A stretch of DNA of 64,000 bases from Pocillopora verrucosa. Lineage: Eukaryota; Cnidaria; Anthozoa; Scleractinia; Pocilloporidae. Made by a program: the position numbers and the translations under genes. The stretch is from contig NC_089312.1 in NCBI RefSeq assembly GCF_036669915.1, positions 7,641,438-7,705,437 on the forward strand. Direction: 5' to 3'. The notes beneath the pieces are model-generated. The model saw nothing but the letters and a program-made list of their open reading frames with translations, had not been told where the DNA came from and made no database searches. The stretch's first letter is position 1. Each line of letters begins with the position of its first letter. Of the stretch, positions 1-64,000 are shown piece after piece.

Positions 1-78
1 AGCAAACCATTCGGGCGGCCAGACAGCGTTTATGTCGGAGTGTAATACTTGCACTTAGTATGTTACCCTTCTTCACAG

Positions 79-1935
79 ACGAAGGTGGATCATGGAGGCG
101 CGATGAACGGGAGAGGCCACCACCTGATGTTGAGAGGCGCCGTGAGGAACGAGAACTGCTACCCTCAAGCCGTGACCAGGAGGAGCGCGAACAGGACCGT
201 GAATCTACAGGTGTATGGCGTCGTGGTGATGGCCGTGATGATCGTTTCCGCGACGACCGTTCCCGTGACGATCGTTATCGCGATGATCGCATGCGCGACG
301 ACCGTTTCCGTGATGGGGGTTCAGGTAATTTGAAACTATAATTTTGAGATGTATAGCCCGGTGTTTTAAGTGTTCGGGTTTTTTTTTTGGTGTTAAGGAT
401 TAAGGCAAACTGTTGTTATGGTGACTGTAGCTTCCCCTAATGAAATTCGGGTCTGAGGTATTCAGGGGCTCCTAAATTTGTCCAGAAGGCCCTTGGATAG
501 AATACTACTCTTAAAGCAGGAAATGCCCAGCCGTGAAACCTTGTTTCAGGTACCCGTTCATCAAGAAGGGAGGGGTGGGGCGGGGGAACGCTTTAAGACG
601 ACCGCAAAAAGAGCGCACAGGATTACTGTGGAATGGCGTCGTCAAACTGCTCGAGAATTCATCGATCCCAGCGGTAAAGAAGTTGCCCGCTGACCTAATT
701 AGTGAATATGTCATAGGACAAAATTTAACGATGTTAAAGCAGCAATGATTCGTTTTAGGTGGAGGCTGGAGACGAGATGATCGTGACAGGGAAGGGCCTC
801 GTGATGAGGGGTCAACTTGGAGGAGGTCTGGGGAAAGAGATGGTCCGAGAAGAGGTTAGAGATCATCATAGACTTGAGTGCGAGTGGCCTTTTCAGAACT
901 TGTAGCTCCCTACACGTAGAGTTGATGCACTGTTACTTTCTGAATCCAGAGGAGAGTTATAAAATACTCTCCTTCAATGAAACTGATATTTTAATTTTCT
1001 CTTATTAGATATGGACCGCCCTAGAATGGACGATCGTGGTCCTTGGAGGAGAGATGACCGTGATCGTCCATCCTCGGGTAGCGGGTGGCGAGACCGTGAT
1101 GACCGTGACCGTCCACCACCCAGTTCCTATCGTGACGATCGCGGCCGAGATGATCGTGGGCGTGACGACCGATGGCGCGACGACCGTGGACGGGACGACC
1201 GTGGACGGGACGACCGTGGACGCGACGACCGTGGGCGGGACGACCGTGGGCGGGACGACCGTGGACGGGACGACCGTGGGCGGGACGACCGTGGGCGGGA
1301 CGACCGTGGGCGGGACGACCGTGGGCGGGACGACCGTGGGCGGGACGACCGTGGGCGGGACGACCGTGGGCGGGACGACCGTGGACGGGACGACCGTGGA
1401 CGGGACGACCGTGGACGGGACGATCGATGGCGTGATGATCGTGGACGCGATGATCGTGGGAGGGACGATCGTGGACGCGATGATCGTTGGCGTGGGCGTG
1501 ATCGAGAAGAGCGTGACCGTCCGTCGGGGGATTCTTGGCGCGGTGACCGTGATCGTGGAGATGGGGGGGGTCGAGATGATCGTTTCCGAGGGGACCGTGA
1601 AGGAGATCGCTACAGAGGAGATCGTGATGAACGTGATCGTTCTGGTTGGAGGAACGAACGCCCAGATATCGTGACCGTGATCGTGACCGTGATCGTGGAT
1701 GCGTGGAGAAGGGGAGGGGAGGATCCTGGCCGTGATCAGTGGAGACGAGACCCACCACCTGCACGTTCTGAAGGTTTGTTAGAAGTGTTAGACAAAGGAT
1801 TGGAAGTAATTTTTTTCTGACTTTTGATATGCTTTATACTCAGGTAAATCCTGGTCTGCCTCCCGTCGCGGTCGAGAAAGACCCCCTGCGGAGCAATCTG
1901 ATGGTGACGGTTGGACCACAGTACAGTACAAGTGA
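79..1935 (+). CDS. EIF3A: Eukaryotic translation initiation factor 3 subunit A (eIF3a), C-terminal part; 5' end outside window
   Basis: eIF3a is the large scaffold subunit of the eIF3 complex, which recruits the 40S ribosome and mRNA in the cytoplasm. Four coding exons are visible: 79-324, 759-854, 1009-1773 and 1844-1935. Each is flanked by AG/GT and joins in phase (each junction splits a codon after its first base). The product, about 400 residues here, is almost entirely Arg/Asp/Gly/Trp-rich, with repeated WRRDDRDR and RDDRGRDDR blocks. This is the known character of the metazoan eIF3a C-terminal repeat region. The last residues, DGDGWTTVQYK, match the conserved GWTTV ending of the family. 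Upstream PCI/spectrin-like domains are off the left edge. The region 1141-1470 is an expanded 15-bp minisatellite. A polyadenylation signal follows at 1972. Confidence 0.9.
1141..1470 (+). repeat. In-frame 15-bp minisatellite encoding GRDDR pentapeptides
   Basis: About 22 near-perfect copies of a 15-bp unit (gtgggcgggacgacc and close variants) lie inside the third visible eIF3a exon. The unit is a multiple of three, so copy changes keep the frame. The low stop content leaves several other frames open as well. Variation is mostly G/A at one position plus occasional Trp for Gly codons. Confidence 0.93.
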
Positions 1936-1971
1936 TCAACTCATACTAATACACTACCCTGGCAAGGAGTT

Positions 1972-1977
1972 AATAAA
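1972..1977 (+). terminator. Polyadenylation signal, eIF3a gene
   Basis: Canonical AATAAA 37 bases after the stop codon of the eIF3a gene. Confidence 0.6.
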
Positions 1978-3773
1978 GCCACTCAATGCTTCCTTGGTTT
2001 GGCGCTTAACCGGATGTGTTCATAGCTGACCCATTATGTCAGTCATATTTGGAGTGTGAATGTTTACAAAAATGATCGCGGTTGTTACGTCTATTTCGCT
2101 GGTTTTCAGTCATAACTTTGGTCTTCCCGTTGTTGTGGGACTGCGTTTAGTTTGTCTTATTCGGTGCTGGCCTTGTCTTTCGATGAAAACCTATACTTAA
2201 GCTTCGAGGAATTCGGTGATAGCAGAGAAAATTGTAGATTACGATCTGTCTGTCCAATGATATCATGAGACATCTTTTTTTCGTTTGTTTTTCGTTTTTC
2301 GTTTTTCGTTCAATTCAATTCAAACTTCAGCCAGGGTAGATGATAGGAAACGAATTGTGTTCACATTAAACGATACGTGTAAACAGTTAGTGTGTGTGGA
2401 GTTTTTTCTGTCTCGCAAGTCTAGCCTGAAACTCGCTGACGACGCAAACGCAGTCACACATGTACTCACATCAAACAAAGGGGAAAAGATGACGTTTAAA
2501 GCATTTCATGTGAGTTGCAATAGCTTAATTTCTTTTAGAGAGGAAATTACTAGCCACAGCATAGGGAAAGATGACCTCATCAGGGGATAATTTTCCCATC
2601 ATGATCTTTCATGGTGCTAGCTTCTTATTCCGAGGCTCTGAACCTGCCGTTGTCATCGTTATATCATGAGATACCGGTCGAAGTGATAGTCTGATTTCGG
2701 TAGAACAGATAAATGGCCTTTCTATAGTAGTGACGTTCAGAGTATTTTCCTGGAGGGACTTGGAGTTGAGTAATTGAATTTCACGTATGGCTACAAACTG
2801 TGCTACTTTGTGGTCGAGAGCGATGACTTCACTTAAGCACGACAACAACGGTGACGTTCGCTTGTAGTTAATGATCAACTAATTTCGGGATCTTGGTATC
2901 CGCCTGTCCCTTCATCGCAATAAATGTTCTTGTATATTTTGAGTGATTATTTGATCATCTGATCGATGAATATAACCTCCCTTACACAGACATAAGCGTT
3001 AAGTCGTACGCGGGAAGAATTAGGGTGAAACATTTTAAGACTCGATTACTAGCTAGCCACTGTACGGGAAACGATCCCGTGCTTCCGTCCCGTCAGCCCC
3101 ACCCAGGAGAAACAAGCGGAAATCGTGACTGCAGTCAACTAAGACGCGCTTGAACAATCAAGTGAAGTAAAGTTGTTTTGAAATACCCATCCTCGGGCAG
3201 TTTTCTAGGTTGAATTGTCAAAAGAATCCAAGTACTGCTGTGTTTACAATGTTTCGGACGGTTACTTTCAGGATCCTCTGTTGGGGTGACACTAAGTGAC
3301 TGGTATGTTTTCTTAGAACGATCAATTTAACCGGAAGAGGTTTGGCGGAATTACATCGGCTAACACTTGAATTTCAAAATAAATACAAAAGAGAGTTAAC
3401 GTAACCTGTATTAAAATTAGCCGTTTTCTTTGTCATGCAATTAACTTTCTTTTAAACAATTGTTAAGAATCGCTGGCTTGTAACAAAATTTCCAAGTTGA
3501 GTCTTAAGCAAATATTTCATTGACGTCATACTATGAATGCTGGCTTCCTCGTTTTCGAAGAAGCACGTCGCATCCAGCGTGAGATAAAAGCCTGAATAGC
3601 CCATTCATTCCCTTAATTGCACCAGTCAAATATACTCGCTGAACAGTGGACTGTAAGGACTAAAAGATAAACAAAATCAGCTCATCGCAGTTTTCAAGGA
3701 ATACTTTTTCCATTTGCGTTCTAAAATCGAATACATCGGTTGTAACGCGTCGTTACATGTAACTCACCGAACT
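1978..3773. other. Intergenic region
   Basis: No exon with family resemblance was seen on either strand. It holds the presumed 3' end of the eIF3a transcript, a short tttttcg tract near 2276-2310, and the upstream region of the receptor gene. Confidence 0.5.
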
Positions 3774-4727
3774 ATGACTTTAGAAATGGAGCATACAATT
3801 TCTTCACCGAAGTATTCTGTACAAACAACAGATGATCCATTGACGATGATTAGCCCAATATTCTTTCTCGTTCTAGCGGTGGTGGATTTAACTCTGTCTG
3901 TGGTTACTACAACAGCGAACGGAGCGCTATTGTGGACAATTAGTCGTGACACTCGTCGCCTACTTCAAACGCCTCCGTCTTTGCTGATCGCAAACTTGTG
4001 TGTTTCTGATCTAACGGTTGGATTGATTGCTGTTACTCTTGTAGGCGTGAAAGATGTTTATCGATATCAAGGTTTGGACGTTCCCGAGTTTCTGGATCCT
4101 ATAATCCGTTTGGTGCTTGGATTATCACTGTTTGTCAGTAGTGGGTCTATCATAGCTCTGTCCTGCGATCGCTACATTGCTGTAATGCATCCGTTTAAAT
4201 ACCGAACCAACATGACTAAGGAAAGAATTAGGATTTGTATCGCTAGTATCTGGGGAATTGCCGCGACTGTGTGCTTTCTACCGTTAACAAATGTTCCTGA
4301 AGAAATATTCAAGATCGTGTATGCGCATACTCACGCATCGTTCCCCGCCATATTGTTAACAATCATGTACTGTAAAGTCTTCCTCGCTTTGGGAAAAAGG
4401 AAACGCGAACTTAAAGAAGCTGGAATCACCGCCACGATGAAAAGCAAACAAGCGTTAGACCGCGAAAGGAACATGGTCGTGACAATTCTGATTGTGTTGG
4501 CGTTATTCTACGTGACAGTCGTACCTGAATTCGTTGCGTTACATCTAATGTACTTTTGCCAGTCGTGCAAACGATCAATACTTTTTAGAAAGTTGGAGAT
4601 TGTGTTTTCGCGATTTCTTTTCCTTAATTCTGCCTTAAATCCCTTTGTGTATGCATGGAGATTGCCCAAGTATCGCCACGTATTCCTAAGGGATCGCTCT
4701 AGCAAATTTCCACCCACAAAGGTTTAA
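3774..4727 (+). CDS. Class A (rhodopsin-like) G-protein-coupled receptor, single exon
   Basis: A seven-transmembrane receptor of 317 residues, intronless, at the plasma membrane; the ligand cannot be told. Visible class A landmarks are Asn49 in TM1 (TANGALL), Asp79 in TM2 (NLCVSDL), DRY at 132-134 at the end of TM3 (SCDRYIAVMHP), and NPFVY at 289-293 in TM7. TM6 has VVPEF in place of the usual CWxP. The conserved TM3 cysteine that normally pairs with extracellular loop 2 is absent and that loop is short. This is reminiscent of the melanocortin/adenosine/cannabinoid-like group, which is expanded in cnidarians. I chose the ATG at 3774; no in-frame ATG was seen further upstream. The short basic C-tail ends SKFPPTKV. 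A polyadenylation signal lies at 4885. Confidence 0.88.
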   Translation: MTLEMEHTISSPKYSVQTTDDPLTMISPIFFLVLAVVDLTLSVVTTTANGALLWTISRDTRRLLQTPPSLLIANLCVSDLTVGLIAVTLVGVKDVYRYQGLDVPEFLDPIIRLVLGLSLFVSSGSIIALSCDRYIAVMHPFKYRTNMTKERIRICIASIWGIAATVCFLPLTNVPEEIFKIVYAHTHASFPAILLTIMYCKVFLALGKRKRELKEAGITATMKSKQALDRERNMVVTILIVLALFYVTVVPEFVALHLMYFCQSCKRSILFRKLEIVFSRFLFLNSALNPFVYAWRLPKYRHVFLRDRSSKFPPTKV

Positions 4728-4884
4728 GTTCTTCGCGATCGATCATAGACTATACTTTTTATTAAGACACGCTGGGAATTTTAGGAGCGCCTGCATCCTC
4801 CAGACTACTGGTATTCGTTGCACGACCTTTTTTGTAAATATAAAAAAAAATATGTCTATAAGTGTAAATTATTCAGTTGTATCT

Positions 4885-4890
4885 AATAAA
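4885..4890 (+). terminator. Polyadenylation signal, receptor gene
   Basis: AATAAA 158 bases after the receptor stop codon. Confidence 0.55.
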
Positions 4891-5719
4891 GCATTGCAAG
4901 CTAAGATAATTGATTTTGCTCATTCGAATACTTTATGAACAGATGGATAATTGGCAAAGAGATAAATACGGCTGTTTCATGTGTTCTGCAAGCGTAACGG
5001 TAATTTTCAAAGCAATCTTCACCACGGTTAAGAGAGAATCGATCGAAGAGACTGATAGCCCTTATGAGAGTCATATGAACCTCATGCAAAAGCGTTATCC
5101 GCCACTCCCGCTGTGGATGTTACTAAAATCAGGAACGGAGAACGGGGAATGAAAAACAAAACAAAAAAATTAAGAACGGGGAACGGGGACACGGGAGTGC
5201 ACTCAGTGCATTTTTAGTGAAAAAGTGAAAAAGATCATTCCACTAACAATAATTTATTTCTGACTTCGCCATTCTCTGGAAAAAAAATTAACAGTCAATT
5301 TTCTTGATTTTCTCCCAACCACATCCAGTTCCTTAACTCTCGAGTAGTGCTTAACTCAGTTATTATGCAGACTAAACCAGTCGTTACTATTCATCATAAA
5401 ATATTGATATAAAAAAGACGATAAAAAATTTCAATACGAAACTGAAACATATATTACGTTATAATTGTTAAAGTTGTGTTATCCATACTGTTGAAGCTAC
5501 CTTCAGTGTTACTTAAAAAACGATTTTTTCCATTCTTTTTGTTATGTTGAAAATAAGTTGCAAAAAATGCTTGCTTCATTTTTCTTAACATTCATGTGAT
5601 CCAATTTGTCTCAAAAATTTAGTTTCTTTAGCACTCTGTTTTCTTCTCTTTTTTCACAATAACATGCAAAACAATGCATACTTTTCCTAGTTTGCAACTG
5701 ACCATTCCAATATGTAACT

Positions 5720-5865
5720 AGAAATTCTCCCTACTATCTGTCACACAATTGTTATGATGTTACTTCAGATAATTTGGTGTTTGATCAACTAACAATTCAC
5801 AATTGTATTGATATTGTAAGGAGAAATTCTGTTTTGGTCATCACTCATGGGAGCTTAAGGGTTAA
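5720..5865 (+). mobile_element. Short non-autonomous element, family II (5' truncated)
   Basis: Matches the family II pattern seen at 13577-13785: TTCTCCctACT, then TGATCAACTAA, then TGTAAGGAGAAATTCTG, ending near GGGAGcttaAGGGTTAA. It ends where a family I copy begins. Confidence 0.6.
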
Positions 5866-6077
5866 TCCTTTAATCCCTAAGAGTGACTGGCATCTAATTT
5901 TTCCTTACAATATCACCCGTGAATCAAACATTAAGGTCATGAGAATGAAGGAGATGATCACCAACAAAAGATGCTCTTGATTTTCAAACAAACTCTCCTT
6001 GTAGGTAATGTAGAAATGTATAGAGAACAGTATCAAGAATATGCATACTGATGTTAGGATCAATGGTAAAGGGTTAA
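5861..6077 (+). mobile_element. Short non-autonomous element, family I
   Basis: Starts GTTAATCCTTTAATCCC, passes through GAGTGACTGGCATC and GATCACCAACAAAAGATGC, and ends ATATGCATACTGATGTTAGG then AAAGGGTTAA. The two ends are imperfect inverted repeats. Confidence 0.65.
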
Positions 6078-6133
6078 GCTTGAATTATCTCCAAGAAAAT
6101 AAGTGGCTCACCAAGGAATACAAGATTGTTATC

Positions 6134-8660
6134 TTATGGCGTCTGAATCCAAGTATTGAATAGATCAGCATTTTTTGCCTGCATGATAGTTGTGTAGACA
6201 GTCTTATTATTCAGTACAGGATGGATGGACATGACACTGAACAGTGCATCAGGGGTGAGCTTTGCCTGTGTCAACTTTTTCAATGCCTTCTCAGCCGGAT
6301 CGCGGCGATCATCTGATGGAGGGGGTGTGGTCCAATGGTCATAATTGGTCTCTACAAGGTACCACCTGCATATTCAACACAAAAATGATTCAATCCTGAG
6401 ATGTAACCATCCATATGAGGGTAGTTTGTAAAGTTCAGGATAAAATTAACCTCCTTTTCAAACCTCATAATTCATATGTACTTTCTCACTTTTCTTAAGT
6501 TTCAAAATTGCATAATCTCTTTGTATTTACTAGTATATAATAAGCTGAATTACACACCATTTGATTGGTTCTTACTTATGACCTATTGAAGGACAGACAC
6601 AAAAATGATGTCACCAGCAACAACTTTTTTCTTTTTCTTTTATAAAATATATTCATTTGGTTCCATGTTACTATGGCTCTGTAAATCTGGAAAGTAATAG
6701 ATCACAGAAGACATCAAAATGCTTAGGGTTAGAGTATCAGCGACAAACTTGGCCATGTTATGTGCAACTTTCTTTCTTGTGTTCTTGTTTTCTTCCACAT
6801 TTTGACATAACCTGAGATATATCACTAAACATAAAATTATGTACCACAACATGACATCTATTTGTTAAGTACATACGGTTCCTTTGCTGCATCTTGACTC
6901 AGCCTCCAGATGTCAGCTGTTTTTTCTCTGCCTCGTGTTACCACAGCACCTTCCCCAACTTTAACTCCTCCTAAAATAAGATAGCTAGCTGCTATCAAGG
7001 ACACTTGAGATACTTTCTTCACAGCTTGAGAAAAGTCCATTCCTTCTGTGCTGACCACATCTCGAATCAGAAATGTAACAGGAATTGCATTTTTATTAAA
7101 GATAGCTTCAAAGACATTATCCCATATGTGGCCACGGTCCCTCTCATCCAGACTGATTGTGAGACTGTTCGGTCGCTGTGCTGTCAAAAGACCAACCTGG
7201 CCAGCAAATGTTACACCAGTGTACACCACCTTACCTATAAAGACCAATGATAAACTGTTTCACTCCCAAATCCCACTATTTATTCTCCTTACTGTTTGCC
7301 ATACAATTTGTATCATAGCAGTATGGAGAATTAGGTATTGGAACAATAAATAATCCCCTAACTGATATTTTTCTTTATTCTCATCACTTGTCTGCTTGAT
7401 ACTGCATGGATATTGTCAGAAGAAATTCTATTTTGATCACTCATGGGAGTGAAAGGGTTAAAAGGTTATGCATTTCAGGTGTTAAAGGCTTCAATGATCA
7501 AATCAACTCTGGTCAATGAGTAGAAAGTCACATTTGCTGATCTTGTCTTTATTGTAAAACAGTTGTTGTCTGCAGAGCATGAAGTGCTATTGAATAGTGA
7601 ATGAACATAGGCTGAAAAATTAATGACAATCTCTCTCAAACAATATTGAATATGATCATTCAATTTATTGCATTTAGTTGCTAAATGCAACATGATGTGA
7701 TAATTTTTTACATCAAGGAATGATGCTTACAAGTGCAAAACTCAACAGCAGCACCAAAAACTATCACATGAATTTGCTAGATACTACAACATTCATTGAT
7801 CACACAAAGAACCCTCCAATAAAAATTGTCGTTGAGTAGGGCATTCAAGTACAATTTTTCCCCGCAGGGAGTAGGAATTTTGAATTTTTAATCTCCAAAA
7901 GTCCGAATGCAGGGGAGGGGGGGGGGGATTGCCAAGTGGCGTTAACTCTTCACATTGATCAACGCATTGGAAGCTTATAAATTGGAACCTTTAATTCACA
8001 TAATCCTTGAGTTGTAAAGACTGTCATTGTCACTCAAAATAAGCTTTCTTTCCTATTTACCGGATCAGTCATTTCCTACCATAGCCTTTTTCCACTGAGC
8101 TATACAACAGTGCGAGGAATGTGAACATGATAGAGGAATCGCACACTTACTTTCTAAAGAATAATCTATAATTTACCTTTGCTTTGAAAGTTGGATATGA
8201 AAGTTATATCCCGCAGCGTATCTGTAAAAGAGTAATCCAGGTTTCTTCCGTGAAAAACACTTCCATTCTTGTCTTGTGCAACGATACTCGTGCAAAAAGC
8301 TGTTACGTCGTATAAAATGTTGAGAAGTATTGTGTCTGAAAAGCTTAGATTAAGTCCCTTTGATATACCCATCATCTCTTTATTATACTCCTCGGGGAAA
8401 TGTTTATCAATTACAACAGCAAGCTTTTCTGCAAGCGGTATTGCAAACGGTGGAATCTTCTTTCGCAGATTTGCTAAAATCTTCGGAGTGTATTTCAGGT
8501 ATTTCTGGGTAATATTGAGCCATCTTTCTTCTGGAGCAAGATCGAGGTCAATGGTATAACTTGGCGCTTGAAATGGCTCACATTGAGTGGGTTTGAAGCT
8601 GAAGAATACCACAAAAAGGCAGCCAATACACAGCGTCCGTACCGCCATGTTGAACACCAT
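6134..8660 (-). CDS. NAAA: N-acylethanolamine-hydrolysing acid amidase / acid ceramidase-like Ntn hydrolase
   Basis: A lysosomal N-terminal-nucleophile amidase that hydrolyses N-acylethanolamines or ceramide. Three coding exons join in phase: 8660-8177, 7234-6877 and 6365-6134. They give 357 residues, close to the family's usual 355-400. An N-terminal hydrophobic signal (CIGCLFVVFFSF, residues 11-22) precedes the alpha chain. The autoprocessing nucleophile is Cys123 in DVTAFCTSIVAQD, followed by HGRNLDY with Arg139 and Asp142. The beta chain carries the DERDRGHIWDN, ADIWRLSQDA and EPWYLVETNYDHW blocks typical of NAAA and ASAH1, and ends FNTWIQTP. The VETNYDHW and PPSDDRR stretch favours NAAA. 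The ATG at 8658-8660 is followed by a second Met at residue 5. It is head-to-head with CHMP4, 180 bp apart. Confidence 0.9.
7260..7462 (+). mobile_element. Short non-autonomous element, family II
   Basis: Lies in the first intron of the NAAA-like gene, antisense to it. It shows CACTCCCAAATCCCAC, TGTTTGCCATACAATTTGTA, TTTATTCTCATCACTTGTCT, and ends GGGAGTGAAAGGGTTAA. Confidence 0.65.
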
Positions 8661-8840
8661 GCTGACTTCCGGTTTCCAGAATAACCGTGACAGATCGATA
8701 GTAATCGGAGAACCAAACCTCGTGACATTTGATTGACGCGTTACTCATTTCCTTTTTTAGCGCACAATTTGAAAGAAGCAGTCGTTGGTTTCTGGATCGA
8801 TCAAATATCAGCAGTTTTTTTCTGGTCTTTCGCTGCCATA
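8661..8840. promoter_or_regulatory. Putative bidirectional promoter, NAAA-like / CHMP4
   Basis: Only 180 bp separate the divergent start codons at 8660 (-) and 8841 (+), so both 5' UTRs and core promoters must sit here or overlap. No obvious TATA box was seen. The assignment comes from layout only. Confidence 0.5.
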
Positions 8841-9488
8841 ATGAGTGTATTGCAGCGAATGTTTGGAGGTAAGAATAAGGAAAATATTCCAACAACTGAA
8901 GACGCAATCCAAAAACTGAGACAGACCGAGGAAATGTTAGAAAAAAAACAAGAATTCTTGGAGAAAAAAATCGATATGGAGAACGCAACAGCGAAAAAGC
9001 ACGCCAAAACGAACAAGAGAATTGCGCTGCAAGCCTTGAAAAGGCGAAAACGCTTTGAAAAACAGCTTTATCAGATTGATGGAACTTTATCGACCATAGA
9101 ATTTCAGCGTGAAGCCTTGGAAAACGCTAACACAAACACCGAAGTTTTGAAGAATATGAATTATGCTGCTAAAACACTGAAGAGCATTCATCAAGTTCTC
9201 GATGTGGAGGATGTTCACGACATTATGGATGATATTCAAGAACAGACAGAAATTTCTAAAGAGATTTCGGAGGCAATCTGTGGTGTAGGTCTGAATCAAG
9301 ACTTCGATGATGAAGAACTCGAAGCCGAATTGGAAGCCATCGAACAAGAAAGTCTCAACAAAGAACTTCTTGGAATGGAACGTCCTAACGCAGGATTACC
9401 GAACGTTCCATCGACAGATCCGTTAATGAAAAACAAAACTATGCGTGATGATGATGACCTGAAAGATCTCGAGGCCTGGGCTATGTAA
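8841..9488 (+). CDS. CHMP4: Charged multivesicular body protein 4 (ESCRT-III, Snf7 family)
   Basis: CHMP4/Snf7 polymerises on membranes as the main ESCRT-III filament in multivesicular body formation, cytokinesis and membrane repair. The single-exon gene gives 215 residues, the usual family length (about 215-230). It begins MSVLQRMFGGK with a short hydrophobic anchor. The basic N-terminal half is rich in Lys/Arg and predicted helical (KKQEFLEKKIDMEN, LQALKRRKRFEKQL). The acidic C-terminal half includes FDDEELEAELEAIEQE. It ends DDDLKDLEAWAM, matching the C-terminal ALIX-binding helix of CHMP4 proteins. An in-frame extension exists upstream but the Snf7 start is the ATG at 8841, preceded by ATA. 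Polyadenylation signals lie at 9751 and just downstream. Confidence 0.95.
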   Translation: MSVLQRMFGGKNKENIPTTEDAIQKLRQTEEMLEKKQEFLEKKIDMENATAKKHAKTNKRIALQALKRRKRFEKQLYQIDGTLSTIEFQREALENANTNTEVLKNMNYAAKTLKSIHQVLDVEDVHDIMDDIQEQTEISKEISEAICGVGLNQDFDDEELEAELEAIEQESLNKELLGMERPNAGLPNVPSTDPLMKNKTMRDDDDLKDLEAWAM

Positions 9489-9750
9489 AAACTGAGAACT
9501 TTATGTAGAACACATTATTAATCGCAGACTCTTCTGAAGTAAACGAAGTTTAATGTTCCGTAAGATGGCTTGCTGAAAGAAAATTGAGTTTGTACAGTAT
9601 CAGCTAAGCATGTACCTTAACTGCAAAACAATGAACGTGTTAAAGCGTATTTATGCCGCTTCTAGATTAAAATTTATGTGCACTGGGAAAGAAGCGTTAA
9701 TTAATTTTGACAGATTGTTACGATACAACGCAAGAGTTGTTCAAGAAAGA

Positions 9751-9756
9751 AATAAA
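9751..9756 (+). terminator. Polyadenylation signal, CHMP4 gene
   Basis: AATAAA within overlapping copies (aataaaataaaac), repeated about 20 bases later. Confidence 0.6.
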
Positions 9757-9783
9757 ATAAAACTGTGATACAATGAAATAAAA

Positions 9784-10267
9784 CTGTGATTCATGTATTT
9801 TATGCAGTACACCACAAATCCAATTTGGGAAGAAATAGCTCTATTTTTCTAAAGCCTGATTAATCAGATGCAAAGCTGAAAATTCCATAGACTTCGTTCT
9901 AGTTTCCACCTTGTATGAGTCCATTCCATATTTCTATATGTCACCTCGCGGCCGTAGCCTGAGCACTAGCTTGTCTTCCATTTCGCGCTTTCGCAGCACA
10001 CAGAATTTCCTATTTATCACATCGGAAGTTGGGTTGCTCTTTGTTTGACATAAGCCCGCAACTTCATAAACCAAAACAAGCCTGACAAGCTTCATGCTTC
10101 GTCGTTGAATGCGTACAAGTTCTTTGTTTTGTATAAAAGGATTAGGCGCCTCTTCGTTGTCTGATCTCGTTCGCTTTCAGTAGCGCCATGTGTGGGCAGC
10201 GATCCATCATCGCTGAAAGCAAACCATCGCATTGATCGAAGAGCCCTGTGGAGCAATCAACTGGTAA
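9784..10267. other. Intergenic region and 5' end of the PAAT-like gene
   Basis: No coding exon seen. A GTATAAAAGG sequence at about 10131 could act as a TATA box for the downstream gene. Confidence 0.4.
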
Positions 10268-13200
10268 ATGGATCTAGAGGATTTATCGAGCTTTTGGGCG
10301 AGATTTCAGATCGCCTTTTCGTGGGATTATCCAGAAGGCTGGGATATACAAGCTGTGCAGTCAGCCGTGTTTCATGTTGTAGGCGACAGCGAAACGAGGT
10401 GAGATTAAGATCGAACATCACTGTTTTATTACCTATGATAATGGCACTAACAGTAATAATAATTGCAGGTGAAGTTTATCCCTTTGATAACTTGTCAATA
10501 AAAATCGCAGTTTTAGGCTGATATCCTTTTTGATTTCCCACTGTGTTTTGTGATAAAATCGATCACGGTGATTCGTGCTTTCTAAGAACAGGTTCATTCG
10601 ATTAATCCTTTGAGGTGCTTAGATAAGCACACTGTAACAATGTAAAATCTCTTATGATGAACTGTCTCGTTTTCTCTTGGCGAGTGCAGGTTAACTTTTG
10701 CCTTTATAAAGAAACCAAACAAATCAGGTAAAATCACAGGAGGTCCTTCTTTGTAAAACTCTGGTTGAATTTATTATCACGCGATGGTAATTTTTATCAC
10801 AAACAATTTCCTTTTCGTTCAAGAACACCCATCATGACAGTTCATTCCAAAGCAAGCAGCGCTACCACAATTACGTTTAACCTCAGTGAACGCCACGAAT
10901 ACTCTGTTAGCACTTTAAATACGTTTTATCACAATAAAGAATACAGTTTAACCAATGGATTTTATATTTTCACTTTTTACGACGATATTATAGATATTTC
11001 CGTGATATCGTCGATCTTCCAACTGTTCTTCTTGTTGATAAGGCGGATCGAAACGAAAAAGCATCTCCTCGATATCTTGACGAAGGTCAAGAGCAATTTT
11101 AGCCAAAGAAGGATTCTAGAGACAATTACCAGATGTTTATCTTTATGCCTTAATAAACATGGATTAAAAGGCTTTTTGTCTTTCCTTTCTTGTCCAAGGA
11201 TCTCAAAGTGCATTCTTGTGGGTTTTTTATGTTAATTTATGTCGTTTAAACCATGGATGTATAAAATTTTTGGAACCTCCCTGTAGAGTTTGTATAAAAT
11301 AACTTCGATACTTTATAGCTAAATCTAAAAAAACGAGTGTGCTCACTTCATGCATGAGAGAAATTCAACTATGCAAATAGCCTACAATTCACAACGAATA
11401 AACCCATTTCTTTCTACAAGTTTTTTAAATTATTTTTTCCATTGGTGGCAAATTTAAAAAGTAGACTAATCTAGATTTGTTTGTTCTGTAAACAATTAAT
11501 CTGTATTTTAAATGCAAACATATTTCTTTGTTTGCTAAATGTGGTTGACATATGGCGTGGGAAAATTTCTTTTGAATATGATCAAATATAGGCTCACTGT
11601 TCCATTTCCTGTTATCTCATTGTGATATACATTCGATCAAGTTTGTGATGGTACTGAACTGCACTATAGTTATTGTTCACTTACATGTAACATTGGAATG
11701 TTTATTAACCTTTTAAATCCTCAGAGTGACTAGAATCAAATTTCTCCCTACAAATCACCCCTGAATCACACTTTAAGGTCATGAGAATAAATGAAATGAT
11801 CACCAACAAAAGAAGCTTTTGATTGGTAAAGTGTATTAGGAGCAGCATGGAGAATATGTATACTGATTTTAGGGTGTAAAGAGCTAAAACAACTTAAAAC
11901 TAGAAGTAAGTTATTCTACAGTGAACTCCTGATTTATAATTTGTTCATTGTAAAGTCTTTGTAGACTGACAATTGGATTCTGATGTTTGGATATAAAGGG
12001 TTGAAAAAATTTTCAAAAATTCAGGTTACTTTTTTCTCTTGTCTCAAACCACAGAGAAAAATGTATTTTTCATTAGGGAAGATGACAATTGTGTTGTTTG
12101 AGAGAAGTACAGTAATATACTTCTTCTTCAAAGCTGTATTGCAGTAAATTTGTGATGAAACATCAAAAATTTTTTCTACTGAACATTCATGATATACATT
12201 TCAGCAACAGAGCTCATAAGTTTCTCTATCCTCATGCTTTTGTCATTGCTGATGCTACAGTTTGTAGCTAACATTATGCATGTGAATTAGTGTATAACCC
12301 ATCTTACCAACAAGTTTTATTTAGCTCTGTTGGTAGAACAACCCAGGTTTTTTCTTTCTCTCATGCTTGTGATGGAATTTAATGTTAATTATCTCTCTTT
12401 GATACAACCCAGTTCTAAGAAGGTAGCAAGCTTGGGTCCTTATCCTGTTTCATGCACAAATTTTAGAAAAACTCATGCATTACATACGCTTTAAACTGAA
12501 AGTACCTATTTTATGTGTCACAAATGTAATAGTAAGTTGATGATCTTGACTTGATCCTCAATCCTCAAAACTTAATGGGAGGATCAAGAATCAAAAATCA
12601 AGAATTGAGAAGCAAGGATTGAAACTGAGAATCAAAGAACAAGGGAATCTAAACTTAATTTGCGCAGTTCTATGATATGTAGTCAAGTGTGACACTGGTT
12701 TCACAGCTATCTCCTGTCATTCTCTAGGGAGCATATTTAAGCCATTGTGCTTGTATTTTTATTGTATGTTTTAGGCAGTTTTCTTTTACAGTTTCCTGTA
12801 TGTTTATTTTGTTTTTCTTTTCCATAGGGCTCAGGATCAGCTTGTTGTGGGGTGTGTCCAGACAGCTGGAGCAGGTGTGATCCTAACCCAACCAAAACCA
12901 CACAGTGATGTAGTCCCATGTGAGATGAGCTTCACAGCACACCCTATGGCTCAGGAATTCTACATTAAAAACATTGTCATTGTCTCTGAAGCAAGGAACG
13001 TTGAGCTGTATGTTGATGAAAACTATGAGAGAACAGCAAAGGGTATCATGCTTACAATTCGCAAAGGAAGGTATGAAGATCACATTATTTTTAAACCATA
13101 ATCAATGCACTTTGGTATTTTATTCCATCCTGGGGTAAATTTACCTGATAATTGTCATACATCATTAACCCCTTAACTCTTATGAGTGACCAAGAAAGAA

Positions 13201-16200
13201 CTTCTCCTTTCAATATCAATACAATATCAACCAGATAAGTGATGAGTATAAAGAAAAATATCAATATGGGGATAATTAGTTGATCCAACACTAAATTCTC
13301 TGAACTAACATTATAAGAATTGTATGGTTGACAGTAAGGAGAATTACAAAATTGATCTTAGACTTAAAGCCATTAACAGAATCACAGAGAAATGTTTAAC
13401 CTGATTAATGTTCATATTCTCCACACTATTCCCTTTACATTTTCTATGGGACTGAAAAGGAGAATTTTGCTTGACATCATAAGCTCCTTTAGTTGCCATC
13501 ATTTTCCTTATTCTCATGAACTTACAGTTTGATTTAGCTAAGGAGAAATTATATCCCAGTCACTCTTCGAGGATTAACCCTTTAACTCCCAGATGAAATT
13601 TGTAATTCTCCTTACTCTTAACCATACAATTCTTATAATGTTAGTTTGGAGAATTTAGTATTGGATCAACTAATTATCCCCAGATTGATATTTTTTTTAT
13701 TCTCATCATTTATCTGGTTGATATTGTATTGATGCTATAAGGAGAAATTATGTCTTGGTCACTCATGTGAGTTTGAGGGTTAAGGCTTAAGGCAAAACAC
13801 TCTACAACAGATGTGGCAGTCACTTTTGTGCAAAATTATTTTACAGCTGTATTTATTACACAATCATTTCCAATGAGTATGAATTATTTTTAAGTATCTT
13901 CACATTAATTTTATCATGCTGTATTTTTTCCCAGAAAAGTATCCTTATTTGAAACTGAGTTTGACTTGACTGAGTTCATTCATGGAACTTGCAGATGCTT
14001 AGTTAAGGTAAGTGAGAGCGTAAATTGGAGAGGAGGGCAGCCTGTTGTTAGAAAACCTAAGTTTTTTCAAAAGAATGGGAACCATTATCAAGGCACCATA
14101 AAAGATGTATCAACAACCACCCCTTTCTTGAAACTCACTGACTTAGTATCATCCCTTCAAGGGTGATAATCAAGTTTCTTGACCATTGGCCCTGTCTTTC
14201 CTAACAATGTGAGCCAGCTTCAGTTCTTGGACCAGTTTCCATATTTTTAACAAAGTCTTCTCACACAGACCTCTCACAAACTTAATAATATGATAGGTTC
14301 AAAGACCCTTTTACTTAACAGCTTAAAAAAGTTACATTTACCTTGGCCAGGCTCACAACCCCCCCCCCCCCCCCCCCAAACCTCTCTCACTCAAATAAAA
14401 TAATATCATGGCTGCAAATACACTTAAAATACTTAACAGCTTAAATAAGTCACCTTGGCCAGGTTCATCCCCCCCCCTCTTGCTCCAATACAATGTATAA
14501 CAGAATTAAACAAACCAGCTGCCATGATTTAAAATTGTTTTGTTGACCCTATGCGAGCGATCAGTTTGGTATTCTGCATTAATGCATTACAAATAACTGA
14601 CTGAGGATTTCTTGTCTTTCCTGAGAATTAAATTAGGAGAGATGTAAGTAGACAGTATGCATAAATGGCAGGCCAGATTGGTATTCTACTGAATTCATAT
14701 AAATTAGCCCAACCAGCCTTTCTTTGAGTTGGGATTTTTTTTTATTTTTTCCTGAGACATACTGACAAGGCTAGTTGGGGTAATCTAAGAATATCTAATA
14801 ATCTAATAAAGAATACTAATTGAGTCTGCCATTCATGCATTGGGTCTGTTATCTGGTTTAAAATTTCTATTAGACTGTAGTTTTAACAGTAACAATTTGA
14901 AAAATTATAGCTGACAAGATTTTGATTTTTCATGTCCAGTTCCTATCATATGCAGAAGAGCAATCAATGAGACTTCAGACCATTGTTGTGCGAGTTGCCA
15001 GAGTCTCTACGCTCCCTCCCAGCCCAGGACTGCCTTTGCAGGTTAGAGTTTTGATTTTGAACACTTCAACTACTGGAAATGAACCAAACACAGGACAAAA
15101 ATAAGCTCTCTGGGAAGTTATTCGGTCAGTTGAATGCAGACATGTACACCATGGTGTAGGAAATACGGTCAATTAGAATGCTGAAAAGCCATTAATGTAT
15201 TTGATGTCATAACACCCAATCTTCCCATAATGCACTGCCATCTCATTACTGATTAGTAAAAACTAATCAAGATGCAATTATCATTCAGCTTGTCGGATAA
15301 ATTGGAATGATATGCAATTTTTTTCAGGGTTTGATACCAGGCCAAGTGGATATATCTAATGTGAGGAGCTATTTGGGTAGTCTGGGTAAACAACTGTCAC
15401 CAGAGGCTCAGCAACTCTTGGAGTCCATGGAAAGCAAGCAAATGGTTGGTAATATTGTATTTTTTATGTCATAATTTAAAGAAGCTTAGGGATCTATATT
15501 TACCAATTATTTTGCATTACTTATCTCTTACGCTTGTAACCAAAGTTGAACCTTTTTATCGGACTCGGTAAACTGATTATGAAGTGTTTTCGGCAGAGTC
15601 AAAGTAGAAGTGTCGCTGAGCATGTCAGATCTGTTAGCCATGGCAGTGGGTCTTTGCCTGAACACCTTGGTGCCATGAATTTATCAGGGAGTGAAACTAG
15701 CATCTTATCACAGGCCATGACAAGAGCGAAACAACTGGAAGAGGAGGAGAAAGCAGAAAGAATGTGTGAGTTGAACTTTCAGCCTACAGAACAAGTTGTC
15801 TTTTCCCTTTTTCAGTTGAGCGGACTTTGCCCTTGCTTGAAAACGCGCCCCCCTCCCCCCCCCCCTCAAAAAAAGCGAAATCCGTCTTGCAAGCTACGAC
15901 TTTGGTCTAAATTTTGTGAGTTAAAAATTTTCAGTCCTCATTAAACTATTCCATCCTTTTCCACCTTGGTTCGAAATCCTCCTCTCAATATCTTTAATAC
16001 TTTTCCATCTTTCAATGTTCATGTTTTGTGGTTTTCTCCAATTTGAGGAAAGTTTTGCCAAACGTCGAAACAATTTCTTAAAGATTTCGTAACCCCGGGT
16101 GTAGGCGAATCAAGCGGAGCAATTTGGTTTCCGTCAGTCACTTAGAAGTAGCCTATTCCAGATAGTTCAGGGTGCAATAGATGCAGCAGAGTGAAAACGA

Positions 16201-18004
16201 GGGCGATTCGGGTCGAGTTGCGTAGAGAACACCACCTGACCCAAACATCCCTCGGTATTTTCACTCTTCCGCTTCTATCGTGCATCGTTGTACTGACTGA
16301 ACGCCTGGAAGACGCTTTGAGAAGTGCACTGATTTTACTTCCATGGTAAAATTCGCGTTTTGAAGGAGGCAGGCTCCCTTAACGTTATGCTGTGAATATT
16401 TGGCATGGACAACACCCTTTTTTGGAGTTTTCTTTCTATAATTCAATTCCTCGCCCGTCTTCTGTAATGAAACTTGTAATACAAAGTGAAAAGGTTAAGA
16501 GCAATCTAGAGGTTAACAGGTTTGATCATTTTTTGCTTAATGAAAAATTCTACTGATTGGGAGAGACTAAGTTGATAGAAAGAGGCAGGAACGTACTTTC
16601 AGCATCAGTCTGTGTAATGAAATGATTTATAACGATGTAAATAATTCCGAACTGGCTTTTTTTAAAACGTTCTTTACTTTCTCAATGTTATTGCAGTTAG
16701 GTGTAATCAACTTCGACTTCAAGAGTCCCTTTAGACTGAGTGTCGCAAAACCAAACCAAAGTAATCACAACGGACAATGGCCAATCGAAAGACAGGAAAT
16801 TACCTTTAAGAGCCGATGAAAACCAAACCGTTCAAAGAGCGGGAAAACGAGGGCAACCAAGTCGTGATTGGTTTTAGTTTTGCATCTGATTGGTTGATAG
16901 AGTGGTGCAAAACCAATCACAGAGCGACGCGAAGCAGAACGAAATCAATCTCGGATGAATTTCGACTCTCAATTTAAAATTGCCTTAGATAGCCAACTTA
17001 TCTTTTGTTTTCCTTACAGCGCGGAATATGCCAGGAAGTCCAGAAGGCGATGAAGATTTTATTAATATGCTAGCAGGCCTGATGGTTGAGAAGTCACCCG
17101 AATCAGCGGAGAACTCTGCTACTCTGTCGGTGGAAAATGGCACACCTGATACCCCGGAATCACCCACGCTCGCTAAGCACCGGTGGGAAACCTACTTACA
17201 GTCACGTGTACGTGCAAGCCGCAACATGGTGCGCAAAGCCAGACCAGTGTCCCTCGGCAGTGCGCTTCCTGTAGCGACACAGACTACAATCAATCCACGG
17301 GCGCAGTCATTCTGCTTGGAAGACAAGCGAGCTGTAGAACGAGTTATGGCTGAACAAGCGCCTGCTCCGTTAGAAAAGGCTTCGTCTAACAGCTCGGATC
17401 CCGGGAGTAAGTCCAGGTAAGGGCAAATATGATAATGGGGGTAGGGGTCGGGGGAGGTAGCGTTTGGCAGTTGAGGGAGGGGTGGATGGAGAAGGAGATG
17501 TGTTGATGGTAACTACAACACTGATGGGACAGCTAAGCTGCCTAGAGTTTCACTTTGGTAGAAGTAAACTTGCCAGCCGACGTACCGAAAGACTGATTTC
17601 AGAATTTCCCTTCAAAGGTCTGCGTCAATTTCCCTCTCAACTCCACTAAAAGCTAACACAATGCAGCATTTCACCTTTAAAAAAGAGAGTGCCCGTGTTA
17701 TCAAAATGCATTTCTATTGTTACTCAGGTGCGCCGAATGCGGATGCCCCGGATGTCTATCAGTTTATAACTCTATCACCACGAACATCTATGCCGCAGAG
17801 AAGAGAATTATGGGGCGAGTTGAAGCTAAGCTCCAGGCCATGCTCGAGCACATGGACTCGAGGTTCGACACGTTATTCAGAAGTTTGCTTCTCAGACAAG
17901 AGCATTTATATGCACACAGCGCTCATGGCTCAAACAACAGCTTTCCTGGTACCAGGAAGTTCTCACAACGTAACGGTCACAAATCTGGTGATACTTCTGT
18001 TTGA
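10268..18004 (+). CDS. PAAT-like protein (C10orf88 family, ABC-transporter-associated ATPase), eight exons
   Basis: Eight exons join in phase: 10268-10398, 12828-13070, 13935-14007, 14940-15041, 15328-15444, 15597-15765, 17020-17416 and 17728-18004, giving 502 residues. The most conserved block is in exon 2-3: FYIKNIVIVSEARNVELYVD, then ENYERTAKG, then RKVSLFETEFDL. It resembles the SEAR(N)MEVY / EYCGTxRG region I recall for vertebrate PAAT, a protein linked to mitochondrial ABC transporters and iron-sulfur homeostasis. Next come a predicted strand (LQTIVVRVARVS), a helix (SPEAQQLLESMESKQM), a Lys/Glu-rich coiled segment (KQLEEEEKAERM) and a disordered Ser/Pro region. The C-terminus has a CAECGCPGCLS cysteine cluster followed by an amphipathic helix. 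The start MDLEDLSSFW is the first in-phase ATG. Family assignment is by recall and moderate; the exon model is strong. Confidence 0.7.
11706..11886 (+). mobile_element. Short non-autonomous element, family I
   Basis: In intron 1 of the PAAT-like gene. It has AACCTTTTAAATCCTCAGAG, GATCACCAACAAAAGAAGC, AGAATATGTATACTGATTTT, and GTGTAAAGAGCTAAAAC at the 3' end. Diverged copy. Confidence 0.6.
13166..13368 (-). mobile_element. Short non-autonomous element, family II (minus orientation)
   Basis: In intron 2 of the PAAT-like gene. ATTAACCCCTTAACTCTTAT begins the copy; it continues with GATAATTAGTTGATCCAAC and GACAGTAAGGAGAATTAC. Confidence 0.65.
13395..13585 (-). mobile_element. Short non-autonomous element, family I (minus orientation)
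   Basis: Holds TTCATATTCTCCACACTATT, CTTTAGTTGCCATCATTTTC and CCAGTCACTCTTCGAGGATT. It lies between two family II copies in the same intron. Confidence 0.65.
13577..13785 (+). mobile_element. Short non-autonomous element, family II (near full length)
   Basis: Starts TAACCCTTTAACTCCCAGAT and ends GTGAGTTTGAGGGTTAA, giving imperfect terminal inverted repeats. The internal blocks TCTTATAATGTTAGTTTGG and TTGGATCAACTAATTATCC are shared with the other copies. Confidence 0.7.
14311..14480. repeat. Local duplication with poly-C tracts
   Basis: Two copies of 'acttaacagcttaaa', then 'ccttggccaggc/ttca', each running into a C homopolymer (at about 14359 and 14469), within intron 3 of the PAAT-like gene. 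Confidence 0.6.
16744..16962 (+). repeat. Dispersed repeat with ATTGGTT/CCAATCA blocks (copy 1 of 3)
   Basis: Shares gtaatcacaacgg, gcgggaaaacgagg, gcaaccaagt, gcatctgattggtt and ccaatcacagagcg with the copy near 29425-29610, and the middle blocks with 53620-53760. Confidence 0.55.
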
Positions 18005-20121
18005 GAGTTAAACACGCTTAGCCAAGGATATACAGATCAGCGTTGGAGAAGATTCTTTCACAGAGCGACTACAAGCGATCCCCAAACAGTTTCGTTTGGA
18101 ACAATGGACAGTTAGCCGCAAAGTCAGATCGAATCAGTCTTAGACTTTATCATTTTGGAGGAGTTTACTTGGTGCTTGGAAAAACCTGCGAAGTTATTTT
18201 TTTCCTTTTTTTGAAAAGTGAAGGCTTTTTTCAGATGTAAATTTTATCCACAGCTGGCCAAGGCAAGAGATGACCTTGTGTAATACATAACCTCTGTATC
18301 CTTGAAGCTACCCATTTCAAAATTTAGGGAGTAATATAGTTTGTTTTGCTTTTTCACTGTCGTTTATAAATATCATTTAATATGTTTTTGAAAAACAGCC
18401 TAGAACTATACCAAACGGCCTCTCGAGCAACTAAATTTTCCCTTAGTTTCTGAAATGTAATGGATGTAGTGGAAAAATTTTGTATCCAAAGATTTTCAAG
18501 TAGAAAAGTAATGATTCTTACTCACTTTTGAAACCCTGGCTATCAAAATGGATTTAAAGCTTCCCTATATAAACGTATGCTATTTTTTTATTTTAGTACT
18601 TCAGGACTAGGCCGCCGGAACAATCTTAACCCTCTTACTCCTAAGATCTCGTTTATAACTCTCTTCGTTGTCTGTCATACAATTCTCATAATGTTCGTTC
18701 AGAGAATTTGGTATTGGATTAACTAACAATTCCTTATTTGATGTTTTTCGTTATTCTCATCACTACTCTGCCTGATATTGTGTGGATGTTGTAAGGAGAA
18801 ATTCTGTATTGGTCACTCAAGTGAGTGAAAAGGGTTAAAGAGATAACTAAGAAAAACTCTTTAGAGATTAAGGAACTGAATTGAAGAGAAATTATCTTTG
18901 AGGAACATTTTTGCTAAATTTTTCTAGAACTGGTAAAAAATTTAGGAAAATAAGTTTTTTAACGTAGCGTTATGGGTCGAACTCAGTCTTTCTGAGTTCC
19001 GTTTTAAGTCCGACGGAATTGTTGATTTAAAGCCATTGCATTGTAAGTGAGAGAAATTCTCCTTTTAAGCCATTTTATTGTATGAGCTGTTCAGATTGAC
19101 AGCGGAATACAATGTTTTGCTTCAAGTATATAATTAATAATGAAATATGTAACAATAGCAAAAAACATACAAAATACATAAACATAACGGTAATTTGGGC
19201 AGGTAATTTGGATCAGGTTTTAATTATCTTATCAATATATAATTAGATACAGTTGAAAGCTTACTAGCCTACGAGCAAAACTGCTTTTGGTTTTCGCATT
19301 ACTCGGTGTTTTAACGAGAGAGCTTGCCAAAAGGTGAAACATTTTTTAGAAATCTTTCGATTTATTTAAATAATAAGGGAGAATAAGCAGTTATTTGACG
19401 TCAAGTATTTAATTTCCCCAACTTAGGTGTAATTTATATGATAAAAGCATTCTTTCTTATATTGAGATCATGCAACAAGTGTAGTGACAGGATAGTTTAT
19501 AAGAAAAAAAATACAATAACTTTAAATGAGTAGATAAATAAACCGATTAAAAAAACACAAATAGATTTTTCCGTCTTTCAGAAACAATATTCTAAAAGCG
19601 GAGGAGGGGGGGGAAGGTGTGAGTATCCCTAAACCAGCAAACATTTCAGAATATCATACTGCACATTGCACTAATCTACTTCTGTCCATGACAAAGTATA
19701 CTCCAGAAAAAAAGCTTTTGTCGGTGCTATCAGAAAGTATATGTGGAATTATTAAACTGACAATCATTTAAGAAAGCCCCTATAAATTGTGCGTCTCAGA
19801 AAGATGAGTTTTTGCCACTACAAGAGATTATTTACGGCCCCGCTGGCGGGACACAATCTCGTGGTAGTGGATTGCACTCTAATACCTACCAACTCGTAGG
19901 ACAGCTTTTGGACCTACACTGTGTCATTAAGATCAAGACCTTTGAAACTTTTACCCCAAGGAATGATTAGAGGTGATCCAGTTTAGAAATTAAAAAAAAA
20001 CAATGTTTGTACAATGTCAGTCATGCGGGTAACGACAACCAAAATAGAAAAAGTTGTCTTGATATAACATGCCACTCTGGAGCAAGCAAAACGTCCTACG
20101 TCAGGGGGTGGTTATGGCTCC
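18005..20121. other. Intergenic region
   Basis: Lies between the convergent 3' ends of the PAAT-like gene and the first Mab-21 gene. It holds one family II element (18629-18838) and otherwise AT-rich sequence. No coding exon recognised. Confidence 0.5.
18629..18838 (+). mobile_element. Short non-autonomous element, family II
   Basis: Starts TTAACCCTCTTACTCCTAAG and ends GTGAGTGAAAAGGGTTAAAG. It contains GTCTGTCATACAATTCTCAT and GGTATTGGATTAACTAACAA. Confidence 0.7.
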
Positions 20122-22101
20122 CTAGGTTTTCAGATATTTGAAGGGATCACGCAAGATGTCTTCAACTTTCGAAGCCAACACTTTCAAAGTATCGGGTTTC
20201 AACTCATTGAAAAGATTCATTGTTGGTACAAAAAAGTTATAACAATCCTTATTTTCCAGACATTTGTGCAGCGCCACCAACATCTCCAAGAATCTGTCGG
20301 CTAACATAGACTCGGCCCATTCCTCTTCTTGCCAGTGCTTCCTACTCGCCCATAGTACAATGTTTTCTAGGTAGAGCGGCGTAATGCCTTTGGGTCTCGA
20401 CAAGTCTTTTACGAGGAGAACTTTCAACACGCGCAAGCAATTCTTTTTTCCATCACCATCAGCCTGGAGAAGACGCCGACGTGCGGAGCAAAAGCTTATT
20501 CGCCATAGAGGATCAGACTCTTGGCTAGTCGCCATGGCAACGAGATGCATCCCCCCCTTAACGACCTCATCTTTGACGTGTGGCGATGGCCATTGTTTAG
20601 TGTAATTTCTGAGCCAGTACGCACACAGCGGCCAGGTCTGCGGACAGGCGACTGTAGGTATAAGATTTACGACGAAAGGAAATGTCTCTTCTCTGTCCGA
20701 AAACGTCACTTTCTTTCTGAGTGGGCTCGAGCCATGCCGTAAAATTTTCGCCGCTGCTCGAGAAACTGAGGCAGCAAATTTCATGCACAACTTTTTAGGT
20801 GAGAAATAGACCTCACCAGAATCAGTGTCCGTGCACCAATGGAAAATGGTGCCACCTGATGACCCCATATTAGGTTCTGGCGTTACATCTGATGACCTCA
20901 TTGCATCTAATGACGTCATGTATGCTGACGTCATACGTATTCGTGCAAATCCAGTTGGTGTTTTCATATCCTCGATGATAAATTCTGTGTGCGAAATGTT
21001 TTCCAGGACAACAAGTATGTCCACTTCGTTTTGCGACTTCATTTCATAATGGCTGTCAGGGCTCATTCTTTGGAACTTAAAAGTGTTTTCAAGTCGTTCT
21101 ACCTCCGCCAAGATTTCATTGACTATTTCCTGGATCTGGAACATCATCTGCTTAAAACGAACTCGCTGAATCTCTACCACATTCTTGTTGAAGTCGTTTA
21201 TTGCGTTCAAGAGTTGTTCTTTAGGGTGAGCTATTCCCATACTTGGCACCTCAACCAGTTCGGTTTCAAAGCCCAAGGCTAACTCTCCATTGTTTGTCGT
21301 GGGCGGAGCGTGCTCGGAAGGTGGCTGCGCGTTACCAACACGTTTTCCATAATCGTCAAGGCTAGCTCGTGGTTCATCGCCTTTCGTCAATATTTCATCA
21401 CAATACAACGTGCCCGTCTGAATTAGTGGAATAGAATTAACTGGATCCTGGGTGGCGTCGTGTCGTCCTTTATCTTTGAAAATCAACATGCTGTCGTCAA
21501 GGGTCGTGACATTCATAATGGAGTGATTGTCTCTACTATGCGGAACCTCCTTCTCTAACCGTTTTTCGTCCTCGAGGGTTGATAAAGTACTATTGGCGTC
21601 CAATTCAGACCGTTTGTCACTTTTGAAAATCGATGTATTGAATGTCGAAAAATTCGTATCAGAGTCCTCTCGGTAGCGGATAGTGTCGTCGCTGGGAGTC
21701 GATAGACGATCGTTAGTGTCGTGTACTGATCGATTTTCACCTTCATGAATCGATACATTACCGTTCAATGCCACAATACCCATGTCAGGTTTTACGTCTA
21801 GGTCGTGGAAGGTATCGCCCACGGGAGTCGATATACCACCGTTGAACGTCGCACGTTTTGTTTCGGACAGAATCGAAAAATCTATATTTCCATAGACTCT
21901 CTGTTCGTCGAACTCTTCGTATTCATTAAAGTTGAACATTCCAGACAGATCACATTCGTCTTGAGAACCTCCGTCTTCCGCAAAATTCATCATAGTTCGT
22001 TCTTCTAAAACTCGTTTTCTCGCCTCTTCGCAGTTTTGTTGGAGAAAGCCGTTTAACCAGTGCTCGTTGTCTGATGCTGAAAGTTCGAAATTTTTCGCCA
22101 T
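20122..22101 (-). CDS. Mab-21 / cGAS-fold protein with long acidic N-terminal repeat region, intronless
   Basis: 659 residues in one exon. The Mab-21 nucleotidyltransferase-fold domain spans about residues 295-659. It has a spine helix (QIQEIVNEILAEVERLE), the MKSQNEVDILVVL strand pair, a KTPTGFARIRM turn, FVVNLIPTVACPQTWPL, and the C-terminal FFVPTMNLFNELKP. cGAS-like enzymes use a GS motif, an E-x-D pair and a third Asp. Here E359-x-D361 is present, but the GS position reads DS and the third acidic site is Asn479, so catalysis is doubtful. Residues about 70-230 are acidic Ser/Thr/Asp-rich and contain about four diverged copies of a 40-residue repeat ending in Lys/Glu-Arg motifs (ETKR, GENR, SDKR, DKGR). 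A tandem paralogue lies 1.7 kb upstream. It could be an innate nucleic-acid sensor or an inactive Mab-21-like scaffold. Confidence 0.8.
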   Translation of the reverse strand: MAKNFELSASDNEHWLNGFLQQNCEEARKRVLEERTMMNFAEDGGSQDECDLSGMFNFNEYEEFDEQRVYGNIDFSILSETKRATFNGGISTPVGDTFHDLDVKPDMGIVALNGNVSIHEGENRSVHDTNDRLSTPSDDTIRYREDSDTNFSTFNTSIFKSDKRSELDANSTLSTLEDEKRLEKEVPHSRDNHSIMNVTTLDDSMLIFKDKGRHDATQDPVNSIPLIQTGTLYCDEILTKGDEPRASLDDYGKRVGNAQPPSEHAPPTTNNGELALGFETELVEVPSMGIAHPKEQLLNAINDFNKNVVEIQRVRFKQMMFQIQEIVNEILAEVERLENTFKFQRMSPDSHYEMKSQNEVDILVVLENISHTEFIIEDMKTPTGFARIRMTSAYMTSLDAMRSSDVTPEPNMGSSGGTIFHWCTDTDSGEVYFSPKKLCMKFAASVSRAAAKILRHGSSPLRKKVTFSDREETFPFVVNLIPTVACPQTWPLCAYWLRNYTKQWPSPHVKDEVVKGGMHLVAMATSQESDPLWRISFCSARRRLLQADGDGKKNCLRVLKVLLVKDLSRPKGITPLYLENIVLWASRKHWQEEEWAESMLADRFLEMLVALHKCLENKDCYNFFVPTMNLFNELKPDTLKVLASKVEDILRDPFKYLKT

Positions 22102-23269
22102 TACTAATGATGAAGCGTAGTTTCACCCACTACAGCATCCGGTTCTCAAAACTTTTTTCGGTCGTTGAGAGCAAAAAAACTGTGTTATCTTTGAGCACAA
22201 CAACGGCTGTTCACTCGCGTGGTTAGAAAACTGTATTATTTCAAAATTCTTTACGCTCACAACAAAAGAATCGTTGATGGTGCAGACAATTGCTCAGTAC
22301 ATTAAACGCCGGCAATTCAACTCGGAAAATTCTTTATAGAAGATAAATTTCATTGCTAGACGTGTGGGAGACTTCACAGTATTGGTTTACATCAATCGTT
22401 CATAGAATAAAATAACATATATTTGATTGGTGTGGTAACAGGAACAAAAACTCTCCACGCTTATGAAACATTAATCCTCATATTAAACATTAATTGACCA
22501 CAGTTCCGTCCTCTCGTTAATTCTTTTTGTTTTTGTTTTGGCATCATTTTTTCATAAATTTAATGTATTTGGTGGGTTCCATTTTGCTTTCCATTTGATT
22601 TCAAATATTCTTATTTCCTCACCGGCTCTTTTGGACAGATATCAAAGCGTCTAATGTCTAAAAAAACTTCAGCCCACAGTACTGATAGGTATGCTTTAGG
22701 AGAAACGTATTTATCGATCACTATCGCCTTGGTTATTGTACAAAGGAACGATAGAGAAATATTGTTTAAAATTCTGAAAATCCTATCGGAAAGCTGGTAA
22801 TTAGTCTTTGGAAAAAATCAAGCAAAGAGGTCTCGGGTACGTTACTCATGAACAAAACTCTTCTCAGTGCACTCTGGAGTGCATATAATGGGCTCCTGGT
22901 GCACTACGATTTAAAATAAAATTGTTACAACTTCCCGGGAAGCGGGCTTGGTAAATATATGATTTAATATTGCCCGTGCAAGCTTCATTTTCAAACAGTT
23001 TCGCTTCATTTACATCACCAATGTAGCCTTTTTTTCAAATCTGTCACTTGGAACCCATCACGTAGAGTTCTTCGTTCCTTATTAATTTTTTTCCCTCTTT
23101 TTGATTGTGTACCTAAGAAAATGATTTTTCTAAGGTTTCTGTTTATCTTAAAGCTTCCCTACAGAGATGCAGACTGAAAAATAAGCGATCCCAGATAAAG
23201 ATCGTTCAGTGGAACGTGGTAGCTACATCATACAAAAGCAAGATCTGAAAGATCACTATAATAATTATC

Positions 23270-23427
23270 CTTGCTGTCTTCCACGCATCTCCTATAATGG
23301 TAGTTCTGAGAATTTAGTTTTTCATCACTGAAATTATTATCCCCTTATTATCTCAATTGTCATTCCCCATCGGCTTGTTAGTGTAGTGTTATTGTTGGGA
23401 GAAATTGCCTCCTGGTCACTCTAGATC
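23270..23427 (+). mobile_element. Degraded family II short element
   Basis: Contains CCTATAATGGTAGTTCTGAG, TTATTATCCCCTTATTATC and GGGAGAAATTGCCTCCTGG in family II order, with divergent ends. Confidence 0.45.
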
Positions 23428-23479
23428 TTGAGAATAAAAATGTCAAAGTACTCAGCTCTAACGATCTTTCGGTGGGAGA

Positions 23480-23775
23480 CGCAGTGTGCGCTGAATTCCG
23501 GGTTGAGAGGTCTGGGTTCGAGACTTAGCCAGGTCATTGTGTTGTCTTCTTGGGAAAACATATCTCTTCACGGTGCCTCTCTCCATCCGGAGGTATAAAA
23601 AGGTGCAGGAAAAATGTCAGGGAACCCCGATGAAATGCCTGGGCGAGGGGTAACCTTGTGATGGACTGAAATCCCATGTAAGGGGGAGGGGGAGAGGTAA
23701 CTTCCTATTCGCTACATGCTAAGGAAACTGGGATAAAACTCGGGTTGGATGGGCTATCTGGCTTAAGTAAAGACT
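23480..23775 (+). mobile_element. tRNA-type SINE (family S, copy 1)
   Basis: Begins near gacgcagtgtgcgctgaatt. It has a B-box-like ggttcgagac at about 23515 and an internal 'ttgggaaaacatatctc', and ends 'aaactgggataaaactcggg'. The same order of blocks recurs at 58735-59062 and, interrupted, at 31715-32106. Confidence 0.6.
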
Positions 23776-23795
23776 TTGCCTACCATTTTTCTGGG

Positions 23796-24890
23796 TTACA
23801 AAGCAGTTGTATATTGGAACAGTTCGAAAGTGTTCAGGAAATTTTCTGGGTTTTCTAAAACACTCTGAACAACTTCTTCGCAACTTTTCAAACTCACTTT
23901 GTCGAAATCTCGAAACAAATTCACGCCTGGGATGAAAATCTGCGTCAGGTGTCTTTCTGAGAGACATCGTTGCAGTTCTCTTATGGTGTCTAAGAAACGT
24001 TTGGAGAATTTTTCTTCGCTCCAGAACGATTTCACTGGATAGTGTTCTGTTATACGCAACACGAGAGTTTCGAGTTGGAAACTGTCGCATGCATCCCTTT
24101 GAGAGTACATGTCGCCCATAATGATCTCAAGAATAAGCAGACATTTTATGCGACAGCCCATGTCTATTTCCAGTAGCTTCCTCATGGGGCCAGGAAAATC
24201 AATCTGCCACTGGTACGATGACCTACTCGGTGATGGCCTGGCTACCAAGTGAAATCCGGTCTTAATGACTTCTTCCTTCAAAGTCTTGCTCATCCAATCA
24301 GCTTGCTTGGATTCCCACCCATGCGCAGAGAGCACCCAGCGTCCTGGATAAGGAATTGCTGGGATAAGATCAACGCTGTATGCTTCAACGTCTTGTCCGC
24401 TGACCCGCATTGAAATCACATCGTCGTCGTCGACGACTTCTACACAAAAGTTACTCCCTTCGAGTAATTCCAGAAAAGACGAGCTGCTGATCACTCGGTT
24501 TACAAGCTCGAAGAGTTTCTCTCTGACAATCTTAGCCGACATGTAAACCTTGCTGGGATTACTGTTCCCACTGCAAAATTTCCACTTAGACACCATTTTT
24601 TTACCAGTAAGTTTCGCTAGCGCAAATCCCGCTGGTGTTTGCCCGTCTTCGACAGAAATCTCTTCAGGGTCCACCCCGTGAAAAATCAGAAGTACTTCGT
24701 AATGGATGGGTGACTTGATGGTATAAAAGCTTTTAGGGTTGACCATTTCAAAGTCAAATTTTCCATCCAGTTTCTTCACTTCTTCCAATAATGGATTAAT
24801 TAGGTTTTCGATTTCCTTAAGCTTCTTTCGACGATATCGCACGAAGGCATCAGCGTGGTTTTTGAGAAAATTATCCAGCGCTGCTTTCAT
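23796..24890 (-). CDS. Mab-21 / cGAS-fold protein, intronless paralogue
   Basis: 364 residues, the usual Mab-21 length, read from the ATG at 24888-24890; the frame stays open upstream but without another ATG. The domain follows its neighbour block by block: KIENL-type spine helix (EIENLINPLLEEVKKL), SFYTIKSPIHYEVLLIF, GQTPAGFALAKLTG, YSVDLIPAIPYPGRWVLSAHGW, and C-terminal IFIPGVNLFRDF. In an ungapped alignment with the neighbour, the metal-binding E-x-D pair becomes His63-x-Glu65, while the third acidic site is kept as Asp174. The GS position reads KS. So this copy has lost what the neighbour keeps, and the reverse. Catalytic activity is unlikely by itself; a binding or regulatory role is possible. 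Same strand and tandem arrangement indicate local duplication. Confidence 0.8.
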   Translation of the reverse strand: MKAALDNFLKNHADAFVRYRRKKLKEIENLINPLLEEVKKLDGKFDFEMVNPKSFYTIKSPIHYEVLLIFHGVDPEEISVEDGQTPAGFALAKLTGKKMVSKWKFCSGNSNPSKVYMSAKIVREKLFELVNRVISSSSFLELLEGSNFCVEVVDDDDVISMRVSGQDVEAYSVDLIPAIPYPGRWVLSAHGWESKQADWMSKTLKEEVIKTGFHLVARPSPSRSSYQWQIDFPGPMRKLLEIDMGCRIKCLLILEIIMGDMYSQRDACDSFQLETLVLRITEHYPVKSFWSEEKFSKRFLDTIRELQRCLSERHLTQIFIPGVNLFRDFDKVSLKSCEEVVQSVLENPENFLNTFELFQYTTAL

Positions 24891-24968
24891 CGTAGTGTGC
24901 CACTGATCCGAAATAATGTTCTCGAAAAAAAAAGCTTCCCGCGACCAAATGATGGCTGAATAAGACAA

Positions 24969-27698
24969 GAACTAATTACCAAGCGGTAATATGTTTGTTT
25001 CTGTCTTAATGGGTCGACTCCTCTGTTATATTAAAATTTCATGGAAGATTAACCGCTGAGTTGCGGCGCTCAACCACCTCTCACGTTTCCACCGTGTGAC
25101 TGTTTGATTTCGTTTTTGACTGCAGCAGGTCAAAGAATTTCTGTTTTAAATCTGTTATACTCTACGTAAATACACACCTGATAAATGCCAAATGCTAAAC
25201 AGTCTTTCTCATCCGATGTGCCAGCGAACCCGAATATTTGTTTAACATTTATTGGAGAGACTTGAAAAAGCCACTTTAAGCCAACAGGATTTTAAAATTT
25301 CGCTTTTTGTATTAATGTTGAAACTCGTGACATCGTGATTTGCATATAACATCATTGAAAAAGATAATAGTCATTTTCGCTCGCCGCTAGACGAGGTCAA
25401 TAAACGGGGGAGACGATAAATACTGGACATGACAATAGAAATTTCCTCAGTAGGATACAAGAAGGCAATTATTAAATCTCGCTACTTTATCCACACTACA
25501 TATGTTTTGCTCTTATTACTGTTGTTTTTTTTTCGGTAACTGAACAGACAAATTAAGAAATATAAAAACAGCATCTCTCGTGTACTAATTTAAACATGCC
25601 ATCGAAATCGGTGAACGAATTGATCTCGTTGTAAAAGGTCCAAAACTGATCTTTCTTGGGGGAGATTATCATCCAGTTATACAAACTATCATAAAATTTC
25701 CCTGAGACAAAATACTTTTAATTTTTATTTTTATTTAGACAAGTTCTTTCTAGAAACAAACATAAAACACTATCAAGACGGACCTTGTGGATGAATTAAA
25801 TGGTAAAAATTGTAATCATTGGAAAAAATTCATTTCTTCTCGACATCATGCACATAAACAAAATATTTTCCTCTGTTTCTCTTATTTCTCTCTCTTTCTC
25901 TTTTCTTCAAAACAGTTTCATAAACTCGTTTGCAATTAACAAAACGACGCTAATTAATAACAGAACCTCTGGCTTACATGCATATTCATTCTAAACTTTT
26001 AAATTAAAACTTTAAAACTCTCAAAATGTGAGAGCGTTCGCCGACATTCATCAAAATGTCTCTGATTTACACCAAATTACATTTTCAAATCTACCTGCAT
26101 TGTTTTGACTGCTGTGCGCTTTTTCCATCACAAAGGAAAAAAAACAAAACAAATTTTAAAGATATGCCTATTGAAACGGGTGATTCGTGCTTCTAGCCTA
26201 GTCAACACTTTCCCATAGATAGTAAATACAGGTGTATCTAGGTTAATAAACACAAGAAACCATACATTTCCCAGAAATTATACTGGAAACGAAAAATGAA
26301 GCGGGAGGGAATCTTTTACTGCTCGCCGGTAGCAGGTACATCTTATCGTAATATCTTATCGTAAAATTACCACAATAGAAATTCTCTTTGTACGTTTATC
26401 ATTTCAATTTTGCAGGAAATTAAGAATTTACAAAAAGGCAAATATGCAAATATACCTTTAAGTGAAGAAACAAAGCAAAAAAGCTAATGCTCCAACACTT
26501 ATGAGAATAAAAATAAATTATGAAAAAAAACATATATTCAGTTCATAAACCAGCCCTTTCATTTAATAATTTTGAAATAAGACTCCGTACCGTATGGTCG
26601 CATATAATCTCTTATCTTATATCTTATAAGTGTAAATAGAGACATAGATACGAAATTTTATATTTTCCTCAATGTGACACAAAACGTATCAGCGATTAAT
26701 ATTAATGTTCAACTCTTGCCCTGCTAAGGAAAGAAACTAAATCTTTGATCGACCTACAAAAAATTGAAATAACATCATGCCATGATAAACTTTGGTTCGG
26801 GGAAAATTGCGGACACTGTAATATTTATAAGCCTCAAATTAAGATTTTCTTAACAATAGAAAATCCACTCAGGGGACAACCTTGAAAGTAGAAAAAAACC
26901 TGTCCCTGAGTAGAAGTGTTCCTTTCATAAAAATACAACAAATGCAGTAAAACCTAAATTCTGGGAAAAACGCGGAACTAGAAAAACGTAACTGAATAGA
27001 GATGTCCTAAAGTAGAGTTACCAAAGACATGGCTCATAAGGTGGAACTTACATTGAAGAGGCAAAATCGGAAATAGAAATAAGTGTCCCTGAGTATAGGT
27101 GTTTATTCAGTAGAGATGACAAGTTAGACCATAGAACCTACATTCAAACTTGAGGCTGGAAAAAGTGCCCCCGAATAGAGATGTCCCAAAGTAAAGTTAG
27201 GAAATGCATCGTTCATTCAGTGGAACGTACATTAAAGGGACAAACTCGGGACTAGAAAAAGTGTCCCTTTATAGAGGTTTCCCTTTAGTAAAGATAACAT
27301 ATGGAAAGGTTACCCCAGTGGACATTCAGGTGACAGTCTTGTTAAAAAATGTTTCCTACGAAGTGGTGACCCTTCCAAAAGGGTAACGACGATGATTGGA
27401 ATTTCTTCCTTTAGGACCAAAGATTGTCTATTTGAACCAAAGGTTATTCATTATCATTTTTCCTCTGTATCCTCAAGGAAAGGCAGTTTACAACACTTGG
27501 CGACTTTTTTTTCTTTTTTTATGCTTTTTCACTATGTTACAATGTACTATTTTGCTCTTTTTTAAGAAACAAATACATAACCAATTCCGATATAAATACT
27601 ATTATTTCATCGTCTGGCCATTTGCACATTCGTAAGATGGGCCCTCGAGAAAGCACCGTGTTGTTGTCTTTGGCTGTGTTTTCCGTGTTTTCCTTTGG
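24969..27698. other. AT-rich intergenic region
   Basis: Lies between the second Mab-21 gene and the 3' end of the release-factor gene. Apart from the tandem array at 26880-27320, I see only AT-rich sequence with no coding exon. Confidence 0.5.
26880..27320. repeat. Degenerate tandem array, unit about 90 bp
   Basis: About five units share the order 'gg-act-agaaaaagtgtccc', 'tgaatagagatgtccc', 'aagtagagtta' and 'gtggaacctacattaaa'. Units differ by 20-30 percent by eye. The array ends at about 27320. Confidence 0.65.
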
Positions 27699-30600
27699 TT
27701 ACCTATTCCCTTTCTTCCCGGTGTCATATTGACTGGTAAGTTCCTGTAGCGCCTCGGCTTCGTGTTGAGACTGCAAAGCCGTGATCATGTGATTAAGTTT
27801 GTCTTCTCCCTCCAAAAACAGTTCTGCTCCATGCTCAGTCATACCTATTCTGTGATCAGTCACTCGGCCCTTGGGGAAGACATGCTCGTTTTTAGACTTT
27901 GAAGGAGGATATGCACAACAAGCTGTGCAATTTTTTTTTTATCACCGCCATAGCTTTACAATTATTCACGAAGGCGAAGTGAATATTTTTGAATAACAAC
28001 AATATGCATTGAGCCCGAGGACAATAATTGTTATTGGTACAATCGTTCCTTTGCTTTCGAATTTTCTGGTAAATTAGTTACGTGGTTGAAATTATTTTGT
28101 AACAAAATATGCGCACTACTTTCGCTATTCATAAATAGAGAAAGCACTACGCATATTTTGTTGTGGTTTTTTTGATTACTCGTCTCAAGACAGGCACACA
28201 ATTTCCACTAGGTTTATTTTAATCAGTCGGTAAAAAATTCAAGTTACTTTCGAAGAGCGTTACGTTACAAGAGCGTTACGTTAGTCGCATCTTTTGTGCT
28301 CTTCGAATTTCAATTTTCTACTATTGCGTTTATCACTTCCTCGAAAAACATTGACAAAACACAATACAGCCATTTTGAAAAGTAGCGCTCCTGCTCTAAT
28401 CACCTCGCGCGAGGTGATTATAGCGAGATATGACACAATTCTCGACCAGAGTTGACCAGTTGAGGTCAGGTGATCATAGCGATTGGGGACAAACATCAAA
28501 CATTCGAAATCATGTCTCCAACACTTCAAATTTCACCATAATTTCCCGACTTATGAGTTGGATTTTCTTATAAAGTAACAACAGCGGAGAAATGTGCAAA
28601 ACAGACAACTTTCTATCGTTCTTGTAAAGCTTACAATGTATCGACTGAATATTTCTCACTTAAAAAGACCATAGTAAACCTAAACAGAGGAAAACCTTGG
28701 ACTCACCTGAGGAAAGTTGTACGTCCTTATCTTTTCTGATCTTCCTCCACTCCCGATCTAATTAAATGGAAAACGTTTCGTTTCAGGCCACATTTGATTG
28801 AGTGTCGTAAAACAGCAAACTAAGTAAACGCAACAGCTACAACAACTACGGCAGCGACACAGCGGTCAAACTTTGGACGTACGCACGGGGATCTAATCTG
28901 GCCGGCCGCGCTCCAGTTTCCCGCGCAAAATCTCAAAGGAAAACATAGGGTACAACTGCTATCACTAAAAATAAGCAATTGAAACGCTCATAGAATCTAT
29001 AAAAGACAACAAATGCAGGGAAAAGAAGAACTCGAACCTTTTCGAACATAAAGCTTACTCTTTCGATCATCCTTTTGATTTAAATTTTTTTCTCAGATTT
29101 ATCCTAAAAGTTATACCGTTTTAAAACACCGTGACTTGCTAGCTCGTGCGATTGGTTCTGACAGTCTGAAAGCACGTTAACTAGCCAATATAAAGTTCGC
29201 ATGCGCAAAAGTTTGACCGCTGTGTTTCGTGTTTATCGCATCAGTCAATCAGACTTTCCGTTTTACAGCTGACCTGTTTTCTGCGGGCTTCAGATCTTTC
29301 TGAATCCAGTTGTCGACGCTGTATATCGTAAAGACGCGTTCGTAACACTTGTAAGGCTTTGTGTCGATTCTAAAAAGGGGGAAAAAACTTAGAATACATT
29401 TTTTAAAGAGTATCGTTATTACAGGAGTAATCACAACGGCAAATCAGGATGATGCAAATCGTGCTAAATCAAGAAACTGCTTAAAGCGCGGGAAAACGCG
29501 AGCGACCAAGTAGCGACTGGTTTCGGTATTGCATCTGATTGGCTAAGAAGATTGCACGCATATTCTGAGCCAATCACGTAGCGTAACGAAGAGAAACCAA
29601 TGCCGACGCATCGAGTGTGTCAATGATGTCCTTACCACATTTCAACGTAATCTATGATCTATTATTGAGCAGACCAACGGCAACATGAAATGTCTTTGTT
29701 TTAAATGATAACAAAGCAAATTTCTGTTGGTGGAATGTCATCTATGCGCCTGTGCTCTAATGGATCATAAGAAGGAAACAATCAAAATGCGAACATAATG
29801 CAGCTTATCATATAATACCTGAATCTGAGATCGTTCCTCTTGACAACCGACCACAAGTCCCGTCGGTAAATGAGTTATTCTGACTGCAGAATCAGTTTTG
29901 TTGACATGCTGACCGCCGGCGCTGAAACAAACCAGAAAAACTTTCTTGAGAAGCACTTCACTGCCGGCGTTTTTGTACTGTTGTTAAGTTACTTACCCAG
30001 ACGCTCTAAATGTATCAACTTTGAGATCGTTTGGATTAATCACCACATCTACCTGGAGAAAAAGCAATGCCAGTAACTTAAAAAAAAAAAGGAACAGTGT
30101 GTATTGTGAGGTATCGTAATTTAATTGACGTCGATGATATGTATTAAAAGGCATCGTAACTAATTTAGTTACTCTGTACTGAAGCATTTTAGTAATTACA
30201 AAAAGAGTAATGTCTGTAGTAAGTAATGTGCGTATTGCCGGGTATGCAAATAATTTAATTAACTGAATGTTAGCATTTTAGTGCCTGTGTTACAAAAATA
30301 ATAAAAAAATATTTTAAAAAATCAATGCTTCTGATTAGTAATACCATAATAACCAATAGTAGGATACTAATAAGTAAATAAACCGCTTGTGGTGGCCGAG
30401 AAGACGCATAACACCTACCTTGCTCCGGGTGTTCAGGAAGGAAAAACTGACCGTGATAGTACATGGCGCGATTGTAGCAGAGGAGTGAAAAAAAAGAGAG
30501 GAGCCTGGGTCGGGTTGCGACCCGTTCCAAAACGTTAAGGACTAAATAACGCTCGAAACTGAAGTGAGAAATTTTGAGGATAGTTTCTCAGGCTTGGGCA

Positions 30601-33600
30601 ATATTCCCAATTTTTGAACGCACACGATGTGGTCATTCCAATATACTTGATTGAAATGTAACTGTACCTCTTCAGGTTGTGGTAACACTGCCACAGTCAT
30701 AGTACTAGTGTGAATACGGCCTAGCGACTCTGTATGCGGAACTCTTTGCACTCTGTGAACACCAGTTTCAAACTAGCAAAAAATAACAACTAAGGTCGTC
30801 ATTAACCAAGTTTAGAAGAGAGATATCTATTATTGGCACATTCAAAGAGTCTTTTTGTCGACCGTTTCCGGGTAAATTAGAACCTACAGTATCAGCTGGA
30901 AGAAGCATGAAAATCAACAACAAACTCAACCCACATTTGAGGCTATGCCCAGGAAACAAACCTAAGCAACATTCAGCCTGCGCGCGGGCCCTCATTAACG
31001 TTTCGGCGCGAGCGTTTCTTCATTGCGGGAGAGTACAGCGTGTATGAAACATTGAGTAGCGCAGCTGGTGAGAAGTCTATAGGGAGTGTAACAGATAGTG
31101 ACCTTAAGCAGTCAGCACGACAACGCCGACGAAGTCATAAAAATTTTCGTGGTCTGAGCATGGCAACCCCAATGGCAAATAATTTAAGTTTCCATTTGGA
31201 GCTGCTCACATACGTTATGCTGAAGTTGGAGTGAGGCGACGTGAGAGACAAAAAAGACATCTAGCCATTCGTGAAATTCTAACTAACATAAATCTCATTT
31301 TTTAATCGATTTTTCCTCGGTGTTGTCGTCTTGACAGCTTAGGGTTCGTAATAATGTAGGCCTAATCACAAGCTACGCCACATTTGTAAGGTGTGCACTC
31401 TTGCAACAAACTCTTAATGTTTAAATACTCATTCAAGTTACCTTCATCGTGCCAAACACACCACTCCCTACAATACTCACAGAAGCTTCCTGCAAACAGT
31501 AGAACAAAATTGAACTCAATATTATTTATTTTTAAATTACAGCGTGAAAACAAAGCTACCAAGAGTTCTTAGTTCAATCAGAAATTGTTTTTATTTGTTC
31601 GGTTTTAGTTGAAATTCTCCAAGATTCATTCATTAGGACCTAAGAGCATAACGGAAAAAATTCAATTTGTACAGTGTAACTGTACAATGTGTACAGTAAT
31701 TCAAACAAAACTCCACACTGAACTCCGGGTTGAGAGGTCTGGGTTCGATACATGACCAGAGGCCCGTTTCTCGAAAGTTCCGGGCCCGAAGCCATAGTTA
31801 TTTTAAAATTAAATGTTAAAGAACAGAGAAGCAGGTTTTGGCACCCTAATTATTCCATTTTGTTTATTTAGCTGTCTGATAGTTTTATTGTACAACTTTC
31901 AAAACTTTTGAAACCATCAACTTGAATGAAAACAGAACAGCTATGCGGGCCCATTAAGTTACCAGGACCTTCGAGAAACGGGCCCCATGCATACCATTGT
32001 GTGGTGTCCATGGGGAAAACACTTTACTCCCAAAGTTTCTCTCTAAATGGGTACCAGAAAATTGTCAGGGAAGCCTGATGAAACACTAGGGGTAACCGTG
32101 CGATAGATTAAAAATTCAAAATAGTTCCAACAAATTATCATATAGTCCAAACTTTCAAGTCTACCTTAATACCACCACCTTCACTTTTACTAATGTTCAG
32201 AATTTCAAATTTCCACTTCTTGTAAGCTGAAAACCTGGGGTAGGCAAGAAAAGATAAATTAAAGGAAAAGTGTGCTCCAGAAACAATTGAAAGAATCTTA
32301 CGTCAGCCATCACAAAGTATTATACAACAGTTATCTCCTTACATACTGACACAAAAATTTTTGGCACCTTTTAAGACAATTTTTTGAAAGGATAGACTAG
32401 TCTTTAATCAACAAAGACAAAAATTGTTTGATTTCTAGTTCTTCTTTAAAACCATTTGTTTCACCCCGTTCTAGTGGCAATTACACCACAGGGGCCATAA
32501 ACATATAACTCTTATTCACTGAATTCAAATTTTACTTAACCGAAGATCTGATTCTTTATTCTCCCATCTGGCTGCTACGCATTTCCTTGTAAATTAGTTA
32601 TGAGAATTGGGTGCTAGATCAAGATAACAACTTCTACCTGGTTAGTTTGTATATTCTCATTACATGTTTGCTGGATAATGTATGGATGTTATAGGGAGAA
32701 ACTATATGTTAAGCACTTCTGAGGGTTAAACCAGTCTCTAATTTAAAGGAATTATTGTTTGATAAAATTGATACTCGCAGAATTTTACATTGACTGCACA
32801 CTTAAAAGACATATCAACTTTTTAGTTTTTAAGACAAACCTTTGATACATTGTCAACATCTCCTCAGTAAACAAGGATGCTTCCTTTCCACCAGTGCCTG
32901 CAGACCACAAATATAGCAATTATTATTTGCTCAGTGCCACACACCTCTATCTTTAGTTTTTGAAAGAGAATGGCTGATGTTAAGATATTTAATCAGTCTT
33001 GCATCATTTTCCGTGGAACTCAGCAAACTGCAAACAGCAGAAGCTGGGATGTGCAATTATGGAATATGTATTCCAAGGAAAATACCAATCAGATGTGAGA
33101 AAACTTAACAGACAGATTAAGTAATTATAAGTTTATGATCTGGAGTTTTTCTTGCATGTCCTGAACTTTCTGTAATTGGTCAGTGCACTATAATTTTCCT
33201 TGCATTATCAAATCATTGTGTTCATAGTTTCTTAATCTTCAGAGTAAAAAGCATTTAGCAGGATTACCAAGCATTTTGTAATTACATTTGTTTCATACAC
33301 CGCCATTCTATACCCAGTTAGGTCAATTTGTACCCAACCAGTTGAGTCATTTCAAACCCAAACTAATAAATTATTTTCCTCACATACCAGCCCTTAATTC
33401 TAGTATGGCACTGTTTTCATCATCACCATCTTGAGGAATAAGAGCCTTAAGCAACTCATCCTAGGAAAGAAAATGTAGCAAACAAAATTAAACAATTCAG
33501 TTTTTGTGTATTTCTATCAGAGGCTATTGCACCTAACGTGATGCAACACCAGAATAAGTCTGAATGATCAGAATATAAAATTGAGGGAAGGGGTAACATT

Positions 33601-36600
33601 AATAATATCCAAAAAATGCAAAGAGAGTGGCATAGGAGAAAATTTAGAAATCACCCACTCTTTGAAAGTTCATATAGTTTTAAGGTCCTGCAAAATCTGA
33701 ATAACTCATCATCCAAAGTCTATCAGTAAACTTAAAGCTAGGAATTGGCTGTGTTTAACCTTTTAACCCCTTAGAGAGACTGGCATCCAATTTCTCCTTA
33801 CAAGATCACCCCTACTGTAAAACATTAGGGTCATGAGAATAAGGGAAATGATCAACAACTAAAGAGGCTCTTGATTGTTAAACAAATTCTCCTTTTCAGA
33901 ACATTAAGAAATGTATAAAGAAAGTATGGCGAATATGCATACTAATGTTGGAGTGTAAAGGGTTATATCCTTTTCATTACACATAACCCCTGAATGAGGA
34001 ATACTAGTGTGAATTATCATTATGTTGCTATTGTATGTGGAGTTTCATGGTGATTGGACCAAATTTATAATGTTTTGCTTGCATTGGATTCATTTTGTTG
34101 GTGTCATACAGTGTGCTACCTTGGGAAAAGATTATGTAGAGGGTAGAGCAGATAAACTAGAACTGAGCTAAACTGCCTTAAATCAGCCCAGAAAATTTAC
34201 ATGGTGCAAAGAAACAACCACCTAGGTGAGGTAAGTTTGTATTTATTCAAAACTAGTTCAGATTTTACATTGAGAGTGAAACAGAAACTGTTTATACTAG
34301 TATAAATCCTTATATTTAGCTCACTGTGCAAGAATTTGTTAAAAAAGTTACTAGAACTTTTTAATGAAACAATGCTAAATGATCACTGTAAAAAAGGGTA
34401 CACATACTGATAGGAAATTCCAACAAGTTAAAAGTACAATGTACCTTTAAGTTTAAGTGATTTTATTGCTTAGTAACTTAGACCAATGTACCTCAATTTT
34501 CTTTATATCACTGAGAGCTTGCTTCTTATCCTCTTCTGCAAATTTCCCTAATTCTCCACCAATTTCTAATATCATTTCATCTAAATCCTTGATTTCCTAG
34601 AGATAAAAGAATTGAAACAGATACTACAGCAGTTAGTTACAAGTACAGTTCACTCCAGTTCACACCAAGATTCACTGGTTTGGGTCCATCTCATTTTTTG
34701 ATTGGATTTCATGCAGTGCCATACATTCAGTTTCTTTGTCTCTGTTTTTATGTTTCCTTCTTACCACAGAAATAAAAATACTACAGTAACTGTAATTATC
34801 ATTTGATTGTCAGGCAGAAAAAGTTTTTACCCGGGTTTTGACCATAAAATTATGGTGTTAACACAGGCAACCTTCCCCATTTCCAATTCTAACCAAATTT
34901 CAATAGCTGTGCATTGCCTAACATCAAACATAACAGCCTGCCAAAAGAGGTCAAACCACACATTGCCAATGAAAATGGAGCCAGTTTCACAAAAACATGA
35001 TTCAACATCAAAAAATGGTCATCAATTTCAATTCAATTCAATTTTTTCAATTCAATTTTATTTGTTAGCAATACAATATTATCACAGTCCTAGGTGACCC
35101 GCAATTAGCAAGCTATTCTAGGCGGGCCACCCTTCTAAAACAAGTGCTGTCTCTGCTAAGGATCACATACCGATACAATTAAACAAAGATAATCATTAAT
35201 AAAAATACAATTGTTAAATAAAATAAAATAAAATTAAGTCCGTTGAATAATTAAATAATCAATTGCAAAGTTATCAAGATATATAATACAATTGAAACAA
35301 GACTTAAACGAAGAGTTACTTTATCAAGAGATATTTACAAATTTCTGAGCAGCGTATATCAACATTCATCTCCTCATTTTCCAAAAGTTTTAACAGGCGA
35401 TTTTTAAGTTCACGCTTAAACGGGGTTCTGTTTTTAATACGAAGTTCTTTTGGGATGCTATTCCACAATCTTACACCTATTCTAGCAAAAGAAAATAAAA
35501 GTTGGTTAGTTCTAGACGCTTTAACGTACAGATTAGCCGTTGCTGAGAATCTTGTGAAATGGTGATGAACCTGCTCGGAGTGGATAAAGAGCATAGAAAT
35601 ATTAGACGGGGCACGGTGATTATCAATGTCATGCATCAAAGAGGAAACCAAATGAGAATAGAGCATAGTTATTGGTAAGATTCTGGAGTTAACAAATAGC
35701 GGGGCACTATGAGATTTGCTATCCGCAAAATACATTAGTCGTAGAGCACGTTTTTGTAAAATGAGAACCTTATTTAAATGAGTGTTAGCAGCTTGTCCCC
35801 AGGCAATAAGACCATAAGAGATATAGGGTTCAATTAAGGAGCGGTAGATGTTAAGAAGTGTGGCAAATGGGACAAGATGTCATCAAACTTCTGTTGCCTC
35901 TCAGTGAAGACCCTTGTCCCAATCAAACTGAGTTGTAATCATCATGATTAGTTCTATACAATTATTATTATAAAAAGACAAATTCAAGACATTTCTTATT
36001 CTCACCTTCTCCTTTGTCTCAATTTGGCTTATCAAATGGACAATAGGTGAAAGTTTAGAAAGCTGCTTGGATAAAGTCTTGTGTTCACTCGCAGTTGGAA
36101 TATTCCCCTGAAAGGCAACTCACCCGGTCACTACAATACAAAGTAAGACACACTGACTAACAGGTTAGTGTACACCCTTTCACACCTACAAGAGGAGCAT
36201 CTCTGGTCAGGATCCTGTTGTATAAAGGGCAGATAAGCCTATTCAATGGATAAATCACTATCCAGCATGTAAGTGATTGCAAAACATATGGCATTATCCA
36301 CTGGATATATCTTTATATATACCAATGTGAGGGTATAAAGGTTTAATGGATTCTAGATGGGAAGGTTCCATTACAAGTCCTGGTTATAGTCACTTTGTTG
36401 AGTGTTCCTGGCTGAAACACTTTATTTCAGGATTTTCTCTTTCTACTGAGGATTATAAATGGAATATACCAAACTGTTTGAATGGGAAATTTGACAAAAT
36501 TCTTAGGAGAGGAGGGAGGTTAGCTCGTGGTGAAGTAACATCCCATCCAAAAATATCAGAAAAAACTGATACTGAATTCAAGGGAAGGGGGATGATAATT

Positions 36601-37459
36601 TGAAAAAGTCAGCTGAGGGTACAGAGTGCTGGAGGAAGGAGGAGTTTAAAACTAAAACCACCCTTACAAACATGGAAATTCAAAGAACCATCTCAGACCC
36701 AAAGTTGAGTCTTAATGTCAAGTAACTTCACCCTTTCACTCCCCAAATTTCATCTGTAATTCTCCTTACTGTCTGCCATACAATTTTTATGATGTTAGTT
36801 CAGAGAATACAATTATTTCAACTTTCCCAAGAAGTATTTCCTTGAAGTATCTTCTGATTAAATTTTCAAGGAGATTTGTTAAACCCAATAAGAATAAATC
36901 TCGTTATCTTTGGAATGGCTTAATATAAAAGATATTGATGTAGAGTGGCAAAAGCATTATATACATTCACTATATCTCTCAGATAGTACGTGAGCTCTGC
37001 TTAGTCAAATTAGCAGGCAATATTTTAATGTAACATCGCTTTGTCAGTGCGTACTGTAAGTCACGAAACCTCGTTTTTTCCCCTCGGTCCATAACTTACA
37101 GCACAGACCTCAAACTGGGTTAGTAAGAGAAATGTATTATCACTGGTCAGAAATAATACCTCAGTAACAGACAACCTCTCAGTGATCTCTTCGTGTTGTT
37201 TCACAAGATTTTTCAAGTGCGGCTCAAGGGTGCTGATCACGTTTGACAACAACCTTGCTTGACTCTCTGGAAAAAAGAGTTATTTTTTTTGACAAATTAA
37301 ATCTAGTGAAGGCGACTGGACAGTTATGGACTGAAAAATAGACAGGAAAGGAGGCTTGAGTACAAAAGGCTTACCTATGAAGGGAAACCACAACTTACGA
37401 AACGTCGGAACAGCGTAACAAGTCACTACCTTAACGCCTTTCAAAGTATGCCGAAACAT
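27699..37459 (-). CDS. MTRF1L: Mitochondrial peptide chain release factor 1 (MTRF1L/mtRF1a type), 14 exons
   Basis: A class I release factor that recognises stop codons and triggers peptide release on mitochondrial ribosomes. Fourteen exons close in phase: 37459-37375, 37266-37160, 36107-36006, 34596-34492, 33460-33388, 32897-32840, 32234-32165, 31489-31442, 30772-30668, 30052-29997, 29921-29819, 29369-29274, 28757-28707 and 27869-27699. The product is 409 residues. It has an Arg/Lys-containing N-terminus suited to mitochondrial import, [11 protein letters not shown], the codon-recognition loop with PHT at 228-230 ([13 protein letters not shown]), the catalytic GGQ at 272-274 ([15 protein letters not shown]), and [14 protein letters not shown]. 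The uninterrupted P-x-T loop fits MTRF1L rather than the MTRF1 paralogue. It shares a 411-bp divergent upstream region with the PGC-1-like gene. Confidence 0.95.
28101..28162. repeat. Fold-back inverted repeat
   Basis: Arms aacaaaatatgcgcactact and (reverse complement) aacaaaatatgcgtagtgct face each other across a short loop, in the last intron of the release-factor gene. Confidence 0.7.
28398..28419. repeat. Perfect 22-bp palindrome
   Basis: AATCACCTCG followed by CGCGAGGTGATT equals its own reverse complement, inside the last intron of the release-factor gene. Confidence 0.75.
29425..29610 (+). repeat. Dispersed repeat with ATTGG/CCAAT blocks (copy 2 of 3)
   Basis: Shares agtaatcacaacgg, gcgggaaaacgcgagcgacc, gcatctgattggct and ccaatcacgtagcg with 16744-16962. 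Confidence 0.55.
31715..32106 (+). mobile_element. tRNA-type SINE (family S, copy 2), split by another element
   Basis: The left part, 31715-31758, holds gaactccgggttgagaggtc and the B-box-like gggttcgata. The right part, about 31986-32106, resumes with ccattgtgtggtg and cagggaagcctgatgaaac, as in copy 1. The 31761-31984 element separates them. It sits in an intron of the release-factor gene. Confidence 0.55.
31761..31984. mobile_element. MITE with 18-bp terminal inverted repeats, inserted in a SINE
   Basis: Left end GGCCCGTTTCTCGAAAGT and right end ACCTTCGAGAAACGGGCC are inverted repeats with one mismatch. The element is 224 bp and AT-rich in the middle, with no coding capacity. Confidence 0.75.
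32540..32735 (+). mobile_element. Short non-autonomous element, family III
   Basis: Holds GGCTGCTACGCATTTCCTTG, TAGATCAAGATAACAACTTC and TGGATAATGTATGGATGTTA, ending ACTTCTGAGGGTTAAA. Confidence 0.65.
33755..33965 (+). mobile_element. Short non-autonomous element, family I
   Basis: TTAACCTTTTAACCCCTTAG at the start, ATGCATACTAATGTTGGAG and GTGTAAAGGGTTA at the end. Intronic, antisense to the release-factor gene. Confidence 0.7.
35026..35878 (-). mobile_element. 5'-truncated non-LTR retrotransposon (LINE) 3' end
   Basis: On the minus strand a continuous coding tail resembles the C-terminal end of LINE reverse transcriptases: [27 protein letters not shown], then an open frame at 35735-35316 with [19 protein letters not shown] and [18 protein letters not shown]. 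The stop is at 35316-35318. The 3' end runs into an (aattc)n-type tail. Flanking 8-bp repeats gtcatcaa at 35018-35025 and 35879-35886 look like a target-site duplication. The insertion is in an intron of the release-factor gene, same orientation as the host. Non-functional fragment. Confidence 0.82.
36729..36812 (+). mobile_element. Family II short element, 5' fragment
   Basis: Holds CACTCCCCAAATTTCATCTG and TGTCTGCCATACAATTTTTA, then TTAGTTCAGAGAATA, where similarity stops. Confidence 0.5.
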
Positions 37460-37870
37460 TTTGATCCAAAATCGTTTGATTGATCAGTCACAAGTACGCG
37501 CCATGTTCCTCGTTTTTCTCACGACTGATCAGTCACTACTCCTCGTCATGTTTCTCGTTTGCGTCCGCCATGTTGAAGAAAAGTGAATGAGGTACAATAT
37601 ATGTACCAGCACATGACATAAAAAGTTTTGGGCGGAAAACCGCTGAATCTAAAAAATTAGTATGCTCGTCCCGGGCTCCACTCGACAAAGGATGAATGTA
37701 CACGTTGTGTCGCAACAAGTTCATCCGCGTGGTTTTAAGTCAAAAACACAGATGATTTAACTTCTTATCGTAAAGCGGCGTTTTCTTCGGTCGGTTATAA
37801 ACTTCGTCAGTTTTAAAAAGTAAATCTTATGAATTGTAATAGAAAAAATATACATGTGTAAAGAAGCAGT
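37460..37870. promoter_or_regulatory. Putative bidirectional promoter, MTRF1L / PGC-1-like
   Basis: 411 bp separate the divergent start codons at 37459 (-) and 37871 (+). Two related 'ttgatcagtcac...catgttcctcgtttt' and 'actgatcagtcac...catgtttctcgttt' blocks lie at about 37480-37560, a short direct duplication next to the release-factor start. Assignment is from layout. Confidence 0.5.
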
Positions 37871-40800
37871 ATGCGAAAAAGTGAAGCCGTACAACTGCGT
37901 TTGGTGTCTTCGTGCCATGATGTACAAAGCGACTCGAAACATAAGGATTTCGAGTCCGCACCGAACTTTGTTGCCCGTAAAGTGTCTAGTTCTTCAATTC
38001 ATGAAGTGTCTCAGGTAAGAACTACTTTTGACCGCCACAAAATAGCTGTGTGAAATAATTTTTTCTCCGGTAAAAAGTCGTTCTTAGGCAACGTAAGTCA
38101 TGTGTTCAGGCATGTTTATAACACGTGGTGTCAAAGGAGCTCTAAATCTTTAAATCCTTGCATTATAAAAACCCATGCAACTTTGATTGAATTGATTAAA
38201 CAGAGTTATTGAAATTTTCGTCGAATTTGAGCTATTATTGGTGAAAATCATCTTCACCAAACGACTCTTTAGCTACTTCGGGTTTTTTTTAAATATAATG
38301 TCTTCCTCAAATTGAAAAGTTGACTCGACTCAGAATCCAGAATCTTGATCAATTTCCCATTACAATGAGCTCATTAAACTTACCTTTGTAGGTGATTGTC
38401 TTTATGATTATCATATGTTTGATCAAAATGCTATGTCAATGTTCTTCAAAATGTGTACGTGACTTCACGCGAGTCTTTGTTAAGACAAAGTGTTTTTTTT
38501 TCTCTCTGGATACTAGAACGACATCGAGAGAAAGGGAACTTCTTCGAACGAGTTAGAAGATGGTGAACTTATTGAAGGTAAGTCGTGAGTTCTTGATTTT
38601 TTTTAATTCCAGTTCAATGAAGGTAAAAAATTCCAAAGATGGTCTTGAACCATAAAAAAAGATTTAGAGAAAATGAATTGTGAAGGACCAGCTACAAAAG
38701 AAACCTTTGAGAGCAGAATAAGCCAAAAGAAAGTAACAGTACTACTAATTTTTTTCCTTGCTCTTTGCTATAACAAACCCAAAAAATCCTTTACTTTTGT
38801 GAAATTAATGTATTTATATACATTGGTTAAAATTTCCCCTGGGGTTGCTCGGGAATTGTGACTTTTGAAAGCCAATTTTTTTATTTTCACTTGGCTGGTA
38901 CTATAATTCAAGACAACCAAAGACCAAAATTAAACTGGCCTCAAAGATTAAACTTCAGAGGAAAAAACATTAAATGACCACATGTCTTAGAGAAAGCATG
39001 GCATGTACATCACTCAGTGCAAATTGTTTGACTCCTGATTTTCTCAAGGCTACACATAATCCCCTCTTGCTGAGGGCCACACTTGAAATTTTGATCTCAT
39101 AATAAGTAACTTCACTGTTTAATCCTTTAACTCCCAAGATCCTACTGTTAATCATCCTCCCCAGCAAACTGCAACACATTTCCTTGTAAATTAGTTACCA
39201 CAATTTGTTGGTAGATCTAGATAGCAACATCTTCCTAACAAGTTTGAGCATTTTCAATCCCTGTTTGCTGAATATTGTATGGATATTATAGGGAGAGGTT
39301 TAATGTTAATTGCTTCAGGGAGTTGAAGGTGTTTTTTCTATTGTCACAAGCACAGTACAAAGAAAAATGCGAAATTCTCACAAGGAAACAAACTTTGAAC
39401 CTTAGGATTCCATGCTGTGAGGCTGAAATGAAAAATTTTGAGGTTCACTTCCCCTTAAAGCTCAATTTTTGCTTTGTCCCATGCTTGTGACAAAATACAA
39501 AAACAACTTTCTTTATTTCATTACTGAGGTAAAAGCAACACTGTCTGATGGCTGCCTTTTACATGTTTCAACTGTCTATAGGCAGTGAAAGTTTTTTGTA
39601 TGATTACTTATATGATAGTGTCCTTGTACAAGTACACATGTACTTGTCTGTGTAAATTTAATTTTTCTTTAAGTGTGTAATGGTCTCATTTGAGCTCCAC
39701 TCATTGACAGGGATTGAAGCTAATGATGTGAGCGCCTTACTGGAGCAGTTTTTAGAGTATGAGGAAAAACAAGGTACGTCATGGTCATTAAACCATACCT
39801 GAACTGCTGCACACTCATAATTTCTTGGATTTTGAGCTTCTTGAAAATACCAATGATTTAAAATTAAATCAAATTCAATTTCCCTTGGATTTCCATCACA
39901 CATCTACTGCAATTTTACCCTCATTAACTCAAACCTTCAATAACTAGAACCTCCCCTTAACTCAGAGCAATTTTCATTTCCTTTCAGGTCATTCTCTTTA
40001 AATTTTTACCATCATTACCTTGAATCATGTTGAACCACAACTGTCAATATGTGACAAATCAAAACAAACAGTGTGCTGCAGTCCAAAACATTCACTGTAA
40101 TTTATTTTGAAGCAGCCTTGTAGTCTTTGTCCTTTTTTGTTTTCTCCAAAACATGTCAGTCCAGTTCAGGTTTTGTTGGTTAAAGTTGCATTAAATTATA
40201 GTGCCTGTATCTTCAACTCCTGATAACTTGAAGTTTTTTCAACTTCCCCTGAAGGGTTGAGTTATTAGAGTTGACTGACTCAGATCAAGAATAGGCAGTC
40301 AGTTTTGGTATGCTTTTCAAATCATATAGGAAATTACTGATTTGTTGCAAGGGTCAGGCAACAAGAAATAAGGAATGACAAAATAAATGCAAAGTCTCCC
40401 AAGATTTTGAAGTCTGAAGCTCTTCTGCAGCAAACTTGTTTGTGAAACTAAGTTACTATGGGGCAAGGGTCCTGTGTACCATCAAAATGTCAAAGGCTCT
40501 ATAAGATGACTCCTAGTGTGACAAGGGATTGTTAATTATCTTATCTAATTCCTGTTTTCCCAAGAGGTGCAATGAAGGGACTAGGCTTTAATTGAAATAT
40601 CTTTGGTATTGCAAAAGCATGAGAGAAAACTCTTAGTTTTGTGACTGTTTAGTTTAGTGGTTGTAAATTTTGTCAATTCTTTATTCAAATTTTTTTTTCC
40701 ATGTTTGTCCCTATAGGTTCAATGGATTGCTCCACACCTCAGCTTTCCTCTCTGTAAGTGTTTGTCTGAACCCTTTAGACTTTAACATCAGTATGCATAT

Positions 40801-43800
40801 TCTCCACACTGTTCTCTATACATTTCCTAAGGTGCTGACAAGGAGAATTTGTTTAACAATCAAGAGCATCTTTAGTTGGTGATCATTTTCTCTATTCTCA
40901 TGACCTTAATATGTGATTCAAGGATGATACAGCAAGGAGAAATTAGGTGCTTATCACTCTTGGAGTGTAAAGCGTTTACGAAATACAGTAGTAGGTTGAA
41001 TTCTGAGAGAGATGCTAGTTTACAGGTTGCTGTTATGAAGCACTTTGCCTCTATTGCTTCAAGGACAAATCTTAAGGAATCATTTTCTTGTTGCTCTCAG
41101 ATTTTGGTTTTGAGATTCTTTTTTTAAGTTTGTGTTCTTTGATATGAATTTCCACTAAAATTATTTTCTTCATACCAACAAGTTGTTGCTGTAACCTGCT
41201 TTGAAGTTGTTTTGTAGCAAGGTGCTGCTGTCTTTTTTTGCAAGTTGTGAAATGGAAATCTCCTAAGGGGCATTGTATGTTTTGATAATTTCAGGAAAGA
41301 TACATCTTGTGAAATGCAGACTGTTTCAGACAAGATCAATTCATTTGCTGAGAAACATGAGCTGAAATTTGACATTCCATGTGATGTAGAAAATAGGGGC
41401 TTACCTTCCCTTGCTGAGGAGAATTCTGCACATTTTCATTCTGCTGAAAATAAAGAAAATCAAGAAGTTCATGGAACGACGAGTGGTGGATCTTCTCACA
41501 ATGATGTAAAAGGACAGGATGAAAATTCTATAACTGTTAAGAATTCCCATGTTGATAATCATGCAACAGATCACAACTATGCCTGTAGTGGATCTCCACT
41601 GAGAAAACCTATTCAGTTGAAACCAGAAGATGACAATACTTTGAAAGAGTCTATTCTGAAATGTAGTCCTCAAAAGTCTCTGGACATGGAGAATCATCAT
41701 CACTCTATTTCTGAAGAAACTGGTCCAAACCGTTACTCACACAAGAGAAGGTTAAGCTGTGATGATCATTCACCAGACAGAAAGAGGAGACTTCCAAAGC
41801 GCTATAGAGGTGCGTACTGTGAGGAGAGCTGTGGTGGCGAAAGCAGTTGTGATGAAGAGTATCACTACAGGGAAATGAGCACTGACAAAGATAAAGACCA
41901 TAAGAGACAGAATAGTTATCGGAAGTTTAGTTACAGCTCTGATGGAGACAGAAGTTGTTATAAAGGAAGCAATCGTAGACACAGCATGTGCTCAAATGAC
42001 AGTTATGATGGACGAGAGTATTCCAGTTCAGATGAAGAGTGTAAGAATGAAAGGACATCCCGATATGATCCTAGACGTTCTGAATCTGACTGGCGGCGCA
42101 AGCAATCAAGTGGTAGTGACAGAGAAGCAGACCATCACAGGAGCCCTCACAACAGAAGAAGGAGGAGGAGGTCTCGGAGTAAAGACCCCACTGAAAAGAG
42201 AAATGGTGTCACAAAGAACAAAACATTCCATGATATTGAATTTGAAAGAAAACTAGAGTTCAAGTTTGACCATAACATCAGGAACACTGCAAAGGTACAG
42301 GGAACATTTTCTTTTGTTGTTTTGTTTGATTGCTACATTGAAACTACCATGCAGTGGCTATCCAAAACAGAGGTTGTGTGCATTGTGTGATTGCTTGATT
42401 TTTTTTTTACAGTACTGTAATTTTTAGGTTGGTGGGAGTCAACCACCAATTTAACAATTGGTGGTTGAACCCCTTTAACTTCCAGAAGTGATTAACATGT
42501 AACTTCTCCCAGTGAAATCCATACATTAGCCAACAAATAGGTAATGAGTATTAGAGAGTAATAATTATTAAATATTATCAACTGAGTTGATTATGTAACT
42601 TGGCCACTGTAAAGAGTTTCAAAGCTGACGTTTCTAGCATTAGCCCTTCATCAGAGCAAATGGAGCAATTGTGGGTTGTGTGTGTGTGTTTATATGCAGA
42701 AATGGAGCTGCACTATCGGTGGGAATATGTGACCCTCCACGGGAAAACAGACACTAACGCTTTTCCGTTTAAGCTGCAAAACCGTTTGTTTACTATCCAT
42801 TTATATCCGTTTAAACGGTTCATGAAAGCGTTTAAACGGTTTGCTTATCCGTTTAAAAAAATTTGCATCCATTTAACGCTTTAGCTAAAACGTTTAAGCG
42901 GTTTGCTCATCCGTTTCAAAAAATTTGCATCCGTTTAACACTTTTGATGGTATTCATGATGATATTTAGGTTAAGAGTGTCGATTTGAAAGATAAATTTG
43001 TTCCAGAGTTTCGTGGCTTTCTGAACTGCAAACTGCCATAATGCTTCTTAGAATTATTAGGAAGATTGAGTATGCTTGAACAGGTTGAAGTTGTCACTTG
43101 ATCTAACACCAAATTATTGTGACTAATGTTCAAGGATTGTATGTAAAAATCAATTGTTGGGAGATTAAGGGTAAATTTATGTTCAAGTTCATGGACATTC
43201 CATGTTTAATTATTAAATATCTTTGTTAAAAGACTAAGTTTAATTCTGTCGAACATCTACATTGTAGTGCAGTCACATTTTGTATATATGGTCAACTCCC
43301 CGCTAATGGACACTCAGCATCCCAGTAACACCCCATGCATGTTAATTGACTCATAGCAATGAAGTTTGTATTTAGTTTGAAAATTATCAAAAACAAGTGT
43401 GGATCACTTTTGTCAAATCTCTATTTGTCCAGGGGAAGGCAGACTGTCTGTTCACATGACTAGTAATTACAATCCAGTCATAAACTCTCCCTTAGCAGAC
43501 ATCCTCCCAATTTTTTCAGTGTCCTCTTATGGGATTAATTCTTGTAGGTGGACAGCCCAAAAGTTCAAAAACTCTTTCAGTTGAAGATCAAAACAAGAAA
43601 AAAATAATAGTTAATGATGATCGTTCTAAAATTTTAATGTTCTATATGATTGTAGGAAGAGAGGCGTATTGTGTACATTGGAAAAATATCCAACAAGACA
43701 ACAAAAGATGATGTATTCAGCAGGTTTCGTCCATTTGGGCCAATTGAAAAAGTTACTGTTCACTTCAGAGAGAAAGGGTAGGGTATACTTTTGTTATAAG

Positions 43801-45181
43801 AAAACTCCAATACCAGATGAAAGTTTCCATTGTTTAGCTAATGACAGATTTTTAATTTGCACCATGGCTGTGACAGTTCTCTTCCTACACCTATAAGTTG
43901 CTTGAAAAGATTTGTTTCAAATTTAAGCATTAGTTTCTTTTTTAACTTTCTTAACAGTTAAAGGTTTGATTTGTTTTTGTTTGTCCACAGCTGAAAATGC
44001 ATTTTTTTTTACCTTTTTTCCAACAGGGACAACTATGCTTTTGTGACATTTTTTGAAACCTCCTCTGCTGCTGAAGCTATTGAAAGTGAGTGTTGTTAGA
44101 AATTTAGAATCTTCTGAGAGTCCTTTTTCAGTTTAGCTTTTGTATGATTTTAGGTGATGAGAAAAATCTCTTATTTTAAGATAATTATTTCCTTAGGGGG
44201 AAATGAAGATTCACGCCTTCCTGTCTTGGATCTTTGCTTCGGTGGAAGAAGGAAATTTTGTGGTGGTAGTTATGTAGACTTTGGTGAGTATTTTTTGAGC
44301 TTTAGCATGCATGTAATTTTGCAATGCCTTTCACCTGTTCCTTATTTATTTAACCCATTGGATTGGTTATTTAAACAAGGTTTAGCTGTTGTTTGACAAA
44401 ACCACATCTTAAACAATCCTCAATTTAGCTGAAACTTATACCTGACCATTTATTTTTGTGAACATTGTCATGAGGGCCAAAGAAGGGTATTAATGTAATC
44501 AAATCAACTCCCTTATAGAGAAAGCCCGAGGCCCACAGATTGCATAAAACTATGGTTTACATGTACAGTACTTGTAGGTTAGACGTCATGTAAATAACCA
44601 GCCCATCAACTCCCAGAAGTGATTAAACTGTAAATTCTCCCTCTAATGTCCACACATTAACCACCAAATAGCAGGTTATGGGAATTTATTCCCTCAAACT
44701 TATTAGATAAAAGTTGTTATCTTGATGTACTTATAATGCCAAATTCTTGTACATGTAACTGATTTACAAGGGAATGTGTAGCAACTGGAGGGTGGAATGA
44801 ACAATTAGATGAACACACCCCACCCTTGGTTTTGATTTGGAGGATAGTCTCTCATAGATTCTGTGCTGTAACAGAAAGGAGAATGGCCCTGAAGATCAAA
44901 GTGACCTTTTGAATCTCACACTCAGATAAGGTTCTGGAATGTATAGGATAAGAAAGACAAATAGTTTTCTGTTAGCCCCATCAGTGGGTAAAGAGAGATT
45001 TTTCTCATTTTCTGACTATGGAAAAATTTGATTCTCAGACTCGAATGCCAGTTATCTTGAAGAACAGGAGCTGAGCCGACCGCCATCATCAGATGAGATG
45101 GATTTTGATGCCCTACTTAGAATGTCACAGAAAAGTTTAAAAAGCAGAAAGGAATCTTGCAAGGGAAGATATATGTACTAA
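37871..45181 (+). CDS. PPARGC1: PGC-1-family transcriptional coactivator (PPARGC1-like), nine exons
   Basis: PGC-1 proteins are nuclear coactivators of mitochondrial biogenesis and oxidative metabolism. Exons 37871-38014, 38517-38577, 39711-39773, 40717-40753, 41295-42294, 43656-43777, 44027-44085, 44197-44283 and 45039-45181 close in phase, giving 571 residues. The diagnostic part is the C-terminal RRM: EERRIVYIGKISNKTTKDD (RNP2 at 440-445), FRPFGPIEKVTVHFRE, DNYAFVTF (RNP1, 477-484), then FGGRRKFCGGSYVDFDSNA and MDFDALLRMSQKSLKS. It follows the PGC-1 end almost motif for motif. Exon 5 carries Arg/Ser-rich stretches (RRRRRRSRSKDP), as in PGC-1, and a DHNY at 194-197 matching the HCF-1-binding consensus. 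The N-terminus has acidic LEDGELIE and SALLEQFLEYEE but no clear LxxLL. The start is the first ATG of the first exon. Confidence 0.92.
39118..39329 (+). mobile_element. Short non-autonomous element, family III
   Basis: Begins TTTAATCCTTTAACTCCCAA. It has ACACATTTCCTTGTAAATTA and TTGTATGGATATTATAGGG, and ends CAGGGAGTTGAAGG. In intron 2 of the PGC-1-like gene. Confidence 0.68.
40768..40977 (-). mobile_element. Short non-autonomous element, family I (minus orientation)
   Basis: Starts 15 bases after exon 4 of the PGC-1-like gene. Contains GAACCCTTTAGACTTTAACA, CAGTATGCATATTCTCCAC and TTAGTTGGTGATCATTTTC, and ends CACTCTTGGAGTGTAAAGCG. Confidence 0.68.
42470..42560 (-). mobile_element. Family III short element, fragment
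   Basis: AACCCCTTTAACTTCCAGAA, GATTAACATGTAACTTCTCC and CATTAGCCAACAAATAGGTA match the family III end at 44605-44770. Confidence 0.5.
42574..42660 (-). repeat. Dispersed repeat with hammerhead-ribozyme-like core (copy A)
   Basis: On the minus strand: CTGATGA (42654-42648), short stem-loop, then GAAACGTCAGC (gaaac at 42634-42630). Downstream are ttggcca and a tatcaactgagttgatta palindrome. The same layout occurs at 50245-50330, 52031-52116 and 62350-62505. Confidence 0.6.
42765..42940. repeat. Short repeats of CCGTTTAAAC / TTTGCATCCGTTTAA
   Basis: About eight 'cGTTTAAacgg' or 'ccgttta' motifs in 175 bp, including the palindrome CCGTTTAAACGG. The unit 'gcggtttgctcatccgtttc' plus 'aaaaaatttgcatcc' occurs twice, about 60 bp apart. 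In intron 5 of the PGC-1-like gene. Confidence 0.7.
44605..44770 (-). mobile_element. Short non-autonomous element, family III (minus orientation)
   Basis: CATCAACTCCCAGAAGTGAT, AGATAAAAGTTGTTATCTTG and ACTGATTTACAAGGGAATGT are the reverse complement of family III blocks. In the last intron of the PGC-1-like gene. Confidence 0.6.
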
Positions 45182-45347
45182 TGTAGAGACAAAGATGCTG
45201 GTTGTTAAAGCTGTGTCATTAGATGTCAAGATAGTGGTTGAGGTAGATTCACTGGTCATTACTTGGTCCGTATTTTGTTATATGGAGTGTTTACTAAGAA
45301 ATGCTCATAACTCTTGTATTTTTATGCATGAAAATTAGCAAATTCAA

Positions 45348-45353
45348 AATAAA
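45348..45353 (+). terminator. Polyadenylation signal, PGC-1-like gene
   Basis: AATAAA about 167 bases after the stop codon. Confidence 0.55.
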
Positions 45354-47507
45354 CAATTTTGGTAAGAGTGTTGTGTAATAAACTAATAACTAGCTTTGCT
45401 TGCTCAAGCTGTACTGAGAAATATTGGCCCCAGTTTGTTTTTTACAGACCTCACTGAGCTTGGTCCTTATTGTCATGATCTTGGGTCAATATTTCCCAGT
45501 TTGGCCCTCATACTCGGTTAGTAAGAAGTTAATAGTTTCACAGGGAGCAGAGAAGTCATATTTGAATGTATTCCTTGTAAAATGTCTAATGGCTGCCAAA
45601 CTTGATCTTATTAAATTGCTTTATATAAATGCAGTCATATTACAAGGTTTTTAAAATTATATCCACTTTAGATCACACATTACTTCCTGTGAGTCCACTT
45701 CCACACCACTTAATTTGTGCTTAACAAGGAAAGCTTCTCTTTCCAAGTGGGTCTAGAATGGATCATTATTGGGGGTGGAATTTTAACAGACATGCAGTGC
45801 AATTGCATTTTATATATGCCGAGTCAGTGAGACTCAAACAGTATTTTGGTAATAAATTTGGCTAGAAATATAGTCAACTAAAGCTCGTGTGTTCTCACTG
45901 AAACATTCAAGAATTTAAAATGTAGACTCAATGTTATGAACTACAAACTCAATACAATATTAATACATAATTCTCAATTTTGTACAGTTCACATTAAAGG
46001 ACCTTGAAGTATTTTTGACAAATGATATTATTTTCAATCTAATAATTGACACAATGTGGAAGAAATTTTGTGATGAGTGTACATGAAGTGTAGAAATATT
46101 GACATAACTGAAAGACGATCAGTTTTAAAATTTTCAGACTACGATCAATTTTCATCCAGTATTGAATTCATAAGCAAAAAACAAGTAAGCTACATTATAA
46201 GTGTATTTTGTGGCATTAGAAAGTACTGACATTGAGCGTTTAATCTGTGCAGATGAATTTAATGCCAGAATTTAAAATTTTTTTATGGTATCAAAATCTC
46301 AGTGATTAACAATTACATCTTTCAACATTCACAAGAAATTTTTTAATTAATTCTGGTAAATGCACTGGATTAAAGGTTTTCTTTTTTTGATAAACTAGAC
46401 ATTAAGTTTAACTGAGTTAAATAGTTACCTTGAATTAAACACAGTTTTGTTGACACTTTATTTTTTATCTGCAACTGTTGTTGAATTTGAATACTATATA
46501 TTGGTTCTTGAGAAGTATTTCTTAGCTAGATATCCTATATGAGGGATTTTTAGTCTCTAGTCAACATGTACATGTACTGAGTGACAATCGTGTAGTTATA
46601 GAAAATATGTCAAATTTAAGTGTACTAAGGACAGTGCTAAACCTTTTTCACTGAGATAACCGTTGGACAAATAAATATTAGAGAAAGAGTAGGAAAGGAG
46701 ATTCTTGTTTAACAATTTAGATCAACTCTGTGTTTTGAACCTTCTTTGACATCATGAGAATGAAGTGTATATGCTGATTGATTCCCTGTTGCCTCTTTTC
46801 CTTCTTGTCTCTCCTATTTTTTAATGACTGTTTTCGGCATCAGTCATAGAAGCATTCCATGTCCCCAGGGTTTTCCTTTTTGCCCTCTCTCACCCCAGCA
46901 TCCGTGGTTCTCTTTGGAAGATTGATGGTCCATATATGCAGCCGCTCACATACCTTACATTAGAGTGACTCTAGACTGTCCTCAACCATTGTTCACTATC
47001 CGCTAAAAATTAACTCGAGTGCTGTACGGTCTAATCGTGCTGCTGCGGGTAAGAGGGGGGAGGGGGGCTAATAATAATGGTGATAGTTACTGACGTTTCC
47101 ACAGCCCCGGAGAAAGTCATCTTATGAGTCGAGTGAAGAGTTCCTTTTCAGTCAAGTATAATAGGTCATCATATTGCTGGTAACGCTCGTGGGTAACGTG
47201 GAGCGAATCCCGTGTTCTGATTGGCCACCCAAGCGGACAAGATGGGCCCCGCTCGGGACTGCCCGCTTTGATCCCGCACCAAAAGAGAAAACAGAATTCG
47301 TGGAGCGGACTTACATAGTAGTAAAGTTTTGGACAACGTCGGTGATGGGGTCGCAAAAAGGAGCAGCAAAAAGACAACAAAACATAAATGACTTCCGTAG
47401 GTTTATTGTGCCACAGACACAGTTGACCTTCTTTACCGGCTTTGGAAATAAACAAGTCATTCTTGGTTTTTATAAGAACATCTTTTTGCTATACAACAAC
47501 ACCTTTA

Positions 47508-47659
47508 TTGACCAAGCCTGTTCGACCAAGATGGCAGCTGGATATTAGCCTCGTTCTCCTTTTTGCGTTTCATGGATCTCGACTTTCTCTCGGTCCATAA
47601 AAACCCCCAAAATGAACTCGGCCAATATCCACGCATCTTGACCGAACAAGCTCTGTCAA
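47508..47659. mobile_element. Fold-back/MITE element with about 40-bp imperfect inverted ends
   Basis: The left arm has ttgaccaagcctgttcgacc, then aagatggcagctggatatt. The right arm, reverse complemented, has ttgacagagcttgttcggtc, then aagatgcgtggatattggc. Total about 152 bp, no coding capacity. Confidence 0.72.
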
Positions 47660-47955
47660 CAACGTATCTATAGCACTCAATTTGCAGGAGGCAGACGGAG
47701 GCATGGGAAAAAGAGTAGGTTGTATCGCGGGCGCAAATGCTGGACGTGTTTCTCACTAATTTCAACGGTGTTTTAAGGTAACGCTTCACTGTTGAATTCT
47801 AAAAACCGTTTCTTTCACAATTTTTTTTTAAACATTTCACTCATTAAGCATTATTTTGATCGACGATCTTTTAAAACTAAGTTTCCACCGATTCTGAACC
47901 CCTATCAATTTGAGTCCAACTGAATTGCCGTAAGTAGCAGTCTGTTTTTCTCTTA

Positions 47956-48163
47956 ACCGTTTGCACCCTAACATCAGTATGCAAATTCTCCATACTGTTC
48001 TCTACACATTTCCTAAAGCGCTGACGAGGAGAATTTGTGCAAGAATCAAGAGAATTATAAGTTGGTGATCATTTCCTTGATTCTCGTGACCTTGATGTTT
48101 GATTCAGGGTTGATATTGTAGGGAGAAATTAGAAACTGGTCACTCTTAGGGGTTAAAGGAGTA
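47956..48163 (-). mobile_element. Short non-autonomous element, family I (minus orientation)
   Basis: TTAACCGTTTGCACCCTAAC, CAGTATGCAAATTCTCCATA and TAAGTTGGTGATCATTTCC, ending CACTCTTAGGGGTTAAAGG. Confidence 0.7.
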
Positions 48164-48536
48164 ACGATGAGCTAGAAAAGAGAACATTATGCGTGGACGA
48201 GAGCGCAGGTTTTCCTCCCGAAAATAGAGCGAACAGGAGAAGGCTTCTATTTGTTTACCTCGTTTACGCCCTAGTTACTATGATTTGCCGACTTGTCACC
48301 GTGTGTGATTTTGACCAATCACCGACAGAGTGGCAAAGTTAATGGGGTTTCAGAAATTGTAAAGAGCCTCCAAAGTTTTCCTTAGTTTTGCAATATGGAC
48401 CTTTAACCGATTCCAAAGGTCAATCGAGCGTTTACTGGCCCTCTAGTTCATTGGATTGAGGAAAAAAAGAAAGCGGGAAAACGCCTACACAGAACCGGCT
48501 CATTCATCTCTTTGGGAAGCATTTTTGGTTCTAATA

Positions 48537-48791
48537 ATGGGAGCTTGTGTTGCGAAACTAAGCAGAGGCAAGGATAAATTTTGTTACAAAACACATGATC
48601 GAAGGCGCTGTGTATCCGGACTTGGTGAAAACGCTGTTGAGGAACAAGGGAAGAAATGCAGTCTTCAAGAGCTACACCAGAATCCACCACCAGGATTTAG
48701 AAAATTCGAGATTGAGGTACCATGGCAAAGTATGGAAGAACATGTCGCCCTTCAACTATGGGACGTTTACAGGGCTCTGTACACCTTCTAG
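48537..48791 (+). CDS. Candidate small protein with N-myristoylation/palmitoylation-type N-terminus
   Basis: An 84-residue open frame that I do not recognise. It begins MGACVAKLSRGK. Gly2 followed by Cys4 and a basic stretch is the classical dual-acylation pattern for membrane-anchored signalling proteins. The start context (ataATGGG, purine at -3 and G at +4) is good. The body is charged with six cysteines (FCYKTHDRRRCVSGLG, KKCSLQELHQ), followed by FRKFEIEVPWQSMEEHVALQ and the end VYRALYTF. Overlapping AATAAA-like signals occur near 49203 and 49221. It stands alone between two genes with no visible intron. No family match supports it, so it may be a chance frame, but the N-terminus, start context and nearby polyA signals together are suggestive. 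Confidence 0.4.
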   Translation: MGACVAKLSRGKDKFCYKTHDRRRCVSGLGENAVEEQGKKCSLQELHQNPPPGFRKFEIEVPWQSMEEHVALQLWDVYRALYTF

Positions 48792-49888
48792 CTGCTAAGT
48801 TAAGTTTAAAACAAACAGATTGAGCCGGATACAGACACACTAGCTTTTCAAAAATTATTTTCTGATGTTCATTAACCACATCAGATGAAGGAGATTTATA
48901 ACATTATTTGTTTTGTTGGCGAAATACTTACAGCCAAGGAATTTTAGTTTGTATATCCTGATGAGAAAAATTGTAATTCTATCTGCAATGTATTCCATGT
49001 CAACTGCTTTAATTATTAGCACTTATAAATAGAGCTGTTCAAAACTTGTTTTATATCGTTATTTCACTTTATTATTTAACGACGATGTCAAACTGATATC
49101 AAATGATCTTTTTCATTGTAAATCTTCATCCTTAAAGGAAGAGTTTGGACGAGGTTTTTATGCTTAGATTTCGACTAACATTAATGTCATGACAGCAAAA
49201 CAATAAAATGAACCAACACAATAAACTGTTCGTCGAGCAATCAATTTGAGTTCCGCTGACGCAATAAAACTGCATTTGTGTTCTCGCAAAATGGTTGAGT
49301 CAGAGGACCGTTTGAATAAGAAAAAAAGAAAATTGCACAATCGCTAGTTCAGTTCGTGACTTCTAAGCACGAGTGACTTTTTAAAAGTTTCCGTTCTTGT
49401 AGCACGAGCCGTTGGTGGAGTTTGAAAATATTTCGCAAATCACCGTCAACCATCAAACGAAATACACGGGCAGTTATTGCCATTTTTTGCTAAAGTTCTC
49501 AACAAATTTAATCCTTTACGACACCTAGATGCACATTACACGTAGAAACGTTTCAACGTTTCAAAATGAGCGTGTATTTGCTTTGAATTAATTATACTAT
49601 ATAGCAATTGTGCCAACGAACAAACCTAACTGATTTTCATTGAATTTTGGAGATTACATTGAAATCTGCACATTCCACCGTCTAAAAAATCTTAATGAGG
49701 AGTTTATCAAATGAAACTCGTCATATAGTTGGCTTTGCCTCACGGAGAAGAACAAAACAAAACAAAATACACAGGAAAAAAAATTTTCAATTTTCAAAAC
49801 TTGGCTAAGAAAGTTACATTTCAATGATTTAACACTTCCACTACAGTTTTTTTTTATTTTGTTGCAGATTTGAAAGTGGATTTAGCGA
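48792..49888. other. Intergenic region at the 3' end of EXOC4
   Basis: AT-rich with no recognised exon. A TTTATT at 49853-49858 (AATAAA on the minus strand) is a plausible EXOC4 polyadenylation signal, 31 bases past its stop. Confidence 0.5.
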
Positions 49889-52800
49889 TTATTCTTCCAT
49901 TTTGAGCTTGTTGTCGAAGATTTTTTTAAGTCTTTCCATTCGCTGTTCATGCGCACTGTTATCTCGGACCGCCTGACTACGAGCGTGCAGTGACAAAAGG
50001 TCAGTGTACTCCCTTTTGGAAAACTTGGCGTCTTGCTCCTCAATAGACGTTAAGATTTCCTGCAGAAAAAGTCAAACAAAGGGATTTATATCTCCCTTAC
50101 CCATTGTCACTTTTGCTGTGTATAATTTAAGTATACAAACTTAATTGTGTAATTTAAAATGGGGGGGGGGGGGGTTAGAGAAATTGCAGTGCTGCTGTGT
50201 GGGTGGGGGTGGGGGGAGGGAGGGGAAGTTACAAGACAATTTGGCTTTTCGCTTGGGTGAAGGGCGCATGCTCGTAACGTCAGCCTTAAAAACTCTATAC
50301 GGTGGCCAATTTACATTATCAACTCGGTTGGAAAAAACCAATATGTTTGAACTGTGTAAGGCAGGCAAGGTTCTGCCTCGTCTGTTTGGGTAATTGTCTG
50401 CTTGAATATGCCTGATCGCCATATCAAGCTTTAAAATGCAAAAGATGAGATGCAAAAGATTTTAAGACTGTATAGCTTCCTTAATGAAATAAACTCCATA
50501 ATAAACCTCGCAGAGGGATCCGCTTGATGAAGATTTTGGGTCACAATGCATGGGGTTCATCTTTCACCGAAGTTCATTAAAGTGGGCGCTGAGTAAAGCG
50601 GTAGACTGGCACTTACATCTGGGTTAGAGTATAACAGTTCATAATACTGTCTGGCTCGATCCAGGTCCCCCTCCCGAGACATGGTAATGTTTGTCAAGTT
50701 CTGTTGAATAGCGAAGATGTTACGGCACCTAGAAAATGAAATTTCATAGTGAACCATGCACTAAATTAGAAGAAAATAACGTCAATGGAAGAGTATCAAG
50801 GCTAGACTGCGCAAAGATTTCTGGGATCGTCAGTGGTCAAACTTTGCAAGTTGCAAGGAAATATATGGCGAAAGATTATTAAACGTCCTCTTCAAAAAAC
50901 GTTTGTAAGAGATCAAAGCCCTTTTTTTGACGGCTGTGTTTTAAGAAATGGATGAAAATAATGTTAATACGAGGGAAACATAAGCTTTTGCTTAAATAAT
51001 CATGAAGAAAAATGCAATAAAATCTACCGGTAACCTGCTCTCCTTGAGTAAGGTTTATTCTAAAATTAACATCGCGCAATGGTCTATAAATATTATAAAA
51101 TAAGCTATGAAGTGCTAGAAATAACTCGCTAAGGTCTTTTTAGTTTCTTTGGACGTCGATGCAACCTTCGCCAATTATTTTCCTCCGGAAAATTGCAACG
51201 TTTGACCCCTGGCGAACCCAGAAATCTTTACGCAAACACGAGCATCCGATTACTAGCAACTCCTTCGTTGAAACTGCCCTGATCAAAGGAAAACGCACAA
51301 AGGTAAACTTACATCTTCTTAATTCCGTTTTGGTTAATCCTCTTAATCTCCGAAACGTTTGAGATGAGAATAGAAGAGACGAGGAATCCCACTCCCTCAA
51401 ACAGGTATCTGAAAACAATAAAGGAGGTAAGTTTCTAAAAAAAAACTGACTGTTGTGCTGCGTCGGCGGGAGAGTATCACAAGGTAATTTAGTATTATCA
51501 TATAAACTACGGTGTTATACAAGGATTTCCAGCCCTGAGAAAAGCCATGACAACACACGTGAAAAATTACGATATTTTTTCACGTGTGTTTGATATCGCC
51601 AATCAGCTGCTGACACGTCACTTGCCTTTCGCGCCACTCGGTCAGGTTGATGAATGAACAGCAAAGCCTTCACCATTCAAAGACGTTTGTTGGAATCTTT
51701 TCGGATTATGGTTGCTAAAACACCGAAAAATCCGTATCGCTTACAGACAGTGACGTTCAAACTTTCCTAGAAGGGGAAGAAAACCAAAATACGAAAAGAA
51801 AAACCGAAAGTTACGTATTCAGTGGCTTTGGTAATGGCATTTCTCCTGGCTGAGAACGAAAATCAAAAAGTGGAAGATTTGCCACAGGCCGATTTTGGCC
51901 GTGTACCTGAAAGATTTCTTCTGAAAGATTTCTTCTCGTGTACAAATCGACATCTCACTCGTTCGCTTCGCTCGCTCGTGAGCTATCGAGTTAAACACTC
52001 GAAGAGAAATTCCATATCAACGCGCGCCCGTTTCGCTCTGACGAAGGGCTAACGCTCGAAACATCAGCTTTGAAACTCTTTAAAGGGCCAATTTACGTTA
52101 TCAACACAGTTGATAATATTAAATTACCCCAATTTTCTGAAAACAAAGCTAACAAATGTTAGGTGACAAGTGATGACAAGTTCCATTTTAGTAAACAATG
52201 CAAGTATATTTAAGTACCTAAACTTGTAGTTTCCCATGCAAGCAGTTGCAATTTCCTCAAACGATGACAAACTCTTGTTCAAGTCATTCACATTCTTATC
52301 AGGGTCCATAGCGTTTGAATTGCACATGTAAGACTGAAAGTAACAAATGAGAATCATTCGTAAGAGTGCATTTCAGCACTTTGTCAAGTAATCCAAATTT
52401 CACACAAAACTGAGAACAAGGGTAAACGTTTCATTTAGAAGATGGCACAACCTCCTCACCTCCAAAAAACAAGACAAATATGAGTGTCTACAATTCACTT
52501 CACGTTTGAACCGGTCATTATTCATCGGAGGGAGGGGAAGGAAGAGGGGGTTTGGTGGATCTCATTGGGGCTCAGTAATATTCTTATGACCCCCATCATT
52601 AGCAGTAAATTTCATATAGTTCCCCTTTGTGCTCTATTAGGTATGACTGACCCCCCCCCCCAGCCCCTCCCCTCCGTTCCCCCTGAAAACAATGTGATAT
52701 CCCAAAAATCCTTCACTCCCCCCTCCCCATCCCCCCCCCCCCCATACTAAAGACTGGTCCCTGACATGTCATACAACCTCTGACAGAAAGCCGATTGCAA

Positions 52801-55800
52801 TAAAAGAATTTGCAGAGTGACAAATATTGATGATGACTACCATAATATGAAACCTGCGTCACGCCTTATCTACAGTTTTTGGTATTAACAGAGAAGCACA
52901 TCAGAGAAAGCAGTGTCATGTCGTTGCAAAGCTTTCTTCAATCCAGTATCAAAAACTGCCCTTGCTTTTAAATACTTCCTATTGAAACAGATGGTAAGGC
53001 TACCATTTTGTAGCGTTTTGTCTTCTGTAGGACAGAAGGGCGTAACTGACCTCTTGTACAGTCCGCATCAAGAAATAAAAGCAATGGCATCTAATCTCCA
53101 GATGAAGCACTAGCAAGCAAGAGTCCGAGATTTTCTGAAAATCTTCTGCTAGCGTTGTAAGTGATCTGTGGGTTGAAAAAACGTGATTAAGTTTTGACTA
53201 ACTTTCTACAGAGTTTCTTTTAAAGTTGAGTAAGAAATACAAAACTTTACCTTTTGGCCACTACTTGTGAGTCAGATGCAAGGCAAAATGTTTATTTGCC
53301 AATCATTTTTTTCCCGTCTCATAAGCCTTTCTTAGAGGGGGAGAGTGGGTGAAGACAGGGGATCTACGTGATAGAGAGCTGAGTTCTTAACCCGAACGTG
53401 CTCAGTTCAGTGGATACGCGGGCAGGCTTTTGCCTCCTCCCAGCTAGAACTGTAAACGTGGTGTGCTGCATTTACTCTACTCAACAAGACTTTGAGTTGT
53501 ACCGAAAGGGTGTATTAAGGATAGGCTGTATTACAATCATTTCATTTTTTTCAAAAAAGGGAAGATTGGTTTTGCAAGAAAAACGTTGGATCGGTCAATG
53601 GGTAATGTCAGAATCTATCGTTCGGCGACCAAGTCGCGATTGGTTAGTTTTTCATCTGACTGTTTGAGAAAGTGGCGCGACTTTTCCGGAACAATCACCA
53701 AGAAAAGTAAAGCAAAAGCAAAACCTAAACTAAAACCAAAATCACAACCAGCGCACTCCCGGATTATATTTTACTATTAATGAGAACTACTCTAAAGCAA
53801 AACCAAAACGATCCCGGATTATTACGTTGGAAACTCACTTGAAAGAGGTTCACTTTATAACAGTTAACGAGATAGAAATACTTACTGTAGGATTTCCTGG
53901 GAGACTGGGGGGATTTCTTGCTGTAAAATATACGATACAAAAGGCACGCAACTTCAAGCAAGGCTCAAAAATACATTTAAGTATATAAAACGATACAACT
54001 CAAGACGGCTTCGACGAATTTGTTCATCAGTTTTAATTTCTCACCAAGTGGAAGAAATTTCCTCGCTTGACTTTCATAATAACATCAACTACCGCTACCA
54101 ACCGGCATCTTACAAACAAATAGTTATTCACGACATTTACACAACAAGCGAATCGTACAGAACATTACCGAGGGATCGAAACTGACCAATCACGACCAAC
54201 TCGTGCAACTGGAGACTTTAAGCCAATAACATCACAGCAAAGCTGAACTATCGATTAACATGAAGATGACTTACAACACCCTACTGACGGACAATTCTTC
54301 ACTTCTCCAAATATCAACTAGAAAATTTATCTGCAAATCGTACTAATTTTTTAACATACTTGATGTGAATCAATTAAGTGTTAATTCTGACCAAAATCCT
54401 GTAGTTAGGTGATTTAATTGAACTTCCTCTAAATTGGAATGGTCATTCGTGATGTGCAATTTTGGTCTGATATCAACCATGTGTTATAAAAGCATGCGCT
54501 TGATATCAGGCGAAATTGCACTTCACTTCAGTGGGTTCAGCAGCATTACTGATACCTTCCAAAAAATAATAAACTGAGTTACTTTTGAAATTATCTCGAT
54601 CAATTAGTTGCCCTCATTTTAAAGCTCTGTTTTAGAAGATCAATAAATAATACTGATGAGAACAATAAGCAGTAATTCAAATAAAGATCTTCGAGTTTAT
54701 AAGCACCTTTTAAGTAAACTCTCTCAATGATACGACAAGGAACAAGTTTGCCCGTTTCACTATTTGAGGAATCAAAAATCGACCGATGAAAATAAATGTG
54801 TGGATAATTTATCTTTACAATTTTTCAGCAAGAAGCAATTAAGTTATTACAGATTATATCTCATGTCGATTGACAAGTAATGCTTGGAGAACTCACCCAA
54901 TTTCTACCATAAACGTAAGCAAATCCATAGCCGTCGTGCACTTCTCGCTGTTAAGTTTAATTTTGCATTGTGTCAGGTTTAACTCAATGTTGCACCTCTT
55001 AAAAAATCGTTCCTAACCAAAATGTTTTTCCTTCCGTTGAGGCTCAAATGAAACTGGAATCTAAAATTCTCAATTCCACACAACAATTACGATGACATGG
55101 CCACAAACTTCGGTTAAAATCATGCAGTTTCCTAGATATTATAAGGACTTTATTTTAAACAAAGTAATACCCATGGACAAAGCGTGTTGTGGGTGAAAAC
55201 AATAGACTGTATAAAACATCTTCATTGTTTAAAATATTGTTCCGTTCCTTAGATTTAGGTATTTTAGATATGTTAACATACGTTTTACAGGTGTAAGAAC
55301 TTTCAAATGATAAATTGAAACCTAACCAAAATGATCGTTTTGCGCGATTTCCTCGCAAATTTACCTTTAATTTCAATTTATGTGCTTTATTGTGTTAAGG
55401 AGGTGTGTATTCTGATATCTGACAAGAAGAGTTTTTGTTCTGTTCCCAGGGCCCAGTTGGATAAGCGTTATCAAAACGTTCCACGCTGTCCACCGGATAG
55501 GGATCTATCTAGTGAACAGCGTTATCCACCCTTCAAACAAACAGGGTCAAATTTCTTTCAGTGAAACTCAATAGCGCAGTTTTTTTTTCTTTGAAGCCCA
55601 ACTGCTTACAATAAGACTTTGCAATGTAGCCCAAAAGAAATGTTTTCTTGTTCTTAAATTGTCTCAGTGAAGTACAACAAAGGAAGGTAGCTTTAAAAGG
55701 TTTTCAATCCAACTTACTGGTTTAATTCTCTCCTGTGACTCGGTTGTGACGAGACTTATACCTGTGGACTGCGCTGTTAAGCTTGTGGTAAAACCCCGTA

Positions 55801-58800
55801 TGTGACCTGCCAGCCACTCCTAACAACACACATGGGCAAAAAGCGCAACTTACTTAGCGTTTTATGCCATATTTGGGCAACATTTATCTACCGCTATCAA
55901 AGATTAATTCATTCATTGACCACTGCCCCAATAAAGCTTTTCAGACCAGAGAGTTCAACAAGGGGGAACTGAGAATAAATCCTATGAGTAGCTTAGGTCA
56001 AGTATTCTAAATTCTCAATCACGTTGTTTCCAACTTAGGTTGGATTCTGGAGTCTGTGGCCACGAGTTCAACGCGCTAGACACCGAATTGAAAGGTCTAG
56101 GTATGAACTCCAGCTTGGTTGCGTGTTGGATTGGTGCAAAGCAAGACAGACAACCCTCACGATGGCTTTTGAGGCGGGGGAAGGGGACACTCCTTGGACT
56201 AACATCCCCATCCCGGCGTAGTAGTAATTCTTATTAGCCATACCCTATGGTCACTTCATGGTATGGAAACTGAGATATGTTTAAGTAGAAATAAGACACT
56301 ATAGCTTCAAAAAACTTGACCTATTCTTTCAGGAGAAGGAGCGTCAGGTTGCTGTAGTGCTACCCTGGTTTTTCATTACAAGGAGACACGTGATGTGTTT
56401 TCCTACCATGCTCTCCTGAAGGTTTGCCAGTGTTCTGTGATCACGTGTTTCAAACAACACTTCAGAATCATTCAGAAGATGCTTGGCCAGATTGTCAGTC
56501 AGTATGTCCGTCTCCTGTACACAAATACCGTGCAAGTGAATCAAATAATCATAATCGTGCAAATAATCATTTACAATAAGAACAATCATCTAATAAAATA
56601 ATTATAAAAAGTATTTATTATATGGCAAGGTAGTCCGGAGGTAAATCCGAGCGTTTTGGTTGGTTCTTACTTGAAAGGGATTTTGCCATACGCCCTTTGC
56701 GACTTATACCTTTGCTACAACTGACCATTATGATAAATTATGATGGAAACTCTCAATCAAAAAGCGCCCTCGTTACCTTTTGATTTCGTTTCCTTGCAGC
56801 TTCAATATCTTGTTCTCCATCTTCCTGAGACAAAAGAATCGTTCCAGATCAACCTCACGATTAAAAAAGTTACCACTCTGTTAACAGCAATTCTTAAACT
56901 CAAATTAAGGTTAATTTCAAATGGCTACCTGAAGAAGACATTTGGAAAAACTCCAGGACATGCTCTGTTTGTTTGTTTGTTAGCTCGTTTGATACTTTTT
57001 GAACTGTATCCTTTACAAGAAAAATTGGTGCGTTTGAAATTTCTACGGCAGGATTACCATTTGGATGGTTCTGGATATTGTAAAACTGAAACGACCATGA
57101 AAAAAATAACGTCTCTTTTTAAGGGTGCACAAAAACGGTTGGTTTATTCAAATGCGATCCAATCAAAGTAACCCTCAAGCGCTTTGCAGGGCTAAGCTGA
57201 ACACTAACCTGTCTTTGTCGATGCGAGTGATGTTGTTGAAGGCCAGGCCAGTTTGGTAAGGACCTGCAGGGCAGAGCAACAGTTAGCCAGGCTCAAACAG
57301 CCTCGCACTAAGTTCCTTCTACACCGAAAGTCTATCTATTTCCATTCAATATCTCTTTTGAATCAAAAGTCAAATACGATAAGGTAATGTCGAGACGAGG
57401 TGGCGTAGCGCTTGGGATGCTAGACTCTGAACAGAAGGGTCTATGTTCGGACTCTCGGAGGGTCCCAGTGTTGCGTTTCATAACCAACCCGCCGGCACTG
57501 AACTCCCACAATGCCTCTCTCAACCAAAGAGTACAAAGATGCGCCAACAAACTATCAAGGAACATGGTCACCAGCTTAGGAAAGACTAGTTTTCCCTTCT
57601 AAGAGGAGTCGTAAAACTAAGAGCTGTCAATGACAGCTTGTATGCAGCAAAAGATCGTCGGCTGGTATGCCGACTTGGTCGGCTACTTTCACCTCATTTT
57701 ACCACAAAAGTTGATAAAAAATCGTCAATATATTGAAGTACCATTGAAGCCCCTTGCACAGCGGCCATTTATCAAGTGGGATTGAATAAATAATTTACCA
57801 AAGGTTCGATCAAACTTCGTGGAACGCCTAATAAAATAACATGGCGTTCACGAGAACTTTACCTCCTCTTAATTCTTATTTCCTTCAATTTCAAACTTAT
57901 TAAAAGCCTTGAATATCCCTAGTACTGCAGATTCGGGATAAAGCTTGGCTGAAACGGGACAGTAGGTTCCTGAGCCTGAACCTTTTAACTCCCAACATCT
58001 GATTGTTAATTCTCCCCTCTAGCTGCTACACATTTCCTATAAAATTAGTTACGGGAATTTGGTATTCGGACGCCATAACAATTTTCTATGTGATAAGTTT
58101 GAATATTCTTCTACCTGTCTGCTGGATAATGTATGAATATTATAGGGAGAAGTTACATGTTGATCACTTCCTTACCTCAAGCAGCGACTGATGTCTTCGT
58201 CTTTGGTCCAGTTGGCGCTGAAAACACGAGTGTGTCTGTCACCATCCATGCTGTATTTCAGCAGATCTGCAGATAAACAAAAGAGGTTGTAATTGAAATA
58301 ACAATTTTTACCAAGTTGGCAGAAGAGGACATCACGCGATAGAACTTACCTTTGTATGTCTCATCACACCGATTCTTGAAAATCGTCAGCATTTTGCAAA
58401 CCATTTCAACAAACTGAGGCGAGTAGTTTGGTAAGCTGTGCATAAGATTCTTAAGATCCTGTATCAGTTGTTCTACAGTCGCAGTGCTCTAGTAAGACAA
58501 GGGAAAAGCACTAAAGTCGATTAAAAGTGAAACTAAAGAAAGTTTAAATTACTTCTCTCTTTCATACGTGACTACCGTTCGTAAAAAAGATGGTACTGAA
58601 CTAAAAAGAGGCCGTAAAGATCTTATAAATAAATCCTTGAAAGACGGCCATAAGAGGCCTAATAACCAACCGGAAACCGCCGGTAACCAGCTTTAATTGA
58701 AAAACCCGACACTGAAATATCGTCAGGTTTTACAGGGAGACGCGGTATTTGAATTCCGGGTGACCGCGTTGAAATCCGGCCGAATCGAGAGGTCTGGGTT

Positions 58801-61800
58801 TGAGCCCTTTGCAGGTCACTCTGTAGCTTGGGTAAACTACTTTATTCTCAAAGTGCTTCTCTACACCCGGAAGTTCAACTGGGTAGCGGTGAACGTTCAA
58901 AGAAACTTGACAAATTCTTTTTTAAATTAATTCTTTATTGAGGGAGTGGGACGTGGGAAAAGAAACCTGCCATGGGATAGCATCAGTTTCTTTTACTGCT
59001 TATTGCTTCACGTAATAAAAAACTGGGATAAGCTCCAGTTTGATATGCTAGTAGGCTCGAAAGATTAAGCCAAAAAAAAAACAAAAACCTACCTGTAGAA
59101 GGGGTCTGTTTGCTCCCAAGAGCTTCAAAATGTTTGCATCAGTGGTCCTTCGAAATGTGTCCGTGTCTATCGACAAAGAAAGCAAACAAAAAATTTCAAT
59201 AACCAGCAACAGCATGTTAGCGCTTTCTGTAATCGCTTGAGTATTATATTCAGTCAGGACGCCAATTTGTACATTGCGCATGTCTGAATTCGGATAAACT
59301 GAATAAGGAAGGCGCAGCAGCGAAAGCTTCCGCTTTCCACCTTCAGTGGGAGGCGCACTACTGCGTTGTTGGAATGGTTATTGGTTCTCATTTCGCACTT
59401 ATGAAAACCAAAAAACCTCAACCCACGTAGTGCCTGCTCCGAGAATCGAACCCTGGTCACAGAAGGCGAAAGCGACTTCTTTCACCACTGTAGCATTTCT
59501 AATCTTCAAACTCTGTTCTGCGGTTTTTTTTCTTTTTCTTTTTTTTCCTTTAGTACAATGAGTCTTACCTTCGGTTACTTCTTTCAACTTCTCAAGAATA
59601 TGAAAGAGGATGTCCTCAATAAAAATGTCCTTCACGTAGTCGGTGATAAAACCATATAGAGTGCATCTCATCCTAAAAAGAAATGTTGTAAAGTTTTGGA
59701 GGAAGTAAAGTTAGCATTGAAATAACAGACCCACAGCCTCTTACTGGTAAATTATACTCCACATGAAAAATGGAGATTTTCCTCGAGTCACCTCTCCAGT
59801 AAAATTCAGAGTTACAAATGAACAAGACTGGGCCAAACTTTCTCCACGCTGTCCCAAAAACAACTCCAAAAGTCCCTTAGCCTCCTTCATTCCTATTCTG
59901 TTTATGGTTTTCCGAGTTTCCCATGAGTTCGTCTGCATTTTCAAGCCGTTACTGCGATGTTTTAGTTTAGAGCTCACGCGGGCAAGAAATGCTGTATTTG
60001 TCCGAATGGATAGGTGAGTTGAAAAGAAATCTCTGGTCCTGCCAAAACTGTTATTGCAACAAGTAATCGCTCTGACTGGATGAACAACAGTTGAACCAGG
60101 AAACAGCATATGATAAGCCGAATTACAAACGCACTTTGATTTACTACTTACTTATATTACGCTTAGATTACTCTCCATCAACGAAAATGTGCTTTTTATC
60201 ATATAAAACAAATAGATTCGTGTTACAGTAGGTCTGTATAGTAATAGATCACAGGGGATGTCAAAATGTGGAAAGAACATCAGTGACACGCTCAGCTGCG
60301 CCTCCTGAGTCCCTCTTTTGTTTTTATTTCATTTCTAATAAGATACATGAAAAATTACTCAGTTCTGATTGGTTGAGATAAATGCAGTTTTCAGGTGAGT
60401 CAATGCAGAAGAGGGTTAATTCAGTGCAAAGAAGTAACAAACCAGACTGAACGATTCCTTGAACTGTTTAGCCGGACTTTGAACTTTTTTGCGCCTTAAA
60501 GATGTAAAAACATCATTGTGTGTTACTGTCTTGATCGTACGCGGTTGTTTTGACCGAACGCGCAATGTCACCTCCAGGGTTTGAATCAATTATTTTTGCA
60601 CTTGATGCGCGCGCATTGCTTCTGCGTAATTATGATAAGCTATCTCGTATTTTTTCACGTATATTATTAGTAAGTGATCACATGATTTTTCTCGTGCAAT
60701 TTGGAATAAATGTGCACTTGTATATTTTTTTTTAAGACCACAAATTGCACTCGCCCTATGGGATCGTACAATTTTGTCTTTGAAAAAATTTACTCCTGCT
60801 TATTTATTCCAAATTTCACTCGAAATCATGTGATTAACTATACTAAACAGATGAACGGAAACATGGAATCTATTTGTCAAGTTGACAACGTTTTCAAGTA
60901 GTAAGTAACGACAGGAAGGTAGAAAAGAAAGTAACTACAGCACACTTACTCTCCGTGTATCTTAATGGCTGATTCTATTTCACCGACAAAGGACATCAGA
61001 GGGCAGAAGACAACTAAGAAAAAAACAAGGAAAGCCAACGTTAGCGAGGTAAACAAACACGGTAAATCGTTTCAAGAAAAATATCAACAGAGTCGATTGA
61101 AAATTCCGAACAAGGACAATGTGTGAGCAACTGCGCACCTAACCCTTCCCTCCCCGAACTCTACAACAGTCAAATGATTACAAGTTGGGGTTAACGCTGG
61201 CTTAGAGGAAGGGTAAGCGCGCAGTTGCTCAGGGACTGACATTGATCCGTAAATTTATCATCACAACGCAAAGTATGTCATCACGACCTCGATTCACATG
61301 GATTTTTGTTATCAGTTCACCTGTAATGTTCCTTGGGTTTGGTTTACATAACAGCTGTGGCTTGGTGTTGTGTAGCGGCACTCCATAAGTGTCATCGTCA
61401 TCTTCATTCTGAAAGTTTTAATAGAAGACGAAGTAGTATTTATTTGCAAGGGACATAAACGTACGCTATGACTGAATACAATGAAATCAGCTCCGCGCGA
61501 AAACAGAGAATGAGAAGAAGAGCGTCCCCTGGCTCCTCCTATTCGCAATGCACTGCACAGCATACATTGTTACTGAGAGTAAGACTTGTCATAGTAGGTT
61601 TGAAAATTAATCGATTTAGCCACGCTGTAAACGAGTTTAGGGAGTCTTTAAACGGAGTTTTGCTATCATCGATCGCACAGTAAAATTAAGTCTCGCAGAA
61701 AGAGGATCACAACATTCACTAATTTTGAACGTTTGCCAATTTTGCAAACTAGAGTTGTAATGATGTTGTAAAATTTTTTTTTGATCACTTATGGAAGTTA

Positions 61801-62346
61801 AAGGGTTACAAAACTCTACAAAGTCAATAACTATGTAAGAGACAAGTCATTTTTTTATTCAACTGCTAGAGTTAAAGGATTTTGGTTGTTTCACGATAAA
61901 ATTTGCCTCATTCCCCTTTAAGGCTCTGTAATATTCTTATTATCACCTCTCACTGGTAGCTAATTAGCAGCTAATTTTCCATAATCCCCCTTTTACACTC
62001 TGTCGCGACGACTTATCCTTCCTCCGTTACCCTGAAAACCATATGATCCCCTTAAAATCCTCCACACCCCTCTCCCCCTCCACACTCCCCCCCTCTCCCC
62101 CCTCTCCCCCCTCAGGCGATTAAGAACGACTGGCCCCTAAGGCTTGGACGCTCTTAGAAGTGGCAAATTTCAGTTTTAAAACCATTTGTACCCAGTCCCC
62201 TAATGACCCTTTTAGATCAAAGATTTTTCTACATACCGCAGTACCAGCCATGCATTCTTGGCGCCTCTCCCGGATGTACGTATTCATACTGATAGCTGAC
62301 GAGGAACCTTCAAAACGATACAGTGGGGTCTGAAAAGCAAATGAAT

Positions 62347-62387
<41 letters not shown>

Positions 62388-63195
62388 AGGAGAGTAAAAC
62401 AGGGTAATTTAGCATTATCAAGGAGTTAATAACGTAAACTGGCCACCGTAGAGAGTTTCAAAGCTGACGTTTCGAGCGTTAGCCCTTTATCAGAGCGAAC
62501 GACGAAAGAGTCGGAGTATTTTGGTTGTTTCACGTATTTGGCTTCTAGTTTTCGAAATATATCTTACAACCTCATCTGAACCTCGTCTAGATCGCGTAAG
62601 GCCGAAGCCTGAGAAAAGGAGAAAAAGCAAAAAAGGTTTGGATCGTTCTAAGAGGCTTTTTTATTGCTCCGCTTTTCATCTGTTTTATTACCACGTTTTC
62701 CAATGTAATGCGGGGGCATATTCTGTGCGTTCCGATGCCCTAATATGGTAAAATGAAGTAGCAGAGGAAGAATAAGACTCAGTATTCCTACCCGTTCATC
62801 AGACTTCAGAGGTCCTCTTCTTCTAAGAGAAAAGAATGCTGCCACATCACTAGGAAAAAGGAAATAAACAGACCATTACTGAGCTTTATTCAACTGTTTA
62901 AAAACTAAATGCAATTAGTGAGAACCGTTCATTGAAGTTTTACAAATCAAAATGACAAAATTTCCATACAAGTCTCAAAAAGGATTCTGGAATTGCACTG
63001 GTTTTTCGCTTTCCTGAGAGACCGATGCAGAAAACTTGTTCTATCCTCCGAATGAATCCGACGCAAACTCAAACAATGCGCAACTGTATCCCTCGCGTTC
63101 TCCCTCACTTTCATAAAAAGTTTGATTTTTGACTTAAGTTCCCACCACCGGCACCTCACATCATTTTCCTTCGTAATAATAAGTAATAATAAGTT

Positions 63196-63238
<43 letters not shown>

Positions 63239-63804
63239 TAATAATAATAACAATAATAATAATGGGAATTTAGCCGTGGACTTTCCTTGAGGTAGCTCTA
63301 CCCGTCCACTGTCTCCAGGTCGAATAGGAATTAGGAACGTGGGTTTTTGTGAAGGGAGGAAAACCGATAGGACCAGGACATAAACCCTTAGGGCAGGGAC
63401 GACAACCAACAACAAAACTCAACCATCATGTTACGCCGGTGCAGGGAATCGAAACCCGGGTCACAGCGGTAGAAGACGAGCGCTCTCACTACTGCACTAT
63501 CCGACTTCCCGCTAGCTGTAACTATGTTAAAACATATGTGCTCTAGTAGCATCGTTCACGAAGATAAGAAATTACCTTGATGACTCAGTAAAGCTCACTG
63601 AAGTTTGCTGTGTTGCAGTGTTTTGAACATCTAAGTAGTCACCCAGCAATACTTGGATCTGAAGGTAAATTTTACTATCAGGAGAACGAATGGAACAAAA
63701 ACCCTACACTTTTGTGATCCTACATCTTCAGTACAAAATGTTTCCACTTACAGCAAATTGAATCTCAGACCAAACATCGTCAATGGTGTAAATGTCTGTA
63801 TCTC
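49889..63804 (-). CDS. EXOC4: Exocyst complex component 4 (Sec8), last 21 coding exons; 5' end outside window
   Basis: Sec8 is a core subunit of the exocyst, which tethers secretory vesicles to the plasma membrane. Exons from 5' to 3': 63804-63752, 63658-63576, 62849-62792, 62329-62237, 61408-61321, 61013-60950, 59672-59569, 59166-59093, 58488-58350, 58266-58176, 57263-57209, 56824-56777, 56514-56407, 55819-55718, 54947-54897, 53920-53886, 53165-53051, 52333-52218, 51408-51313, 50728-50617 and 50059-49889. All phases agree, giving about 618 codons of roughly 970. Family blocks include [105 protein letters not shown] and [20 protein letters not shown]. It ends NKLKMEE. Short exons (35, 48, 51, 53 nt) occur. 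Introns carry many repeats. The N-terminal region lies beyond 63804. Confidence 0.94.
50245..50330 (+). repeat. Dispersed hammerhead-like repeat (copy B, degenerate core)
   Basis: Shares gtgaagggcgcatgctcgta, cgtcagcc, cggtggccaatttac and attatcaactcgg with the other copies, but the CTGATGA and GAAAC cores are mutated. Confidence 0.55.
51425..51515 (+). repeat. Fragment of the dispersed repeat's outer part
   Basis: ggtaagtttctaaa, then gttgtgctgcgtcgg and gggagagtatcacaaggtaa, match 62350-62412, which precedes copy D of the hammerhead-like repeat. Confidence 0.55.
51552..51590. repeat. Near-perfect hairpin (17-bp arms)
   Basis: Arms aacacacgtgaaaaatt and aacacacgtgaaaaaat (reverse complement) are separated by about 5 bases, in an EXOC4 intron. 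Confidence 0.75.
52031..52116 (+). repeat. Dispersed repeat with hammerhead-ribozyme-like core (copy C)
   Basis: CTGACGA at 52038-52044, stem-loop GGGCTAACGCTC, GAAAC at 52058-52062, then atcagctttgaaactcttta, gggccaatttacg and ttatcaacacagttgataat. Confidence 0.6.
52567..52765 (+). repeat. C-rich dispersed repeat, copy 1
   Basis: Shares gggctcagtaatattctta, ccgttccccctgaaaacaa, tccttcactcccccctcccc and gactggtccct with 61917-62150. Contains C homopolymers. Confidence 0.55.
53620..53760 (+). repeat. Dispersed repeat with ATTGGTT block (copy 3 of 3)
   Basis: ggcgaccaagtcgcgattgg, ttcatctgactgtttgagaa, gtggcgcgac and acaatcacc parallel 16744-16962. Confidence 0.5.
54450..54525. repeat. Fold-back inverted repeat (about 25-bp arms)
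   Basis: Left arm tgatgtgcaattttggtctg atatca; right arm, reverse complemented, tgaagtgcaatttcgcctg atatca; loop of 25 bases. In an EXOC4 intron. Confidence 0.72.
57386..57490 (+). mobile_element. tRNA-type SINE fragment
   Basis: A-box-like tggcgtagcgcttgg, followed about 45 bases later by a B-box-like gttcggactc. No 3' tail identified. Confidence 0.4.
57978..58170 (+). mobile_element. Short non-autonomous element, family III, abutting an EXOC4 splice donor
   Basis: AACCTTTTAACTCCCAACAT, AGCTGCTACACATTTCCTAT and GATAATGTATGAATATTATA, ending GTTGATCACTTC at 58170. The usual 3' terminus is missing. The EXOC4 donor (minus GTAAG) occupies 58171-58175. Confidence 0.65.
58735..59062 (+). mobile_element. 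tRNA-type SINE (family S, copy 3)
   Basis: gggagacgcggtatttgaat, gagaggtctgggtttgagcc, and the tail aaactgggataagctccag parallel copy 1 at 23480-23775. Confidence 0.58.
59335..59490 (-). mobile_element. tRNA-type SINE (minus orientation)
   Basis: On the minus strand: cagtggtgaaagaagtcgc (A-box region), then gggttcgattctcggagc (B box), 30 bases downstream. Not a tRNA gene because no clover-leaf closes. Confidence 0.5.
60671..60838. mobile_element. Fold-back element with long imperfect arms
   Basis: Left arm taagtgatcacatgattttt, then ctcgtgcaatttggaataaa. Right arm, reverse complemented, gttaatcacatgatttcga, then gtgaaatttggaataaa. In an EXOC4 intron. Confidence 0.65.
61744..61808 (+). mobile_element. 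Family II short element, 3' fragment
   Basis: Ends GATCACTTATGGAAGTTAAA then GGGTTA, as in family II 3' ends. Confidence 0.4.
61917..62150 (+). repeat. C-rich dispersed repeat, copy 2
   Basis: ggctctgtaatattcttatt, ctccgttaccctgaaaacca, ctccacacccctctccccct and gactggcccct match 52567-52765. Confidence 0.55.
62350..62505 (-). repeat. Dispersed repeat with hammerhead-like core (copy D)
   Basis: The longest copy. On the minus strand ctgataaagggctaacgctc runs into gaaacgtcagc, then tggccagtttacg, then cctgctgcg-type sequence shared with 51425-51515. The core G8 of CTGATGA is A here. Confidence 0.6.
63173..63263. repeat. (AAT)n microsatellite
   Basis: About 30 AAT units with occasional AAC. 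It is the probable 3' tail of the adjacent minus-strand SINE. Confidence 0.9.
63264..63520 (-). mobile_element. tRNA-derived SINE with (ATT)n tail
   Basis: On the minus strand: A-box-like tagtgcagtagtgagagcgc, B-box-like gggtttcgattccc about 40 bases later, an unrelated body, then the (ATT)n tail at 63263-63173. Complete SINE layout. Confidence 0.65.
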
Positions 63805-64000
63805 CTAATAACAAAAAGAGGAAGGGTCAACTTGCTTAACTTCCCAACTAAAAAAGAAAATGGTTCCATCAGAATTGGGCAATTCCTAGCCTAATCTGTG
63901 TTCACAATATTTTGAAGACCTAAAAAACTATTACTACAGTGAGACCCGTTCAGCCCAGTTCGCACTTTTGTTGGAAAACATCCCCCCCAAAAAAAGACAT

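Follow-up and report, generated by a model that had tools for sequence, protein, structure and literature searches.

Head-to-head release-factor and PGC-1-family genes flanking a 411-bp gap in the coral Pocillopora verrucosa: probably an ordinary compact divergent gene pair

In the coral Pocillopora verrucosa, a gene for a mitochondrial release factor and a gene of the PGC-1 family lie head to head, their start codons separated by 411 bp. We consider it likely that the two form an ordinary compact divergent gene pair, and their promoters probably overlap. The region was analysed within a window of 64,000 nucleotides (contig NC_089312.1, positions 7,641,438 to 7,705,437, forward strand). The sequence-only reading with which this work began had proposed that the two genes share a promoter serving as a simple device for mitochondrial co-regulation. 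A shared or overlapping promoter region remains plausible from the geometry of the pair and the elevated CpG content of the gap, whereas the co-regulation device is without positive evidence. The pair comprises the following features.

27699 to 37459, minus strand: release-factor gene of the MTRF1L type, 14 coding exons, 409 amino acids, start codon at 37459
Within 27869 to 27699, minus strand: stop codon of the release-factor gene, in the spliced frame
37460 to 37870, no strand: gap between the two start codons, exactly 411 bp, a putative bidirectional promoter region together with both 5' leaders
37871 to 45181, plus strand: PGC-1-family coactivator gene, 9 coding exons, 571 amino acids, start codon at 37871

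Both gene models were obtained by joining exons by eye at GT-AG sites and were checked by script afterwards; GT-AG boundaries at all 21 introns of the two genes are thus the criterion of selection and not an independent result. Spliced translation gives a single open frame across the joined exons in both genes. The release-factor protein exhibits the Pfam domains PCRF (1.2e-57) and RF-1 (1.8e-44), and its translation contains both GAGGQ and PHT, that is, the GGQ motif and a PxT-type motif. Among the 50 solved relatives listed, the top match is human MTRF1L (7nqh, E 3.6e-100), with 315 residues aligned and zero gaps, and human MTRF1 (8oin, 8.3e-88) ranks behind it among the matches listed. As read from its sequence, the minus-strand gene is a mitochondrial class-I release factor of the MTRF1L type, a label that would cover either a strict MTRF1L or a single factor predating the vertebrate MTRF1/MTRF1L split. 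In a search of the coral's own genome (353,415,432 bases in 52 contigs), the RF-1 family model was found in two places, one being the release-factor gene itself and the other lying on contig C2; this search was an exon-by-exon, loose first look, so that the gene is not proven to be the sole class-I factor in the genome. The exon on contig C2 (L002:1501-1629) encodes 43 residues, GGQ included, and resembles a small rescue factor, which we take to be MTRFR/C12orf65. A reading frame of 187 amino acids at 35316-35879 on the minus strand, within a release-factor intron, gives the impression of the C-terminus of a LINE-type element; Pfam gave no match for it.

Members of the PGC-1 family are described as marked by an RRM, an RS region and a C-terminal FDSLL/FEALL motif (PMC4090675, PMC10468312). 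In the coral protein, Pfam places RRM_1 (4.8e-10) at residues 441-498, toward the C-terminus, and the preceding residues 311-436 contain 23 arginines and 20 serines; just seven RS/SR dipeptides occur there, so that this region is RS-rich without forming a strict RS repeat. Because PGC-1beta is without an arginine/serine domain according to a review (PMC10904817), this stretch is not defining for every PGC-1 member. The C-terminal motif is represented by FDALL at 547 of 571, and an F[DE]xLL within the last 40 residues occurs in a fraction of 0.0008 of 5000 composition shuffles. The LXXLL found toward the N-terminus of vertebrate members is absent from the whole protein, which has only VSALL at 75 and FDALL at 547, and nuclear-receptor docking of the vertebrate style by the coral protein appears doubtful. 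Since the FEALLL variant of the fly is reported to be able to interact with nuclear receptors (PMC4090675), LXXLL was not counted as defining for invertebrate PGC-1.

Against the C-terminus of human PGC-1alpha, 51 of 126 residues of the coral protein are identical. The RRM matches only general RNA-binding proteins in the PDB, TIA-1 being the best (7.7e-07), with no PGC-1-named entry among the 41 sequences found at E up to 0.1. Overall, the assignment of the plus-strand gene to the PGC-1 family is sound. The earlier identification of the two neighbours, from GGQ/PHT on one side and from the PGC-1 RRM and C-terminus on the other, is borne out by the spliced frames, the Pfam domains, the 7nqh match and FDALL. 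DHNY at 194 of the PGC-1-like protein fits an HCF-binding-type motif and was given no weight, at least one such motif being found in 15% of composition shuffles.

A coral PGC-1 as such is not new, having already appeared in print (PMC10838073). PGC-1 is mentioned solely in the reference lists of PMC3176305 and PMC4834350, and the relevant passage of PMC4582120 invokes PGC-1alpha for hydroids and names no cnidarian gene there. Scans of prokaryotic and viral contigs, aimed at stray animal contigs, gave 18 + 99 pattern matches to the PGC-1 protein in bacterial/archaeal contigs and 7 in viral contigs, with no relative confirmed in either set; a 20-base pattern from the end of the release-factor first exon had no match in the viral contigs.

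The back-to-back arrangement with starts 411 bp apart was found as first described, with start codons at 37459 on the minus strand and 37871 on the plus strand; this distance runs from start codon to start codon and not between transcription starts. The two protein genes lie on opposite strands with their 5' ends facing, as in a head-to-head pair. An in-frame stop lies upstream of each start codon inside the gap and, therefore, neither first coding exon crosses the gap, a statement that concerns coding exons only. Inside the gap, 7 upstream ATGs precede the release-factor start and 12 precede the PGC-1 start. A 747-bp stretch consisting of the gap and its flanks occurs once in the assembly. 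The G+C content of the gap is 39% and its CpG observed/expected ratio 1.52, compared with a median of 0.79 in 1272 windows of 411 bp; a ratio of at least 1.52 is reached in 31 of these 1272, six of which overlap the gap. The gap contains the following elements.

37478 to 37515, no strand: direct repeat copy 1, with TGATCAGTCAC at 37481 and a minus-strand upstream ATG at 37504
37523 to 37560, no strand: direct repeat copy 2, with TGATCAGTCAC at 37526 and a minus-strand upstream ATG at 37549
37564 to 37574, minus strand: YY1/Kozak-like site, a perfect match to the consensus AANATGGCGGM, 5' of the release-factor start
37796 to 37801, plus strand: TATAAA hexamer, 70-75 bp upstream of the PGC-1 start codon

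The YY1-like site and the repeats (37478-37574) lie at the opposite end of the gap from TATAAA (37796-37801), which might suggest two independent neighbouring promoters with little coupling, a YY1-type promoter serving the release factor and another, perhaps TATA-assisted and inducible, serving PGC-1. Uncoupled neighbours would not be without parallel: among 1,770 fly pairs with data, 404 are reported to be significantly negatively correlated, and 1,031 significantly positively, in one dataset or more (PMC2670823). However, CpG enrichment spans the gap (observed/expected 1.02 to 2.03 in 200-bp blocks from 37300 to 38099), and the TATAAA hexamer fails the fuller TATAWAWR consensus, so that we regard separate promoters as quite improbable. 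An exact TATAWAWR is absent from the gap; with one mismatch allowed there are 8 sites, where shuffles give 3.0 and the rate in the window as a whole would give 4.3. A bacterial promoter scan was disregarded as inapplicable to an animal gene.

A short direct duplication containing TGATCAGTCAC near the release-factor start had also been noticed from the letters, and it proves to be a 38-bp repeat beyond chance. The copies, 38 bp each and 45 bp apart from start to start, are 82% identical; they match at 31 of 38 positions, and in 500 dinucleotide shuffles the mean was 20.9 and the maximum 25, with none at 31. Tandem Repeats Finder reported no array at score 30. Within each copy lies an ATG (37549, 37504) that opens a 6-codon ORF upstream of the release-factor start. 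Elsewhere in the window, the 11-mer TGATCAGTCAC occurs exactly a third time, at 27853-27863 in coding exon 14 of the release-factor gene, where the minus strand reads VTDH; with one mismatch allowed it has 4 sites in the window, with a mean expectation of 1.15 and 3 of 100 shuffles reaching that number. Because this extra copy is coding, the idea that TGATCAGTCAC is a dedicated binding site was rejected; its doubling belongs to the 38-bp local duplication. A role for RNA structure in the leader was likewise set aside: base pairing between copies of its palindromic core is possible, yet the leader folds no better than shuffles (z -0.84, 34/200 at least as good). The repeat would be a small local duplication in the release-factor leader that multiplies short upstream ORFs, with a candidate regulatory role only.

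The gap was scanned with 17 consensus strings, two of them for YY1. For a perfect YY1-like site such as that at 37564-37574, 200 shuffles give an expectation of 0.00 and the rate in the window one of 0.01; the ATG of the site opens an 11-codon upstream ORF. Given the number of strings tried, this match is suggestive and not proof. No site was found in the gap with the consensuses for NRF-1 (up to three mismatches), ETS/GABP (up to two) or ERR (up to one). The PBX/HOX-like TGATTGAT, present once in repeat copy 1 (expected 0.03), and GGGCGG, present once in the gap (expected 0.01), come from a scan of 17 strings, and we do not rely on them.

The window also holds a second pair, which provides a useful comparison.

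8169 to 9485, minus / plus strands: acid-amidase-like / Snf7 pair, a tighter head-to-head pair

The minus-strand gene of this pair is acid-amidase-like (Pfam NAAA-beta, 3.9e-9), and the plus-strand gene is Snf7 (Pfam 4.6e-48), CHMP4-like by our own reading. Their in-frame start codons, at 8660 or 8648 (minus) and 8841 (plus), are separated by 180 or 192 bp, and no common function of the two is evident. The window has 79 stop-to-stop ORFs that reach 85 amino acids; 10 of these, picked mainly by length, were submitted to Pfam, and 5 of the 10 had a match; tight divergent pairs hold four of the seven nameable genes of the window. Other features include two neighbouring Mab-21/cGAS-like frames on the minus strand (20125-22122 and 23799-24971; 666 and 391 amino acids), both with nucleotidyltransferase and C-terminal domains. 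At 987-1833, the window's most G+C-rich part, several frames are open on both strands (for example, 277 amino acids plus and 270 minus); the one frame submitted to Pfam had no match, and this stretch is possibly a repeat.

The YY1-like motif is not peculiar to the release-factor gap. The 13-mer TTCAACATGGCGG is common to this gap and to the acid-amidase-like start, in each case in the orientation of the minus-strand gene; it lies some 110 bp upstream of the release-factor start codon but overlaps the second in-frame ATG of the acid-amidase-like gene. The related AANATGGCGG has three sites in the window, these two and a third at 4345, antisense in a GPCR reading frame. In a genome sample of twenty 10-kb stretches (200,000 bases, 19,143 of them N), AANATGGCGG has 4 occurrences and ranks first among 120 cores (ATGGCGG together with its one-CpG permutations), for which the mean is 0.64. 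Because the motif recurs at the start of the second pair and AANATGGCGG is over-represented in the sample, it looks like a general start-site/Kozak element and not a mark of mitochondrial control. Against this view, the bare 7-mer ATGGCGG only reaches rank 23 among the 120 cores, and the four sampled AANATGGCGG sites have local CpG values (0.77 to 1.03) barely above that of the sample (0.76). A YY1/Kozak motif to which the element may be likened is described in the sponge Amphimedon (PMC4773876).

Close divergent pairs are common in animals. In the fly, 31.6% of genes are reported to be in divergent pairs spaced by under 1 kb, with 59.0% of them closer than 400 bp (PMC2670823), and divergent pairs hold about one third of fly and sponge genes (PMC2670823, PMC4773876). 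One survey describes short divergent gaps as not enriched outside terrestrial vertebrates (PMC2871058), and for this reason the fly and sponge frequencies may mostly reflect gene density. Human pairs are described as co-expressed; tandem duplicates aside, they share a biological process not significantly more than random pairs do, and their likeness in molecular function exceeds that of random pairs but not that of other neighbours (PMC3403606). No report of the coral release-factor/PGC-1 pair was found in the titles and abstract beginnings of the open-licence literature, among the matches listed.

This background bears on the proposal of a selected co-regulation device, in which one promoter would raise mitochondrial translation-termination capacity and a biogenesis coactivator together. 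Both products fit a mitochondrial theme, PGC-1 being a driver of biogenesis (PMC10904817); conserved divergent pairs are reported to be related in function more often, with HSPD1/HSPE1 as a mitochondrial precedent (PMC2871058); and mammalian PGC-1alpha is described as binding YY1 (PMC10904817), for which the gap contains a perfect site. However, NRF-1, ETS/GABP and ERR-like sites are absent at the mismatch levels tried, the YY1-like element is also present at the unrelated acid-amidase-like/Snf7 pair, and the release factor is one among very many mitochondrial genes, in a pair that was picked post hoc. The device reading is therefore unsupported, since a tighter pair with no evident common function lies in the same window, no NRF-1/GABP/ERR site was found at this stringency and such pairs are common; we hold it to be unlikely. 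Because conserved divergent pairs are more often related in function, conservation is the deciding test.

As an ordinary compact divergent gene pair, the two genes would flank a single open-chromatin region that fires both ways. Human YY1 sites are reported to favour a position just downstream of the transcription start (PMC11269187), which would predict a release-factor start near 37575, at the YY1-like site or immediately upstream of it; transcription of PGC-1 would begin a few tens of bases upstream of 37871. The outcome would be the loose expression correlation typical of divergent pairs, and the mitochondrial theme of both genes would be incidental. It counts against this ordinary-pair view that both products are mitochondria-related in other animals, so that a coincidence is needed. 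In addition, human paired genes are described as sharing a cellular component above chance, more so than random pairs and more so than other neighbours (PMC3403606).

A further possibility combines these elements in an autoregulatory bidirectional promoter. Mammalian PGC-1alpha and YY1 are reported to interact (PMC10904817), and by analogy YY1 at 37564-37574 might recruit coral PGC-1, raising both PGC-1 and the release factor, while the upstream ORFs of the duplication would damp release-factor translation. We consider this very improbable; if true, it would represent an early-animal mitochondrial control module. As it stands, the pair matters little, being one more close divergent pair. Should it prove to be co-expressed and also conserved among cnidarians, it would offer a simple genetic way into the question of how mitochondrial translation is matched to mitochondrial biogenesis in corals.

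The coral pair resembles animal head-to-head genes in general, with opposite strands, a start-to-start arrangement, a CpG-rich gap of less than 1 kb and no exact TATA, but it is known here by the start codons of one species and not by transcription starts. A close structural parallel is human PREPL-C2ORF34 (PMC2713978), which is described as having a 405-bp gap, compared with 411 bp here, and a YY1-type site. The genes themselves are different, however, and the human gap is GC-rich (averaging more than 70% in a fragment of about 300 bp), whereas the coral gap has 39% G+C; moreover, the human promoter is driven by NRF-2 and YY-1 and needs NRF-2/GABP, whereas the coral gap is without an ETS/GABP-like site at up to two mismatches. 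Human HSPD1-HSPE1 (PMC2871058) likewise consists of two head-to-head genes with mitochondrial roles, but these are presented as functional partners and a conserved pair, whereas the coral pair is known from the geometry of one genome.

Regarding the PGC-1 protein itself, the PGC-1alpha-like pdam_00012386 of Pocillopora damicornis (PMC10838073) has 559 amino acids compared with 571 here. Its residues 413-548 match human PGC-1alpha 663-798, the same human end that is matched by the protein from the window; this comparison is by table row, and the row's last column, 40, was taken as percent identity. Drosophila Spargel/dPGC-1 (PMC4090675, PMC10468312) is described as about 300 amino acids larger than mammalian PGC-1, whereas the coral protein is shorter (571 amino acids versus 798 for human PGC-1alpha). 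As in the coral protein, Spargel combines an RRM and an arginine/serine-rich region with a C-terminal motif, of the FEALL type, in place of FDSLL.
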